DNA from: a virus
Strand: one strand, 5' to 3'
Virus record (IMG/VR): IMGVR_UViG_3300034095_000192
Coordinates: 1-42,693 of that record
Length of the DNA stretch: 42,693 nucleotides
Part shown: piece after piece, positions 1 to 42,693 of the stretch
How positions within the stretch are numbered: the first letter of the stretch is position 1
Layout of the letters: each line of letters starts with the position of its first letter
Made by a program: the position numbers and the translations under genes
Notes under the pieces: generated by a model
Database searches by the model: none
What the model saw: the letters and a program-made list of their open reading frames with translations, nothing else
Told to the model about the DNA's origin: nothing

Positions 1-65
1 TTATGGTTCGTAACTTTGCAAGAGCAATAGAAAAAGCACACGGTATTGGAGGTGACGATGAGTAA
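1..65 (+). CDS. 3' end of an upstream EPVAW-family hypothetical protein (partial)
   Basis: Only the last 20 or so codons lie in the window, in the frame that stops with TAA at 63-65. The visible tail ends in AHGIGGDDE. The next gene ends in QQHGIGGE, so this is most likely a further tandem paralogue of the family that follows. The stop overlaps the start region of the next gene, as at other junctions in this operon. No function is known for the family. Confidence 0.55.
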   Translation, partial: MVRNFARAIEKAHGIGGDDE

Positions 66-469
66 AGAAAGAGAGTTGTTGGAACGTGCATTACAATTAA
101 TTGATGATGCGTATGAGGGGAAGATAGTTCTATCATTATGCAATGAGATAAAAGAACTCTTCGCCCAACCTGAGCAAGAGCAAGAGCCTGTGGCTTGGAT
201 GTACGAGTGGGAAGAAATTGGTGGCAAAGAATGGACATCTGTAAAGAACGGAAAATATCCACCTATTGTAGAAGAAGAATATTGTATGAGAAATCTTCGA
301 CCACTCTACACCGCACCACCAACTCGTAATCCTTTAACACCACAGCAAATCAGCGTAGGTAATCAATCAATGTTAAATGTTACAAGAGAAGCTTTTGTAA
401 AAGGTGTTAAATGGGCAGAGCAACAACACGGTATTGGAGGTGAGTGATGAGTAAAGAAAGAGAGTTATT
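38..469 (+). repeat. Direct repeat of about 43 bp at the junctions of tandem paralogous genes
   Basis: Copies lie at 38-80 and 426-469. Each begins ACACGGTATTGGAGGTGA, runs through the Shine-Dalgarno and start codon, and ends in the first codons (MSKEREL). They differ by one inserted base just before the ATG and one substitution near the end. The repeat spans the 3' end of one gene, the ribosome-binding site and the 5' end of the next. That is the layout expected from tandem duplication or recombination at gene borders. Confidence 0.8.
58..447 (+). CDS. Small phage hypothetical protein, EPVAW/LYTAPP family, copy 2
   Basis: The product is 129 residues. ATG at 58 was chosen over the upstream TTG at 46 because GGAGGTG at 48-54 is correctly spaced from it and because the next paralogue starts with the same MSKERELL. 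Visible modules in order are MSKERELL, a helical segment ending EIKELFAQPEQE, the motif EPVAWMYEW, and NLRPLYTAPPTRNPL, followed by a C-terminal helix and HGIGGE. Proteins with this EPVAW...LYTAPP signature are common in phages of proteobacteria, but I know of no assigned role. Its stop overlaps the ATG of the next paralogue by one base (TGATG), suggesting coupled translation. Confidence 0.8.
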   Translation: MSKERELLERALQLIDDAYEGKIVLSLCNEIKELFAQPEQEQEPVAWMYEWEEIGGKEWTSVKNGKYPPIVEEEYCMRNLRPLYTAPPTRNPLTPQQISVGNQSMLNVTREAFVKGVKWAEQQHGIGGE

Positions 470-980
470 AGTAAGAGCACGAGATGTATTGCGCGGACTA
501 AAAGAAACCCATTATGACTTATATTGGGACATACAAGAACTCCTCGACAAACCTGAGCAAGAGGAAAGAGAGTTGTTAAGAAGAATATCAAGCCATAGTG
601 AGTCTAGGATACCTGCCCATTTTATTTACGAACTAAAAGAACTCCTCGCCCAACCAGAGCATATCGTTGATGTTACCGATATGGTAGAGCCTGTGGCTTG
701 GATGTATGAGTGGTACGAGAATGACCTTGAGTCAACACAAGCATATTGTGGGAGTGAAAAACCATTTAAAGGTGAGATAAAGCAACCATTTAACTTAAGA
801 CCTTTATATGCCGCACCACCAAAACGTGAGCCTTTGAGTGAGCAAGAGCCTTTTGCCTATGTAGCAGATAGCTCAGTTGGATTTGACGTTAGTCATTCTG
901 TACAAGGTATGCCGTTACTATGGTTAGGTAAACTGGAGTACGGGGATAAACTTTATAGAGTGAGGGCTAAAGATGAGTAA
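447..980 (+). CDS. Small phage hypothetical protein, EPVAW/LYxAPP family, copy 3
   Basis: The product is 177 residues if started at ATG 447 behind GGAGGTG; a GTG one codon earlier is also open. It shares MSKERELL, ELLAQPE, EPVAWMYEW and NLRPLYAAPPKREPL with the gene before it. It carries an extra internal copy of the N-terminal module (ERELLRR ... ELKELLAQPE) and ends differently, in a segment with a second weak 'EPFAYV' motif. The family therefore looks assembled from exchangeable blocks. No catalytic motif, signal peptide or membrane segment is visible, and the function is unknown. Confidence 0.8.
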   Translation: MSKERELLVRARDVLRGLKETHYDLYWDIQELLDKPEQEERELLRRISSHSESRIPAHFIYELKELLAQPEHIVDVTDMVEPVAWMYEWYENDLESTQAYCGSEKPFKGEIKQPFNLRPLYAAPPKREPLSEQEPFAYVADSSVGFDVSHSVQGMPLLWLGKLEYGDKLYRVRAKDE

Positions 981-1125
981 AGAGATGTGTAGTTATATAG
1001 AGATAATGGTTTTAGTATTGCTTAGCTGTATAACACTTATAGTTGTGATGGGTGTTGTAGGTCTTGTTTGTTATGTAGTTTCAAACTGGGAAGACTTATG
1101 TAATGAATTAAGGGAAAGGCGATGA
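973..1125 (+). CDS. Single-pass membrane micro-protein
   Basis: This 50-residue ORF overlaps the end of the preceding gene by 8 bases and begins MSKEMCSYIEI, a faint echo of the MSKERELL start next door. Residues 10-37 or so are strongly hydrophobic (LVLLSCITLIVVMGVVGLVCYVV), followed by a charged tail ending ELRERR. The topology suggests one transmembrane helix with a positive cytoplasmic C-terminus. It ends in an ATGA overlap with the next ORF. I do not recognise the family. Confidence 0.6.
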   Translation: MSKEMCSYIEIMVLVLLSCITLIVVMGVVGLVCYVVSNWEDLCNELRERR

Positions 1126-1244
1126 TTAAAGAATGGCTCATGCTTATGGGTGGAATATTTATGTTTAATATGGTTGTTTTGTTTTTTGGCGTTATTATGA
1201 CAATAATAATTAATTACTTCCTTGGAAATGTAGGAGTATGTTAA
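1122..1244 (+). CDS. Small hydrophobic membrane peptide
   Basis: This 40-residue ORF starts inside the ATGA overlap at 1122-1125. Most of it is hydrophobic, from MLMGGIFMFNMVVLF through GVIMTIIINYFL, so it probably spans the membrane once. It ends in a TAATG overlap with the next ORF. The unbroken chain of overlapping starts and stops supports it being translated. The function is unknown. Confidence 0.5.
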   Translation: MIKEWLMLMGGIFMFNMVVLFFGVIMTIIINYFLGNVGVC

Positions 1245-1375
1245 TGACACTTGCACTAATAGTTTTAGCAGTAGAGATAGTAGCTCTTATATGGATGGTC
1301 CCTATTTTGATAAAGGTAAACAAAATAGATAGGGATTTGAAAGCTATGAACGAGAGACTGGGAGGTGAGGAATGA
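1244..1375 (+). CDS. Small membrane peptide with charged C-terminal helix
   Basis: This 43-residue ORF is coupled to the previous one by a TAATG overlap. It has an N-terminal transmembrane segment (TLALIVLAVEIVALIWMVPI) followed by an amphipathic, charged tail (KVNKIDRDLKAMNERLGGEE). The layout resembles small phage membrane peptides of unknown role. Its end (GGAGGTGAGGAATGA) provides a Shine-Dalgarno for the mini-ORF and polymerase start downstream. Confidence 0.5.
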   Translation: MTLALIVLAVEIVALIWMVPILIKVNKIDRDLKAMNERLGGEE

Positions 1376-1401
1376 AAGAGTTATGTTTGAGGGGTAGATA
1401 A
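1372..1401 (+). other. Nine-codon mini-ORF bridging to the polymerase gene
   Basis: ATG at 1372 follows GGAGGTGAG closely and encodes MKELCLRGR, then a TAA that overlaps the polymerase ATG (TAATG at 1399-1403). It could act only as a translational coupler, delivering ribosomes to the polymerase start, or it may be chance. The polymerase ATG has its own weak purine stretch (GAGGGG) nearby. Confidence 0.25.
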
Positions 1402-3230
1402 TGCAACTAATGTCGATAGATTTTGAGAGCTTCTATTCCAAATCATATAGCCTATCTAAACTTACTACAGAAGAGTATATAAATGGTGATGAGTTTGAAG
1501 TTATTGGACTGTCTATTAAGTTAGGGGATACACCAACGGCGTGGTACACAGGCAGTCAATTAGAGATAGCTGAAACGCTTAATCAATTTAATTGGAAGAA
1601 CATTACCCTGATAGCACACAACTGTTTCTTTGATGCCAGCATCTTGTCTCTTGCGTTTAACATTTACCCTGCTAGATATATCGACACTCTATCTATGGCT
1701 AGAGCTATACATGGTATATCGGTAGGGGGGAGCCTAGCTAAACTAGCGACACATTATGAGCTAGGAGAGAAAGGTACTGAGGTAGTAGATGCATTGGGTA
1801 AGCACTTAAAAGACTTTACTGCGGCTGAGTTAGCTAAGTATGGAGAGTATTGTATTAATGATACTGAGTTAACCTATGCCTTATTCCAAAAGCTTATAGC
1901 CCATTACAACGCCACTGAGTTAAGCCTAATAGATATGACCATTAAGATGGGTGTTGTGCCTAGGTTGATGGTAGATATGGCTATACTGGAGAGCCACTTG
2001 TATGAAGTGAAGAGAGCCAAGGAGTTTATACTAGAACAAGTATCTGCTGATAAGTCTGAGATTATGAGTAACCCTAAGTTCGCTAAGTTGTTAGAATACT
2101 ATGGGGTAGATGTGCCAATGAAGTTATCTCTTAGGACAGGTAAGATGACCTATGCGTTTGCTAAGACGGATGATGGGCTGAAGGACTTACTTGAACACCC
2201 TAACTTAGTAGTACAAGCATTGGTTGCCGCTAGGTTAGGAGTTAAGTCTACTATAGAAGAGACACGCACTGAGCGGTTTATAGGCATTGCAAATCGTATG
2301 GGTAGGCTACCTATCCCCCTTAACTACTATGGTGCGGCTACAGGTAGATGGTCTGCGGGTGGTGGGCAGAAGGTGAACTTCCAGAACCTACCTAGGGGAA
2401 GCATGATTAAAGAAGCGATCATAGCCCCTGAAGGCTATCTAATAGTAGGTGCTGACTTATCAAACATAGAACTACGTGTGGGTATGTGGGTAGCTGGTGA
2501 GACAGAAGCACTAAGGTTATTAGGTGAGGGTGGGGATTTATATAAAGAGTTTGCTAGTAAAGCCTTTGATGTTCCCTATGATGAGGTTACTAAAGAACAA
2601 AGGTTTATAGGTAAGCAATCGCAGCTATCATTAATATTTGGGGTGGGGGCTACCAAGCTAAGGCTGGCAATAAAAACTCTTTCGGGGGTAGACTTAGGCG
2701 AGGTAGAGTCTAAGCGGATCGTTGACCTATACAGAGCCACTTACACAGGCGTTACTAATCTATGGAAGTTATGTACTACTGCTATTAAAACTATAGCAGA
2801 GAACGGGGAGTACACGTTTGGCACTGGGAACTTGTATGTAGTAGAGGGTACTAAAGGCATTAGGTTCCCATCAGGTATGTACATGCAGTATCCACAACTT
2901 GCTAATGTTATAGATGAGAAGACAGGAGAGCAAGGATATAAGTACAAACTACGCAATGGCTATGATAGACTATACGGCGGTAAATTAACAAACAATCTAG
3001 TGCAGGGCACAGCCCGATGCATTATGTCAGAAGCAATGGTTAGAGTGAATAAGCGGTATCCTATCGTACTTACTATTCATGATGCTCTATATATCCTTGC
3101 TCCTGAAGCTGAGGCACAGGAAGCCTTAGACTTTTTAATAGAAGAGATGACTAAGGTTCCCTCATGGATGCCCGGTATACCACTAGCGGCTGAAGGTGGG
3201 TATGGTAGAAGCTTAAAAGATGCAGGATAA
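1401..3230 (+). CDS. Family A DNA polymerase with 3'-5' exonuclease domain
   Basis: This is the replicative polymerase, 609 residues. The N-terminal half is a 3'-5' proofreading domain (DFES at 7-10, HNCFFD at 73-78). The polymerase domain shows YGAATGRWS (310-318), QNLPRG, motif A DLSNIELR with catalytic D352, motif B from R401 and K405, and motif C HD at 560-561. There is no 5'-3' exonuclease domain, as usual in phage enzymes. The residue aligned with E. coli Phe762 is Leu (about 409), and the residue aligned with Tyr766 is Phe (about 413). It is translationally coupled to the small genes upstream and lies first in the replication set. Assignment is firm, and the alignment of motif B was done by eye. 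Confidence 0.96.
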   Translation: MQLMSIDFESFYSKSYSLSKLTTEEYINGDEFEVIGLSIKLGDTPTAWYTGSQLEIAETLNQFNWKNITLIAHNCFFDASILSLAFNIYPARYIDTLSMARAIHGISVGGSLAKLATHYELGEKGTEVVDALGKHLKDFTAAELAKYGEYCINDTELTYALFQKLIAHYNATELSLIDMTIKMGVVPRLMVDMAILESHLYEVKRAKEFILEQVSADKSEIMSNPKFAKLLEYYGVDVPMKLSLRTGKMTYAFAKTDDGLKDLLEHPNLVVQALVAARLGVKSTIEETRTERFIGIANRMGRLPIPLNYYGAATGRWSAGGGQKVNFQNLPRGSMIKEAIIAPEGYLIVGADLSNIELRVGMWVAGETEALRLLGEGGDLYKEFASKAFDVPYDEVTKEQRFIGKQSQLSLIFGVGATKLRLAIKTLSGVDLGEVESKRIVDLYRATYTGVTNLWKLCTTAIKTIAENGEYTFGTGNLYVVEGTKGIRFPSGMYMQYPQLANVIDEKTGEQGYKYKLRNGYDRLYGGKLTNNLVQGTARCIMSEAMVRVNKRYPIVLTIHDALYILAPEAEAQEALDFLIEEMTKVPSWMPGIPLAAEGGYGRSLKDAG

Positions 3231-3231
3231 G

Positions 3232-3303
3232 ATGGCACTTAAACAATCGAACAAGAACCGTAAGAAAAAGAACCCTTTTAAAGCAAGAGAAAGATATGGC
3301 TGA
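3232..3303 (+). CDS. Very small basic protein
   Basis: The ORF encodes 23 residues from ATG 3232, or 27 from the in-frame ATG at 3220. It is extremely basic (KQSNKNRKKKNPFKARERYG), consistent with nucleic-acid binding or simply a leader peptide. It overlaps the end of the polymerase or abuts it, and its stop overlaps the start of the next gene by 8 bases. No family is recognised. Confidence 0.4.
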   Translation: MALKQSNKNRKKKNPFKARERYG

Positions 3304-3493
3304 CATTGCAGATAAAGCCAACGACCAAGCCCAGCTTATACTAGACAAGCAGATAGAGATGGCAAAAGGTGCTAAATTAGACATCTTTCCTAATCAGTCG
3401 GGGCAATGCTGGGAATGTGACGCCCCTATAACAGATGGTAGGCGGTGGTGTAGTAAAGAATGTACTGAAAGCGCAGAGAGGAGTGGATGGTGA
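3296..3493 (+). CDS. DksA/TraR-like C4 zinc-finger protein
   Basis: The product is 65 residues. An N-terminal helix (MADIADKANDQAQLILDKQI) precedes a zinc-binding C-terminus with CxxC and CxxxC (C38, C41, C52, C56). This is the arrangement of short phage TraR/DksA-type proteins, where the host family binds RNA polymerase in the secondary channel. It lacks the long coiled-coil of full DksA, so a direct transcription role is only inferred. It is coupled by overlap to genes on both sides. Confidence 0.65.
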   Translation: MADIADKANDQAQLILDKQIEMAKGAKLDIFPNQSGQCWECDAPITDGRRWCSKECTESAERSGW

Positions 3494-3657
3494 TGGGTAG
3501 AGAAGAAAATGTGTACATGAAAGCGTTTCCAAAATTTGTTACTTTATCTGAGCAAACACGACTAAACGTGCTTAGGATGATATTAACGGAGGAAGAATAC
3601 GAACAAGTAGTAGAGCTATACGAAAAAGAAAAAACTTTAAAAAATGAAATGGGCTGA
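3493..3657 (+). CDS. Small hypothetical protein
   Basis: This 54-residue ORF starts at the TGATG overlap with the zinc-finger gene. It looks like a short helical protein, with a charged C-terminal helix (ILTEEEYEQVVELYEKEKTL). There are no cysteines, membrane segment or recognisable motif. Position and overlaps support it as a real operon member, but the function is unknown. Confidence 0.5.
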   Translation: MGREENVYMKAFPKFVTLSEQTRLNVLRMILTEEEYEQVVELYEKEKTLKNEMG

Positions 3658-3982
3658 CTTCATATTCCCCCCTATAAACCTTTGGTGCTACCCTAAACAA
3701 TATGAGGATTATAAAATGATTACCGAAGAGACAACTGTGAAACCCTTATGGAAAGCAAAGAGTAGTGTAGACAACATGCAGGTTGGTGGGGATCACTATA
3801 AAGATATGTCAATACAACCTTGGACAGTAATGGAATCTATATTAACTTATGAAGAGTTTGTAGGTTTTCTTAAAGGGAACATTATTAAATACTCAATGAG
3901 AGACGGTAAGAAAGAGCACTCTCAAGATGCAGGGAAGGCGGCTCATTACATAGCTAAACTAATAGAGGTGCAACAGAAATGA
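3644..3982 (+). CDS. DUF3310 phage protein
   Basis: The product is 112 residues. The C-terminal 65 residues match the DUF3310 pattern: VGGDHYKDMSIQPW, then FLKGNIIKYSMRDGKK, then AGKAAHYIAKLIE. Such proteins are widespread in phages, are often labelled 'nucleotide kinase', and have no proven activity. ATG at 3644 keeps the operon packed but has no clear ribosome-binding site. ATG at 3716, preceded by GAGG, would give 88 residues and still hold the whole domain. Its end overlaps the next start by ATGA. Confidence 0.8.
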   Translation: MKWADFIFPPINLWCYPKQYEDYKMITEETTVKPLWKAKSSVDNMQVGGDHYKDMSIQPWTVMESILTYEEFVGFLKGNIIKYSMRDGKKEHSQDAGKAAHYIAKLIEVQQK

Positions 3983-4125
3983 GAAAACTATTTAAGAGAT
4001 GGTTCTGTCCTCCACATAAGTGCTCAAGGTTCCGACAATACTATTCGCTTAACTTAAAGATATGCACTGAGTGTTATAAAGAGTCCGAGCTTTGGGGCGA
4101 TAACATAATTAAACACCAACGATGA
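3979..4125 (+). CDS. Small Cys-rich, zinc-ribbon-like protein
   Basis: This 48-residue ORF is linked by ATGA overlaps on both sides. It is basic at the start (MRKLFKRWF) and has cysteine pairs at 10/15 (CPPHKC, with a histidine between) and 29/32 (CTEC). The arrangement fits a small zinc ribbon. No family is recognised; a nucleic-acid-binding helper role is plausible from its replication neighbours but unproven. Confidence 0.5.
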   Translation: MRKLFKRWFCPPHKCSRFRQYYSLNLKICTECYKESELWGDNIIKHQR

Positions 4126-4814
4126 AAACACCTAGCTTCTCATACAGTTCACTGAGCCAGTTTATCACTTGCCCAAAACAATACGAAGCCCATAAGGTTT
4201 TAAAGTACGTTCCTTTTACTGATACAGATGCCACACTGTATGGTAAGGATGTCCATTCGGCGGCAGAACACTATATAGGATCAAGCACCCCGTTGCCTGA
4301 GAAGTACAACTATATTAAGAGCTACCTTGATACATTAAATAATATCAATGGCGATAAGTTCTGTGAGCTTGAACTGGGTATTAAGTTAGAAGATGGAGAG
4401 TACGCACTGTGCGAGTTTGAGGCAGAGGATAGGTACTGGCGGGGAATTGCGGATTTAGTTATTGTAGACGAGGCGGCAGGTAAGGCGTATATTGTGGACT
4501 ATAAGACAGGTAAGTCTGCCAAGTATGCAGACCCTAAGCAGCTTGCACTACTAGCTGCGGCGGTGTTCTTGAAATACCCAGCCCTTAAAGTTATTAAAGG
4601 GATGCTACTGTTTGTAGTGTCGAAAGAGATAATAAAAGCTGAGTACACGTATGATAAACGATTCGAGATATTTGACAAGCTAAAAGAAGTCCTCACTCAG
4701 CGTGAGGTAGCTTACGAAACAGGTATCTTTAATACTAAGCCTAATGGCTTGTGCCGTCAGTGGTGCCAAGCTACACGGTGTATACATAACGGGAGATACA
4801 ATGGGGATAAGTAG
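4122..4814 (+). CDS. PD-(D/E)XK nuclease of the RecB/Cas4-like superfamily
   Basis: The product is 230 residues. The sequence shows the family's landmarks in order: N-terminal SYSSLSQFITCPKQY with C17, GKDVHSAAEHY (41-51), GIADLVIV with D111, IVDYKTGK with D126 and K128, and the QLALLA helix. Three cysteines near the C-terminus (C211, C215, C220) plus C17 resemble the four-cysteine iron-sulfur staple of Cas4 and AddB, although the spacing (x3, x4) differs from the classic one. A likely role is DNA end processing or recombination during replication. No cas genes are nearby, so this is not a CRISPR component. Confidence 0.85.
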   Translation: MKTPSFSYSSLSQFITCPKQYEAHKVLKYVPFTDTDATLYGKDVHSAAEHYIGSSTPLPEKYNYIKSYLDTLNNINGDKFCELELGIKLEDGEYALCEFEAEDRYWRGIADLVIVDEAAGKAYIVDYKTGKSAKYADPKQLALLAAAVFLKYPALKVIKGMLLFVVSKEIIKAEYTYDKRFEIFDKLKEVLTQREVAYETGIFNTKPNGLCRQWCQATRCIHNGRYNGDK

Positions 4815-4968
4815 AACAAGTAACGCAACGCATAGATATTACGACGTTCGTACTGACTCGGTGGATTACAAGCGGATCGAACTTGATTTGAAAATTGAAC
4901 AGATAATACATAACGAAGCAGTAAAACAAAGGGACATACAAAATGCCATACAAAAACAAAGCAGATAG
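4801..4968 (+). CDS. Small hypothetical protein
   Basis: This 55-residue product starts at ATG 4801, five bases after GGGAG (4791-4795), inside the end of the nuclease gene. The frame is open further upstream, but that stretch only shadows the nuclease. The sequence is hydrophilic (DVRTDSVDYKRIELDLKIEQ ...) and probably helical, with no recognisable motif. It overlaps the next gene by 26 bases. Confidence 0.55.
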   Translation: MGISRTSNATHRYYDVRTDSVDYKRIELDLKIEQIIHNEAVKQRDIQNAIQKQSR

Positions 4969-5227
4969 GAACGTAGCTCGTGAGATAGAGCTGGAGAAGA
5001 GCCGTCCCGGTGCACATGAGGCTAGGATGGAAAGACAACGTGCTAGGAGAGCGGCAGACAAAGCGGGTGTAAACAGAACGGGTAAGGACATAGACCATAT
5101 CAAAGGTACTAAAGCAGGTAATGGAGCGGCTAACTTAAGACTAAGAACCCCTTCACAAAACCGATCCTTCTCACGTAATGCAGACCACACAGTAAAAAAG
5201 AATGAGCCTCTAGGTAAAAAGAAATGA
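4943..5227 (+). CDS. Small basic HNH-like protein
   Basis: The product is 94 residues and very basic. After a charged N-terminal helix it contains KDIDHIKGTKAGNGAANLRL and then a SQNRSFSRN segment. These match the first two elements of a compact HNH fold (the DH pair and the Asn of NLR). The usual final histidine is not evident, so it may be a DNA-binding relative or a minimal nuclease. Similar short proteins are common beside phage replication genes. It ends in an ATGA overlap with the next ORF. Confidence 0.6.
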   Translation: MPYKNKADRNVAREIELEKSRPGAHEARMERQRARRAADKAGVNRTGKDIDHIKGTKAGNGAANLRLRTPSQNRSFSRNADHTVKKNEPLGKKK

Positions 5228-5436
5228 AGATAGAGGTAGCGGTTAAATCCGTTCAGACTATGGCAGTTGATGCAGGACTGCCAGAGAGTTTAATAGACCG
5301 TCATATAGATGCACTTTGTAAGATGGCAATAAGGGTTAAGTCTCAAGAAAGGAAAAACTGTAAGAATCAGTTACGCAAGTGGATGCATGAGACCCCATTG
5401 ACAAGAGACCCATTACTAAGTATACTAGACGAATAA
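5224..5436 (+). CDS. Hypothetical protein
   Basis: This 70-residue product is coupled by ATGA to the HNH-like gene. It is predicted to be helical with a basic middle (KSQERKNCKNQLRKW). No recognised domain is present. A strong sigma70-like promoter for the next transcription unit lies inside its last codons. Confidence 0.6.
   Translation: MKIEVAVKSVQTMAVDAGLPESLIDRHIDALCKMAIRVKSQERKNCKNQLRKWMHETPLTRDPLLSILDE
5398..5426 (+). promoter_or_regulatory. Sigma70-type promoter upstream of the helicase gene
   Basis: A perfect TTGACA (5398-5403) is separated by exactly 17 bases from TATACT (5421-5426), one mismatch from the consensus. Transcription would start near 5433 and give an untranslated leader of about 50 bases before the helicase ATG at 5483. 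It lies inside the end of the upstream coding sequence. The match implies use of host RNA polymerase. Confidence 0.65.
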
Positions 5437-5452
5437 TTTGATTTACTGACTC

Positions 5453-5467
5453 GTCCCCATAAGGGAC
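5453..5467 (+). other. Small hairpin in the helicase leader
   Basis: GTCCC (5453-5457) and GGGAC (5463-5467) form a perfect 5-bp stem with a 5-base loop. It sits in the only sizeable gap of this operon, between the predicted start of transcription and the ribosome-binding site AGAGG (5471-5475). No T-run follows, so it is not a terminator. It could stabilise the leader or affect ribosome access. Confidence 0.35.
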
Positions 5468-5482
5468 TGTAGAGGATAAATA

Positions 5483-7027
5483 ATGATAATAGAAGTTAAA
5501 CAGGACAAACTCCTGTCCATAAAAACTGATGACCCTGACGCTATTACGTCAGTGATTGATAGAAGTAGGCTGGTAGCTGAAGGAGAAGTGTGGGTTAATT
5601 TTGGTTTAGGTGAAGCGCATATACTAAACAACATGAAACTCCCTAATGTGCCATCACCTATCCGTACTCAGTATAAGTGGACAGGCATGTATAAACCTTT
5701 TGACCACCAGCGGGTAACAGCAGAGTTCTTGACCCTAAATAAGAAGGCGTTCTGTCTATCTGAAATGGGCACAGGCAAGACCAACTCTGTTATCTGGGCG
5801 GCAGACTACCTAATGAAGCTAGGTGTGATAAGACGTATGCTAGTAATCTGCCCTCTATCCATTATGGATGCCGCTTGGCGTAGGGACTTATTCAGAACAG
5901 TCATGCACCGATCAGTAGAGATAGCACATGGTAGTCGTGATAAGAGAGCTGCGATTATTAAGGGTAGTGCTGAGATAATCATTATCAATTACGATGGTGT
6001 AGAGATTGTTCAAGATGAGATAGATGCAGGAGGCTTTGATCTGATCGTAGTGGATGAGGCAACACATCTTAAGAACGTAGCTACTAAGCGTTGGAAAGTA
6101 CTAAACAAACTAATCAAGGACGATACGTGGTTATGGTTACTGACAGGTACACCTGCGGCGCAGTCTCCGGTAGATGCCTATGGACTAGCTAAGATAATGA
6201 ACCCCAAGAGTGTGCCTAGAGCGTTCAATGCATTCAGGGATTTAGTACAGATACGGCAGTCTATGTTTGTGTTTAGGAACCGTCCAGAGGCAGAGGAGAT
6301 AGTACATAGCATCTTACAACCTGCCATACGGTACACAAAGGAAGAGTGCTTAGACTTACCAGAACTTGTGTATCAGACCAGAGATGTACCGTTAACAGCA
6401 CAGCAAGAGAAGTACTACAAGTTACTCAAGAAAGAGATGCTTATGATGGCAGGAGGTGAGGAGATATCTGCGGCTAATGCGGCAGTAGCTTTGAACAAGT
6501 TGCTCCAACTATCAGCAGGTGCTGTGTACTCAGATACAGGTGGGGTTATTGAGTTTGATGTTAAGAACCGATCTACTGAGCTACTAAGTATTATTGATGA
6601 GACAGCGCACAAGGTGATCGTGTTCGTTATGTTTAGGCATACTATCGAGATGGTGCAGAAAGTTCTGACAGATGCAGGGCATACCGTAGACATAATACAT
6701 GGTGGGGTAAGTGTTGGTAAGAGGGCGGAGATATTCAATCAGTTTCAGACTAGCAAAGACCCACGCATACTAGTTATTCAACCACAATCTGCTAGTCATG
6801 GAGTTACTCTACATGCAGCCGCTACAATTATCTGGTGGGGTATGACCCTATCACTAGAAACATACATGCAAGCTAATGCACGTATACACAGAGCAGGGCA
6901 GATTAACAGATGTACAGTCGTGCATTTAATAGGAAGCTCAGTAGAGAAGAAGGTACTAGGTGTACTGGAGAACAAAGGGGCTTCCCAAACGAAGCTATTA
7001 GACTTATTTAAAGAGGTATTAGAATGA
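5483..7027 (+). CDS. SNF2-type superfamily 2 DNA helicase/ATPase
   Basis: The product is 514 residues. Motif I is SEMGTGKT (K99), motif II is VVDEATH with DEAT at 191-194, and motif III is LTGTPAAQS at about 220. The C-terminal RecA domain has VFVMFRHTIEMV, ILVIQPQSASHGVTLHAA, and motif VI ARIHRAGQ. These are typical of phage SNF2-family enzymes thought to act in replication, recombination or fork reversal. AGAGG precedes the ATG by 7 bases. It has its own promoter upstream and ends in an ATGA overlap with an acidic protein. Confidence 0.93.
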   Translation: MIIEVKQDKLLSIKTDDPDAITSVIDRSRLVAEGEVWVNFGLGEAHILNNMKLPNVPSPIRTQYKWTGMYKPFDHQRVTAEFLTLNKKAFCLSEMGTGKTNSVIWAADYLMKLGVIRRMLVICPLSIMDAAWRRDLFRTVMHRSVEIAHGSRDKRAAIIKGSAEIIIINYDGVEIVQDEIDAGGFDLIVVDEATHLKNVATKRWKVLNKLIKDDTWLWLLTGTPAAQSPVDAYGLAKIMNPKSVPRAFNAFRDLVQIRQSMFVFRNRPEAEEIVHSILQPAIRYTKEECLDLPELVYQTRDVPLTAQQEKYYKLLKKEMLMMAGGEEISAANAAVALNKLLQLSAGAVYSDTGGVIEFDVKNRSTELLSIIDETAHKVIVFVMFRHTIEMVQKVLTDAGHTVDIIHGGVSVGKRAEIFNQFQTSKDPRILVIQPQSASHGVTLHAAATIIWWGMTLSLETYMQANARIHRAGQINRCTVVHLIGSSVEKKVLGVLENKGASQTKLLDLFKEVLE

Positions 7028-7308
7028 ACGAAGACTTAGAAATACTAGAAATAGAAGAAGATGGTGATGAAGATGATGAGGGGTTATACGTACTTGTAAA
7101 GATTCAGGAGAGTGATCTAGGTATAGGATTTAGTGTACCAGTCGATGAGCCAAATGCTGACTACTTTATGAATGTCTTAGATACCCTTTATAAGACTGCA
7201 ACTGTACAAGCTCTGGAGAATTTAATTAGAAGCTGTGAAAGAAATGAACGAGGCGTACTTGCTAAAGAGATACGTGCTTATTTAGATACACCCAAAACTT
7301 TACACTAG
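7024..7308 (+). CDS. Acidic hypothetical protein
   Basis: The product is 94 residues and starts in the ATGA overlap with the helicase. Its first 25 residues are almost all acidic (ILEIEEDGDEDDEG), followed by a globular helical part ending in a long helix. The acidic N-terminus could mimic DNA or bind the helicase it is coupled to, but that is only inference. No family is recognised. Confidence 0.65.
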   Translation: MNEDLEILEIEEDGDEDDEGLYVLVKIQESDLGIGFSVPVDEPNADYFMNVLDTLYKTATVQALENLIRSCERNERGVLAKEIRAYLDTPKTLH

Positions 7309-7317
7309 GAGAAAGAT

Positions 7318-7605
7318 ATGAAGAACATATTATTTTTAATGCTATTAGCACCAACTATATCTATAGCGGCGGCACTTATACTAACGCCGGGACAGCCTAT
7401 GCAAGCCATCGTACCTACAGCTAACGGGTACAACATATTAGATATGGGCGGTAATGGGGTCACGCAGGTTATGGACGTAGGTGGCATGACAGCCATAGTA
7501 GGACCGAATGCACCAGCTACATTTATTTTACATGATAGTGGAACACCAACACCTGAGATGCTTGTACCTTTACCAAACACTGAGTTAGCCCTACCAATAG
7601 AATAG
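7318..7605 (+). CDS. Small secreted/periplasmic hypothetical protein
   Basis: The product is 95 residues, with AGGAG upstream of the ATG. The N-terminus looks like a signal peptide (MKNILFLMLLAPTISIAAA), with likely cleavage near residue 18. The mature part is rich in Gly, Pro and Thr and looks beta-rich (YNILDMGGNGVTQVMDVGG). An exported protein inside a replication operon is unexpected. Envelope modification or superinfection exclusion is possible but not shown. Confidence 0.65.
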   Translation: MKNILFLMLLAPTISIAAALILTPGQPMQAIVPTANGYNILDMGGNGVTQVMDVGGMTAIVGPNAPATFILHDSGTPTPEMLVPLPNTELALPIE

Positions 7606-7614
7606 GAGACAATG

Positions 7615-7998
7615 ATGAACGCAGAACAATTAGTTACGGTCTATATAAAGATGCGTGATGCACTAGTAAAACTCCAAAGAGAGTTTGATGAGAAAGAAGG
7701 TGCTATCAAGGCACAGCAAGATATTATTACGCAAGCCTTGTTAGAGATGTGCAAAGAAATGGGTGCCGAGGGGTTACGTACACCTGCAGGTAGTGTGTTT
7801 AAAACAGTTAAAACTAGGTACTGGACTTCAGACTGGGGGAGCATGAAACAATTCATTAAAGATAATGATGCATTAGACCTAATGGAACAGAGGGTACACC
7901 AAACCAATATGAAAAACTTTTTAGAAGAAAACCCTACTCTCATGCCACCCGGTATGAACGTAGATAGTCGTTATAGCATCACAGTTAGGAGAAAGTAA
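7615..7998 (+). CDS. Conserved phage protein with N-terminal coiled coil
   Basis: The product is 127 residues from ATG 7615, which sits 6 bases after AGGAG; the ATG one codon earlier is also open. A heptad-like helix covers residues 5-50 (DALVKLQREFDEKEGAIKAQ ...). It is followed by a conserved-looking C-terminal part (RVHQTNMKNFLEENPTLMPP, then YSITVRRK). I recognise the C-terminal pattern from phage hypothetical proteins in replication regions. The overall layout recalls Gam-type or replication accessory proteins, but I cannot assign it. Confidence 0.65.
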   Translation: MNAEQLVTVYIKMRDALVKLQREFDEKEGAIKAQQDIITQALLEMCKEMGAEGLRTPAGSVFKTVKTRYWTSDWGSMKQFIKDNDALDLMEQRVHQTNMKNFLEENPTLMPPGMNVDSRYSITVRRK

Positions 7999-8232
7999 AT
8001 GGATGAGGAAGAAGTTTTCTTGACGGGAGCAGAAGTTAGTAAGATACTAGGTCTCTCCAGCAGGACACTACGTAGGCTTAGACAGGCAGGGGCACTCGAC
8101 ACCTACTATAAAGGTGTACGTAGTACTGTTGTTACCAATGAAAGGCCAGTATACAGTGCTACTAATGTGGCAGAGTTCTTACGCTTAAAAAATACCATAA
8201 CCAAAAAACAACCAAACGAGGAAGTACAATGA
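7999..8232 (+). CDS. Helix-turn-helix DNA-binding protein (MerR/excisionase-like)
   Basis: The product is 77 residues. It holds one winged helix-turn-helix of MerR/excisionase type: LTGAEVSKILGLSSRTLRRL, then a wing, then YSATNVAEFLRLKN. No effector domain follows. It starts directly at the previous stop and overlaps the next gene by 4 bases. It may regulate this operon or act at the origin. Without an integrase in view, a role in excision is unsupported. Confidence 0.75.
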   Translation: MDEEEVFLTGAEVSKILGLSSRTLRRLRQAGALDTYYKGVRSTVVTNERPVYSATNVAEFLRLKNTITKKQPNEEVQ

Positions 8233-9119
8233 GCAATGAAATGAGTATCTTTAAAAATGGCGGTGCAGTACCAGCACATTTTAGAAACGTAGAGCTGAGT
8301 GAAACTACTAGAGCCCTTATGGGTGGTACTAGCACTAGACGTATCTCAATCAAAGGTAATATCTTTCGTATGGTAGTAGGCGGTCAAGAGATTGCTAAGA
8401 ACGAAGATAGAGCAATGAACATTATCATTGCGGCGGCAGCTCCAAAAACATCTAGGCAGTTTTATTCTGCGGCTTATCAAGAGGGTGTAGTAACTGCTCC
8501 TTCTTGCTGGAGTAATGATGGAGACCAACCTGATAAGAACAGTGAGTCTGCACAATCTGTAAACTGTGCAACATGCCCACAAAACATCGCAGGGTCTGCA
8601 AAACAAGGATCAGGTAGAGCTTGTCGTTACACACATAGACTGGCTGTACTGTTAGAGAACGATGCTATCAGTGGTGAGCTGTATGAACTATCTCTAGCCG
8701 CTACTTCTCTATTCGGTAAGGGTGAGAACAACAAGATGCCTCTTATGCAGTACGCTAAGTTGTTAGGTTCAAACGGTCTTAATATTACTGATGTAGTAAC
8801 TGAGATGCGTTTTGATACAGATTCAGCTACACCTAAGATGGTATTTAGAGCAGTTCGTGCTTTAGAGATAGAAGAGCTGGAAGCTGTTACTACACATGGC
8901 AAATCTCCAGAGGCTAAGATGGCAGTTACTATGTCATTCCAACCAGCTTCAGCTAAGTCTGCACGATCTGAAGAGCCTGAAGAATTAGAGTTCATAAAGA
9001 AAGAAGCACCTAAGCCTAAAGCAGTTGAGACTGCAGAACCTATAGTACGAGAAAAGAAAGCATCTGCTACCCCTACACCGACCACTATGGAGTCGATTCT
9101 TGGGGAGTGGGCTGACTAG
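8229..9119 (+). CDS. Candidate single-stranded-DNA-binding protein with a C4 zinc site
   Basis: The product is 296 residues. A beta-rich central part carries four cysteines (C93, C113, C116, C132; SCWSND, NCATCPQN, RACRY), consistent with a structural zinc. The block KMPLMQYAKLLGSNG followed by TEMRFDTDSATPKMVFRAVR is typical of a conserved phage family I have seen only as hypothetical. After a low-complexity Pro/Lys/Thr linker it ends in a short acidic tip (ILGEWAD). Position beside primase and helicase and the acidic tip suggest an SSB-like role. That is inference. A strong terminator follows. Confidence 0.6.
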   Translation: MSNEMSIFKNGGAVPAHFRNVELSETTRALMGGTSTRRISIKGNIFRMVVGGQEIAKNEDRAMNIIIAAAAPKTSRQFYSAAYQEGVVTAPSCWSNDGDQPDKNSESAQSVNCATCPQNIAGSAKQGSGRACRYTHRLAVLLENDAISGELYELSLAATSLFGKGENNKMPLMQYAKLLGSNGLNITDVVTEMRFDTDSATPKMVFRAVRALEIEELEAVTTHGKSPEAKMAVTMSFQPASAKSARSEEPEELEFIKKEAPKPKAVETAEPIVREKKASATPTPTTMESILGEWAD

Positions 9120-9139
9120 GTAAAACTAGTTACGCTTGT

Positions 9140-9166
9140 GGGGCGGTACAATCCGCCCCTTTTTTT
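9140..9166 (+). terminator. Factor-independent terminator
   Basis: GGGGCGG (9140-9146), a 6-base loop, CCGCCCC (9153-9159), then seven T residues. The stem is perfect. It closes the transcription unit that ends with the SSB-like gene and lies just upstream of the HNH gene, so the HNH and primase genes need read-through or another promoter. Confidence 0.92.
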
Positions 9167-9187
9167 CCCGTAAAAAAGGTAGATGCC

Positions 9188-9670
9188 ATGTTAACAGAAA
9201 ACCAACTAAAAAATTACTGGCGTAAAGTAGATAAAAAAGAGGAGGCTGAGTGCTGGAACTGGAAGTCCCCTTCTATTGCTAGTGGTTATGGAGTGTTTAA
9301 ATTTAATTCTCCTAGAGAACAAGGAAGTGCTCATAGAGTAGCTGCTTATATTGCAGGATTAATTCCGAGTATAAGAAGCCTAAATAACCATGACTATGTA
9401 TTACATACTTGTGATAATAAGCTCTGCCAAAACCCCGCTCATTTTTTTATCGGAGACGCCTCTGATAATAACCGTGATAAATCTCTTAAAGGAAGAGCCC
9501 CTAAAGGGGAGACGCATAAAAATTCTAAATTAACTGAGAAGGACGTTGTTTCTATTAGAGATACATATTTACAAGGGGGTATTACACATCAAAGACTTGC
9601 TGATATATACGGGGTATGTAATCAATTAATATGTATGATTATAAACCGTAGAATTTGGAGACATGTGTGA
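9188..9670 (+). CDS. Free-standing HNH homing endonuclease
   Basis: The product is 160 residues. The HNH core has AHRVAAYIAG (H49), VLHTCDNKLCQNPAHF (H73, C75, C80, H85) and GDASDNNRDKSLKGR. The last 50 residues (SKLTEKDVVSIRDTY ... MIINRRIWRHV) form a helix-turn-helix for DNA recognition. This is the usual build of phage homing enzymes. It sits between a terminator and the primase gene, with its stop overlapping the primase GTG. It looks like an insertion that preserved expression of the gene downstream. Confidence 0.85.
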   Translation: MLTENQLKNYWRKVDKKEEAECWNWKSPSIASGYGVFKFNSPREQGSAHRVAAYIAGLIPSIRSLNNHDYVLHTCDNKLCQNPAHFFIGDASDNNRDKSLKGRAPKGETHKNSKLTEKDVVSIRDTYLQGGITHQRLADIYGVCNQLICMIINRRIWRHV

Positions 9671-12468
9671 ACCGTTTAGAGTTCCTTAAGCAAATTCTAC
9701 CTTTTGAAGGCGTGTATTGTGTAGTCGGGATCAAAAAAGGTAAAGCTCAACAGACATTTTTAAATACCCTTGAGGAAGTAGACCAGTGGGCAGAGCAACA
9801 ACCATTAGATAATAGGGATGCTTACTTTTCACCTGCATCATACAACGATAGATCGGGTAGATTTGCCAAGAACACTAAAGGATTTAGAAGTCTTTATATT
9901 GATTTAGATATCGGTAAAGGAACAGAGTTTCCTACTCAGCATGATGGGTTGGTTGCACTAAAGAACTTCTCAGGTGCATTACAACTACCTACACCTACGA
10001 TAGTTAGCTCAGGGTACGGTATACATTGCTATTGGACGTTTACTGAAGCAGTTGATTACAACACTTGGAAGCCCTTAGCAGTAGCTCTTGTACAACGCAT
10101 TATGTCCGAGGGGTTCAAAGTAAAAGACAAAGGACTAACTACAGATGCTGTAAGGATATTAAGACTCCCTGATACTACTAACTTTAAAGGCGGCTTGGAA
10201 GCTGATGTAACTGTATTAAAGCTAAGCCCTTCCAAACCTATAGAGTTGTTTAAAGCGTTACTAAATACAGGTGAGTTAACCCCTGTCACTATGCTGGAAC
10301 TATCAGGAGGCAATACAGGTTCTGGTTTAAATGACACAACTAGAGCACTGCTAGGGAATACAATTTATAAGTTCTCTCGGATTATGAAGAAGAGCTTAGC
10401 AGGTAAGGGATGTGCTCATCTAGCACATATATACAATTTCCCTAATGAAGAAGACAACGAACCTTTATGGAGGGCAGGACTATCAATAGCCCAATACTGC
10501 TCTGACAAAGAAACAGCCATACATAACATATCCAACCAGTACGATACCTACGACCCAGCAGAGACAGAGTATGAGGCATCTAGGATTAGTGGTCCGTTCT
10601 TATGCGACACCTTTAACACCACCGGACCTGCAGGGCTGTGTGAGACATGTGTACACAGGGGTAAGATAAAAACTCCTTTGATGCTAGGCAAGGACATACT
10701 GGAAGCCACACCTACTGAGAACATTATCACGGCAGTTAGTCCTGATCTAGGTGAGGTAGATATAGAGATACCTGAGTATCCGTTCCCTTATTTCAGAGGC
10801 CCTAAAGGCGGTGTGTATATCAAGAAGCCGCTTGATGATGCTGATGAAGGAGAAGAGGATAAGAACCTTGTATATGAAAACGACTTCTATGTAGTGGGTA
10901 GACGTACAGACCCAGATGTAGGTGAAGTTATCCACATGCGACTTATCAGACCTCATGATGGAATTAGTGATTTTGTGGCACCTCTCGCTACGGTAACAGC
11001 AGGGGATAAATGTAGGGATATGTTATCAAAACGTGGTGTCGCCGCTAGTACATACCAGATGAAAGGGTTAATGGGCTACTTGGTGACATGGACTAAACAT
11101 TTACAAAATACATCGGCGGCGGAACTAGTGAGACAACAATTTGGATGGAATGACGGGGGTAAGTCTTTTGTTATCGGTACAAGAGAACTTACAAAAAATG
11201 CAGCTCCTAAGTATAGCCCTCCTTCAGAGGCTACGGAGAACATAACACACATCTACTCTAAACAAGGCACAGTAGATGAATGGAAAAAGGTAGCAGACTG
11301 CTATGCATTAGAGGGTAATGAGATAAGAGCCTTTGCTTTGTTCTTAAGTTTAGGTGCACCTATGTTTAAGTTCTTTGCTTTAGGTGGTGCTATTGTGCAT
11401 CTTACCAATGCCTCTTCTGGGGTAGGTAAGTCAACTATACAGAAAGTAGCTAACAGCGTTTGGGGCCATCCTGATCTAGCTATGCTGGTTAAAGATGATA
11501 CTGTGCAGTCTAAGTACCACCGTATGGGCGTAGTTCAAAACATGATTTTATGCATGGATGAGCTTACTAATCTACACCCTACAGAGGTTAGCAATCTGGC
11601 ATTTGGTGTTACTAATGGGCGAGGTAAGAATAGGCTACAAGCTGCGGCTAACTCAGAACGAGTGAACAACACTACATGGTCTTTACCTTGCATCACCTCT
11701 GGTAACAACAGTCTGCATGAGGTCTTGCAGATGGAGAAAGCTGATCCTGAAGGAGAACTCTTACGAGTGCTTGAAGTAGAGGTTGTACGTAGTGATACTA
11801 TGACTAAGCAACAGACAGACCAGATATTCTCTAGGGACTTAATGGAGAACTACGGACATGCTGGCGAGGTTATGATGCAGTATGTACTAGATAACTACGA
11901 TGACTGTGTTGAAGACTTAAAGATGATACAAGTAGACTTCGATACAACTGCAGGTCTTGAACAACCTGATAGATACTACTCAGCTCTATGTGCAACAGCT
12001 CTGTGGGGTGGTAAAGTAGCTAATGACCTAGGCTTGATAGAGGTTCCAGTTAAGCCTGTATTTGATCGTATGGTTAAGCAGTTGAGCAGGAAGGTAAGAG
12101 CTAGTAATGAGTCTTCTTTGGATAGGTCAAGTGCCTTTCTAGGCACGTTCATGTTAGAGCATATACAGAATCAGCTTATCATAAACCAGAAGGCACCTAA
12201 TATAGAGGGTATGCTGACTGTACCTATAGAGACACCACGTGGTCCACTAGCTATTAGGAGGGAGCCAGATGTGAAACGAGCGTATATCATATCTTCTGTG
12301 TTGAAGTCTTGGTGTGCTAAAAAGCAGATATCCTATAGCTGTATGACGGACGACTTATCTAAGCTAGGTGTACTACTTGATGTATCTAGAATACGTATGT
12401 CTGCAGGTACTCCACAAGACAGCCCTGCAGTATTAGCATTAGTATTAGACGCAACTAAAATCCACTAA
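9667..12468 (+). CDS. Primase-helicase: archaeo-eukaryotic-type primase fused to DUF927/AAA+ helicase
   Basis: The product is 933 residues from GTG 9667, preceded by GGAG at 9657-9660; an in-frame TTG at 9655 is less likely. The N-terminal domain has AEP-primase motifs: YIDLDIG (D79, D81), SSGYGIHCYW (H120) and AVRILRLPDTTNF (161-173). A linker with cysteines (FLCDTF, LCETCVHRG) follows. The helicase domain matches DUF927, with Walker A SSGVGKST (K588) and Walker B ILCMDE (D631, E632). The combination would prime and unwind at the phage origin. It is the last + strand gene, ending at a bidirectional terminator. Confidence 0.85.
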   Translation: MNRLEFLKQILPFEGVYCVVGIKKGKAQQTFLNTLEEVDQWAEQQPLDNRDAYFSPASYNDRSGRFAKNTKGFRSLYIDLDIGKGTEFPTQHDGLVALKNFSGALQLPTPTIVSSGYGIHCYWTFTEAVDYNTWKPLAVALVQRIMSEGFKVKDKGLTTDAVRILRLPDTTNFKGGLEADVTVLKLSPSKPIELFKALLNTGELTPVTMLELSGGNTGSGLNDTTRALLGNTIYKFSRIMKKSLAGKGCAHLAHIYNFPNEEDNEPLWRAGLSIAQYCSDKETAIHNISNQYDTYDPAETEYEASRISGPFLCDTFNTTGPAGLCETCVHRGKIKTPLMLGKDILEATPTENIITAVSPDLGEVDIEIPEYPFPYFRGPKGGVYIKKPLDDADEGEEDKNLVYENDFYVVGRRTDPDVGEVIHMRLIRPHDGISDFVAPLATVTAGDKCRDMLSKRGVAASTYQMKGLMGYLVTWTKHLQNTSAAELVRQQFGWNDGGKSFVIGTRELTKNAAPKYSPPSEATENITHIYSKQGTVDEWKKVADCYALEGNEIRAFALFLSLGAPMFKFFALGGAIVHLTNASSGVGKSTIQKVANSVWGHPDLAMLVKDDTVQSKYHRMGVVQNMILCMDELTNLHPTEVSNLAFGVTNGRGKNRLQAAANSERVNNTTWSLPCITSGNNSLHEVLQMEKADPEGELLRVLEVEVVRSDTMTKQQTDQIFSRDLMENYGHAGEVMMQYVLDNYDDCVEDLKMIQVDFDTTAGLEQPDRYYSALCATALWGGKVANDLGLIEVPVKPVFDRMVKQLSRKVRASNESSLDRSSAFLGTFMLEHIQNQLIINQKAPNIEGMLTVPIETPRGPLAIRREPDVKRAYIISSVLKSWCAKKQISYSCMTDDLSKLGVLLDVSRIRMSAGTPQDSPAVLALVLDATKIH

Positions 12469-12474
12469 AAGAGA

Positions 12475-12495
12475 GGGGGCTTTACGCCCCCTTTT
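12475..12495. terminator. Bidirectional terminator between converging transcription units
   Basis: GGGGGC (12475-12480), loop TTTAC, GCCCCC (12486-12491), then TTTT. On the other strand the same stem is followed by a T-rich stretch (TCTCTTTT). It lies in the 27-base gap between the primase stop and the stop of the giant - strand gene, so it can serve both the early and the late unit. Confidence 0.9.
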
Positions 12496-15400
12496 CTACC
12501 TGCTTACGCCTTTTTCATCAGCTCGTTTTATTGCCCGATTTGCCAGCTTATTAATCTTTTCTTGAAGTACCCGTATACGTGTAGCTTTTTCATCAGGTGA
12601 CATTTCAGTATCAGGCGTATTCTTTATACGAGCTATACGCCCTTGCATAGTTCCGATCTGTTCCCCTGTTGCTCCTAGTAGAGGAGCCATCTTACGTAGT
12701 TTCTCATTCTCAGGTTCGTTCCTTAAAGCCTTAGCTTCCTCTTTATCCCCAACTTGCTTATAAGCTCTAATACCATTAACAATTTGTTCTGCTGACTTAG
12801 CTAAGGCGTAGTAATCACTAAGAGCTTTGTCTTTAGCTGGAGCAGTTACTACCCCTTTCCATAAGAACTTTTCTCCTAACTCTTTCGTGGGAGCAGATAC
12901 CCCCGTAACACTAGAGATATAGGCATCCGCCAACAAAGCAGATAGTGCCCACGCCTCTGTAAACCAACCTTTACCTAAATGCTCTATATCATTAGGGGAC
13001 ATATTTAAAAAGCTTGGTAACCCCCCTGCTATTTTCTCAGCTAAAGGAGTTGCGTGTGCTGTACGTTGGTTTAAAGGCAGTCTACTTTCTGTAAAACTAT
13101 TAATAGGGTTGCCTGTATAAAGGTCATGGTTCATTAATACTTCCCCTACAGGCTTAACTGTTTGAGGGAGTATTGGAGGTACCGATAGAGCCTTAAACGC
13201 CTCCCACAACGCTTTCCTACCCCCTTTAGGTGTAAGCGATCCCCTACTTACACGCACCAGTATTTCAGGGATAACTTTAAATAAAAACCCCGCTTCAAAA
13301 TGGATAGGTATTTTTATAAAAGGGTTATCTTTATTTCCTGTAGGTATTAGCCAACTAGTTATCCAGTCGGTGGATTTCCTATACTCCTCATCATCGTCCA
13401 TCTGTAGAGCGTACAATATAGAAGCTGTTGTTACCATAGCCGCATTAGCATAGAAGTGCTTTCTAACAGTAGCCGCATCTTTTACGTTTAAATTACCGTA
13501 ACCCCCCGGAATTGCGGCTCTAGCAAGGGTGTCCATACCATTTAACGTAGAAGCAAAGAAAGGGACAGAGTCTCGCATAGCCGCATGATTCCTAGACTTT
13601 CCTTTTTTAGAGAAGTTTATTAATTCCTTAGCTTGCATCGCAGCAAAATTCTTACGTTGTTGAGGGTCTACTATCCCACGTTTAGCTGCCAGCTTAAGAG
13701 CCTTTTCATAAACAGCAACCCTAGTACCTGCATCGGACGCTTCATGTACGTGTACAATAAAGTCCCTAAGCCAACCTGATACCCCACGTTTAGTTGCTAT
13801 GCTTTTTACAAGTTGTGTTGTATCTGTTAAGGTATCTACGGCACCCGTAATACCCCTTCTCTGTAGCTCGTTATACCCCTCAGAACGGCGGGCTACAATT
13901 TTACCCATGTGATATAAAGCGTGTAGGGGTGTAATAAGGCCCGACTGCGTTACTAAGTTTGCCATCAAAGGGTCCCGTATAAGCTGACGGTACCAGTATA
14001 CGGGGGTGGTCAAGGTAACTTTCCTAAAAACATTTGCGTGTGCTTTAGCTACTTTTCTCATCCACCCCGGCTGAAGGGGTATCATAGTTTGGAATGCTTC
14101 AAACGCTAGAGTGTCCCCTATGTGGTAGTAAACATCCTCCCCATTCACCTTAAACTTAGTTGCCTGTGGGTCACTTCGGTCCTTCGTTTCATAAAAAAGA
14201 GTATCCGCAACTGCGTTTAACTGCATAGCCGCAGTCTGCCTTGCAATGTTTTGAGCCGCCGCCCCTGCCATAAGCGCAGAGTGCTTTACTAAGTTTTCTG
14301 CGACATTAACCGTTTGCTTACTCCCTTCACGTGATTTAACTTCCCAAGAATGTTTAGCCCCTAGTGAGAGCACCTCTACGTATTTAGAAGGGTCGTCAGA
14401 TAAATCTTCTATACTTTTATATAGGGGGATATAAGCAGGGTTTGATCGCCAATCATTGGCTGTAGTACTATTAATAATCCCTGCTTTTTCAAATAGGTCT
14501 ACATCTTTACGGAGCCTCTCAAATATATTATTCATGATGTCCCCTAGTCTAGGGTCTTCAATCAGTAACGCTTCAGTCAAGGCAATATCTTCTGGCGTAA
14601 CACGTTGTTCAGTACCCACACCTACTTCTAGTGTTTTAGTTAACCTATCAACATCATTTCTAAGCTTCTCCACTTGGTCTAGTAAGGAGTCACGTTTAGT
14701 CTTGTCTGTAGTAGTAGCCACAAGTGCTTCTTTCTTCTCTGCTTTTGCTATCTTAGCATCTATGTCAGCTTGTACGTCAACTGCAGATTTCTTACCATGC
14801 TTAGCGTATAGCTTATTAGAGGCTTCTTTTAACTGAGTGGCTCTAGTAGTAAGGGCTACTTTTTCTTTAGTAATGATGGATATAACACTCTTAAAGTCTT
14901 TTATTTGAACTGCATCTTTAGCAGTAACCGCAGCGGCAAGTGCCCTTCTTGCGTCTACTAACGCACCTGTTAGGTGATCTATATCCCCTTGTAGGACCTT
15001 TTCAAAATCTTTATATAACTTAGCATCAGCCCGGCGCTCTACATCTATACGGAGTATCTCTTTCCCAGCCACTACACGCAGAGCTGTGAAGAATGTTTTG
15101 CGGTTGTCCTTATACCCTAGTCCGTCAATAAGTTTAATATTATTATGCAAGTCTAGTCTAGGGTCGTCTACAGACATAAGAGTTCCGTCACCAGTTGTGT
15201 CTATATACCCCCTGCTATTACGCAACATATTGCTAAGGTTTCCTATTGACTGAAGTACGAAGTCTCCTCGCATCTTTCCTTTTGGGTCAAACATATCTAG
15301 CGGTTTCAATAAACGGCTTATCGCAGCTGAGTCATCTATCCACCCAGCCCGCAACTTAACTATATTGTCCCCTGTCATAAAACCAGAAACAGCCTCTCGG

Positions 15401-18400
15401 ATAACCCCACTTATACTTTTATCTGAAGTCTTAACAAGGCCCAAACCAACTAATGCTTTACCAATATCCTGTGCATCTTTAGTTGGTTTGATTGAATAAG
15501 ACGTACCTTCTTTACGAGCGGTTCGTACTGCAGTTTTAGACTCTCTGCGTAAGGCTTTAACAGCTAGGTGCCTAGCATCAGCTTCAGTTAGTTGTAGCTT
15601 CATACCCAAATGCATACGGGCAAAGTTCCTAACTGCAGATACAATCTTTTTAACGACAGGTAAGTTTGGAGCGTTCTCTACTAGATAAGCAAGTGCCTCA
15701 TGGTGGCGCAAGTGTGTAGGTGTATCTTTAGGAATAGAAGCACGAGCCTTATCAAAAACTTCCCCTACATTGTTCAGGGCTTGGTTTGCAATATCTTTGT
15801 ATACTTTAGACCCAACTAAGTTCTCCATACCTACATGGGTTCCCACCTCATGCAATGCTACGTTCTCTAGAGTCTCAGGCGTTAGCTTGTTAGCTACATA
15901 GTGAGTTACACCTTCAGCAGTAGTTAGCCCTTGCACGTTCGCAGGGTGTTTGCCTTCAGGTAGAGTCTCAGCAGTATCATGCATAACAGCCTTACCAGAT
16001 GCCACTAGGCGTTTCATCTCAGGTGATAAGGTCTTAGACAACGAAGCGGCGGTGTGTTCGGTAAGTTCAGAAGTAGGTGCTACTGATTGGTAATCATGCC
16101 CGCTATAGTCAAAATCACCAAAATCCATTTGTTCAGCTATATCGCTATCGTCCTCAAAATCATACATAGAGTCATCTGATAACGTCTTAGTTGTATCTTC
16201 TACATCTTCCTCTACATCTTCATCTACAACTTTCTTAGTTTTTTTAGCTTTCTTACCCTGCACTTCTAATAACTTTTTAGCTTCAGCTTCTTTGTTTTTC
16301 CTTAATACTTCAGCTGCGTCATCAGCTACGATCTTAGCATCTGCAGCTTCCTTAGCGGCTTTTTTATCAGCAAACCCTTGCACTATCAGTTGGTTCTTCT
16401 CATACTCACCAACTTCACCCTCATCAACAACACCATTTTTAGTCTTTGATTGACCGCGTTCTTTATTATATTCATCTATATAATCTGGATGGTACTTTCT
16501 CCACAAACCAGTTGACGCAGCGTTAAATAATTTGGACGTACTATTACCAAATCCTAGTTTATCAATAACATGAAGAGCCCCTTCCTCAGAAGGTTTTGTT
16601 AACGAGTCATATAATATTTTATTTAGTTCTTTAGAACCGTATTTGCTATTTAATAAGTCTGATAAATTGTTTTCAACTATATTAAAATGAGCTAGTGGGA
16701 CTGGAACCCCTGATTTATTGCGCCCAGTAAAGGTTATACTGCCTTTAACATAATCTACCGATACTTTTCCTTTATTTGCAGTTTCAAGATATAATACCTC
16801 CCCTCTATCTTGTGCATTTATGGCTTTTATATTATAGGTCTGTGCAGGATTATTTGAAGTTATATAAAGACCCCGACCTGCGGTATCTATAGAGGCTTCT
16901 CCTTTATCTGTTGTATGTTCGTAATGCTCAGCATACATCTCATCTCTAGGTATATATGAAACCCCTTCTACACCAACTTCACCCTCATCCTTCTTACCTG
17001 CTTTATCTATTACACTATCAATCCCTTGCTGGTTTATCTGTAGCCCTACACCTATTTTTTGTGCCGTAGGTGTTATAGCCTGTTCTATCTGTTTAGCTAC
17101 TCCTGAATGAGGCATATCTGGGTCTATATCTAAGCCCAGTCTTGTAGCAATATTATATAAAGCATCTATGTTAGTTTGAGAAGGTTCCCTAGTTTTTGAC
17201 TTTCTTATACTTGCATCATACTTATCTAACACAGTTTGTGACGCACTTATTAATGCAGGGGCTACTTCTTCTTTAGCGCCTGTTTCAATAGCTTCGATCC
17301 CTTGTCCTTCTGATTCCATTCCTTTGCCAACTTGGGTGATATCTTCAGCTGCTTGGCTTTCTTGGGATTGTGTGCTGCCATCGCCATTAATCGGGCTTGT
17401 GCTGGGGATTTGCTGGGCATCAGTTGTCTCTCCTAGTGTAGGTGTAGTTTGTCCTTGTTGTATTGCTTCCATGTAGTTCGGTAGTATTTTTGATTGCTCC
17501 TCTGTTATAGTACCTGCTCTTTTAAGTTCTGCAATAACAGGGGCTGTTATCTTTCTAATAGCTTCATGGTCAGCAGGGTTGTTAATATCCAAACCTTTAG
17601 ATGCAATATTTTTATATACTCCACTTTTTTTATGCAGTCCTAGCATATCTGTAACCCAAGTAGGCTCAGTCTTTACAGGCTTTACAGGCTTTTCTTTTTT
17701 CCCTCTTAGTATAGGTTCTTTCACAGCTACTACTGGTGCTCCTGCTACAACTTCTTCCACCCCTGCTACTACTGGTGGGCCACCTGCCGCTGCTTCAGCT
17801 ACACGTGCTCTTTCTTCAGGAGTGATAATTAAAGGATTTACTGGAGGTGCAGGTACTTCGCCTTGAGGGGGTACAGGTATCTCACCTGCTGGAGGGTTTA
17901 CGGGTGGTGGAGGTGGAGGAGGTGCTTGTTCTGTAGTACCTGCTATTTGACTAGCAGTGTTTGCACCACCACCCATGATAGCGCCCATAAGAGCGCCCTT
18001 CACACTTTCATCCTCAACACCGTCTAGTAAACCTTTGGGGTTGTCTGTAGCATAGTTCTGAGCCATTTGTTCTATGGCTGATTGAGGCGCTTCTTGGAAT
18101 ACACCTTCGCCTATCATAGATACTAGGGTAGACCTAAAGAACCCCGGAGTATTAGCAACATCCCCAAACTCTTGCAGTGCCATCTTCCTAGCGTTGCCTG
18201 AGAGAAGTATGTTGGGGTCAATACCCCCTAATGCCGTAGTAAGCTTAGCACCTGCAGCTCCAACTACACCCGTCCCAACTCCTGTAAGTAACGCCGCTTG
18301 GGTGTTTGCTCCTGTTGCTTCGCCTTCTGGGTTGGTAACTCTTAAGTTTTCTTTCTGAGCACCTGCACCTACACCTGCTTCACCTATACCTGCAGCAAAA

Positions 18401-19584
18401 TAAGGAGCAACTGCTGGTACTTTAGTTAAAACTTTACCTAACCCCATTAACCCTGCTTTAGCTATACCTGCACCACCTACCATTTGACCTGCAGACTCAC
18501 CTATAGCTGAAACTACTGCTGAGGGGTTATCTTTAGCGGCTTGTAGGACAGCTCTCCATCCATGAGCTGCAGCTAAGTTCTTAATGGCTTCTTGTTGTTG
18601 AGGAGAGTATTGCGTACTTAAGTACTCTTGCACTTTGTTGAGGTCAAGCCCTGCATCTTCAACGGCCCCCCCTAAATCTCCCGGTGTAAGAAGATCAGCT
18701 AAGCCTATAAAAGATTGACCTAGACCTACACCGCCTTTCATAGCGCCTACACCAATATCTTCCAATACCTTAGTACCACGACCTTCTGTTTCTTTTTTGG
18801 GTAGGGAGAAATCTATAGTAGGGTCTGCTTCTGAGGCTCGTTTAACAGCTTCTTCGTCTGACATATTATCAGGAACCCGTAATGTGCCCCCATTAGCTAA
18901 AGGTACTTCTCTTAGACCAACTGCATCTATACCGTGTGCTCTAGCATCTGCAATAGCTTGCTCTCTAGGCATACCAACAGGAGCATGTAAAGAACCCCCA
19001 TTAGCTAAAGGAATTTCATACATCTCCCCTTTAGGGCCTTCTTGTTCAGGAGGAGGCGCCCCACCTAGTACATTAGATACGTATAATTGTGTTTCTCTAG
19101 GAGTAGCTGATAGCCAGTTGTCCCCTGCTTTTCGTATAGCTTTATTAAGATTGCCTTCACCGTAGTTATAAGCAGCAACAGCCTTAGCCATATCACCGTT
19201 ATAATACTTAACCAAACCTGCCATCTTCTTACCAGCAGCATCAATAGATGCATACGGATCAAGTGCATCAACCCCATACTCTTTAGCAGTAGGAGGCATT
19301 AACTGCATCAAACCAGTAGCACCTGCAGGACTTACGGCATTAGGGTTGTACCTACTTTCATTGTAGCCTATAGTAGATAGTAAGCCTTCTGGTAATCCGT
19401 ATTGACCCTCAGCTTTTAGAAACGCTTCTCCGTATGAGGAGGCGGGACCTTGTTGGGGTTGAGGCATATACTGAGATATGTCCTCTTCAGGAAGTGCTTG
19501 TGTAGGAGTAGCAGGTTGTATTCCAAAAAGGTCTGCGGAAACAGCAGGGTTATAAGCAAAAGGATTTGATTCTGTATTAGCCAT
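12496..19584 (-). CDS. Giant polyvalent virion/ejection protein with lytic transglycosylase domain
   Basis: The product is 2362 residues. Residues about 50-175 are a lytic transglycosylase (YNES with catalytic E76, GLMQLMPPTA at 91-100, AAYNYGEGN at 137-145). Two similar 28-residue units follow (IPLANGGSLHAP, VPLANGGTLRVP). Next come a Gly/Ala-rich hydrophobic stretch (about 280-560) and a proline-rich linker. A region near 875-930 (GRGLYITSNNPAQTY) is weakly ADP-ribosyltransferase-like. An acidic/lysine-rich coiled coil then precedes a zincin-like motif HEVGTH (H1245, E1246, H1250) and an LPD38-like region near 1850 (PVYWYRQLIRDPLM). Such proteins are packaged and injected with DNA. It is the last gene of the late unit. 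Confidence 0.85.
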   Translation of the reverse strand: MANTESNPFAYNPAVSADLFGIQPATPTQALPEEDISQYMPQPQQGPASSYGEAFLKAEGQYGLPEGLLSTIGYNESRYNPNAVSPAGATGLMQLMPPTAKEYGVDALDPYASIDAAGKKMAGLVKYYNGDMAKAVAAYNYGEGNLNKAIRKAGDNWLSATPRETQLYVSNVLGGAPPPEQEGPKGEMYEIPLANGGSLHAPVGMPREQAIADARAHGIDAVGLREVPLANGGTLRVPDNMSDEEAVKRASEADPTIDFSLPKKETEGRGTKVLEDIGVGAMKGGVGLGQSFIGLADLLTPGDLGGAVEDAGLDLNKVQEYLSTQYSPQQQEAIKNLAAAHGWRAVLQAAKDNPSAVVSAIGESAGQMVGGAGIAKAGLMGLGKVLTKVPAVAPYFAAGIGEAGVGAGAQKENLRVTNPEGEATGANTQAALLTGVGTGVVGAAGAKLTTALGGIDPNILLSGNARKMALQEFGDVANTPGFFRSTLVSMIGEGVFQEAPQSAIEQMAQNYATDNPKGLLDGVEDESVKGALMGAIMGGGANTASQIAGTTEQAPPPPPPPVNPPAGEIPVPPQGEVPAPPVNPLIITPEERARVAEAAAGGPPVVAGVEEVVAGAPVVAVKEPILRGKKEKPVKPVKTEPTWVTDMLGLHKKSGVYKNIASKGLDINNPADHEAIRKITAPVIAELKRAGTITEEQSKILPNYMEAIQQGQTTPTLGETTDAQQIPSTSPINGDGSTQSQESQAAEDITQVGKGMESEGQGIEAIETGAKEEVAPALISASQTVLDKYDASIRKSKTREPSQTNIDALYNIATRLGLDIDPDMPHSGVAKQIEQAITPTAQKIGVGLQINQQGIDSVIDKAGKKDEGEVGVEGVSYIPRDEMYAEHYEHTTDKGEASIDTAGRGLYITSNNPAQTYNIKAINAQDRGEVLYLETANKGKVSVDYVKGSITFTGRNKSGVPVPLAHFNIVENNLSDLLNSKYGSKELNKILYDSLTKPSEEGALHVIDKLGFGNSTSKLFNAASTGLWRKYHPDYIDEYNKERGQSKTKNGVVDEGEVGEYEKNQLIVQGFADKKAAKEAADAKIVADDAAEVLRKNKEAEAKKLLEVQGKKAKKTKKVVDEDVEEDVEDTTKTLSDDSMYDFEDDSDIAEQMDFGDFDYSGHDYQSVAPTSELTEHTAASLSKTLSPEMKRLVASGKAVMHDTAETLPEGKHPANVQGLTTAEGVTHYVANKLTPETLENVALHEVGTHVGMENLVGSKVYKDIANQALNNVGEVFDKARASIPKDTPTHLRHHEALAYLVENAPNLPVVKKIVSAVRNFARMHLGMKLQLTEADARHLAVKALRRESKTAVRTARKEGTSYSIKPTKDAQDIGKALVGLGLVKTSDKSISGVIREAVSGFMTGDNIVKLRAGWIDDSAAISRLLKPLDMFDPKGKMRGDFVLQSIGNLSNMLRNSRGYIDTTGDGTLMSVDDPRLDLHNNIKLIDGLGYKDNRKTFFTALRVVAGKEILRIDVERRADAKLYKDFEKVLQGDIDHLTGALVDARRALAAAVTAKDAVQIKDFKSVISIITKEKVALTTRATQLKEASNKLYAKHGKKSAVDVQADIDAKIAKAEKKEALVATTTDKTKRDSLLDQVEKLRNDVDRLTKTLEVGVGTEQRVTPEDIALTEALLIEDPRLGDIMNNIFERLRKDVDLFEKAGIINSTTANDWRSNPAYIPLYKSIEDLSDDPSKYVEVLSLGAKHSWEVKSREGSKQTVNVAENLVKHSALMAGAAAQNIARQTAAMQLNAVADTLFYETKDRSDPQATKFKVNGEDVYYHIGDTLAFEAFQTMIPLQPGWMRKVAKAHANVFRKVTLTTPVYWYRQLIRDPLMANLVTQSGLITPLHALYHMGKIVARRSEGYNELQRRGITGAVDTLTDTTQLVKSIATKRGVSGWLRDFIVHVHEASDAGTRVAVYEKALKLAAKRGIVDPQQRKNFAAMQAKELINFSKKGKSRNHAAMRDSVPFFASTLNGMDTLARAAIPGGYGNLNVKDAATVRKHFYANAAMVTTASILYALQMDDDEEYRKSTDWITSWLIPTGNKDNPFIKIPIHFEAGFLFKVIPEILVRVSRGSLTPKGGRKALWEAFKALSVPPILPQTVKPVGEVLMNHDLYTGNPINSFTESRLPLNQRTAHATPLAEKIAGGLPSFLNMSPNDIEHLGKGWFTEAWALSALLADAYISSVTGVSAPTKELGEKFLWKGVVTAPAKDKALSDYYALAKSAEQIVNGIRAYKQVGDKEEAKALRNEPENEKLRKMAPLLGATGEQIGTMQGRIARIKNTPDTEMSPDEKATRIRVLQEKINKLANRAIKRADEKGVSR

Positions 19585-19627
19585 GCTGCTTCCAGTTAGT
19601 AAATTTATTAGGGGTTATTATATATTA
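19585..19627 (-). promoter_or_regulatory. AT-rich spacer with a possible -10 element
   Basis: This 43-base gap between ejection genes is AT-rich. On the - strand it contains a perfect TATAAT (19617-19622 on the + strand as ATTATA), but no acceptable -35 at 16-18 bases. It also holds the ribosome-binding region of the giant gene (GGAAGCAGC before the ATG). At best it is a weak or extended-type promoter. Confidence 0.2.
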
Positions 19628-21346
19628 CTATTTTTTAGGTTGGTTATAAAAAACTCCAGAATTTCCTACTGGGGCAAAGGGGTTACTAGAACCGCCCCCA
19701 CTAGCACCACCCCTTCCTTTGTATTGATTCATAATTGTCATTAACCCTTGTACTCCCTCTTGTATCTCTTCTGGAGACCCTCCACCTTGCAGTCCACGAC
19801 CATAGATTTCTGCTAGTTTATCCGCTGATAAATTACCTGCTTTAAACGCTGCTTCTTCCATCGTAGACATATTCTTCATTGCTTGTATGGCTTGCGCCTG
19901 TGAAGCTCTAAGCTGTTCTATATTCATAGCCCCCACATTCTTAAGCTTTTCAACGCCGTAATTTCCTCTAATTCCAAGCATTGTCTCTTCTCTTTTAGCC
20001 CTAGCTTCTGCTTCTTTCTCAGCCATCTTAGCTTGTTGACCTATATACGCCTCAGCAGCAGCCCTATGACCTGCAAGATCAGATTTCTTTTGAGCCATTT
20101 GTAGAGCCATTAATTCTTTGTCTGCAGTCCCTTGTTCTTTAGCACCTGATTGATAAGATGAGAGGCCAGACATAAGACCTGCACCTAGAGCTTGGCTCAT
20201 ATACGGAGTTTGAGCAGATAACATACCACCTATACCTCCAACTAATGCACCAAGCCCCTTGTCTCTTCTAGCGTTTGCAGCATTTTCTCTAGCCATACCT
20301 ACTTCTTCAGACATATCAGCTTCAGGACCTAATAACTTCTGGTACTGTGCTATTGATTCTTCTGCTGTAAGATGTGGAGTAGTATCTTTGTTTAACATAG
20401 ACGCCACTACGGCGTCCGCATCATAAGAACTAGGGTTTACAACCCCTTTAGAGAGGTACTTATCTAAGCCTTGGTATGTCTCTCCTTTAGCTGTAGGAGA
20501 AGCGGCATTAGCTTCAGCAGAACTACCCGGTGCAGGAGCAGTATCTTTTTTACTATGGTGAGCTTTAACTTTAGGTTTAGCTTTAGGAGCTACCATATCT
20601 GACAGTCTATAATCATTTTTAGGACTAGTTTGTTCAGTAGGCATACCCATATCAGAAATAGGAGCTTCTAATGTAGGTGCTTCGTACTGACCATAAGGTG
20701 AAGATGGGTCTCCTCCTAAATTAATAGACGGTAGTCCTGCACTAGGTGCTGTATTGGTATAAGCTTTATATTTATCTAAAAGATCAGTACCTGTGTTCTT
20801 AGCTTGTTTTGCAAAGTTATCAAACCACTTCCCTTCATTAGCTATACCATCTTCTTCAGTGGTAGCCGCGTCTTCTACTGCATTTTCGTCCTCTACTAAC
20901 TTAGCTAAACTACCATCTGTACCATCAAAACCTCTAACCTCTCCACCACGAGCTAAAGCAGTTATACCACCTGTTGCTGCCATTTGTTGAGGAGCTTGTT
21001 CAGTATTCTCAGGGGCTACCGCTAGTCCTGCACCAAACATAGGGTTTTGTTGAGCTGTTTGTTGCATAGCCATCTGGTTTTGGCGTACTTGTGGTAAGCC
21101 TTGTGGAGATGTTTGTTGAAACTCTTGTAGCTTCTGTTGCAGTATAGTACCTTGTGGAGCTTGGGGACGAGGCGCTCTAGCTTGTTGTTGGTACTGAACG
21201 CCCATACCTATAGCTAGTAATAGAGGAGAATCTTTTGGTAGCCCTTGTTTAGCCGCCTCTATCTGCTGTGGAGTAGCTGTTTTTGCCCAATCAAAAAGCT
21301 GGTTGTTTTGCTGGCTGTAAGCTTCATTAGTTACTGGAACACTCAT
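19628..21346 (-). CDS. Internal virion / ejection-type protein, Gln/Ala-rich
   Basis: The product is 572 residues. The N-terminal third is rich in Gln, Ala and Pro (QQQARAPRPQAPQ, MAMQQTAQQNPMF). At about residue 123 it has GGITALARGGEVRGFDG, a motif also present in its neighbours. The middle is acidic and disordered, then comes a small hydrophobic patch (LGALVGGIGGMLSAQ). A long helical region (about 400-530; MAEKEAEARAKREETML) and a Gly-rich end (GRGGASGGGSSNPF) follow. Size, composition and place between other ejection genes suggest an internal core protein like those of T7 or P22. No enzymatic motif is seen. Confidence 0.6.
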   Translation of the reverse strand: MSVPVTNEAYSQQNNQLFDWAKTATPQQIEAAKQGLPKDSPLLLAIGMGVQYQQQARAPRPQAPQGTILQQKLQEFQQTSPQGLPQVRQNQMAMQQTAQQNPMFGAGLAVAPENTEQAPQQMAATGGITALARGGEVRGFDGTDGSLAKLVEDENAVEDAATTEEDGIANEGKWFDNFAKQAKNTGTDLLDKYKAYTNTAPSAGLPSINLGGDPSSPYGQYEAPTLEAPISDMGMPTEQTSPKNDYRLSDMVAPKAKPKVKAHHSKKDTAPAPGSSAEANAASPTAKGETYQGLDKYLSKGVVNPSSYDADAVVASMLNKDTTPHLTAEESIAQYQKLLGPEADMSEEVGMARENAANARRDKGLGALVGGIGGMLSAQTPYMSQALGAGLMSGLSSYQSGAKEQGTADKELMALQMAQKKSDLAGHRAAAEAYIGQQAKMAEKEAEARAKREETMLGIRGNYGVEKLKNVGAMNIEQLRASQAQAIQAMKNMSTMEEAAFKAGNLSADKLAEIYGRGLQGGGSPEEIQEGVQGLMTIMNQYKGRGGASGGGSSNPFAPVGNSGVFYNQPKK

Positions 21347-23715
21347 TATTTTTTACCTCTGTTGCTTACTTTACCATTCTTAATTAACCCACCACGAGCC
21401 CATTTGCCGGGCGATCCTGTAGTTGTTGTGGTACCTCCTCCTCCTTGTACATTCTGACCTCCCAAGGTATTAACTACCCCTGCATTAATAGAAGTAGGAG
21501 CATTGAGCCAACTAGCGGCGTTACCTGATTGTGCATCAAGGACACTTTGAGCTAGGTTTTGTCCTGCATTAGCTGCTTGTCCTTGAGCCCCTAAGGTAGC
21601 TAAGTCAGCCGCATTTTGAGCAGAGCCTGTACTTGTTAATCCTGAAGCAACTTGCCCCATACCTTGAAGAGCCCCTATACCCTGTTGATTAGCAGTTAGC
21701 CCCGCTTGTTGATTACCTTGACCCGCGGTTAATTGGTTTTGCGCATAGGCGTTGTTAGCAGTGTTTGCTGCTTGTTGGTTAGCTAAGCTAGCTGTATTCT
21801 GGGCACTAGCTCCAAACTGAGAGGCAATGTTTGCCGCTTGTTGGTTAGATAAGTTAGTCTGTTGTTGATTAGTCGTGTTCATTTGCCCAACATTAAAGTC
21901 CATACCTTGGTTTGCTTGTTGAGCTTGCATCTGCTGTTGAACAAAATTGTTGTTAGATAAGTTTTGAGCAGAGGAGTTGAACTGCAATGCCGCATTTTGA
22001 GCTACTTGATTTTGCTGAGCCGCTGTTAACTGACCCCCGTAATTGTTTTTAGCTGCATCAAGGGCTTGTTGAACGTACTGAGATCGCTGCTGATTAATTG
22101 AAGCTTGGTTTTGTTGGGCTGTTTGTTGAGCAGCACCTAGATTAGCTTGACCTGCTTGTAACCCTAATCCTTGTTCTGCAGAAAATTGACCCATACCTGA
22201 TTGGTACGCTTGTTGTAGTCCTTGAGCTTCAATGTCAGCTAGTTTAGTTGCTTGATTACGTGCAGCTTCAGACCTTTCAATAGCTTGACGAGACCCCCCA
22301 AAGGCATTGGCTGCAGTAGCTTGTTTGTTTAGTTCTTGTAGTTGTTTAGCGTAGTCTCTATTAGACTCCCTTTTTTGGATATCCACTACATTCTGCATGT
22401 AAGGAGACATATAGGCTTCTGATGTACCTTGACCTATCCAAGACTGTGGGCCTTCCATTTGGTTTAAATCAGCTAAAGCCGCTTGATATTCTTGTGCGTT
22501 TATATCAGAAGGCGCCGCCATCATATCAGCTTTGTATTTATCTACACTGGCTTGTTTAGCGGCTATGTCACGTACACTACCCCTATTTAGTTGAGCAGCG
22601 TTGGCGTTAGCGGCTGTATACCCTTGACTTGTAGCCTTAGCTACATCCGCTTTACTAGCCTTAACATCAGTGGGCTTATACTTTGCGGCTGCTCCTAACC
22701 CTGCTGCAGACTTACCATACATATCGGTAGCTGCAGCAAATTGTTCTGGGGTTTTTAAATTAGCCGCTTTATCTAACACCGCTAGTACAGCAGGATCAGT
22801 AGATTTAAGTGTTTTAGGATCGACATTAGCAATTTTCTTCATGGTGTCCATTAGACCATAAGGTGCTTTTCCTGTGGTGGGTTCAATACCTGTGGCTTTA
22901 GTGAACGCAGCGTTAGCAGCATCTTTTTCGGCTTTAGTAGCCCCTTGTTTAATATTAGCTGTGGGGTTTCCTGATGCATCTAGTTTAATAGTTCCCGCCT
23001 TTATCTGACTCTTGTAGGTATTAAAGTTAGATAGCATGGTGTCTTGTGCGGGTGATAGTTTACCTCCTGCATCTACTATCTTTTGATAAGTGGCTGCTTT
23101 CTTCTCTGGTGGCGCTGCTTTCCATGCGGCTATTTCTGGACCATTATACTGCTGCATTAGTGCAGCAGGAGTTGTATTAAGTTGGGTTGAGTACCGTTTT
23201 AAATCAGCAAGGTCTGTATCACTTAGTTGGCGCCCAACTAGGTCCATAACTGTTTGTTGAACAGGGTCTATTGCTCCTCCACTAGCATACCCCCTAAGGC
23301 TCATTATGCCTCCTTGAGCGGCACTTTGCTCAATAGGGGCAGCAACATTAGGATTAGCAGTTGGAGTGTATTGCCCTGTAGCTGGGTCTAACTTATTAAT
23401 ATAACTAGAAGTACTTCCGGGAACGTCAGGGTTCCATGTACCTAAAGAAGCTTGTGCTGCTGGAGTAAGACCTGTTTTATTAATGGCGTTCCATTGTTCC
23501 ATTTGCTCTCTACTAGCATTTAACATACTAGTTGCAGGACCCGGTTGGTCTTTAGTACCTAACATAAGAGCTTGGTAGACAGGGTTTTGCCATGGAGACT
23601 GATTAACCGTAGAAGTGGTTGTAGTGTTTGAAGGCACTGGTGGTGCACCGCCATAGAACCTAGGGCAGATGTAGGTAAAGAATACTTTGTGAAGACTACT
23701 TGGTTTGAATATCAT
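21346..23715 (-). CDS. Internal virion / ejection-type protein, Ala/Gln/Asn-rich
   Basis: The product is 789 residues. It begins with a short hydrophobic segment (MIFKPSSLHKVFFTYICPRF), carries GGIMSLRGYASGGAIDP near residue 137, and has long alanine/glutamine/asparagine-rich helices from about 400 onward (QQAANIASQFGASAQN). It ends with GKWARGGLIKNGKVSNRGKK. The start is fixed by an ATGA overlap with the GNAT-like gene, although the first 20 residues look atypical. The composition resembles internal core proteins that must partly unfold to be ejected. The stop overlaps the next start by one base. Confidence 0.6.
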   Translation of the reverse strand: MIFKPSSLHKVFFTYICPRFYGGAPPVPSNTTTTSTVNQSPWQNPVYQALMLGTKDQPGPATSMLNASREQMEQWNAINKTGLTPAAQASLGTWNPDVPGSTSSYINKLDPATGQYTPTANPNVAAPIEQSAAQGGIMSLRGYASGGAIDPVQQTVMDLVGRQLSDTDLADLKRYSTQLNTTPAALMQQYNGPEIAAWKAAPPEKKAATYQKIVDAGGKLSPAQDTMLSNFNTYKSQIKAGTIKLDASGNPTANIKQGATKAEKDAANAAFTKATGIEPTTGKAPYGLMDTMKKIANVDPKTLKSTDPAVLAVLDKAANLKTPEQFAAATDMYGKSAAGLGAAAKYKPTDVKASKADVAKATSQGYTAANANAAQLNRGSVRDIAAKQASVDKYKADMMAAPSDINAQEYQAALADLNQMEGPQSWIGQGTSEAYMSPYMQNVVDIQKRESNRDYAKQLQELNKQATAANAFGGSRQAIERSEAARNQATKLADIEAQGLQQAYQSGMGQFSAEQGLGLQAGQANLGAAQQTAQQNQASINQQRSQYVQQALDAAKNNYGGQLTAAQQNQVAQNAALQFNSSAQNLSNNNFVQQQMQAQQANQGMDFNVGQMNTTNQQQTNLSNQQAANIASQFGASAQNTASLANQQAANTANNAYAQNQLTAGQGNQQAGLTANQQGIGALQGMGQVASGLTSTGSAQNAADLATLGAQGQAANAGQNLAQSVLDAQSGNAASWLNAPTSINAGVVNTLGGQNVQGGGGTTTTTGSPGKWARGGLIKNGKVSNRGKK

Positions 23716-24125
23716 AGGGATTTACCTGTAATTATATATTTTTGCTTCATGCCATATCGAGACCATAGCTTAACTATAGATTCACGACCTGCACCTTCTA
23801 AATAAGTAGCACCGTTTGACCGGAGTATGTCTTCAAATTGGGCCCATGTGGACCTGTTAGATACTAGTTTACCACCAATAGCCACTACAAATCCAACTCT
23901 CTCAGAGGGTCTATTAAAATAAGACACAACTAAGGCTCCTTGTATAGTATTTTCGTCATCAACAGCAACTATAAGATGCCACGACCCTTGTGTTACCATC
24001 ACTCTTACCTCTTCGGCATTGTAGTCCCCAGAGGAGTATTCAAGAGCTGATTCTATAAAATGTTCAACGTGATCCCATATCTGGTTCACATATTCGATAG
24101 GTACTTGTTGGACTTTAAGAGACAT
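23712..24125 (-). CDS. GNAT-fold protein, T7 gp13-like
   Basis: The product is 137 residues. The pattern WHLIVAVDDENTIQGALVV, then GFVVAIGGKLVS, then the C-terminal YLEGAGRESIVKLWSRYGMK matches a small acetyltransferase fold. T7 gp13, a virion-assembly protein encoded next to the internal core genes, has the same fold. The glycine-rich acetyl-CoA loop is not clear, so activity is doubtful. It overlaps genes on both sides, inside the ejection cluster, which fits the gp13 position. Confidence 0.65.
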   Translation of the reverse strand: MSLKVQQVPIEYVNQIWDHVEHFIESALEYSSGDYNAEEVRVMVTQGSWHLIVAVDDENTIQGALVVSYFNRPSERVGFVVAIGGKLVSNRSTWAQFEDILRSNGATYLEGAGRESIVKLWSRYGMKQKYIITGKSL

Positions 24126-25188
24126 GCTTTATAGCCGCTCCCATGCCTTGACGACCAACAGCTTCTTTACGCACTGCAACCATAAGCTGCCTTAGATATT
24201 CAGCACCTGCTTTAGATGAACCATTACCCAGAGCACTAACCACATCAGCAGGGATAATATAGGCACCATCACCAAGAGGAATTTGACCCCCATGTGCCAG
24301 AGCTGTAATACCACCAGTAGCTCTACCTATACTTCCAAGACCTCCTAATGGGCCTGTACCATCTGACAACCCCGCTGCTCTTACTCCGGCTAATCCAGAA
24401 CCCCCTTGATTAGCAAAATCCAAACCTCGTGCTTTATCTTCACTTGCGGCTTTAGCTGCAGCATCTTGGGCGTCTATTATACCTTTACCTGTGTACTCAG
24501 TACCTGCAACTCCTGCTAAACCTTTAAGCCCTGTGCTTACCTGATCTCCTGTTATAGTGTGTCCTGTTAACTCAGACCCTGTTTGTGCTACGCTATCTAA
24601 AACTCCTGTAGAAGGTGTAGAAGGTGCAATACTTGATACCGATGGGGTTCCTGTTGAACTAAATGGCCCAGAAGGGGTAGTGGGCGACATACTAGCAAGA
24701 GGTCCTGAAGGAGCAGCAGGAGACATGGGTCCTGCGGGGGTAGTATTTACTGGTGTTGCTGGTCCTGTTGCTGGAGTAGGGCCTATAGCCCCCATAGTAC
24801 CACCAGCAACGGCTCCTGTAGCACCTCCCATTAAAGCGCCTTTACTTACATCTTGTCCGCCAACAGCAGAACTTGCAGCACCACCAGCGGCACCAGCAAC
24901 CCCTCCAACTACAGCTCCTGTAGCTACAGGACCTACTGCGGAAACAAGAGGTGCAGCAACCGCAGCTCCCAAACCCGGAGCTACTCCGCCAGTTACTGCT
25001 CCACCAGCTGCTCCCATAAGGGCACCTTTACCTATATCCTCTCCTGAAGCTGCTGCTTTTATAGTCCCTATAGCCGCTCCACCCACCGTACCTACTGTTG
25101 CGCCCCCAAGTATAGCCGCTGATGTACCTGCTAAAAGACCGCCAGAAACTGTTGCTCCTACTGTTGTTAACGCCGCTATAAGACTCAT
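24115..25188 (-). CDS. Glycine-zipper ejection/membrane-active virion protein
   Basis: The product is 357 residues. The first 135 residues are almost entirely Gly, Ala and Val with repeated units (DIGKGALMGAAGGAVTGG and DVSKGALMGGATGAVAGG, about 57 residues apart) that form glycine zippers. A Pro/Thr/Ser-rich linker follows (SPTTPSGPFSSTGTPS). The C-terminus has GGITALAHGGQIPLGDGAYI, then IPADVVSALGNGS and a helix with LMVAVRKEA. The last block is shared with the 461-residue protein upstream. I infer a protein able to insert into or cross the host membrane during DNA delivery. Confidence 0.65.
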   Translation of the reverse strand: MSLIAALTTVGATVSGGLLAGTSAAILGGATVGTVGGAAIGTIKAAASGEDIGKGALMGAAGGAVTGGVAPGLGAAVAAPLVSAVGPVATGAVVGGVAGAAGGAASSAVGGQDVSKGALMGGATGAVAGGTMGAIGPTPATGPATPVNTTPAGPMSPAAPSGPLASMSPTTPSGPFSSTGTPSVSSIAPSTPSTGVLDSVAQTGSELTGHTITGDQVSTGLKGLAGVAGTEYTGKGIIDAQDAAAKAASEDKARGLDFANQGGSGLAGVRAAGLSDGTGPLGGLGSIGRATGGITALAHGGQIPLGDGAYIIPADVVSALGNGSSKAGAEYLRQLMVAVRKEAVGRQGMGAAIKHVS

Positions 25189-25631
25189 TGTTGTGCTCCT
25201 ATTTTTAATTGGTTGTCCAAATACTCCGTCATAGTATTAAACGACAGTAGCTCAACGACATTATCATCATCTTGTTCTTCACAATGGTGGATAGTAGCAA
25301 ATTCTACTTCTTCGTGCACATATACTACACGGTGCGTTCCAGCAGGTGTTACAAACATATCAGGGGCTATAACTTCTTGAGACTCACCTTCAGCATTTAG
25401 CATGGTAATATGCCCTCTAAAAGCCACAGATATATGATCTGTTTTATGCACTCTGGTAGTAAACAAACAACCCGCTGGAACAATAATTCTACGCCCATAT
25501 AAATTTTTGGTATGGTAATGGGTCAAAGGCGTCTCTGCAGAACCTAACTCTCCGCTGTCCACTCCAGCTTGTATGCGTACAGCAAGCTCATCAATAGAGT
25601 TTATAGTGTCTTGAGTCTGGAGGGAGTTCAC
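25185..25631 (-). CDS. Cupin-domain protein
   Basis: The product is 148 residues. Both cupin motifs are visible: RRIIVPAGCLFTTRVHKTDH ... GHITML, then APDMFVTPAGTHRVVYVHEE, ending FATIHHC. Histidines are present at metal-ligand positions. Short cupins of this kind occur in the structural clusters of many aquatic phages, with unknown substrate. It is joined by ATGA overlaps to the two glycine-rich ejection proteins, which suggests a virion or assembly role. Confidence 0.8.
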   Translation of the reverse strand: MNSLQTQDTINSIDELAVRIQAGVDSGELGSAETPLTHYHTKNLYGRRIIVPAGCLFTTRVHKTDHISVAFRGHITMLNAEGESQEVIAPDMFVTPAGTHRVVYVHEEVEFATIHHCEEQDDDNVVELLSFNTMTEYLDNQLKIGAQQ

Positions 25632-27013
25632 GCTTTCTTACCCTTCATAGCCCTTGCAATCATTTTATCAGCCGCTAGTTTACCACTGTCCTGTTTAATT
25701 TGGGTCTTCTTACCATGAGAAGCTTGACGTACTATAGGCAGTAAGTTGTCTAATAACTTGGCTCCTTCTTCAGGATCACCAAAACCTAACATACGTACTA
25801 GATCAGGCGGTACAACAAACTCTCCATCAGCCAATCTGATTTCTTCTTCCCCATCTATATTAGCAGCGATGTCATCAGACATTCCATCACCGGGGCCGTC
25901 TAAAAAACCGCCATCCTTATAGTAATCTAGTACTTCATGACGTTGTGGAGTAGCCGCAGCATAAGGTTGGGCACTATGTATTTGAGACTGGGGGTAGGTG
26001 TTATTTGGGTTTACAGGTTGAGTATTGATATACCCCCCATGTGCCAGCCCTAGTTCATTTTTAATTTCGTTTTGTTCATAAGGTATATCTACTTTCTCCA
26101 TTACACCAACGTACTTAGGAGGTAAAACAGCCGATACTTGAGTTCCACCAATAGGTAGTTGTACTGTCATAGCACCACCAGCAGCAGCCCCTCTAGGGTT
26201 AATAATGTTCTGTATATAGTCTCGTTGTGCAGCGTTATTAGGGTTATTAAGGGCTGCTAGTGGAGGTAACTCATAGCCTAAGCTTGCAAAGTACTGTTGT
26301 TGATCTAAGGCATTGGCGTCAGCTAAGGCTTGTTGTTGTTTAGCTAGTTCTCTCTCCGCATTACCTTGCTGTATCATATCAGTAGCCGCAGTACCTAATG
26401 CAGTACCTGCACCTACAGGGTAGAGTAAAGACTCCATACCTGCTTTAGTGCCCATACCCGAAGCTTGTTGAGAAAGTGCGTCCTTAGCTACAGCCCCATA
26501 ACCCCGTGCAGGGATAGATGTACTTACTCCGTTAGATACATTAGTAATAGCATCGCTAGTGCCCGCTACGGATTTACCTAAACCTGCTTTACCCGCTGAG
26601 TCTAACCCTGCTCCAGTGGTTGGATTGAAACTACCAACACCACCATAACCACCAAACCCACCAGATATCGCTCCACCTAGTGCGCCAGAACCAAAGCCTT
26701 TACCTTCAGCAGAACTTAGTGCTCCACCTAATAAAGCTCCTTGACCTGCACCTAAACCTACCCCAGTTAAAGCCCCACCACCTAAAGCAGCGGCACCAGC
26801 TCCACCTGTTAAAGCACCCGCAATACCTATAAATCCAGTGGTTAGTACGTTTTTCCATGCAAATGCTTCAGGGAGTCCGGTATCGGGGTTAACTGATATA
26901 GGGCCTAGTAAGGCTTGGAGCCCAGCAAGTTCTTCGTTATTTACATGTAGTAAGGTGTCATCGCCTTTACGCCCTAGAGCTGAGATGCCTTTTGCAGTTT
27001 GGTTATATGCCAT
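25628..27013 (-). CDS. Glycine-rich virion protein with shared C-terminal module
   Basis: The product is 461 residues. The N-terminus (GRKGDDTLLHVNNEELAGLQ, then NPDTGLPEAF) is a pattern I associate with virion proteins of aquatic phages. Residues about 50-130 are a Gly/Ala membrane-like region (GALTGGAGAAALGGGALTG). The C-terminal 110 residues carry LAHGGYINTQ, YYKDGGFLDGPGDGMSDD, and DGEFVVPPDLVRMLGFGDPE followed by IVRQASHGKK. This last block is homologous to the end of the 357-residue protein. A role in DNA ejection or as an internal virion component is inferred from composition and place. Confidence 0.65.
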   Translation of the reverse strand: MAYNQTAKGISALGRKGDDTLLHVNNEELAGLQALLGPISVNPDTGLPEAFAWKNVLTTGFIGIAGALTGGAGAAALGGGALTGVGLGAGQGALLGGALSSAEGKGFGSGALGGAISGGFGGYGGVGSFNPTTGAGLDSAGKAGLGKSVAGTSDAITNVSNGVSTSIPARGYGAVAKDALSQQASGMGTKAGMESLLYPVGAGTALGTAATDMIQQGNAERELAKQQQALADANALDQQQYFASLGYELPPLAALNNPNNAAQRDYIQNIINPRGAAAGGAMTVQLPIGGTQVSAVLPPKYVGVMEKVDIPYEQNEIKNELGLAHGGYINTQPVNPNNTYPQSQIHSAQPYAAATPQRHEVLDYYKDGGFLDGPGDGMSDDIAANIDGEEEIRLADGEFVVPPDLVRMLGFGDPEEGAKLLDNLLPIVRQASHGKKTQIKQDSGKLAADKMIARAMKGKKA

Positions 27014-27022
27014 ATTTATTCT

Positions 27023-27355
27023 CTATACAATTTTAAGGGTGCCAGCACTATTCCAAACATCACCAGAACTTAGCCCAGTATTAGCCGTTGGAAGGTCTAT
27101 AATATTAACAATCGTTTTACCAACTAGGGCGTTAAGTGGGTCTATTATATGCTCTATAGAAGCCACAGGCTGTAGTGCACCGGACCCTGTTAAAGTAAGC
27201 ACAAGTTCAGTCCCCCGTAAATGCCCCGGATTAGCCTGTTGTTGTATGTAGTAGTTCAAGAGCCTTATTAAAGAGTTCATATACTGCACATCATATTCCA
27301 AAGGGGGCAGAGGCAGTACATCAGGAGTTGGAATACTAAAGCCGGGATTTTTCAT
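27023..27355 (-). CDS. Small tail/virion hypothetical protein
   Basis: The product is 110 residues. It has a proline-rich start (PTPDVLPLPPLEYD), a helix (YMNSLIRLLNYYIQQQ) and a beta-rich end closing with LSSGDVWNSAGTLKIV. That ending is a common closing pattern of phage tail-associated proteins. It lies between the nozzle-like gene and the ejection block, so a tail accessory role is likely but not proven. Confidence 0.55.
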   Translation of the reverse strand: MKNPGFSIPTPDVLPLPPLEYDVQYMNSLIRLLNYYIQQQANPGHLRGTELVLTLTGSGALQPVASIEHIIDPLNALVGKTIVNIIDLPTANTGLSSGDVWNSAGTLKIV

Positions 27356-27357
27356 AC

Positions 27358-29604
27358 TTACCCTCTACGTCCATCAGGCTGTACTTCTAATCTAGGAGTT
27401 CCCAACTGCCACTTTATACCTAAGTCCTCACTACTAATTCTAAAGGCTATTTGTCTACCTCTTAAACGTATCCATATTTGATCGGTATAATCATACACCT
27501 GTGTAGTCACCTTATTACCTGCAGTTATAGCGGCCTCAGTAGAAAGAAATGCGCCTTGCCCCGGAAAGTTTTTAGCAGAGATAGTCATTGTAATAGAAGG
27601 AGCAGGTACAGTAGAACCAATAAAGTCAACGTCAGGAATAACTCGCTTAACAAAAGAGAACTGATCGCCTTCACCAATATCAAAATTGGCACTCTCTATA
27701 TAACTTGAAATCGCACTAGGAGGGTTAGTTAACCCGTTATCCACACTACTCTCATGTTGTACCAACCTACCATCAACAGTCGCCCAAGGAAGCCCTTGTA
27801 TATGCGAGTCTAACCATGCAGTGCGTTGCATCTGTCCATAGTACCAAAGTTTTTCAAGGTAGTTGTAAATGACATAACGGTCAATAACCTCAGAGTCTGC
27901 AGAAGGATAGAACCACCAAATCTCATTGTACTTCTCATTAGTACCAGAACATACCTGAGCCGATTGGTCGGTATTAAAGTCATCAAATATATACTGTCTT
28001 AAAGAACAAGGAAGCGTGTCTACACGCCCGGAATAAGCATAGAATTTGTCAATACCCATCCAGTAAGTGATACCGTTAGCTGTTGTTGCAGCATTAGGCG
28101 AAGCTATAGTTACCTCAGCAGAGATAAGGTTAAACCCAAATATAAAAGGCTGCCCCTGATACTGCATAGAATAAATAGCAGAGTCTGTCCAAACAATAAC
28201 TTCTTTACGGGTCTTCTCTGAGGTAACTATCTCACTACCATTTGTAAGCCTATAGAAACCAGCGGTGTTAGTTATATCAGCAGGGTCCCAAATAAGTGGG
28301 TTTTCTTGATCGCACCATTGGACTAATAAAGGGTCTCTACGAGCATTAATTGCTTTTCCTGTAGTAGCTCCTGAACCTGTGCCTGTAGCTGTAAAATACT
28401 GCCCTATTTCGTTTTTAGAAGCACCGAGCAGAGTAAAATCTGTAGTGCCTACAGTGTCAATAACGTAAGGGATACCTAGCTCAAAACTACCCGCAAGAAC
28501 TACAGGGAGCGTAGGATCATTAGCACCTAGTACCACAACATGGCGTTCTTCAGTAACAAACACACGAGTACCCACAGCAGGAGCAAACCCATCAGTTCCT
28601 CCTATAGCACGAATATTAATCCCCCTACCTGCTACCTGACCGCTTAACGAAACATTAGTCCCAGCATAGTAGTAGACAGGACCGTACTCAGAGTTAAAGA
28701 ACAAGTCTTGCCCAAAGGTATCAGCACTCCACAAACGAAGCTCATCTTCAATACCATTACTCTGATAGGGGGTATTCCACCCATGATTGCCGTTCCAAGG
28801 ACCTGCACCCCAACCAGCCCCAAAGCTAGTAGTATTTAACCCAGTAGTTGCTTGATAAGCCGCTACAACAGGAGCAGAGCCACCACCTGCAGTTACCGCA
28901 GTGGATTGAACCCCAGTATCTATATTGATATAGGCTGAGTCAGCGTAGTTGATTTTGTATTCTTTATTAAGTACAGCCGTACTATACGGACCAAACGCCG
29001 TAGCCCCACTAAAGGTTACAAAGTCATTAGGTGTCGCATTATTATAAGGAGAGCTTACTGTAAGCCAAGAGCTTGTTACCGGATCAGTTGCAATATGTGT
29101 AGCCGCAGTAGTTCCATTGTATCCACGAATACAACCTGATAAAGTATTAACCGCTGCAGTGCTTACCCATATCTCTTCGGAGCCTATTTTAATAACATAA
29201 GGCGTTAAGCGAACAAAAGACGTACCACTAACAACATTAAAAGACGTAGCTGTAGCTGTAATATTAGAACTAAGCGTAGAATATATAGGTAGAAAAGGGT
29301 TTGCAGGTAGGTCTAAAGTAACTCGTATTGGAGTGATGTCAAAGTATGCACCACCAGAGTATATGTAGTATTTTAAGTTAGTGCCTACGCCAAGTAAGTA
29401 GTACCCAGATAAAGTAACCCACTCTACAATATGTTTACAATCACCAAGAAATGTAGCTGATGTAGCGGGCGCCCACCCTCCTAGCTTTTCAGGCATACCT
29501 GAACGGAAACGTATCTTATCACAGGCATACCAACCACCTGTGTTAGCTAAATCTGTAGACTCTCTTGATACACCCGGCCTAAATTGTAGGTATTGTAAAG
29601 GCAT
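27358..29604 (-). CDS. Tail nozzle / head-closure-like protein
   Basis: The product is 748 residues. It opens with LQFRPGVSRESTDLANTGGW, then YACDKIRFRSGMPEKLGGW and NLKYYIYSGGAYFDITPI, a pattern known from large proteins of podovirus-like tails. The protein appears to be all beta, compatible with the propeller-type nozzle of T7 gp12 or P22 gp10. Near residues 370-420 it has an inserted phage module (IDTVGTTDFTLLGA ... GQYFTATGTGSGA). It lies between tail-tip and ejection genes, as expected for a nozzle. The fold assignment is by pattern only. Confidence 0.7.
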   Translation of the reverse strand: MPLQYLQFRPGVSRESTDLANTGGWYACDKIRFRSGMPEKLGGWAPATSATFLGDCKHIVEWVTLSGYYLLGVGTNLKYYIYSGGAYFDITPIRVTLDLPANPFLPIYSTLSSNITATATSFNVVSGTSFVRLTPYVIKIGSEEIWVSTAAVNTLSGCIRGYNGTTAATHIATDPVTSSWLTVSSPYNNATPNDFVTFSGATAFGPYSTAVLNKEYKINYADSAYINIDTGVQSTAVTAGGGSAPVVAAYQATTGLNTTSFGAGWGAGPWNGNHGWNTPYQSNGIEDELRLWSADTFGQDLFFNSEYGPVYYYAGTNVSLSGQVAGRGINIRAIGGTDGFAPAVGTRVFVTEERHVVVLGANDPTLPVVLAGSFELGIPYVIDTVGTTDFTLLGASKNEIGQYFTATGTGSGATTGKAINARRDPLLVQWCDQENPLIWDPADITNTAGFYRLTNGSEIVTSEKTRKEVIVWTDSAIYSMQYQGQPFIFGFNLISAEVTIASPNAATTANGITYWMGIDKFYAYSGRVDTLPCSLRQYIFDDFNTDQSAQVCSGTNEKYNEIWWFYPSADSEVIDRYVIYNYLEKLWYYGQMQRTAWLDSHIQGLPWATVDGRLVQHESSVDNGLTNPPSAISSYIESANFDIGEGDQFSFVKRVIPDVDFIGSTVPAPSITMTISAKNFPGQGAFLSTEAAITAGNKVTTQVYDYTDQIWIRLRGRQIAFRISSEDLGIKWQLGTPRLEVQPDGRRG

Positions 29605-29617
29605 CTATGTGCCTCCG

Positions 29618-30208
29618 TTATATGCTTAGGACAAAGTTAATAGGGGCGAACTTACTACTTGCGGATACACTATTTATTTGAGTCTGTATATTACTAGTTG
29701 CCCCACTTAAGTAGCCTAATTCTGTAGCTGTAACTGCAGAGCCTATCAATATACCAAGAGCGTCTGTTATAACCGCAACATTAGGCGCATAAGTAGAAAG
29801 TACATTATCGTTAGCTGTATAGAAATCAACACCATCCGTATAGACTATTGTTGATATCCCCGGAATAATTGTAATTCCTACACTGCCTACTGCCGTAGTT
29901 ATTATCTCAACGTCACTATCAGAATCATTAGCAACCACATATACTTTAGATACAGCAGGGGCTAGTATCTGCCTTGCCACTCCGGGGGTTCCCGTTACAT
30001 TAAGTACCATTTGTCTAGACTGATCGGACACCCCATTTAAAGAGGTTAAGGTTACATTGCCCGCAGTTACATCTATACTGGCTAAACCTGCAATGGCTTG
30101 CTCTATAAGGGTGCCTAAGTTTGTATTAGTTGTTATACCCCACTGGTTGGCTTGCTCACCAGAAGCAATGAGTTCTATACGTAAATTAGAGCTATAGGTA
30201 CTTGGCAT
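29618..30208 (-). CDS. Tail-fibre/appendage-like protein
   Basis: The product is 196 residues. The start (YSSNLRIELIASGEQANQWG, then TTNTNLGTLIEQAIAG) is a well-known N-terminal signature of phage tail appendage proteins. The rest is beta-rich, ending in a short GYLSGATSNIQTQINS segment typical of fibre shafts. At under 200 residues it lacks a large receptor-binding domain, so it may be a connector or truncated fibre. The three RCC1 proteins upstream may supply the adhesive part. Confidence 0.65.
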   Translation of the reverse strand: MPSTYSSNLRIELIASGEQANQWGITTNTNLGTLIEQAIAGLASIDVTAGNVTLTSLNGVSDQSRQMVLNVTGTPGVARQILAPAVSKVYVVANDSDSDVEIITTAVGSVGITIIPGISTIVYTDGVDFYTANDNVLSTYAPNVAVITDALGILIGSAVTATELGYLSGATSNIQTQINSVSASSKFAPINFVLSI

Positions 30209-30219
30209 CTTTGTATCTC

Positions 30220-30705
30220 TTAAGTGGGTATGTCAGTCCAGTCAGGGTTCTGAACGGTGTTTATTTCAGTCCAACCTGATGATTGCGTTGTGTTTATGCT
30301 CGTCCAATTAGCGTTCTGCGATGGGTCTATTTTGTTCCACATGCGCATAGAATGCAAGGTTAATTGCATGTTTTGGCTCCCTAGTGTAGGAGCTACAGCC
30401 TCTTTAGTGCTGTTTTGTGTTAGCGTTAAAGACTGGCCTATTAGTTCGTAATTAGATGCAGCCGTAACGGATACGGAATTTTGTACTAAAGTAAGGCTCT
30501 GCCCTGCTAATGTTGTGGCTAAAGCAACGGCTACTGGATTTAACGTAAGGGCTAGGGCACTCTGCCCTGCAAGCAATGTAACACTACCTGCGGTTACACC
30601 TACAGATGTTTGGGATAGAGTAGCGTTTTGCCCCGTTAAAACGACAGAGGCGCTTAGTATTATGCTCGCTAGTGGAGCACTTGCAATAGGGTTAAAGCCT
30701 AACAT
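30220..30705 (-). CDS. Repeat-rich tail-associated protein
   Basis: The product is 161 residues. After FNPIASAPLASIILSAS it has four to five units of about 20 residues based on GQSLTLxQNSVSVTA. It then ends with three shorter units built on W-x-x-I-x-T-x-Q (NANWTSINTTQ, SGWTEINTVQ, PDWTDIPT). The C-terminal Trp repeat is familiar from phage tail proteins next to fibres. There is no catalytic motif. It follows the endolysin gene with a 3-base gap. Confidence 0.6.
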   Translation of the reverse strand: MLGFNPIASAPLASIILSASVVLTGQNATLSQTSVGVTAGSVTLLAGQSALALTLNPVAVALATTLAGQSLTLVQNSVSVTAASNYELIGQSLTLTQNSTKEAVAPTLGSQNMQLTLHSMRMWNKIDPSQNANWTSINTTQSSGWTEINTVQNPDWTDIPT

Positions 30706-30708
30706 GTG

Positions 30709-31158
30709 TTAGGCACTTAAAAAAAGATTCATTTCAGCTTTCCGCCTACGTGTTAGACCCGCTAATGACTTACCTTTGGCTTTATCCCAGCGAAGAAACT
30801 GCGGAGCTATTAAGTCGGGTGCAGTTCCTGCATTTAGCATTTTTACCAAAGTGGAAGACGCAAAGTTTCCTTGGCCTATATTATAACACAGGGATATGCA
30901 AGCATCAAATTGACTTTGCTGTATAGGTATAGTAAGCGCCTTGTTAACTGCACTTTCAAAAGTATTTAGATCGTGATGTAGGTACATATCTCCTACAGCT
31001 TCTGTTATTTTGGGGTCTGACAGCTTTACTGCTTTCCCATCAGGGTATCGAGTAGTTCCCCAGCCTATAGTAGGTACACCTGCGGCACAAAGATAAGGCG
31101 CCGCTCTAAAACTTTCAAACTCTTTAATAAGAGCTACACCCTTGCTAGAAACTTCCAT
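30709..31158 (-). CDS. Endolysin, T4-type lysozyme (GH24)
   Basis: The product is 149 residues and hydrolyses peptidoglycan at lysis. The catalytic triad spacing E-8-C-5-T is present (E15, C24, T30, within FESFRAAPYLCAAGVPTIGW), with Cys in the position of T4 Asp20. It is followed by FDACISLCYNIGQGNF and a C-terminal WDKAKGKSLAGLTRRRKAE, all typical of this family. No signal-anchor is seen at the N-terminus, so release should depend on a holin. It starts in a one-base overlap with the Rz stop. Confidence 0.93.
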   Translation of the reverse strand: MEVSSKGVALIKEFESFRAAPYLCAAGVPTIGWGTTRYPDGKAVKLSDPKITEAVGDMYLHHDLNTFESAVNKALTIPIQQSQFDACISLCYNIGQGNFASSTLVKMLNAGTAPDLIAPQFLRWDKAKGKSLAGLTRRRKAEMNLFLSA

Positions 31159-31637
31159 TATCTACTTATCCCACAGTTGCTATCTACCACAAACTTCTGA
31201 CATAGTGCAGCATAGGCTGCTATCTGATCTGCTCTGTAAGCTTCAGACTTGAGAAAGTTTGTAAGTTCGTCTGAAAGTTCGTATCTATCTTCAACGGGGC
31301 TAGTAGTGGTGTTGGTATTATTACCTTTTGTTGCGGTACAACTACTACTTTTCCTGCTGTTGTCGTACATGCGCACAGACTTAAAAGCATCACGCTGGCT
31401 GTTAATAGCATTGATTGTTGATACATTGGCATCCTCCAATTCTTTATTAAGCTTAAGGGCTTCTGTATGTGCCCTATCCGCTTCTTCAGTAAGAGTAGCT
31501 AGTTGTAATTCTGCTTCTCGGTTCATGTCAGCTATACTCTCTGACATTTCTCTAATTTCTGCTTGTGATACTTTATACGCAAAACCGTACCCAGAAGCAA
31601 AACTTGTAACAATAATGGCAACGAATAAGTATGGCAT
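31158..31637 (-). CDS. Rz: Inner-membrane spanin (Rz-like)
   Basis: The product is 159 residues. An N-terminal transmembrane segment (residues 2-20, PYLFVAIIVTSFASGYGFAY) precedes a long periplasmic coiled coil (about 25-95; IADMNREAELQLATLTEEAD). This is the i-spanin architecture that, with Rz1, fuses inner and outer membranes at the last step of lysis. The outer-membrane partner is encoded inside this gene in another frame. It sits between the holin candidate and the endolysin. Confidence 0.85.
   Translation of the reverse strand: MPYLFVAIIVTSFASGYGFAYKVSQAEIREMSESIADMNREAELQLATLTEEADRAHTEALKLNKELEDANVSTINAINSQRDAFKSVRMYDNSRKSSSCTATKGNNTNTTTSPVEDRYELSDELTNFLKSEAYRADQIAAYAALCQKFVVDSNCGISR
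31220..31426 (-). CDS. Rz1: Outer-membrane spanin lipoprotein (Rz1-like), nested in Rz
   Basis: The product is 68 residues and is fully contained in the Rz gene in the +1 frame. The ATG at 31426 (- strand) is chosen because GGAGG (31437-31433) lies 6 bases before it; an ATG two codons upstream abuts the GGAGG too closely. The signal sequence SMLLTASVMLLSLCAC gives a lipobox L17-C18-A19-C20. The mature part has prolines (VVPQQKVIIPTPLLAPL), as in other Rz1 proteins. Start signal, lipobox and location together make this convincing. Confidence 0.85.
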   Translation of the reverse strand: MYQQSMLLTASVMLLSLCACTTTAGKVVVVPQQKVIIPTPLLAPLKIDTNFQTNLQTFSSLKLTEQIR

Positions 31638-31798
31638 CAGTCTTTTAACACTACGCCAAGTCCACCTGCAACACCACCAGCAAGTAGTAATAATTGGTCT
31701 ACAGACTTACCTTGATAGAGTAAAACAGCTCCTACTACAGCAGTCACTACCCAGATAATACCTCGTTTAGTTGAGGCTTCGTGCCATTGTATTTTCAT
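31637..31798 (-). CDS. Holin candidate
   Basis: The product is 53 residues from ATG 31798. The frame extends to a TTG at 31819, inside the neighbouring gene, which is less likely. Two hydrophobic segments (about 13-29, GIIWVVTAVVGAVLLYQ; about 35-51, DQLLLLAGGVAGGLGVVL) are joined by a short polar turn, as in small two-helix holins. It directly precedes the spanin pair and endolysin. I cannot name a family, and the call rests on size, topology and location. Confidence 0.65.
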   Translation of the reverse strand: MKIQWHEASTKRGIIWVVTAVVGAVLLYQGKSVDQLLLLAGGVAGGLGVVLKD

Positions 31799-31799
31799 A

Positions 31800-32246
31800 T
31801 TAGTTAGATGGCGGTACAAAAGCGTCTAGTTCTTGTTGTATAACATCTAACTGGTCTTGCGTAGTAGCAGCGATAATCTGAACATTAATTCTTTCATAAC
31901 GTGTCTGAGCATCTGCAACTACTTGTGCGTTGTAGTGAGTGTTAGGGTTGCCGTCAGTTTCAGTTTGCGCTTCATAAGCTACTACTTGGTTGAACTGACC
32001 TGAGTTTTGACCTTGAAGACCAGATTTACGATCAGCAACTGAAATATCAAATGTTGTCCATACAATTTCGACTGGATCTTTAGTACAATCATAGACTGGA
32101 CCATTTAAGCCTTGTTGGTAAGGTATAGTAGCAGGGATAATCTCAATAGCATTTCTCCAACCATCTTGACCTACTGGCACTGGAGGAGTAGTATCCCAAC
32201 ATTGAGCCATTTCACCATTTACTACTTGTACATATAATTGTGTCAT
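31800..32246 (-). CDS. Tail-fibre-associated hypothetical protein
   Basis: The product is 148 residues. It starts TQLYVQVVNGEMAQCWDT and ends in a helical region (DAQTRYERINVQIIAATT). The opening resembles small proteins encoded downstream of fibre genes, sometimes labelled fibre assembly proteins. It directly follows an RCC1 propeller gene, so a chaperone or accessory role for that fibre is plausible. There is no enzymatic motif. Confidence 0.5.
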   Translation of the reverse strand: MTQLYVQVVNGEMAQCWDTTPPVPVGQDGWRNAIEIIPATIPYQQGLNGPVYDCTKDPVEIVWTTFDISVADRKSGLQGQNSGQFNQVVAYEAQTETDGNPNTHYNAQVVADAQTRYERINVQIIAATTQDQLDVIQQELDAFVPPSN

Positions 32247-32277
32247 TTGTGTTTCCTTTTGTTTGAAATAAATTAAA

Positions 32278-33498
32278 TTAAGAGAGGGTAGCTAGGGCGA
32301 ACTGATAACCACATGATACATTGGTCCAAGTGGTAAGTGCACCTACCTGTACAGGACTAGAACGATTAGTTATACTGCCTAAACCTAACTGCCCACTAGC
32401 GTTATTTCCCCAAGACCATAGAGTTCCGTCTGTTTTAGTTGCCAAAGCCCATTGGTAATTAGCTTTTATTTCAGACCAAGTTGTAAGTACACCTACTTGT
32501 TTGGGGCTTGAGTAGTTAGTTGTATTGCCTAGACCTAAGCCACCAAAACTATTAATCCCCCATGACCACAGGGTGCCATCTGTTTTAATGACTAGAGTAG
32601 ATGATTCTGCACATGCAATTTTAAGCCAAGTAGTAAGAGCCCCTACTTGTTTGGGGCTTGAGTAGTTAGTTGTATTGCCTAGACCTAACTGCCCCTGAGT
32701 ATTAAAGCCCCAAGACCATAAGGTGCCATCTGTTTTAGTCGCTATAGAATGGTAGAATCCTCCTGCTATGTTTAACCAAGTAGTAAGTGCACCTACTTGT
32801 ACAGGGCTGGAGCGGTTAGTTGTATTTCCTAAACCTAATTGTCCTTCATTATTATTTCCCCAAGACCAGAGAGTGCCGTCTGTTTTAGTTGCTATACTAT
32901 GATTGTTTCCACATGCTATAGTTAACCAATTTGTAAGAGCACCCACTTGATTTGGTGAAGATTTATAAGTGCCAGCACCTGAAGTACCTAAACCTAACTG
33001 TCCACTGTCATTAGACCCCCAAGACCATAGAGTACCATCTGTTTTAGTAGCTAAGACCCCCGCTGGACCTCTAAGAGTTTCTATTTTAGACCAAGTTGTA
33101 AGAGCACCTACTTGCTTAGGGCTTGAGTAGCTGGTGGTATTATTTAATCCTAATTGACCATTACCATTATACCCCCAAGACCAAAGAGTGCCATCTGTTT
33201 TAGTTGCTAGAGAAAATATTTGGGCACCTGCTATTTTAGACCAAGTAGTAAGGGCACCTACTTGCTTAGGGCTTGAGAAGTCAGTTGTATTACCTAGACC
33301 CAACATCCCAAAAACGTTATACCCCCAAGAATAAAGTTTATTAGGTGCTAAATTCCCAGCAGTGGGCCAGTTGCCTTGTTTTATCCAGTATCCCGCTTGC
33401 TCCATTGTCCATACACCTGAAGCAGAACTGTTTTGATACGGCCCAGCTGGTACTACAGGTGAGGATTTTATGACACCACCAGGATACTTAGTTGACAT
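32278..33498 (-). CDS. RCC1-repeat seven-bladed propeller adhesin 1
   Basis: The product is 406 residues. After an N-terminal anchor of about 50 residues (GVWTMEQAGYWIKQGNWPTA) come seven units of about 50 residues on the theme KTDGTLWSWG-xNxxG-QLGLGNTT-SSPxQVGALTTW. The final TTWTNVSCGYQFALATLS should close the ring on the first blade. RCC1-type propellers bind ligands on exposed loops. Here those loops vary while the scaffold hardly does. One blade carries a short insertion (GTSGAGTYKSSP). Its ATG directly follows the stop of the sulfotransferase gene, with no gap. Receptor binding is inferred. Confidence 0.85.
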   Translation of the reverse strand: MSTKYPGGVIKSSPVVPAGPYQNSSASGVWTMEQAGYWIKQGNWPTAGNLAPNKLYSWGYNVFGMLGLGNTTDFSSPKQVGALTTWSKIAGAQIFSLATKTDGTLWSWGYNGNGQLGLNNTTSYSSPKQVGALTTWSKIETLRGPAGVLATKTDGTLWSWGSNDSGQLGLGTSGAGTYKSSPNQVGALTNWLTIACGNNHSIATKTDGTLWSWGNNNEGQLGLGNTTNRSSPVQVGALTTWLNIAGGFYHSIATKTDGTLWSWGFNTQGQLGLGNTTNYSSPKQVGALTTWLKIACAESSTLVIKTDGTLWSWGINSFGGLGLGNTTNYSSPKQVGVLTTWSEIKANYQWALATKTDGTLWSWGNNASGQLGLGSITNRSSPVQVGALTTWTNVSCGYQFALATLS

Positions 33499-35244
33499 TT
33501 ATTTCTCCAATCTTTCTTTAATTAATGCAAATGGTGCATCCCACTCGCCAAAACTTTCTTGTCTTATTAAGGTCATACTGTCGTAGTATGGGGTTGCTTC
33601 GCCCTCTAGTGCATATAGGAAGTATGGCATAATAGGCGTCACCACCCACGTATCAATCCCCATAGCAGACGATAAGTGCGATACACTGGTACATGCCGAT
33701 ATAACCAAATCACAACTTGCTACAGCAGCTCTAGTATCTTCCCAACTATTTAGTGGTACTTGCTTAACCCACATAGGCGTAGCCTCTACACCAGCATCTC
33801 TTTGTAGACTTATAAACTCGTAGTTATCACTCTTAACAGCATCAAACATCAACTGGTAAGGAAAGGCTTTGTGGTGCTCATGTTCAAACTGTGTAGAGCC
33901 TTGCCACCTCAAACCAATACGTTTCTTTCTTCCCTTTATTGTAACAGGTTTAGGTAAATAAGGTGCACCACTAATATCTTCTAATTCAAAGCCTAACGGT
34001 ACTATAGCACTCATACCAGCAACCCAAAAGTCATGGTAGATACCAAACACCGCTTCGTGTTGAATAACGCTAGATACACCCTCTACATTAACGAATAAAG
34101 AAGCTAACTGACCAGAGCAAGCCACGATGACTTTACAGCCCTTCTCAGCGATATACTTAGCATATCTAACTTGGTGTATTTGATCGCCTAGACCGCCTTC
34201 AAGATTTAACAGCACAATCCCTTTAGTCTTGCCATCCCACTGCGGTGTAGGTACATCTGGTTGTTTATTACCAAAGACTCCAGCAATACGACCTCTATCT
34301 AATAACTGATAACCCTTTTGAATCTGACCTTGTCTTAAGAGATACCAACCACGATTATATGCAGCTCTGTTGTTACTTGGCTCTGTAGCCTCTAACTTCT
34401 GCGCTATGCGCCAGCCTTCAGCAAAATCACCTGTAGTAGATGCGGCTAGTTGTAAGTCCAAGTCATGTAAGTCAGGCATAGTCCTAGGCGTCTCTAACCA
34501 AAACTCAGGCTGGCAGAATGAGCCATAATAAGAACCTAATACATCTTTTGGGTTTTCGTTATGCTGTCTTTCAAGAACAGGTTTCACATCGTGCATACCT
34601 TTAGTGCCATGCAACTGCTCATCATCCTCAGCTACAGTAGAACCATCAATAGCATTAAAGTCGTATTCAAAATCAGGTAATTCTAAAAAGGTATGTATAC
34701 GTTGCAGTTGCTCTTTAGGATTAGAAATTAAGTCATCGTATTCAATAAATAAGAAGTTATCCGGTGCCGCTAAGTAACCGTTCTGTAGCGATATGTACGC
34801 AGCCTTTAAGTGATCCATCAACTGCCCAGATTCCATAAACTCATCTAAATCTTCGGGCTTAGCAATACGTACAAACGATGCCGCACAATCAGGTACAGAA
34901 CGAACAGTAGCAATAATCTTTGGTTGATGCCCTAATACTTGAGCCATAGCAGACATAATTTGAGCTATAGGCCAGCCACGTGACTTATCAATTATAACGG
35001 GCTTATCTACATCTTCATAAAAGGCATCAATAGCCCCACGCATAGTTTGAGCTAACTTCTTACGCTCAGGGTCATTTTCATTCAATAAACCCGCAGAATG
35101 CCACACATTCGCCAAACCATCTAGTGCATGAACCAACCCTGATGTAGTAGATACATGGGTGTCCGAATTTTGATTAAGTATAGCTGCAAGTACCGTAGAA
35201 CCTGAACGTGGCACACCTGATAGGAAATGTAGAGTCTTTTTCAT
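33499..35244 (-). CDS. Sulfotransferase-TPR-glycosyltransferase fusion protein
   Basis: The product is 581 residues. Residues 1-250 are a PAPS-dependent sulfotransferase: the 5'-phosphosulfate loop SGVPRSGSTVLAAIL (9-23), and TVRSVPDCAASFVR (113-126), where R115 and S123 fit the 3'-phosphate site. Residues about 262-320 look like one or two TPR helices. From 335 on, QWDGKTKGIVLLNLEGGLGD, KRIGLRWQGS (441-450) and CDLVISACTSVSHLSSAMG (511-529) match a GT-B glycosyltransferase of the GT9/TPR-associated kind. Targets could be virion adhesins or host surface glycan. It lies between two RCC1 adhesin genes and abuts adhesin 1. Confidence 0.85.
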   Translation of the reverse strand: MKKTLHFLSGVPRSGSTVLAAILNQNSDTHVSTTSGLVHALDGLANVWHSAGLLNENDPERKKLAQTMRGAIDAFYEDVDKPVIIDKSRGWPIAQIMSAMAQVLGHQPKIIATVRSVPDCAASFVRIAKPEDLDEFMESGQLMDHLKAAYISLQNGYLAAPDNFLFIEYDDLISNPKEQLQRIHTFLELPDFEYDFNAIDGSTVAEDDEQLHGTKGMHDVKPVLERQHNENPKDVLGSYYGSFCQPEFWLETPRTMPDLHDLDLQLAASTTGDFAEGWRIAQKLEATEPSNNRAAYNRGWYLLRQGQIQKGYQLLDRGRIAGVFGNKQPDVPTPQWDGKTKGIVLLNLEGGLGDQIHQVRYAKYIAEKGCKVIVACSGQLASLFVNVEGVSSVIQHEAVFGIYHDFWVAGMSAIVPLGFELEDISGAPYLPKPVTIKGRKKRIGLRWQGSTQFEHEHHKAFPYQLMFDAVKSDNYEFISLQRDAGVEATPMWVKQVPLNSWEDTRAAVASCDLVISACTSVSHLSSAMGIDTWVVTPIMPYFLYALEGEATPYYDSMTLIRQESFGEWDAPFALIKERLEK

Positions 35245-35296
35245 ATACTGATCTCGTTAGTGTTTTTACAAGGGTATATAGTATACATTAAATTAA
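35245..35296 (-). promoter_or_regulatory. AT-rich gap with possible -10 element upstream of the sulfotransferase gene
   Basis: This is one of the longest gaps in the late region and is strongly AT-rich. On the - strand it contains TATACT (35285-35280), about 35 bases before the ATG. It also contains the imperfect palindrome GTATATAGTATAC (35274-35286). No good -35 is present. It might allow separate expression of the enzyme, but the evidence is thin. Confidence 0.25.
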
Positions 35297-36445
35297 TTAA
35301 GAGAGGATGGCTATGGAGTAGTTATACCCGCTTGCAATTTTAGACCAAGTAGTTAGTGATCCCACTTGTTTAGGACTTGAATAAGCGTATGTAGTATTGC
35401 CTAACCCTAATTGCCCGCTATTATTAAAACCCCAAGACCAAAGAGTACCGTCTGTTTTGGTGACTATATTACTATACCTCCCACAAGATATACTCAACCA
35501 AGTTGTAAGTGCGCCTATTTGTTTAGGGCTAGAGTAGTAAGTCAAGTTGCCAAGACCTAATTGACCTAGATTATTTCTACCCCAAGACCATAACGTACCG
35601 TCTGTTTTAATTGCTAAACCATGTTGAACCCCCCCCGATATCTTAGACCAAGTTGTTAGGGTACCAATTTGGTTAGGTGAGGACCTATAAATTGTATTAC
35701 CTAACCCTAACTGCCCAGCATTGTTCTGCCCCCAAGACCAGAGAGTGCCATCGGTTTTAATAGCAAAGGATAAAGCTCCACCTGTGCCACAAGCAACGCT
35801 AGACCAAGTTGTAAGTGCACCTACTTGTACGGGGCTTGAACGGTTAATTGTATCCCCTATGCCTAATTGTCCAGCATTATTACTCCCCCAAGCCCATAAT
35901 GTACCATCTGTTTTAATGGCTAAATTGTGTTGAATACCGACTGATATTTTAGACCAACTTGTTAATGCCCCTATTTGTTTAGGGGAAGAGTAGTTAGTAA
36001 TGTTACCTAGTCCCAATTCCCCACTAGTATTAATCCCCCACGCCCAGAGAGTGCCATCAGTTTTAATAAGGGTACTGTGTTGGCTACCACATGATATTTT
36101 AGACCAAGTTGTAAGTGCGCCTACTTGTTTTGGGCTTGAGTAGTTGGTTGTGTTTCCTAGACCTAACTGTCCTTGAGCATTAGACCCCCAAGACCAAAGT
36201 GTGCCATCAGATTTAGTAGTTAAAGAAAATTCGCCCCCTCCTGCTATAATAGACCAAGTTGAAGCTCCTACTTGCACGGGGCTTGAACGGTTAGCTGTAT
36301 CACCTAGTCCTAATTGTCCGCTACTGTTCTGCCCCCAAGACCAAAGTCCCGGCAGACCTGTCCAAGTTCCCGCAGCTACGGCTTGCATTTGACTCTGTGG
36401 TGTCCACATGCCTGAATATTGTACGTATGGATAAATTACTGGCAT
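35297..36445 (-). CDS. RCC1-repeat seven-bladed propeller adhesin 2
   Basis: The product is 382 residues. A short anchor (YPYVQYSGMWTPQSQMQAV) is followed by seven blades with WSWG or WAWG cores, ending TTWSKIASGYNYSIAILS, which likely closes the ring. Compared with the other two copies it is more divergent, with IKTDGTLWAWG and GALTSW variants and a blade with an insertion (ACGTGGALSFA). The anchor differs from those of copies 1 and 3, so each copy may attach at its own place on the tail. The function as adhesin is inferred. Confidence 0.83.
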   Translation of the reverse strand: MPVIYPYVQYSGMWTPQSQMQAVAAGTWTGLPGLWSWGQNSSGQLGLGDTANRSSPVQVGASTWSIIAGGGEFSLTTKSDGTLWSWGSNAQGQLGLGNTTNYSSPKQVGALTTWSKISCGSQHSTLIKTDGTLWAWGINTSGELGLGNITNYSSPKQIGALTSWSKISVGIQHNLAIKTDGTLWAWGSNNAGQLGIGDTINRSSPVQVGALTTWSSVACGTGGALSFAIKTDGTLWSWGQNNAGQLGLGNTIYRSSPNQIGTLTTWSKISGGVQHGLAIKTDGTLWSWGRNNLGQLGLGNLTYYSSPKQIGALTTWLSISCGRYSNIVTKTDGTLWSWGFNNSGQLGLGNTTYAYSSPKQVGSLTTWSKIASGYNYSIAILS

Positions 36446-36454
36446 TGTATTTTC

Positions 36455-37585
36455 CTAATATTTGAGGGCTATTGAGAAAGAATCGCCATCTGCCACTTTA
36501 GACCACGTTGTAAGAGCACCAACTTGTTTGGGGCTTGAGTAGTCAGTTGTGTTATTTAAGCCTAACTGCCCACTACTGTTTAAACCCCAAGACCAGAGAG
36601 TACCATCAGTTTTAGTAGCTATGGTGTGGAAGCCTCCACCTGCAATATTTAACCAAGTTGTAAGTGCGCCCACCTGTACAGGACTAGAACGATTAGTTGC
36701 ATTGCCTAGACCTAATTGACCACTAGTATTTTGGCCCCAAGACCACAGAGTTCCGTTTGTTTTAGTTGCTAAAGAAAAGTTACCTCCACCTGCAATAGTA
36801 GACCACGTTGTAAGAGCACCTACTTGTTTTGGGCTTGAGTAGTAAGTTATGTTACCTAAACCTAATTGTCCAACATTATTAATCCCCCAAGACCAGAGTG
36901 TACCATCTGTTTTAGTTGCTATGGTGTGGTACCTTCCACATGCTATATTTAACCAAGTGGTTAATGCGCCTACTTGTACAGGACTAGAACGATTAGTTGC
37001 ATTGCCTAGACCTAATTGACCAGCATTATTTCTACCCCAAGACCACAGAGTTCCGTTTGTTTTAGTTGCTATACTATGAGAGCTCCCACATGCTATATTA
37101 GACCACGTTGTAAGAGCACCTACTTGTACAGGACTTGAACGATCAGTTGTATTGCCTAGGCCTAACTGACCGCTAGAATTAAATCCCCATGACCACAGGG
37201 TGCCATCTGTTTTAGTTGCTATGGTGTGATCCTGCCCAGCTGCTATGTTAAGCCAAGTTGTAAGTGCCCCTACTTGTTTTGGGCTTGAATAGACAGTGGT
37301 ATTGCCTAAGCCTAACTGACCATTGGTGTTTTGACCCCAAGACCAAAGAGTGCCGTCTGTTTTAGTTGCTAGAGTGTGGTTGCCCCCACCTGCAATAGTA
37401 GACCAAGTTGTTAATGCACCTACTTGTTTTGGACTTGAGTAGTAAGTTACATTACCTAGACCTAACTGCCCAAAAACATCATTCCCCCAAGTCCAAAGCT
37501 CATAGGTATAGGCACTGGGTGTAGGGGCAGCCAAAGGGTTAAAGAGTCCTGCTTGTATGAACCCTGCTAAATATCTTTGCGACAT
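36455..37585 (-). CDS. RCC1-repeat seven-bladed propeller adhesin 3
   Basis: The product is 376 residues. The anchor is about 30 residues (MSQRYLAGFIQAGLFNPLAA), then seven blades, the most regular of the three copies. Blades differ mainly at xNxxG and at the loop between the TTW strand and the LATK strand (GGGNHT, AGQDHT, CGSSHS, CGRYHT, GGGFHT, DGDSFS). Two blades two units apart share long identical DNA blocks. It is the first RCC1 gene to be transcribed and follows a small virion protein. Nothing suggests an enzyme; receptor binding is inferred. Confidence 0.85.
   Translation of the reverse strand: MSQRYLAGFIQAGLFNPLAAPTPSAYTYELWTWGNDVFGQLGLGNVTYYSSPKQVGALTTWSTIAGGGNHTLATKTDGTLWSWGQNTNGQLGLGNTTVYSSPKQVGALTTWLNIAAGQDHTIATKTDGTLWSWGFNSSGQLGLGNTTDRSSPVQVGALTTWSNIACGSSHSIATKTNGTLWSWGRNNAGQLGLGNATNRSSPVQVGALTTWLNIACGRYHTIATKTDGTLWSWGINNVGQLGLGNITYYSSPKQVGALTTWSTIAGGGNFSLATKTNGTLWSWGQNTSGQLGLGNATNRSSPVQVGALTTWLNIAGGGFHTIATKTDGTLWSWGLNSSGQLGLNNTTDYSSPKQVGALTTWSKVADGDSFSIALKY
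36675..37127 (-). repeat. Near-identical blade repeats with variable patches, 300 bp apart
   Basis: Three blocks are identical at 300-bp offset: 36675-36722 with 36975-37022 (48 bp), 36735-36771 with 37035-37071 (37 bp) and 36799-36827 with 37099-37127 (29 bp). Between them, 36723-36734 and 36772-36798 differ from their partners at about 20 of 39 positions. The patches encode the xNxxG turn and the loop before the LATK strand. Confidence 0.9.
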
Positions 37586-37595
37586 TTCAGTTTCC

Positions 37596-37967
37596 TTATG
37601 TTATTTCTTCCCAAGAAGCTGTTACCACCAACGCAGTAGCTGTACCAGCAGTAGCACCTATAGACTTATCTTCAAGCAGATAGAACGCTGTAGTCTTGTC
37701 AGTTACGATCAATGAAGCATACGCTGGTACTGAGATAGCTGAAGCTATTGGAAATGCTGTACCACCTAGAGCCGCTGCGCTGTACACGTTGATAGTGATG
37801 TTAGCCGCTGAAGCAGATGTGTTAGCTACGACAATAGAGTCTATTTTATAGACCTTGCTGCTTGCAGCCGCATTACTCGCTACAGAAGTCGCAGCAGTTG
37901 TAGTCAGTGAAGTTGTACTGGTGTTACCATTAATTACGGTAACATTAACTATATTTGGGTTTGCCAT
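37596..37967 (-). CDS. Small virion structural protein
   Basis: The product is 123 residues and beta-rich (VYKIDSIVVANTSASAANIT, then ISVPAYASLIVTDK and ALVVTASWEEIT). I recognise this pattern from structural proteins of aquatic phages, probably an Ig-like or jelly-roll domain. The start is low-complexity Thr/Ser. It lies between a fibre-like gene and the first RCC1 adhesin, suggesting a tail or decoration role. Confidence 0.6.
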   Translation of the reverse strand: MANPNIVNVTVINGNTSTTSLTTTAATSVASNAAASSKVYKIDSIVVANTSASAANITINVYSAAALGGTAFPIASAISVPAYASLIVTDKTTAFYLLEDKSIGATAGTATALVVTASWEEIT

Positions 37968-37976
37968 TGTTGTTCC

Positions 37977-38798
37977 TTAAAAGCCAAAAATCATAGCCAT
38001 AGCAATGGCTTTACCTGTTGTTATACCACTAGCTGCTGGGGCGGTAGACGCCCAAGTCGTGCCGTTACTTGTTAAAACATTACCTGAAGTGCCTACCGCT
38101 GTTAGACCCGTACCACCTGAACCTACTACTAAAGTAGCACTTAACCCCGCCGCTGTACCTGATGTATTTTGGTTTAGTGTTGGAAAGTCTGCCGCTATGG
38201 CAATGGTTAGCGCCCCAGTTGTTGTAGTACTTTTAAGTATGCCTGTAGATAACGCAGAGGTTCCTAAGCTGTAGTCCGTACCAGAAGTAGCCGCAGATAT
38301 AGCTGTACCGTCGCCTTTAAGAACTCCAGTAATAGAAGTAGATAAAGTCAACGCAGGAGTAGCACCGCCTGAAGAAGTGCCAGCAAACCCATTAGCAGAA
38401 ACAACAGAAACCGCTGTAACTGTACCAACAGTATTAGCTATCCAAGAAGGATTAGTACCATCAGTAGAAAGAATCTTAGTGCTGTTTCCAGTTTGATCCG
38501 GTAAGAGCGTAGGGACAGGAGCCGTACAAAATACACGTTTAGATACAGATGTAAATACAACTAGGGCATTAGCATTGCTTGATTCAAGAACAGTAGAGCG
38601 GGTCAGAGTCCCAGTACCTACGGTACCATAACCTACTTCATAGCCCCCTAAGCCATCATCTATAGTGTAATAGACTATGTCACCGTTACTAAAAGCTGCA
38701 TTAAATGTCCTATATCCTGTTAGCGCCCCTGCGAGGGTAAGCGTGCCCGTCCCCGCAGTTATGGATGATTCTAATACTCGATCAGCTAGTAAAGGCAT
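37977..38798 (-). CDS. Tail-fibre-like structural protein
   Basis: The product is 273 residues. The N-terminal 110 residues (LLADRVLESSITAGTGTLTL ... GYRTFNAAFSNGDIVYYTID) form an attachment domain common in aquatic phages. The rest is a fibre shaft with GTVTAVSVVSANGFAGTSSG, GVLKGDGTAISAATSG and GSGGTGLTAVGTSGNVL repeats. The short C-terminus suggests no large tip domain. It may form a shaft to which other appendages attach. Confidence 0.7.
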   Translation of the reverse strand: MPLLADRVLESSITAGTGTLTLAGALTGYRTFNAAFSNGDIVYYTIDDGLGGYEVGYGTVGTGTLTRSTVLESSNANALVVFTSVSKRVFCTAPVPTLLPDQTGNSTKILSTDGTNPSWIANTVGTVTAVSVVSANGFAGTSSGGATPALTLSTSITGVLKGDGTAISAATSGTDYSLGTSALSTGILKSTTTTGALTIAIAADFPTLNQNTSGTAAGLSATLVVGSGGTGLTAVGTSGNVLTSNGTTWASTAPAASGITTGKAIAMAMIFGF

Positions 38799-38813
38799 TT
38801 ATATACCTACAGA

Positions 38814-39248
38814 CTAATTTAAAATTAAAACAGCAGTTGTGGTTGTAGCCGCTGGGAATATAACTGAGAAGTCCCCATTAGTAGCTGTAAAGTCTCCACC
38901 AAAGTTAAATATCGCTACCGCTTTATTGCTGCTTGAAGTGTTATATATTAGAGCCCCTGCAGCTGTAAAAGTAGCAGTAGTCCAAGTAGTATCAGAAAAG
39001 TCAATAAACGCAATGGCACCTGATAGTGTTATACCTAAGTTAGTTAAAGTGTTGCCCCCAGTCGTATAGCCTGTGCCAGAGCTTGAAACCTCACCCGTTG
39101 CTGTGTATGCAGTAGTAGAAGAATCTAAACTAGCCGCTGAAGTATATAGAGCTATTTTAAATACGTTGCCACCAGCTGCTTTAAAGTTGTGTTCTGCACC
39201 TAATAGTTCACTTTTAAAAGTGCTAGAAATCGCCTGTGTGATAGCCAT
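38814..39248 (-). CDS. Virion structural protein
   Basis: The product is 144 residues. It shows a familiar phage virion pattern: SSTFKSELLGAEHNF, FKIALYTSAASLDSSTTAYT, TGYTTGGNTLTNLGI and a C-terminal beta region. Proteins like this are found beside tail and fibre genes in many environmental phages. There is no enzymatic motif. The exact place in the virion is unknown. Confidence 0.7.
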   Translation of the reverse strand: MAITQAISSTFKSELLGAEHNFKAAGGNVFKIALYTSAASLDSSTTAYTATGEVSSSGTGYTTGGNTLTNLGITLSGAIAFIDFSDTTWTTATFTAAGALIYNTSSSNKAVAIFNFGGDFTATNGDFSVIFPAATTTTAVLILN

Positions 39249-39250
39249 TG

Positions 39251-39358
39251 CTATTCTTCCTCTTCAATAACTTCCTCAACCACTTCTGGCTCAGGGTTTG
39301 TAATTACGATAGCTACGCTGTTTAGCATAACCTTTGCTTGTTCACTCATTCCACTCAT
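39251..39358 (-). CDS. Very small acidic peptide
   Basis: This 35-residue ORF begins MSGMSEQAKVMLNSVAIVIT and ends with a run of glutamates (PEPEVVEEVIEEEE). It fills the gap between the adaptor gene and the next virion gene, 1 base after the adaptor stop on the - strand. Tight spacing supports translation. The function is unknown. Confidence 0.45.
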   Translation of the reverse strand: MSGMSEQAKVMLNSVAIVITNPEPEVVEEVIEEEE

Positions 39359-39359
39359 A

Positions 39360-40022
39360 TTAAACTACCTTATCCCTTACTTGGGTTACACGATACGTAT
39401 CAATGCGGTCTTTGCCATCACCTAATTGTTTAAGAAGAGCCATAGCCTCTTGATACTTCTGTTGGTAAGCTTGAATCAAATCTGGTTCACCCTTCATATA
39501 TATGTAAGCTTCGACCAAAGAGCCCCACAATAACACGTTAGGGAAGTTAGTACCTAGCCAGCTTGTACCTGCGTCTACTATAGACTGCGGATACGCATAA
39601 TAATGCATCTCTACCGAATAATCGTCATCAGGAGTAGGACCTAATATAAAAGAAGCATTATCAAAAATACCATAGTATTGTGGCACCCCAGAAACACCCG
39701 GATAGGGGTAGGCTTCTCTTATATACTCAACGTCTTTCTGGTATAAGTAGTTTTGGGTGGTCTGAGGTATTAGGTCTATTACAGTCGTGGTGTACACAGA
39801 CAAAGCAAATACTGACAGGAAGTCAGGTGGGAGAGCTACATAAGGAAAGTTAGCTGTTGTTACGCCCGTAACATTAGTACGAAATGCAGGTAACTGCACA
39901 GAGTTATTAACCAAAGTCTCTGCGTTTTGTACAAAGTTGGGTATGTTAGCTACAAAAGTAGCCTCTGTGACTTCAGTATACTGCTGTATCGCCGTACTAA
40001 GTTGTGCGTATGTAAAACTCAT
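39360..40022 (-). CDS. Tail adaptor / head-tail connector protein
   Basis: The product is 220 residues. The opening FTYAQLSTAIQQYTEVTEAT and then FVQNAETLVNNSVQLPAFR, together with GVPQYYGIFDNASFILGPTP and VEMHYYAYPQSI, match adaptor proteins of podovirus-like phages (T7 gp11-type role). Such proteins form the ring joining portal and tail. The C-terminal helices (LIQAYQQKYQEAMALLKQLG) complete the fold. Confidence 0.75.
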   Translation of the reverse strand: MSFTYAQLSTAIQQYTEVTEATFVANIPNFVQNAETLVNNSVQLPAFRTNVTGVTTANFPYVALPPDFLSVFALSVYTTTVIDLIPQTTQNYLYQKDVEYIREAYPYPGVSGVPQYYGIFDNASFILGPTPDDDYSVEMHYYAYPQSIVDAGTSWLGTNFPNVLLWGSLVEAYIYMKGEPDLIQAYQQKYQEAMALLKQLGDGKDRIDTYRVTQVRDKVV

Positions 40023-40024
40023 TA

Positions 40025-40189
40025 TTAGCCCATTTTGCTAGAAGCCATAGTGCCTTTAATAGCTGCACCAGTGCCACGTACTTTAATAGTCTTTTTATTG
40101 TCTATCTTAACAGGGTAGCCGTTGCATACAGGCGCAGGTATAGATTTAACACCTTTGTATTCAGCAGAACCTTCAATATGCTTAGCCAT
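40025..40189 (-). CDS. Small hypothetical protein
   Basis: This 54-residue ORF (MAKHIEGSAEYKGVKSIPAP ... KGTMASSKMG) has a start codon that overlaps the stop of the lysine-rich gene by one base. It is basic, with no membrane segment or motif. It is a compact operon member in the adaptor cluster, probably a minor virion or assembly protein. Confidence 0.55.
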   Translation of the reverse strand: MAKHIEGSAEYKGVKSIPAPVCNGYPVKIDNKKTIKVRGTGAAIKGTMASSKMG

Positions 40190-40419
40190 TATCTACCTCT
40201 TCCAGTGCTCTTTTGATTAGCTACACGGGCCAAGTTACGACCCATCTTTTTAGCGTCCATAGATGTAATGCCGCCTTTCTTAAGACCCTTCATAGATTTC
40301 TGTTTGTCGTGCTTAGCATCTTTCGGGCTCTTTTCCCAATCAGACATAGACATCTTGTTCTTTTTTGCTAATTTTTTGTCTTCTTTAACATCTTTAGAAG
40401 AACCTTCAAACTGTGCCAT
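40189..40419 (-). CDS. Small lysine-rich protein
   Basis: The product is 76 residues, rich in Lys, Asp and Ser (KDVKEDKKLAKKNKMSMSD). It ends in KKGGITSMDAKKMGRNLARV and NQKSTGRGR. The GGIT element recalls the motif seen in the ejection proteins. Highly charged small proteins like this occur near phage head-tail genes. DNA binding or packaging assistance is possible but unproven. Confidence 0.6.
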   Translation of the reverse strand: MAQFEGSSKDVKEDKKLAKKNKMSMSDWEKSPKDAKHDKQKSMKGLKKGGITSMDAKKMGRNLARVANQKSTGRGR

Positions 40420-40427
40420 ATTATACC

Positions 40428-40763
40428 TCAGTTAATCGTAATAAACACGCTATTCAACGTGGTGTTAATGGTCTGTGTTGCCACAGGGTTAAAAGCAAAT
40501 AGACCTCTAGAGGCATTTAAATTCGTATCTGGTCTTGGGTTGCGTAGAGCCTGTGGGTCATTTGCTACCTTTTGAGCCCCTATTATACCTACCCAGTTTT
40601 GTGGGTGGTCGCCACCAACTTTGTCCATGCACTCTGGACAGACCCGCATATTTATGCGTTTACCTACAATAACATAGGTACGTATTCTTTTTAAGGCGTA
40701 TCTAAACCCACATCTATCACAGAATCCAAACGCCCGTTTCTCACCAGCAAAAGGAGTAGCCAC
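40428..40763 (-). CDS. Zinc-ribbon virion-cluster protein
   Basis: The product is 111 residues. Two CxxC pairs (C15/C18 in FCDRCGF and C42/C45 in VCPECMD) form a zinc ribbon, followed by DHPQNWVG, then a disordered stretch and a short beta end. This composition is typical of a small conserved protein next to adaptor genes in aquatic phages. Its molecular role is unknown. Confidence 0.7.
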   Translation of the reverse strand: MATPFAGEKRAFGFCDRCGFRYALKRIRTYVIVGKRINMRVCPECMDKVGGDHPQNWVGIIGAQKVANDPQALRNPRPDTNLNASRGLFAFNPVATQTINTTLNSVFITIN

Positions 40764-41468
40764 TTACCAGCCCCCGCCGCCTACACTACCTATGTTAGGC
40801 ACAAATCTAAAAGACACTCGTTGACGATCTTCATCAGCCGCCAGTTCAAAAGCCTCTTCATAGAGTTGTTTAAGCATAGGAATCTTGCTTTCTGCTTCAG
40901 GGGTTTTAAGAGCTAGGTTATAAGCTAGTCCAGCAGTCATAGCTTCTAAGAATCTAAAAGGAATATCAAGCGTATTTACGCCGCCTTGTCCTGCGTCTTG
41001 CATTCTACGTAACCGCCAATAGACCAATGTGTACCCAGTTTGACTAGGTAGAGGCCATATCTTAGCTGTAGGTGTAGGAGACTGTCTATCTACAAAAATC
41101 TGTATAGGGCGTCCTTGAACAAGTTTGTTTGGTATTGTTGCATAAGTAGAGATACTTATACGGGCTATTTGCAGGTCAACTTGATTAGAAGTGCTTCCGG
41201 GGTTTTGGCGTATGACAGTCTCTATTAAGTCAATAGTATCATCAGGCAAATCATAAGTACCTACCCCTACTAACAGAGGAAACTCACCCTGTTCAATAGT
41301 CCACAGATTTAACCCTTTGTTAGCCCAAGAAGCCAACAAGTAATTTAACGACCTTCTAGCTGTTCTAAACTGATAACCTGTGCGAATTTCTACGCCTACA
41401 CGTTCGTAGGCTTCTTCCATTATCTCAGCTATATCTGGGTTGAATGTAGTAAGACCTGAAGTGCTCAT
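40764..41468 (-). CDS. P22 gp4-like head-completion/tail accessory factor
   Basis: The product is 234 residues. The start FNPDIAEIMEEAYERVGVE, then FRTARRSLNYLLASWANKGL and NLWTIEQGEF, is a clear signature of the gp4-type adaptor that stabilises the portal after DNA packaging. The central beta part (KIWPLPSQTGYTLVYWRLRR) and C-terminal helix (KIPMLKQLYEEAFELAADED) fit. There is no muramidase motif as in some P22 relatives. It lies upstream of the second adaptor gene. Confidence 0.78.
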   Translation of the reverse strand: MSTSGLTTFNPDIAEIMEEAYERVGVEIRTGYQFRTARRSLNYLLASWANKGLNLWTIEQGEFPLLVGVGTYDLPDDTIDLIETVIRQNPGSTSNQVDLQIARISISTYATIPNKLVQGRPIQIFVDRQSPTPTAKIWPLPSQTGYTLVYWRLRRMQDAGQGGVNTLDIPFRFLEAMTAGLAYNLALKTPEAESKIPMLKQLYEEAFELAADEDRQRVSFRFVPNIGSVGGGGW

Positions 41469-42070
41469 TAGCCTACCTGAATAACAGAGAGAATAACAGC
41501 AGCAGAAGCTGGATGAATTGGCGTAGCAACACTAGCTGGAAAGGTTAAAACTGATACATGACCCGCTATAGAAAACCAGTCAAACTCAAAATAGCCCGCC
41601 GCTGCAAACTGAAATGTGTACTGAACTGTAAGGATTATGTGACCGTTTCTAGCTGATTTTCTAACAGGGACCCCAATAGTACTAGCAGAACCAACTGCTG
41701 CAGTGCCGTTAATAACAGGCCACAAAGTAAAATCATCAGGGTTGGCAGTATCATCATTAGATAACTGAAGACTAATAATAATGCTATATACACCTGCATT
41801 AGTTAAGCTTATACGGTTGCCTACTCTAGTAACTCCCTGAGTAAAGTCAGTAGTATCAATGCGAAGCTGAACAACAGTATTAGCCGCCGCTGTTTGGTCA
41901 AGTCCTAAGTCTTGGAACGCCCCGTAGTTAAATAGAGTATTACGTGTATACGCCCCAAACAAAGCTATTGTTGAACTTACATTCCCACCTGACTGAACTA
42001 AGGGTACTAATTCTGCACCTGTTAGAGGAGTTGCCGCTGCGGGCATTGCCGATATTTTCTGATCTGCCAT
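41468..42070 (-). CDS. Virion surface protein, C1q/jelly-roll-like
   Basis: The product is 200 residues. The N-terminus is a short attachment segment (MADQKISAMPAAATPLTGAE). The rest (ISLTNAGVYSIIISLQLSND, then HIILTVQYTFQFAAAGYFEF) follows the pattern of C1q/TNF-like jelly rolls used as phage decoration or fibre heads. It overlaps its neighbours by one base on each side. Confidence 0.65.
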   Translation of the reverse strand: MADQKISAMPAAATPLTGAELVPLVQSGGNVSSTIALFGAYTRNTLFNYGAFQDLGLDQTAAANTVVQLRIDTTDFTQGVTRVGNRISLTNAGVYSIIISLQLSNDDTANPDDFTLWPVINGTAAVGSASTIGVPVRKSARNGHIILTVQYTFQFAAAGYFEFDWFSIAGHVSVLTFPASVATPIHPASAAVILSVIQVG

Positions 42071-42309
42071 TACGATGACTCCAATACTATTTTAGAACTA
42101 TCTTCTTGGAATACATACCCCGAAGACTCCATGAGAATATATGACTTAAGATTAGGGGCGCCATTATGGTATAAGTCTACAACACCGCCATCACCTACGT
42201 TTTCACCAAAAGACGTTTCTGCAGGATCATTGCAAGCACCTATACCTAAAGCAAAACCATCAGTAGTGTTAGCTAAGTCAGCAACCCCTGTATACCCTAC
42301 ATAAGGCAT
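42070..42309 (-). CDS. Small virion-cluster hypothetical protein
   Basis: The product is 79 residues, acidic and Gly-rich (GFALGIGACNDPAETSFGEN, then YHNGAPNLKSYILMESSGYV). It is probably beta-stranded. It fits between two structural genes with one base of spacing or overlap. I do not recognise a family. Confidence 0.55.
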   Translation of the reverse strand: MPYVGYTGVADLANTTDGFALGIGACNDPAETSFGENVGDGGVVDLYHNGAPNLKSYILMESSGYVFQEDSSKIVLESS

Positions 42310-42310
42310 C

Positions 42311-42625
42311 TTAGCCGCCTACAACGCCAGCTTGGATCAATGTCATCGTAGCTGTACCAGAACCACTGTTTACTAAAATCTTAATAGCCGCTACAGGAAA
42401 TGCGTAGTTACCGTCTTGATTATCTGTCTTAGATGCAATAGTTGGGTGAGAGTACCATACTAAAGTAGTTCCATCTTGTGGGTTGTTAAATGTATGTTGG
42501 ATAGTGTAGTTTACTGTGCCTGTCGCTACAACGCCAAAACCCACGTTAAAAGGGCTGATATAGGTGTCAGTTGTAAGAATGTTGCTTGAGCCTGTACCTG
42601 TTTTAGTTGCTATCTGCTGACGCAT
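42311..42625 (-). CDS. Virion structural (decoration-like) protein
   Basis: The product is 104 residues. The sequence DTYISPFNVGFGVVATGTVN, then YTIQHTFNNPQDGTTLVWYS and YAFPVAAIKILVNSGSGTAT matches a small beta-sandwich structural protein found near capsid genes of aquatic phages. The chosen ATG follows AAAGG by about 8 bases. The frame stays open upstream to the window edge, so a longer protein cannot be fully excluded. Confidence 0.65.
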   Translation of the reverse strand: MRQQIATKTGTGSSNILTTDTYISPFNVGFGVVATGTVNYTIQHTFNNPQDGTTLVWYSHPTIASKTDNQDGNYAFPVAAIKILVNSGSGTATMTLIQAGVVGG

Positions 42626-42630
42626 AGTAG

Positions 42631-42693
42631 TTACCTTTGTTGTTGTCGTTGTACGGGCATCGAAGTTGGGTTGCCCTGAATTTGTAACCCTTG
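42631..42693 (-). CDS. 3' end of a gene running in from the right edge (partial)
   Basis: The last 20 codons (ending NPTSMPVQRQQQR then TAA at 42633-42631) lie just upstream of the next start, with AAGG between. Spacing fits the packed late operon. The fragment is too short to identify. A competing open frame covers the same bases. Confidence 0.4.
   Translation of the reverse strand, partial: QGLQIQGNPTSMPVQRQQQR

Follow-up and report, generated by a model that had tools for sequence, protein, structure and literature searches.

RCC1 propellers of an environmental phage as probable virion adhesins with interchangeable tips, linked to a sulfotransferase-glycosyltransferase-like enzyme

Why would a phage carry three genes for RCC1 propellers, and what might these proteins do? 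The question is raised by IMGVR_UViG_3300034095_000192, a 42,693-base IMG/VR virus record that represents a phage known from environmental sequence alone. We refer to this whole record as the window; from 12.5 kb onwards, its long genes are oriented on the minus strand. An earlier inspection of the sequence (hereafter the original prediction) described three RCC1 propellers in a row among fibre genes and suggested that they are tail adhesins. Our analysis points the same way, and we consider it quite probable that the three proteins serve as virion adhesins with interchangeable tips. The relevant genes are listed in Table 1.

Table 1. Genes of the RCC1 cassette and at its two ends
Feature	Coordinates	Strand	Product and remarks
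123-aa gene	37596..37967	-	Without family match; kept with the cassette, 78-97% aa identity in relatives
Gene A	36455..37585	-	376 aa; 29-aa type-1 anchor (37499-37585) and seven-bladed RCC1 propeller
Gene B	35297..36445	-	382 aa; 33-aa type-2 anchor (36347-36445) and seven-bladed RCC1 propeller
Enzyme gene	33499..35244	-	581 aa; sulfotransferase, ~residues 1-250 (34495-35244), and tentative TPR/GT-B glycosyltransferase-like part, ~251-581
Gene C	32278..33498	-	406 aa; 54-aa anchor (33337-33498) and seven-bladed RCC1 propeller
148-aa gene, other cassette end	31800..32246	-	Without family match; 84-93% aa identity in most cassette relatives

The gene order departs somewhat from that first described. 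The three propeller genes are not in a row, because the enzyme gene separates B from C. Their placement among fibre genes is true only loosely: the small genes upstream have no fibre family match, and those downstream are spanin- and endolysin-like. The product of the 123-aa gene is 77% identical to a 'putative lectin' of phage DSL-LC04 (WJZ48129). Within the cassette, genes B and A are each preceded by gaps of 9-10 bases and the enzyme gene by ~50 bases, while the TAA of the enzyme gene abuts the ATG of gene C with no gap at all. Signals for internal promoters (12, with 12.0 expected by chance) and terminators (3, with 4.4 expected) between the cassette genes are no more frequent than chance, which is consistent with a single operon.

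Each of the three proteins carries exactly seven RCC1 repeats, in agreement with the original prediction. The repeats are 49-53 aa in length, most are spaced by 50 residues, and Pfam RCC1 (PF00415) matches seven stretches per protein with E values from 5e-79 to 1e-90, which excludes a chance origin. The blade core reads LWSWG, with the variants LWTWG (blade A1), LWAWG (B3 and B4) and LYSWG (C1), and the RCC1/RLD family signature WG...GQLG accompanies the seven ~50-aa repeats of A, B and C. Structure prediction, which had been proposed as a check on ring closure, yielded a closed seven-bladed ring for gene A. This AlphaFold2 model, made from an alignment with 39 relatives in which B and C are rows, has a mean pLDDT of 92.9, a pTM of 0.88 and 28 strands (7 x 4); pLDDT falls below 50 only at residues 1-23, which are most of the anchor. 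The original prediction noted a C-terminal strand able to close each ring; ring closure is supported by the gene A model, and the B and C rings are predicted to be closed by homology to gene A. Each protein also has its own short N-terminal segment, as anticipated.

When aligned with solved structures by VIA-align, the gene A model matches HERC2 RLD2 with a Z score of 54.4 and an rmsd of 1.5 over 350 residues, and it is also near UVR8 (Z 52) and RCC1 (Z 49), with BLIP-II further off (Z 32). The viral rings therefore have the same fold, blade length and blade number as RCC1/RLD propellers (UVR8, HERC2 RLD and human RCC1; PF00415/PF25390), at ~30% identity, Z 49-54 and rmsd 1.5-2.4. Unlike those proteins, they combine a short anchor with blades that are nearly uniform except at hypervariable positions, and they are without orthology between virus lineages. 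The RCC1 fold alone carries no implication that chromatin/Ran or any other known RCC1 ligand is bound. Viral structure predictions near gene A include uncultured-phage RCC1 proteins, a Littlefix protein named 'Tail fiber protein', a protein of PollyC and the GAP32 'DNA condensation protein'.

The number of blades appears to be strictly maintained among relatives. A search of IMG/VR returned 267 stretches for gene A and 84 for the enzyme, and the best 80 of each were kept. Seven blades are present in 220 of the 223 distinct complete RCC1 open reading frames of these loci and six in the other three, in a sample that is biased by the seven-bladed query but in which adjoining RCC1 genes were counted as well. 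The number of complete RCC1 genes per fetched locus ranges from none or one up to eight. Six loci (L037, L038, L049, L124, L134 and L149) hold seven or eight complete RCC1 genes in a cluster, and many of the N-termini encoded there are short and end in a proline-rich stretch.

If these rings are adhesin tips, their anchors should be able to hold tips of other kinds. Three kinds of N-terminus recur: type 1 (MSxRYxxGxxxxGxFNPL), type 2 (QYSGxWTxxxQxxAVAAGTWP) and a third kind, borne by gene C, in which a type-1-like start is joined to a type-2-like end. A dedicated search covered the gene C anchor; the A and B anchors were sought within loci chosen for RCC1 or the enzyme. Examination of other phages for the anchor on different tips had been recommended at the outset, and for gene C such proteins were found: its anchor begins 27 non-RCC1 proteins, whose tips belong to DUF7483 (21 proteins), Laminin_G_3 (LamG; two), Gly_rich_2 (two) and fn3+Lcl_C (two). 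In phage DSL-LC04, a LamG lectin protein bears the gene C anchor (53% identity). A fused type-1 and type-2 anchor on a single propeller is present in five relatives (L018, L019, L041, L063 and L139), which suggests that A and B together occupy a position that one protein holds elsewhere.

Anchors are slot-specific and, as judged by sequence comparison, mostly conserved, whereas the tips behind them are diverged. The B anchor is 94-100% identical at the amino acid level in five of six relatives and 81% in L009, versus 62-69% for the B propeller. The A and C anchors are 73-97% identical among relatives, with the exception of gene C of L007 (57%), which carries an fn3 insert. The pattern of conserved anchor and diverged tip thus holds except for L007 gene C, and is weaker in L009 and, in L012, for gene A.

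From these features we can propose how the proteins would operate. The short N-terminal anchor would plug each protein into a specific site of the tail or virion, and the ring would present a receptor-binding face formed by the variable loops that follow LWSWG and surround a Gly-x-x-His turn. The ring scaffold would stay fixed, and conserved anchors would receive tips swapped across slots as well as across viruses. A single virion would thereby present up to three different rings, the several alternative rings of the original prediction. The enzyme encoded in the same gene block would modify the adhesins or else the host surface. The location of A, B and C in the virion, the display of several rings on one virion, their binding to receptors, the mode of tip exchange and the substrate of the enzyme are all parts of this model that we infer. 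Tail adhesins, as first suggested, are supported by the closed ring, by the gene C anchor on other tips and by ring divergence behind conserved anchors; replacement-like divergence of this type is the pattern expected of tail adhesins. Two other phages also place RCC1 blades near fibre components. PollyC gp38 has a T7-fibre-like N-terminus (23.1 bits, below the Pfam cut-off of 25.2) joined to RCC1 blades, and in cyanophage S-SRM01 the gene immediately after the one for the long tail fibre distal subunit is of RCC1 type. A place in the virion would also agree with the three RCC1 paralogues detected in virions of E. coli phage W70 (PMC11370258).

The enzyme gene offers a second view of this system. 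Its N-terminal ~250 residues match Pfam Sulfotransfer_3/1, and a profile match to protein-tyrosine sulfotransferase 2 is evident at E 4e-4. The 5'-phosphosulfate-binding motif PRSGST is invariant in 22 enzyme sequences, and a Foldseek match to TPST (E 3e-7) places this half in the sulfotransferase fold. The C-terminal half has no significant Pfam match, including none to glycosyltransferase families, and only weak TPR similarity. With Foldseek, this half resembles TibC (6e-6), WaaC (7e-5) and also OGT, at TMt 0.4-0.55, in a model whose pLDDT of 76 makes the glycosyltransferase likeness tentative. We therefore label it, provisionally, as a TPR and GT-B glycosyltransferase-like region. TibC is a protein glycosyltransferase that modifies a bacterial adhesin.

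Linkage between the enzyme and RCC1 genes is tight, with RCC1 present in 140 of 146 enzyme-bearing loci, a set fetched via RCC1 or the enzyme in which some loci overlap on the same contig. RCC1 neighbours are absent around four distant relatives of the enzyme, indicating that the enzyme is not strictly bound to the rings. In S-SRM01 and the marine virus AG-345-E08, the sulfotransferase and TPR-GT-like parts are likewise encoded near RCC1 genes, but as separate genes, and in BUCT-ZZ01 the C-terminal half adjoins an RCC1 gene. The linkage, together with split halves near RCC1 genes in two unrelated phages, suggests that rings or host surface are chemically decorated, and the enzyme probably modifies either the adhesins or the host surface. 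It is quite possible, though somewhat less likely than not, that host surface polysaccharide is altered (for example, to block re-adsorption) and the rings are left untouched. The likeness of the C-terminal half to WaaC, an LPS heptosyltransferase, and the four loci without RCC1 would fit such a role, but the half is at least as close to the protein glycosyltransferase TibC and the N-terminal half is closest to protein-tyrosine sulfotransferases. The 140 of 146 loci and the enzyme stop codon directly before the gene C ATG, within the same gene block, also favour a connection to the rings. A more specific proposal, which we rate as rather doubtful, is that the enzyme places sulfate and/or sugar on the phage's own RCC1 rings, such that recognition depends on hypervariable loops plus a phage-made modification. 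If true, the modified rings would constitute a system of post-translationally modified phage adhesins.

Two further observations concern the enzyme and its surroundings. S-SRM01 (8638-21468) and AG-345-E08 (917-12265) have RCC1 genes interleaved with genes for 2OG-Fe(II) oxygenase-like, sulfotransferase and glycosyltransferase-like or sugar-nucleotide proteins (loci L214 and L213, respectively), and these mixed stretches are possible adhesin or glycan modification islands. Enzyme matches occur in only two MAG contigs (L216 and L217), too few to name a host.

Comparison with close relatives reveals how differently the rings and their surroundings evolve. Relative to L007, flanking virion genes are 92-100% identical at the amino acid level (dS 0.20-0.33) and the enzyme is 97% identical (dS 0.35), versus 69-73% for ring genes A, B and C (dS 0.91-1.20). 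In L010 and L015, upstream genes are only 45-55% identical, yet the enzyme is 97-98% and the 37596-37967 gene 89-97% identical, so the cassette has apparently been passed from one virus lineage to another. The enzyme is 95-98% identical in close cassettes, unlike the rings. This same level of identity across viruses in which some upstream genes are only ~50% identical is an observation in its own right, and the enzyme seems to have spread horizontally.

The propellers are without orthology between viruses, according to sequence comparison. Among seven three-slot genomes, propeller nucleotide identity is 69.5% for the same slot, 68.9% for different slots and 70.5% for paralogues within a genome, with no significant difference among these values. 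This signal is not simply saturated, since codons at identical residues mismatch at frequencies of 0.447, 0.460 and 0.460 in the rings, below the 0.60 of randomly drawn codons (enzyme, 0.172). The simplest reading would be a shared pool of ring domains swapped behind conserved anchors. Alternatively, rings may turn over fast in place through conversion among blades. Blade numbers are not orthologous between rings either, and blade identity is 62.3% within a gene, 61-62% within a locus and 59% between contigs. Gene A has a higher-order period of 300 bp. We rejected the idea that most of the variation arises from active shuffling of blades, because adjacent near-identical blades that appear recent occur in two genes only (L021 b4/b5, 96%; L154 b5/b6, 97%). 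Within-gene blade pairs of at least 90% identity number four among 220 genes.

Variation within the blades is concentrated at particular positions. Variability across 1,540 blades is highest at columns 6, 8, 9, 19, 34, 37 and 39-43, and the elements LWxWG, GQLG, SSP, QVG, TW and TDGT are mostly invariant. Mean variability is 1.88 bits in the variable loops (columns 6-19 and 38-40) and 0.74 bits in the conserved loops (26-31 and 47-50), with column classes for face assignment chosen after the data were seen. Variable and conserved loops alternate in predicted strand order, and alternate loops of an antiparallel meander sit on one face. Loop variability would thus be located on one face of the ring, an assignment based on strand order rather than coordinates; strand columns 33-37 and 41-43 vary too. 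Variable columns are rich in Asn, Tyr and Ser.

Positive selection on the rings was considered and set aside, because pairwise dN/dS at hypervariable columns is 0.42 (with dS near saturation) and 0.29 in the seven closest pairs, and never exceeds 1. General family scans detected no reverse transcriptase among the window genes they covered, and synonymous divergence of the rings is high as well, unlike the outcome of adenine-directed mutagenesis by a diversity-generating retroelement. Ratios no greater than 1 at variable columns would also be expected if the rings were non-adhesive surface decorations or spacers that vary through weak constraint on an outer face, or through escape from defence, rather than as receptor binders. 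Some relatives with at least seven complete RCC1 genes in a cluster, seemingly beyond the needs of a tail, could be explained in this way. The strict seven-blade architecture, variability limited to few columns per blade and a gene C anchor common to lectin-type tips speak against it, and we judge this explanation to be improbable.

RCC1 proteins are more common in phages than was implied by the original prediction, which associated them chiefly with eukaryotes and with a small number of bacterial proteins. Jumbo coliphages, including phAPEC6, carry multi-copy RCC1-like genes (PMC7247149), three adjacent RCC1 paralogues (gp237-239) were detected by mass spectrometry in virions of E. coli phage W70 (PMC11370258), and GAP32 gp1 is an RCC1-like virion protein, also found by mass spectrometry (PMC5259590). 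Like W70, phAPEC6 and S-SRM01, the phage described here has multiple copies; GAP32 and BUCT-ZZ01 also encode RCC1-like proteins. Matches in the phage collection that was searched fall below 60% identity. The jumbo-phage and W70 papers lean towards a role in condensing or packaging DNA, an analogy drawn from the name of eukaryotic RCC1 (PMC7247149, PMC11370258, PMC5259590). Proteins that organise or condense packaged DNA in the head, a function proposed for phAPEC6 and cited in the W70 work, could account for multiple copies in jumbo phages, virion detection in W70 and GAP32 (PMC7247149, PMC11370258, PMC5259590) and the mildly basic propellers (pI 9.4, charge +7 to +9), but this role is very improbable given that in other phages the gene C anchor bears tips of the LamG lectin, Gly-rich, fn3+Lcl_C and DUF7483 kinds, that the rings are far more diverged than adjoining virion genes and without orthology, which is unexpected for a DNA packaging protein, and that the variable positions are rich in Asn, Tyr and Ser rather than basic residues. 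PHROG assigns RCC1 to 'DNA, RNA and nucleotide metabolism', a name-based label that was given no weight as evidence.

Returning to virion adhesins, other phages provide partial parallels. Pseudomonas phage PollyC gp38 shares RCC1 blades, but it is one long fibre-like protein of 867 aa with a T7-fibre-type N-terminus and degenerate blades (three by the blade model), and not a short-anchored ring. A propeller as a receptor-binding protein domain is known for phi11 gp45 and has been put forward for PRD1 P2 and phiKZ gp131C (PMC4901313). As described there, the phi11 and PRD1 propellers differ in being five-bladed, that of phiKZ is a peripheral seven-bladed baseplate domain, and none is called RCC1-type in the passages concerned (PMC4901313). 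A 'BNR repeat' protein of BUCT-ZZ01 (L215, 5707-7809) has 14 RCC1 blades, and two rings per chain are possible.

In the open-licence literature searched, we found no earlier statement of an adhesin role for RCC1 in connection with tail, tail fiber or receptor-binding, nor any description of exchangeable RCC1 adhesin rings coupled to a modifying enzyme. RCC1 paralogues in phage virions are already known; what appears to be new is the evidence that they are swappable adhesins, together with the enzyme partner. Phage RCC1 proteins are common, and both annotation and several papers give them labels such as 'DNA condensation'. An adhesin-tip role, at least in this lineage, would re-annotate many environmental phages and supply a marker of host range. 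A fixed ring with ~eight variable positions per blade would be a natural repeat scaffold with a varying binding face, and the linked sulfotransferase-glycosyltransferase-like enzyme makes adhesin modification directly testable.

Three other minus-strand genes of the window deserve mention. Within the spanin-like gene at 31158-31637, a 70-aa open reading frame in another frame (31220-31432) starts with MPMYQQSMLLTASVMLLSLCACTTT and has a lipobox-like stretch, making it a candidate Rz1 nested in Rz. The 148-aa protein encoded at 25185-25631 matches the PHROG 'short tail fiber protein' (E 1e-28), a label that may be misleading, as its sequence reads as a small cupin-type protein. Finally, the 2362-aa protein encoded at 12496-19584 has a transglycosylase region near its N-terminus, weakly matches virion RNA polymerase and DarB-like proteins, and is a probable internal virion protein.

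Follow-up and report, generated by a model that had tools for sequence, protein, structure and literature searches.

The gene at positions 33499 to 35244 (minus strand) of the virus record analysed here encodes a 581-residue protein that joins a sulfotransferase, TPR helices and a GT-B domain, and it lies in a block of genes for RCC1 beta-propeller proteins, as do nearly all of its relatives in other viral contigs. We consider it probable, at roughly 60%, that this fusion enzyme modifies the phage's own RCC1 adhesins with a sugar and a sulfate group. The fusion, its near-obligate link to RCC1 genes and the linked donor supply are new, in that no description of them was found in the open-access literature searched.

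The fusion gene and its RCC1 neighbourhood

The window (i.e., the whole record of 42,693 bases) carries genes for a polymerase, an exonuclease, a helicase and a primase on the plus strand of its left part and genes for virion proteins on the minus strand of its right part. The latter include an SU10-type adaptor and a 2,362-residue protein (12496-19584, minus strand) with an N-terminal SLT transglycosylase domain and a C-terminal LPD38 domain, which resembles the internal virion proteins of podoviruses. Neither tRNAs nor terminal repeats were found in the window, and a profile search of it gave no donor-synthesis, methyltransferase or homing-endonuclease genes.

The fusion is an intact open reading frame with an ATG start; its sulfotransferase half (residues 1-252) is encoded at 34489-35244, two TPR hairpins (residues 258-322) at 34279-34473 and a heptosyltransferase-like GT-B domain (residues 335-581) at 33502-34242. 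The genes around it are on the same (minus) strand. Immediately downstream, the start codon of a gene for a 406-residue RCC1 propeller protein (32278-33498) abuts the fusion stop codon (TAA-ATG, zero spacer), and beyond it lies a gene for a small protein of 148 residues (31800-32246) with no Pfam or PHROG match. Upstream, a gap of 52 bases (35245-35296) separates the fusion start codon from the end of a gene for a second RCC1 protein (382 residues; 35297-36445), which is preceded by a third (376 residues; 36455-37585) and by a gene for a conserved small protein (37596-37967) that is syntenic in many relatives and also has no Pfam or PHROG match. The preliminary description of this stretch had placed the fusion between RCC1 genes, one of them adjoining without a spacer, and had read the reading frame as a sulfotransferase joined to TPR helices and a GT-B domain. 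Both statements were borne out, the latter by a profile match, invariant residues and an AF2 model with its fold matches; the GT-B range given there (residues 441-529), however, covers only the C-lobe of a domain that extends from approximately 335 to 581.

A search of viral contigs, followed by profile annotation, yielded 80 loci in a first scan and further loci with more divergent queries. The fusion is encoded in 180 loci, 100 of which are non-redundant, and 33 lineages (<82% identity) have conserved it; we thus rejected the idea that it is a one-off or an assembly artefact. Compared to close relatives, the fusion gene shows dN/dS values of 0.06-0.11, with both halves under purifying selection. 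RCC1-propeller genes are located within 4 kb of the fusion in 96 of the 100 non-redundant loci and in 31 of the 33 lineages (<82% identity), and in 89 of the loci the distance is 300 bases or less on one or both sides; the nearest RCC1-fusion pairs are on the same strand in all 151 cases. As RCC1-like genes occur in only 35 of 50,697 INPHARED records, this linkage is not a background effect. The possibility raised earlier that the fusion might be common in phages with no link to RCC1 genes is thus answered by a fusion that is common but RCC1-linked. The typical gene order is RCC1 - RCC1 - fusion - RCC1 - small protein - donor genes - lysis genes. Among the four loci with no RCC1 gene in the 4 kb, L123 carries one further upstream, the contig of L114 begins inside the fusion gene, and in L069 and L070 the upstream place is taken by a gene with a weak Kelch match (E = 0.0016, below the cut-off). 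RCC1 genes also adjoin stand-alone relatives of the GT half in 10 of 13 lineages; of the remaining three, two start 220 bases or less from a contig end and one is cellular. In many relatives, and not in the window, probable homing endonucleases (L007:2664-3470 and 23 other ORFs, cluster u2, with a NUMOD3 motif and a GIY-YIG-like start) lie between the fusion and the RCC1 genes; such genes seem to insert preferentially into the RCC1/fusion block.

In a quick tree of the GT half, which contains some long branches, the fused proteins need three state changes, which can be read as a single fusion event and two cases in which the sulfotransferase half was lost. That the fused proteins form one strict clade was rejected (p = 0.0002), as two stand-alone proteins are nested among them. 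Versions with both halves as separate genes are found in S-SRM01, AG-345-E08, L195, L196 and L250. A contig from the MAG of a small-genome organism (L086; JAUSIP010000006) carries cysD-cysN-cysC directly before a stand-alone sulfotransferase gene, followed by genes for a stand-alone TPR-GT and a methyltransferase, and, by its gene content, represents an unfused version with the whole PAPS pathway. This cluster also has a family-2 glycosyltransferase, methyltransferases and TPR proteins and may serve protein decoration in a bacterium with a small genome. Further modification genes in fusion clusters (L048:6561-7959 and L278) encode a second, stand-alone sulfotransferase, a DUF6445 protein and a small glycosyltransferase-like protein, and a 2OG-Fe(II) oxygenase is also present in S-SRM01-like phages.

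The two halves of the protein and their nearest relatives

The N-terminal half matches Pfam Sulfotransfer_3 (PF13469) at residues 7-192 (E = 1.5e-14; 55.2 bits against a cut-off of 27) as well as PHROG 27463 (phrog_27463), a family of unknown function. The 5'-PSB loop, G10-x-P-R-S-G-S-T17, is invariant among 22 aligned sequences (homologues 54-94% identical to the window protein), as are K87, R115 and S123; the spacing of 8 residues from R115 to S123, corresponding to the 3'-phosphate-binding Arg...Ser of PAPS sulfotransferases, is kept in the same 22. The best fold match is tyrosylprotein sulfotransferase (TPST), and a GVPRSG-[ST]-T loop is common to TPST1/2 and the phage protein. In TPST the Glu of the CGEETR segment is the catalytic base, whereas the aligned segment of the phage protein reads HVSTTSG, of which VSTTSG is invariant across the fusion family; the catalytic Glu segment is thus not conserved. 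Overall, the N-terminal half is very probably a PAPS-dependent sulfotransferase, the activity being predicted.

In the AF2 models, four helices at residues 261-320 form two TPR hairpins; a sequence profile matches designed consensus TPR proteins, and Pfam gives only a weak match to TPR_16 in the window protein. A first model of the whole protein was of modest confidence (pLDDT 78, pTM 0.55). The reading of a GT-B fold rests not on that model but on a second one, of residues 258-581 (mean pLDDT 95.5, pTM 0.92), in which the GT-B domain is complete and for which the input alignment was built without rows from phage records. The best PDB folds found by Foldseek for the GT half were TibC (E = 2.4e-5), SPY, HepII (1psw), OGT and WaaC (2h1h), with 3tov also among the best. 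As the TM scores of the GT9-type folds (1psw, 2h1h and 3tov) were 0.44-0.52 and the fold matches were remote in sequence (11-15% identity), the modelled resemblance to heptosyltransferases is one at the level of the fold. No Pfam family matches the GT half of the window protein; PF01075 (heptosyltransferase) is matched weakly by 9 of 33 TPR-GT homologues (best E = 0.01, below the Pfam cut-off), and a TPR-GT sequence profile searched against the PDB returned TPR proteins and chance matches and no glycosyltransferase, a relationship seen by the fold search only. D354 of the GGLGD motif, a candidate counterpart of the catalytic Asp in the N-lobe GD motif (D13 in WaaC, D110 in TibC), is invariant in the 33 homologues. 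The C-lobe motif reads A/S-C-T-S-x-x-H with an invariant C518, so that the acidic residue of D-x-G-x-x-H, the C-lobe motif of GT9 enzymes, is replaced by Cys. The GT half is quite likely an active glycosyltransferase, and the earlier concern that one half or the other might not be a transferase finds no echo in the profile match (N-terminal half) or in the fold matches (both halves), all of which give transferases.

One might still propose that one or both halves are non-enzymatic and that the TPR-GT part acts on the propellers as a chaperone or assembly factor, as the sequence of the GT half is far from known glycosyltransferases and finds no Pfam match, and as tail-fibre genes are often adjoined by dedicated chaperones. 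This explanation appears very unlikely to us, given the invariance of the PAPS-binding residues and GT motifs, the purifying selection on both halves and the co-occurrence of donor genes with the module in a set of loci anchored on HldD (see below).

TibC, the top PDB match, is a protein heptosyltransferase whose substrate is a repetitive adhesin; its base is D110, R286, W305, T226 and K230 bind the donor, and a four-cysteine iron finger is required for activity (PMC4358343). The GT half has the GT-B heptosyltransferase fold in common with TibC, both are encoded beside a repetitive adhesin, and relatives of the phage gene have linked ADP-heptose genes. Conversely, helical TPR hairpins stand in place of the N-terminal beta-barrel of TibC, the iron finger is absent (C511 and C518 are the only cysteines in the C-lobe), and the fusion is phage-borne, joined to a sulfotransferase and associated with a propeller instead of a beta-helix adhesin. 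As both the iron finger and the beta-barrel are absent, the GT half is not a member of the TibC family. Likeness to WaaC and HepII (GT9, PF01075) extends to the fold, the weak profile matches in homologues and, putatively, the GGxGD motif with its invariant Asp, but the profile matches stay below the Pfam cut-off, the residue before the conserved His is changed, and the TPR domain and the adhesin context are particular to the phage protein. OGT and SPY (GT41) have TPR helices followed by a GT-B domain, as the fusion does; their TPR superhelix is long compared to the two hairpins found here, and their TM scores are lower than those of the GT9 structures.

Parallels also come from cyanophages. 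The cultivated Synechococcus phage S-SRM01 encodes homologues of both halves, gp338 (TPR protein) and gp345 (sulfotransferase), in a tail-fibre/RCC1 cluster, where, unlike in the fusion, they are separate genes with other modification genes between them; no mention of a sulfotransferase, chromosome condensation or heptose was found in the S-SRM01 paper (PMC8557907). In Synechococcus phage BUCT-ZZ01 the TPR-GT (UTS52179) adjoins an RCC1 gene, as in the fusion loci, but is fused to a methyltransferase-like domain and not to a sulfotransferase. The open-access literature on phage sulfotransferases and tail fibres, on phage ADP-heptose glycosyltransferases as auxiliary metabolic genes, on viral cysC together with a sulfotransferase, and on phage-encoded glycosyltransferases and virions gave no direct precedent.

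Candidate acceptors and donor genes

Each of the three RCC1 genes of the window matches PF00415 (E < 1e-78) in 7 stretches, i.e., 7 blades. In relatives with a fusion 93-98% identical to that of the window, the RCC1 proteins share 60-74% identity with those of the window, as compared to 84-100% for most neighbour proteins. In one relative (L241), three N-terminal anchor segments of RCC1 proteins (best local alignment scores not reached in 500 shuffles) carry Lcl_C domains in place of the propellers (L241:4095-6440); this locus has a stand-alone sulfotransferase, an APS kinase and heptose genes, with no TPR-GT in view. The divergence and the domain swap would fit variable, modular receptor-binding adhesins. 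Because they are variable and domain-swapped, and because in S-SRM01 their genes come after the long tail fibre gene, the RCC1 proteins are likely to be carried on the virion. An N-T-T and Y-S-S-P loop of the RCC1 repeats was considered as an acceptor site and dropped, as the pattern used to collect the repeats itself imposed much of the conservation.

Downstream of the fusion, relatives carry a gene of the APS kinase family (a cluster of 46 ORFs from the first 80 loci), which in L071 matches NCBIfam apsK TIGR00455 (E = 5.8e-16; 58.7 bits against a cut-off of 138.7) and in L064 matches PF01583 (31.8 bits, above the cut-off of 21.1). An APS-kinase-like form in L064 (L064:4898-5749) is long and fused to a nucleotidyltransferase domain resembling NMN adenylyltransferase; it might produce APS out of ATP and sulfate. 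Accompanied by a cupin gene, there are also genes for an HldC-type heptose-1-phosphate adenylyltransferase (TIGR02199, E = 1.9e-52), a short HldA-type heptose kinase (TIGR02198, E = 6.5e-31), each family being the best match although below its equivalog cut-off, and an HldD-type ADP-heptose epimerase (TIGR02197, E = 1.1e-58, below the equivalog cut-off; PDB 1eq2, E = 7e-44). GmhA and GmhB were not found among the heptose genes of the relatives. Between the cupin gene and HldA, L241 encodes a 102-residue protein (L241:9014-9322) with no Pfam match and, by eye, an N-terminal DxDGT motif like that of HAD phosphatases, which could be the missing heptose bisphosphate phosphatase. In the marine virus AG-345-O18 a sulfotransferase gene lies beside HldC, HldA, cupin and HldD genes. 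Donor genes are missing from many fusion loci, HldD being located within 8 kb of the fusion in 22 of 100; as the window has none, its host would have to supply both donors.

Co-occurrence was assessed in 32 non-redundant contigs that had been selected by HldD alone. Sulfotransferase and APS kinase were both present in 12, sulfotransferase only in 3, kinase only in 0 and neither in 17 (p = 2e-6), and RCC1 and TPR-GT were both present in 15 and both absent from 17, with no contig having one of the two (p = 2e-9); as shared ancestry was not removed, both p values are too strong. APS kinase thus tracks the sulfotransferase, and RCC1 tracks the TPR-GT. As it never occurs without RCC1 in this set, the TPR-GT appears to be the RCC1-specific part, and the sulfotransferase is also found with other adhesins (e.g., in L241). 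Approximately half of the HldD-anchored loci are without RCC1 and TPR-GT, and L241 keeps heptose genes with no TPR-GT in view, which indicates that the heptose genes also serve something else. Compact cupin-HldD-HldC-HldA cassettes occur in other phages (L248-L274, e.g., L261:9419-11893 and L274:9624-11893) among genes that are, by eye, replication-like, with no RCC1 or TPR-GT within approximately 10 kb. On balance, the donor of the GT half is probably ADP-heptose.

A different target would be the host surface, with the GT9-like half adding heptose or another sugar to host LPS and the sulfotransferase capping it; binding of other phages, or of the phage's own progeny, to the infected cell or its debris would thereby be prevented. 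The nearest sequence family, PF01075, consists mostly of LPS heptosyltransferases, HepII and WaaC are among the fold matches, in bacteria the ADP-heptose genes belong to the LPS-core genes, and RCC1 is lacking from several phages that carry them, all of which would agree with such a role. We nevertheless consider it unlikely: the gene is placed inside the adhesin block and not with host-takeover genes, it is coupled to RCC1 at the level of lineages, the TPR-GT is present in 15 of 15 HldD-anchored loci with RCC1 and in 0 of 17 without, and the nearest folds are a protein sulfotransferase and a protein heptosyltransferase. It is similarly improbable that the enzyme modifies another part of the virion (the tail or the small neighbour protein) or makes a small sulfated glycoside, with the RCC1 neighbourhood reflecting shared late expression only. 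In 79 of the 100 loci, a homologue of the 148-residue protein is located no more than 4 kb from the fusion, and the L066/L068-L070 group has kept the fusion in the absence of RCC1, its upstream gene having only the weak Kelch match mentioned above, yet stand-alone GT-half relatives, too, are mostly found beside RCC1 genes, and the linkage holds across phages of differing gene content, including a T4-like cyanophage.

The preliminary description had offered the adhesins and the host surface as targets. Of these, decoration of the adhesins is favoured because of the RCC1 linkage, the protein-modifying nearest folds (TPST, TibC and SPY/OGT) and the tail-fibre/RCC1 cluster of S-SRM01 with both halves; as that description did, we infer the target, and an RCC1 adhesin is rather likely to be the acceptor. 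Overall, the chemistry is well supported and the donor sugar moderately so, and for the target the argument comes from context.

A proposed decoration pathway and its meaning for the phages

We propose that the RCC1 beta-propeller adhesins would be modified as they are made by a two-headed enzyme, the TPR hairpins of which would hold or position the repetitive propeller protein. In the presumed order of steps, the GT-B half would transfer a sugar, most likely heptose from ADP-heptose (or a similar sugar), onto Ser or Thr of the RCC1 protein, and the sulfotransferase half would use PAPS to place sulfate on this sugar or on a nearby side chain. Some relatives would make PAPS and ADP-heptose with their own APS kinase and HldA, HldC and HldD, and the phage of the window would draw both donors from its host. 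The benefit may be a changed or tuned adhesive surface, or protection of the adhesin by shielding. The wider proposal that phages run a dedicated pathway for modification of virion adhesins, in which the fused enzyme heptosylates and sulfates RCC1 propellers, in some cases with donors from phage genes of the same cluster, is put forward tentatively, as a possibility with slightly less than even chances.

Some phages are known to encode glycosyltransferases that modify virion proteins; those of actinobacteriophages, for example, act on the phage's own virion proteins. To our knowledge, this self-glycosylation involves neither sulfation nor a linked donor pathway, and sulfated adhesins are not known to us from any phage. 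It would be unusual for a phage to have a protein-decoration pathway of cellular type together with a supply of the donors. The proposal assigns viral APS-kinase and heptose genes a definite role that can be tested: if it is true, viral cysC-like and "LPS-type" heptose genes, which are usually read as host or auxiliary metabolism, would in part be virion-decoration genes. Moreover, the receptor-binding proteins of abundant uncultured phages could then not be judged from sequence or structure prediction alone, as their binding surface may bear anionic sugars.

Follow-up and report, generated by a model that had tools for sequence, protein, structure and literature searches.

The window analysed here is an entire virus record of 42,693 nt, in which the replication genes lie on the plus strand and the structural module on the minus strand. 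The phage is represented only by metagenome contigs. Three minus-strand genes, here called A, B and C, match the RCC1 repeat family (PF00415, E values of about 1e-79 to 1e-90) with seven repeats each, and the 21 blades counted in a preliminary description of the sequence are indeed three genes of seven (Table 1). Elsewhere in the window, the match to an SU10-type adaptor protein places the phage near SU10-like podoviruses, and the largest of the tabulated proteins, which carries SLT transglycosylase and LPD38 domains, is probably an ejected internal virion protein. A sulfotransferase-family protein is encoded between genes B and C, in a slot where DNA similarity is retained in several relatives. 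Given the Tyr-rich loops of the adjoining propellers, a tyrosine-sulfating role for this protein is conceivable.

Table 1. Positions of the genes discussed and of the parts of the repeated tract in gene A
Feature	Position (nt)	Strand	Details
PD-(D/E)XK exonuclease	4122..4814	+	PF12705 E 2.1e-15; PHROG 69 exonuclease E 2.9e-24
SLT/LPD38 protein	12496..19584	-	2,362 aa; N-terminal SLT transglycosylase domain E 6.4e-26; LPD38 domain near C-terminus
RCC1 gene C	32278..33498	-	406 aa, seven blades; PF00415
Sulfotransferase-family protein	33499..35244	-	581 aa; PF13469 E 1.5e-14
RCC1 gene B	35297..36445	-	382 aa, seven blades; PF00415
RCC1 gene A	36455..37585	-	376 aa, seven 50-residue blades A1-A7; PF00415 E 1.2e-90, 298 bits, 7 stretches
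Tract in gene A, A5/A6 junction	36675..36827	-	
Identical framework block 1, A6 copy	36675..36722 (48 nt)	-	Partner 36975-37022
Divergent patch 1, xNxxG turn, columns 5-9 of A6	36723..36734 (12 nt)	-	Partner 37023-37034 in A4
Identical framework block 2, A5/A6 junction	36735..36771 (37 nt)	-	Partner 37035-37071
Divergent patch 2, GGxxHS-type loop, columns 34-43 of A5	36772..36798 (27 nt)	-	Partner 37072-37098 in A3
Identical framework block 3, A5	36799..36827 (29 nt)	-	Partner 37099-37127
Partner tract at +300 nt, A3/A4 junction	36975..37127	-	Sequence self-comparison
SU10-type adaptor protein	39360..40022	-	PF24175 E 1.1e-26

To characterize the gene A product, we modelled it with AlphaFold2 (pLDDT 84.6, pTM 0.83) and obtained 28 strands in seven groups of four. 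The nearest solved folds are the UVR8, HERC and RCC1 propellers, and the best Foldseek match is UVR8 (E 1.2e-37, TM 0.84, 33% identity). Together with a Pfam match above the family cut-off, the model indicates that gene A is a member of the RCC1 repeat family with a predicted seven-blade propeller. The likeness to UVR8 (PDB 4dnw, 4d9s), a plant UV-B receptor, is one of fold and implies no common function. From the position of the gene among structural genes and from weak matches to tail PHROGs, the protein probably belongs to the tail region and binds a ligand or receptor; it is from this same evidence that we infer the label ‘adhesin’ used in the preliminary description.

Within gene A, the tract at the A5/A6 junction and its partner, offset by 300 bp, are identical at 133 of 153 bases. 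The preliminary description had reported that 114 of 114 bases match in three blocks, with about 20 differences among the 39 bases of the two intervening patches, and these counts proved exact, 20 patch bases being different. Read on the coding (minus) strand, the patches encode the two loops to which they had been assigned. The identity was also said to reach synonymous sites, and we found that the blocks contain 35 whole codons with 27.7 synonymous sites, of which 0 are changed. In other blade pairs of the same gene, about 42% of the codons specifying the same residue differ, and the blades of gene A are about 73% identical to each other in DNA sequence. Both elements of the original argument, namely that duplication or gene conversion is required and that change is focused on two loops, are supported.

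An alignment of the blades at the DNA level had been proposed as a check on whether variation is spread evenly along the repeat. It is not: in the window blades and in 797 related fifty-codon blades, variation sits in few columns, the high-variability positions among the latter being 6, 8, 9, 17, 19, 33, 34, 36, 37 and 39–43. Framework residues are strongly conserved among the 797 blades, and constraint on the protein accounts for much of the difference between loops and framework but leaves the synonymous identity unexplained. Tyr, Asn, Ser, Gly and Ala are frequent in columns 6, 8, 9, 39 and 40, a composition common at binding surfaces. Patch 2 aligns with the GWRHT motifs of UVR8 (W233/R234 and W285/R286), the columns of patch 1 align with D96 and R146, and column 19 aligns with D107. 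In UVR8, D96, D107, R146 and the Trp/Arg pairs of the GWRHT motifs are dimer interface or salt-bridge residues (PMC5091643). Alignment to UVR8, rather than a complex of the gene A protein, hence places the high-entropy columns on the predicted interaction face.

Split-identity tracts recur in related genes. When chains were defined as exact runs of at least 25 nt separated by divergent patches, 14 chains were present in 12 of 299 related phage genes, and 15 of the 16 chain breaks fell within columns 3–11 or 29–48. The gene A chain, with 114 nt, is the largest and most extreme of the 14. Within genes, 30% of loop bases remain different in the 8 blade pairs whose framework four-fold divergence is 0.1 or less, and 44% in the 43 pairs at 0.1–0.2; the divergence of loops shows no correlation with that of frameworks. 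Seven blade motifs and 377–404 aa (5th–75th percentile) are typical of complete ORFs; near-identical complete ORFs keep their length, and repeat-number polymorphism was not seen among them. Larger arrangements of RCC1-type repeats also occur in this collection. One complete ORF carries 52 blade motifs, three reading frames of 13.7, 8.4 and 7.4 kb contain many RCC1-type blades (L286_1, L278_1 and L416_1, respectively), and at the loci L033 (of IMGVR_UViG_3300020527_000396) and L044 (of IMGVR_UViG_3300002835_000103) eight RCC1 propeller genes lie in about 10 kb of one contig.

To assess recombination among blades, we counted pairs in which a 36-nt framework block is identical. Such identity occurred in 36 of 9,290 within-gene pairs (0.39%), in 10 of 12,196 pairs from the same genome (0.08%) and in 38 of 2,379,850 pairs between genomes (0.0016%), an excess of about 240-fold within genes over between genomes. 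Block sharing and the tracts together indicate that the repeats are homogenised within the gene. Two individual cases bear on the exchanges themselves. In contig L069, one loop departs at 7 nt from 15 near-identical contigs, and the L069 version is identical over 106 nt to a blade 450 nt downstream in the same gene; this is the only patch replacement with an identified donor and, as a single contig of 16, could on its own be an assembly bubble or artefact. The other, L318_1, is a mosaic that equals L321/L325 over 79 of 79 nt where L315 differs and equals L315 over 193 of 193 nt where L321 differs. Taken together, and with this caution for L069, the two cases show that blades of one gene recombine and that strains recombine with one another. 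We rejected the free exchange of loops as cassettes between frameworks as the principal mode, since patch-2 loops that are identical but have divergent flanks occurred in 0 of the 9,290 within-gene pairs, once within genomes and once between genomes. Since gene A is equally divergent from its orthologs at the same and at other blade positions, blade orthology has already been lost for most relatives and was not used as a measure of whole-gene concerted evolution.

Recent changes were sought among near-identical genomes, in data that consist of metagenome assemblies and yield few events. In near-identical genes, 11 of 16 changes lie in loops where 4.5 are expected (p=7e-4), including all 8 of the multi-nucleotide changes. 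Across near-identical tracts, events amount to 0.98/kb in loops, 0.17/kb in framework and 0.29/kb in other DNA, the last value being lowered by construction, as non-RCC1 DNA was used to define the near-identity mask. The mask does not affect the comparison of loops with framework, but purifying selection on the framework contributes to it. Contigs L276 and L277 differ by 6 SNPs in 44.4 kb aligned, 3 of them in RCC1 loop columns. L010 and L011 share a 3.5-kb tract with 1 SNP and an 8-nt change in patch 1, and the only two differences between L013 and L015 in 2.4 kb around the gene are in adjacent loop codons. The L010/L011 patch has no donor in IMG/VR, where its alleles occur nowhere else, and no donor for the L277 loop was present in the two loci examined of the L276/L277 genome pair. 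Beyond the RCC1 gene, seven SNPs cluster in 37 bases (2501–2537 of L275, compared with L276) of a tract that is near-identical elsewhere, so exchange in patches is not limited to RCC1 genes.

In most near-identical genomes the loops do not differ at all, and in several groups the genes are the same across many assemblies. For orthologs in the 95–99% and <95% identity sets, pooled loop dN/dS is about 0.45–0.5, and it is close to 0.5 at 85–95% identity; most ortholog loops are thus stably inherited. This ratio and the mostly identical loops indicate that the loops are not in constant flux. In the case of gene A, there is no variation in the sole other contig of the phage, an independently named assembly that is identical over 19.3 kb including the patches. 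The term ‘hypervariable’, applied to the patches in the preliminary description, thus holds between blades and is only occasionally true between strains.

Several other histories could give rise to a tract of this kind. If two blades had been duplicated recently, strong positive selection might then have driven their loops apart through point mutations, with no further recombination. Loops do hold most of the non-synonymous changes in pairs at least 99% identical (dN 0.0068, compared with 0.0006 in framework), loop dN exceeds loop dS in a few ortholog pairs (L005/L162, L318/L321 and L325/L328), and loop dN/dS is above 1 in the ≥99% set as well, although recombination confounds this ratio. All 20 patch differences would nevertheless have had to accumulate while none of the 27.7 synonymous sites changed, an outcome with a joint probability of no more than 3e-9 when loops change at 0.5 times the synonymous rate (the ortholog value), 4e-6 at the same rate and 2e-3 at 2.5 times that rate. 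Because ortholog loops evolve at about half the synonymous rate, duplication with ordinary mutation is very unlikely; with strong positive selection added, this history is still unlikely in our judgement, as the recent changes are multi-nucleotide patches, the patch 1 differences include a synonymous Gly codon change and the pair belongs to a gene with seven blades and a typical length. Constraint without exchange, whereby ancient blades have free loops and a protein-conserved framework and the 114-bp identity is left from one old duplication, would fit the strong conservation of framework residues. Protein constraint does not preserve synonymous sites, however, and the absence from the tract of the codon differences common elsewhere in the gene, along with the within-gene excess of identical framework blocks, makes this explanation highly improbable. 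It would be more improbable still that metagenome assembly produced the pattern by merging or swapping bubbles between paralogous blades. Repeats of high identity are known to defeat short-read assembly, and the blades share identical stretches of 30–50 bp that are prone to such mis-assembly (PMC12222747); the L069 change, found in one contig of 16, is of the kind expected. Artefacts copy existing patches, though, and most of the patches (L010/L011, L276/L277) lack a copy in the examined parts of those genomes. Moreover, the window sequence recurs exactly in the second contig, and identical genes in many assemblies are not what mis-assembly would produce.

The preliminary description left a choice between recombination and something more directed, and proposed a search for a reverse transcriptase and a template repeat. 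Neither was found. RVT_1 (PF00078) is absent from the window and from 22 related records of 11–125 kb, which may be incomplete, while control genomes were positive; no RCC1-like copy longer than 18 nt exists elsewhere in the window, the longest being 16–18 nt. Substitution specific to adenine is likewise absent in L069 and in the near-identical pairs, where changes affect all bases, including third positions. A diversity-generating retroelement, or other template-directed mutagenesis, would account for patchwise variation in the loops of a probable phage binding protein and for patches with no known donor. It would not be expected to leave loops identical in most near-identical genomes, or conserved in the L301/L303 orthologs, which at 86% identity have a loop dN of 0.074 and a dS of about 0.32–0.38, and we consider its involvement extremely remote. 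We also envisaged a dedicated process free of reverse transcriptase that targets the loop patches, with the blade frameworks as homology arms and new loops drawn from an unsampled pool, so that near-clonal phages would differ chiefly there; this seems to us a very doubtful proposition. Of the original alternatives, recombination remains the likely agent, whereas a directed process finds no support in the enzymes, templates, base spectrum or stability of the ortholog loops.

On balance, it is likely that the gene A tract arose by short-tract recombination among blades, genes and strains, combined with selection that keeps the loops diverse. Short-tract homologous recombination would homogenise the blade frameworks within a gene, among the RCC1 genes of one genome and across strains that circulate together. 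Heteroduplex would form readily in the matched 30–50 bp of framework and poorly across half-mismatched loops, which would either interrupt the exchange or be replaced a small patch at a time. Selection on the binding face, perhaps exerted by host receptors, would then keep the loops different. The loops would thus stay different, or be replaced patchwise, because selection favours diversity and because heteroduplex is poor across them. The gene A tract would represent one such event, involving the A3/A4 and A5/A6 junctions. As for the enzymes, the PD-(D/E)XK exonuclease encoded in the window could, at a guess, be a recombination enzyme.

Diversity-generating retroelements also place variation in the surface loops of phage binding proteins. 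The RCC1 case differs from them in lacking a reverse transcriptase (window and 22 relatives), a template repeat (window) and adenine bias. RCC1-like proteins are known from other phages, often in several copies per genome (PHROG 7220, 4219 and 16766; Synechococcus phage S-SRM01), and are annotated as regulators of chromosome condensation, hypothetical proteins or tail proteins. Coliphage phAPEC6 has eleven, for which a role in ordering DNA has been suggested (PMC7247149). In the literature searched, we found no description of loop variation or blade recombination in phage RCC1 proteins, nor a paper combining tandem repeats of phage tail fibres with gene conversion; matches to ‘RCC1’ in the prasinovirus literature were culture-collection strain numbers and were set aside.

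The regime in the phage genes most closely resembles the concerted evolution of the fungal HNWD genes (het-d, het-e and het-r), in which WD40 propeller repeats evolve in concert and four interaction-face codons are variable (PMC12222747, PMC4986451). As in the sensor domains of these NLRs, a β-propeller would have its repeats homogenised within and between genes, while a few variable codons on the predicted interaction face differ among repeats. The analogy has its limits: the phage repeats are RCC1 and the fungal ones WD40, repeat DNA identity is about 73% in gene A compared with published HNWD values of >80% to 100% sequence identity, about 14 columns vary in the phage blades as opposed to four, repeat-number polymorphism is not visible in the phage genes and their loop dN/dS values give no firm sign of diversifying selection. 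If our reading is correct, this would be a route to new phage binding surfaces that involves no retroelement, the widespread annotation ‘regulator of chromosome condensation’ would be recast in phages as a likely recognition protein, and it could be predicted, in a testable way, where the phage strains of one lake differ. The evolution of a binding protein built from repeats in phages would then parallel that of the fungal propeller sensors of self and non-self, with a scaffold kept uniform by recombination and loops that are diverse.
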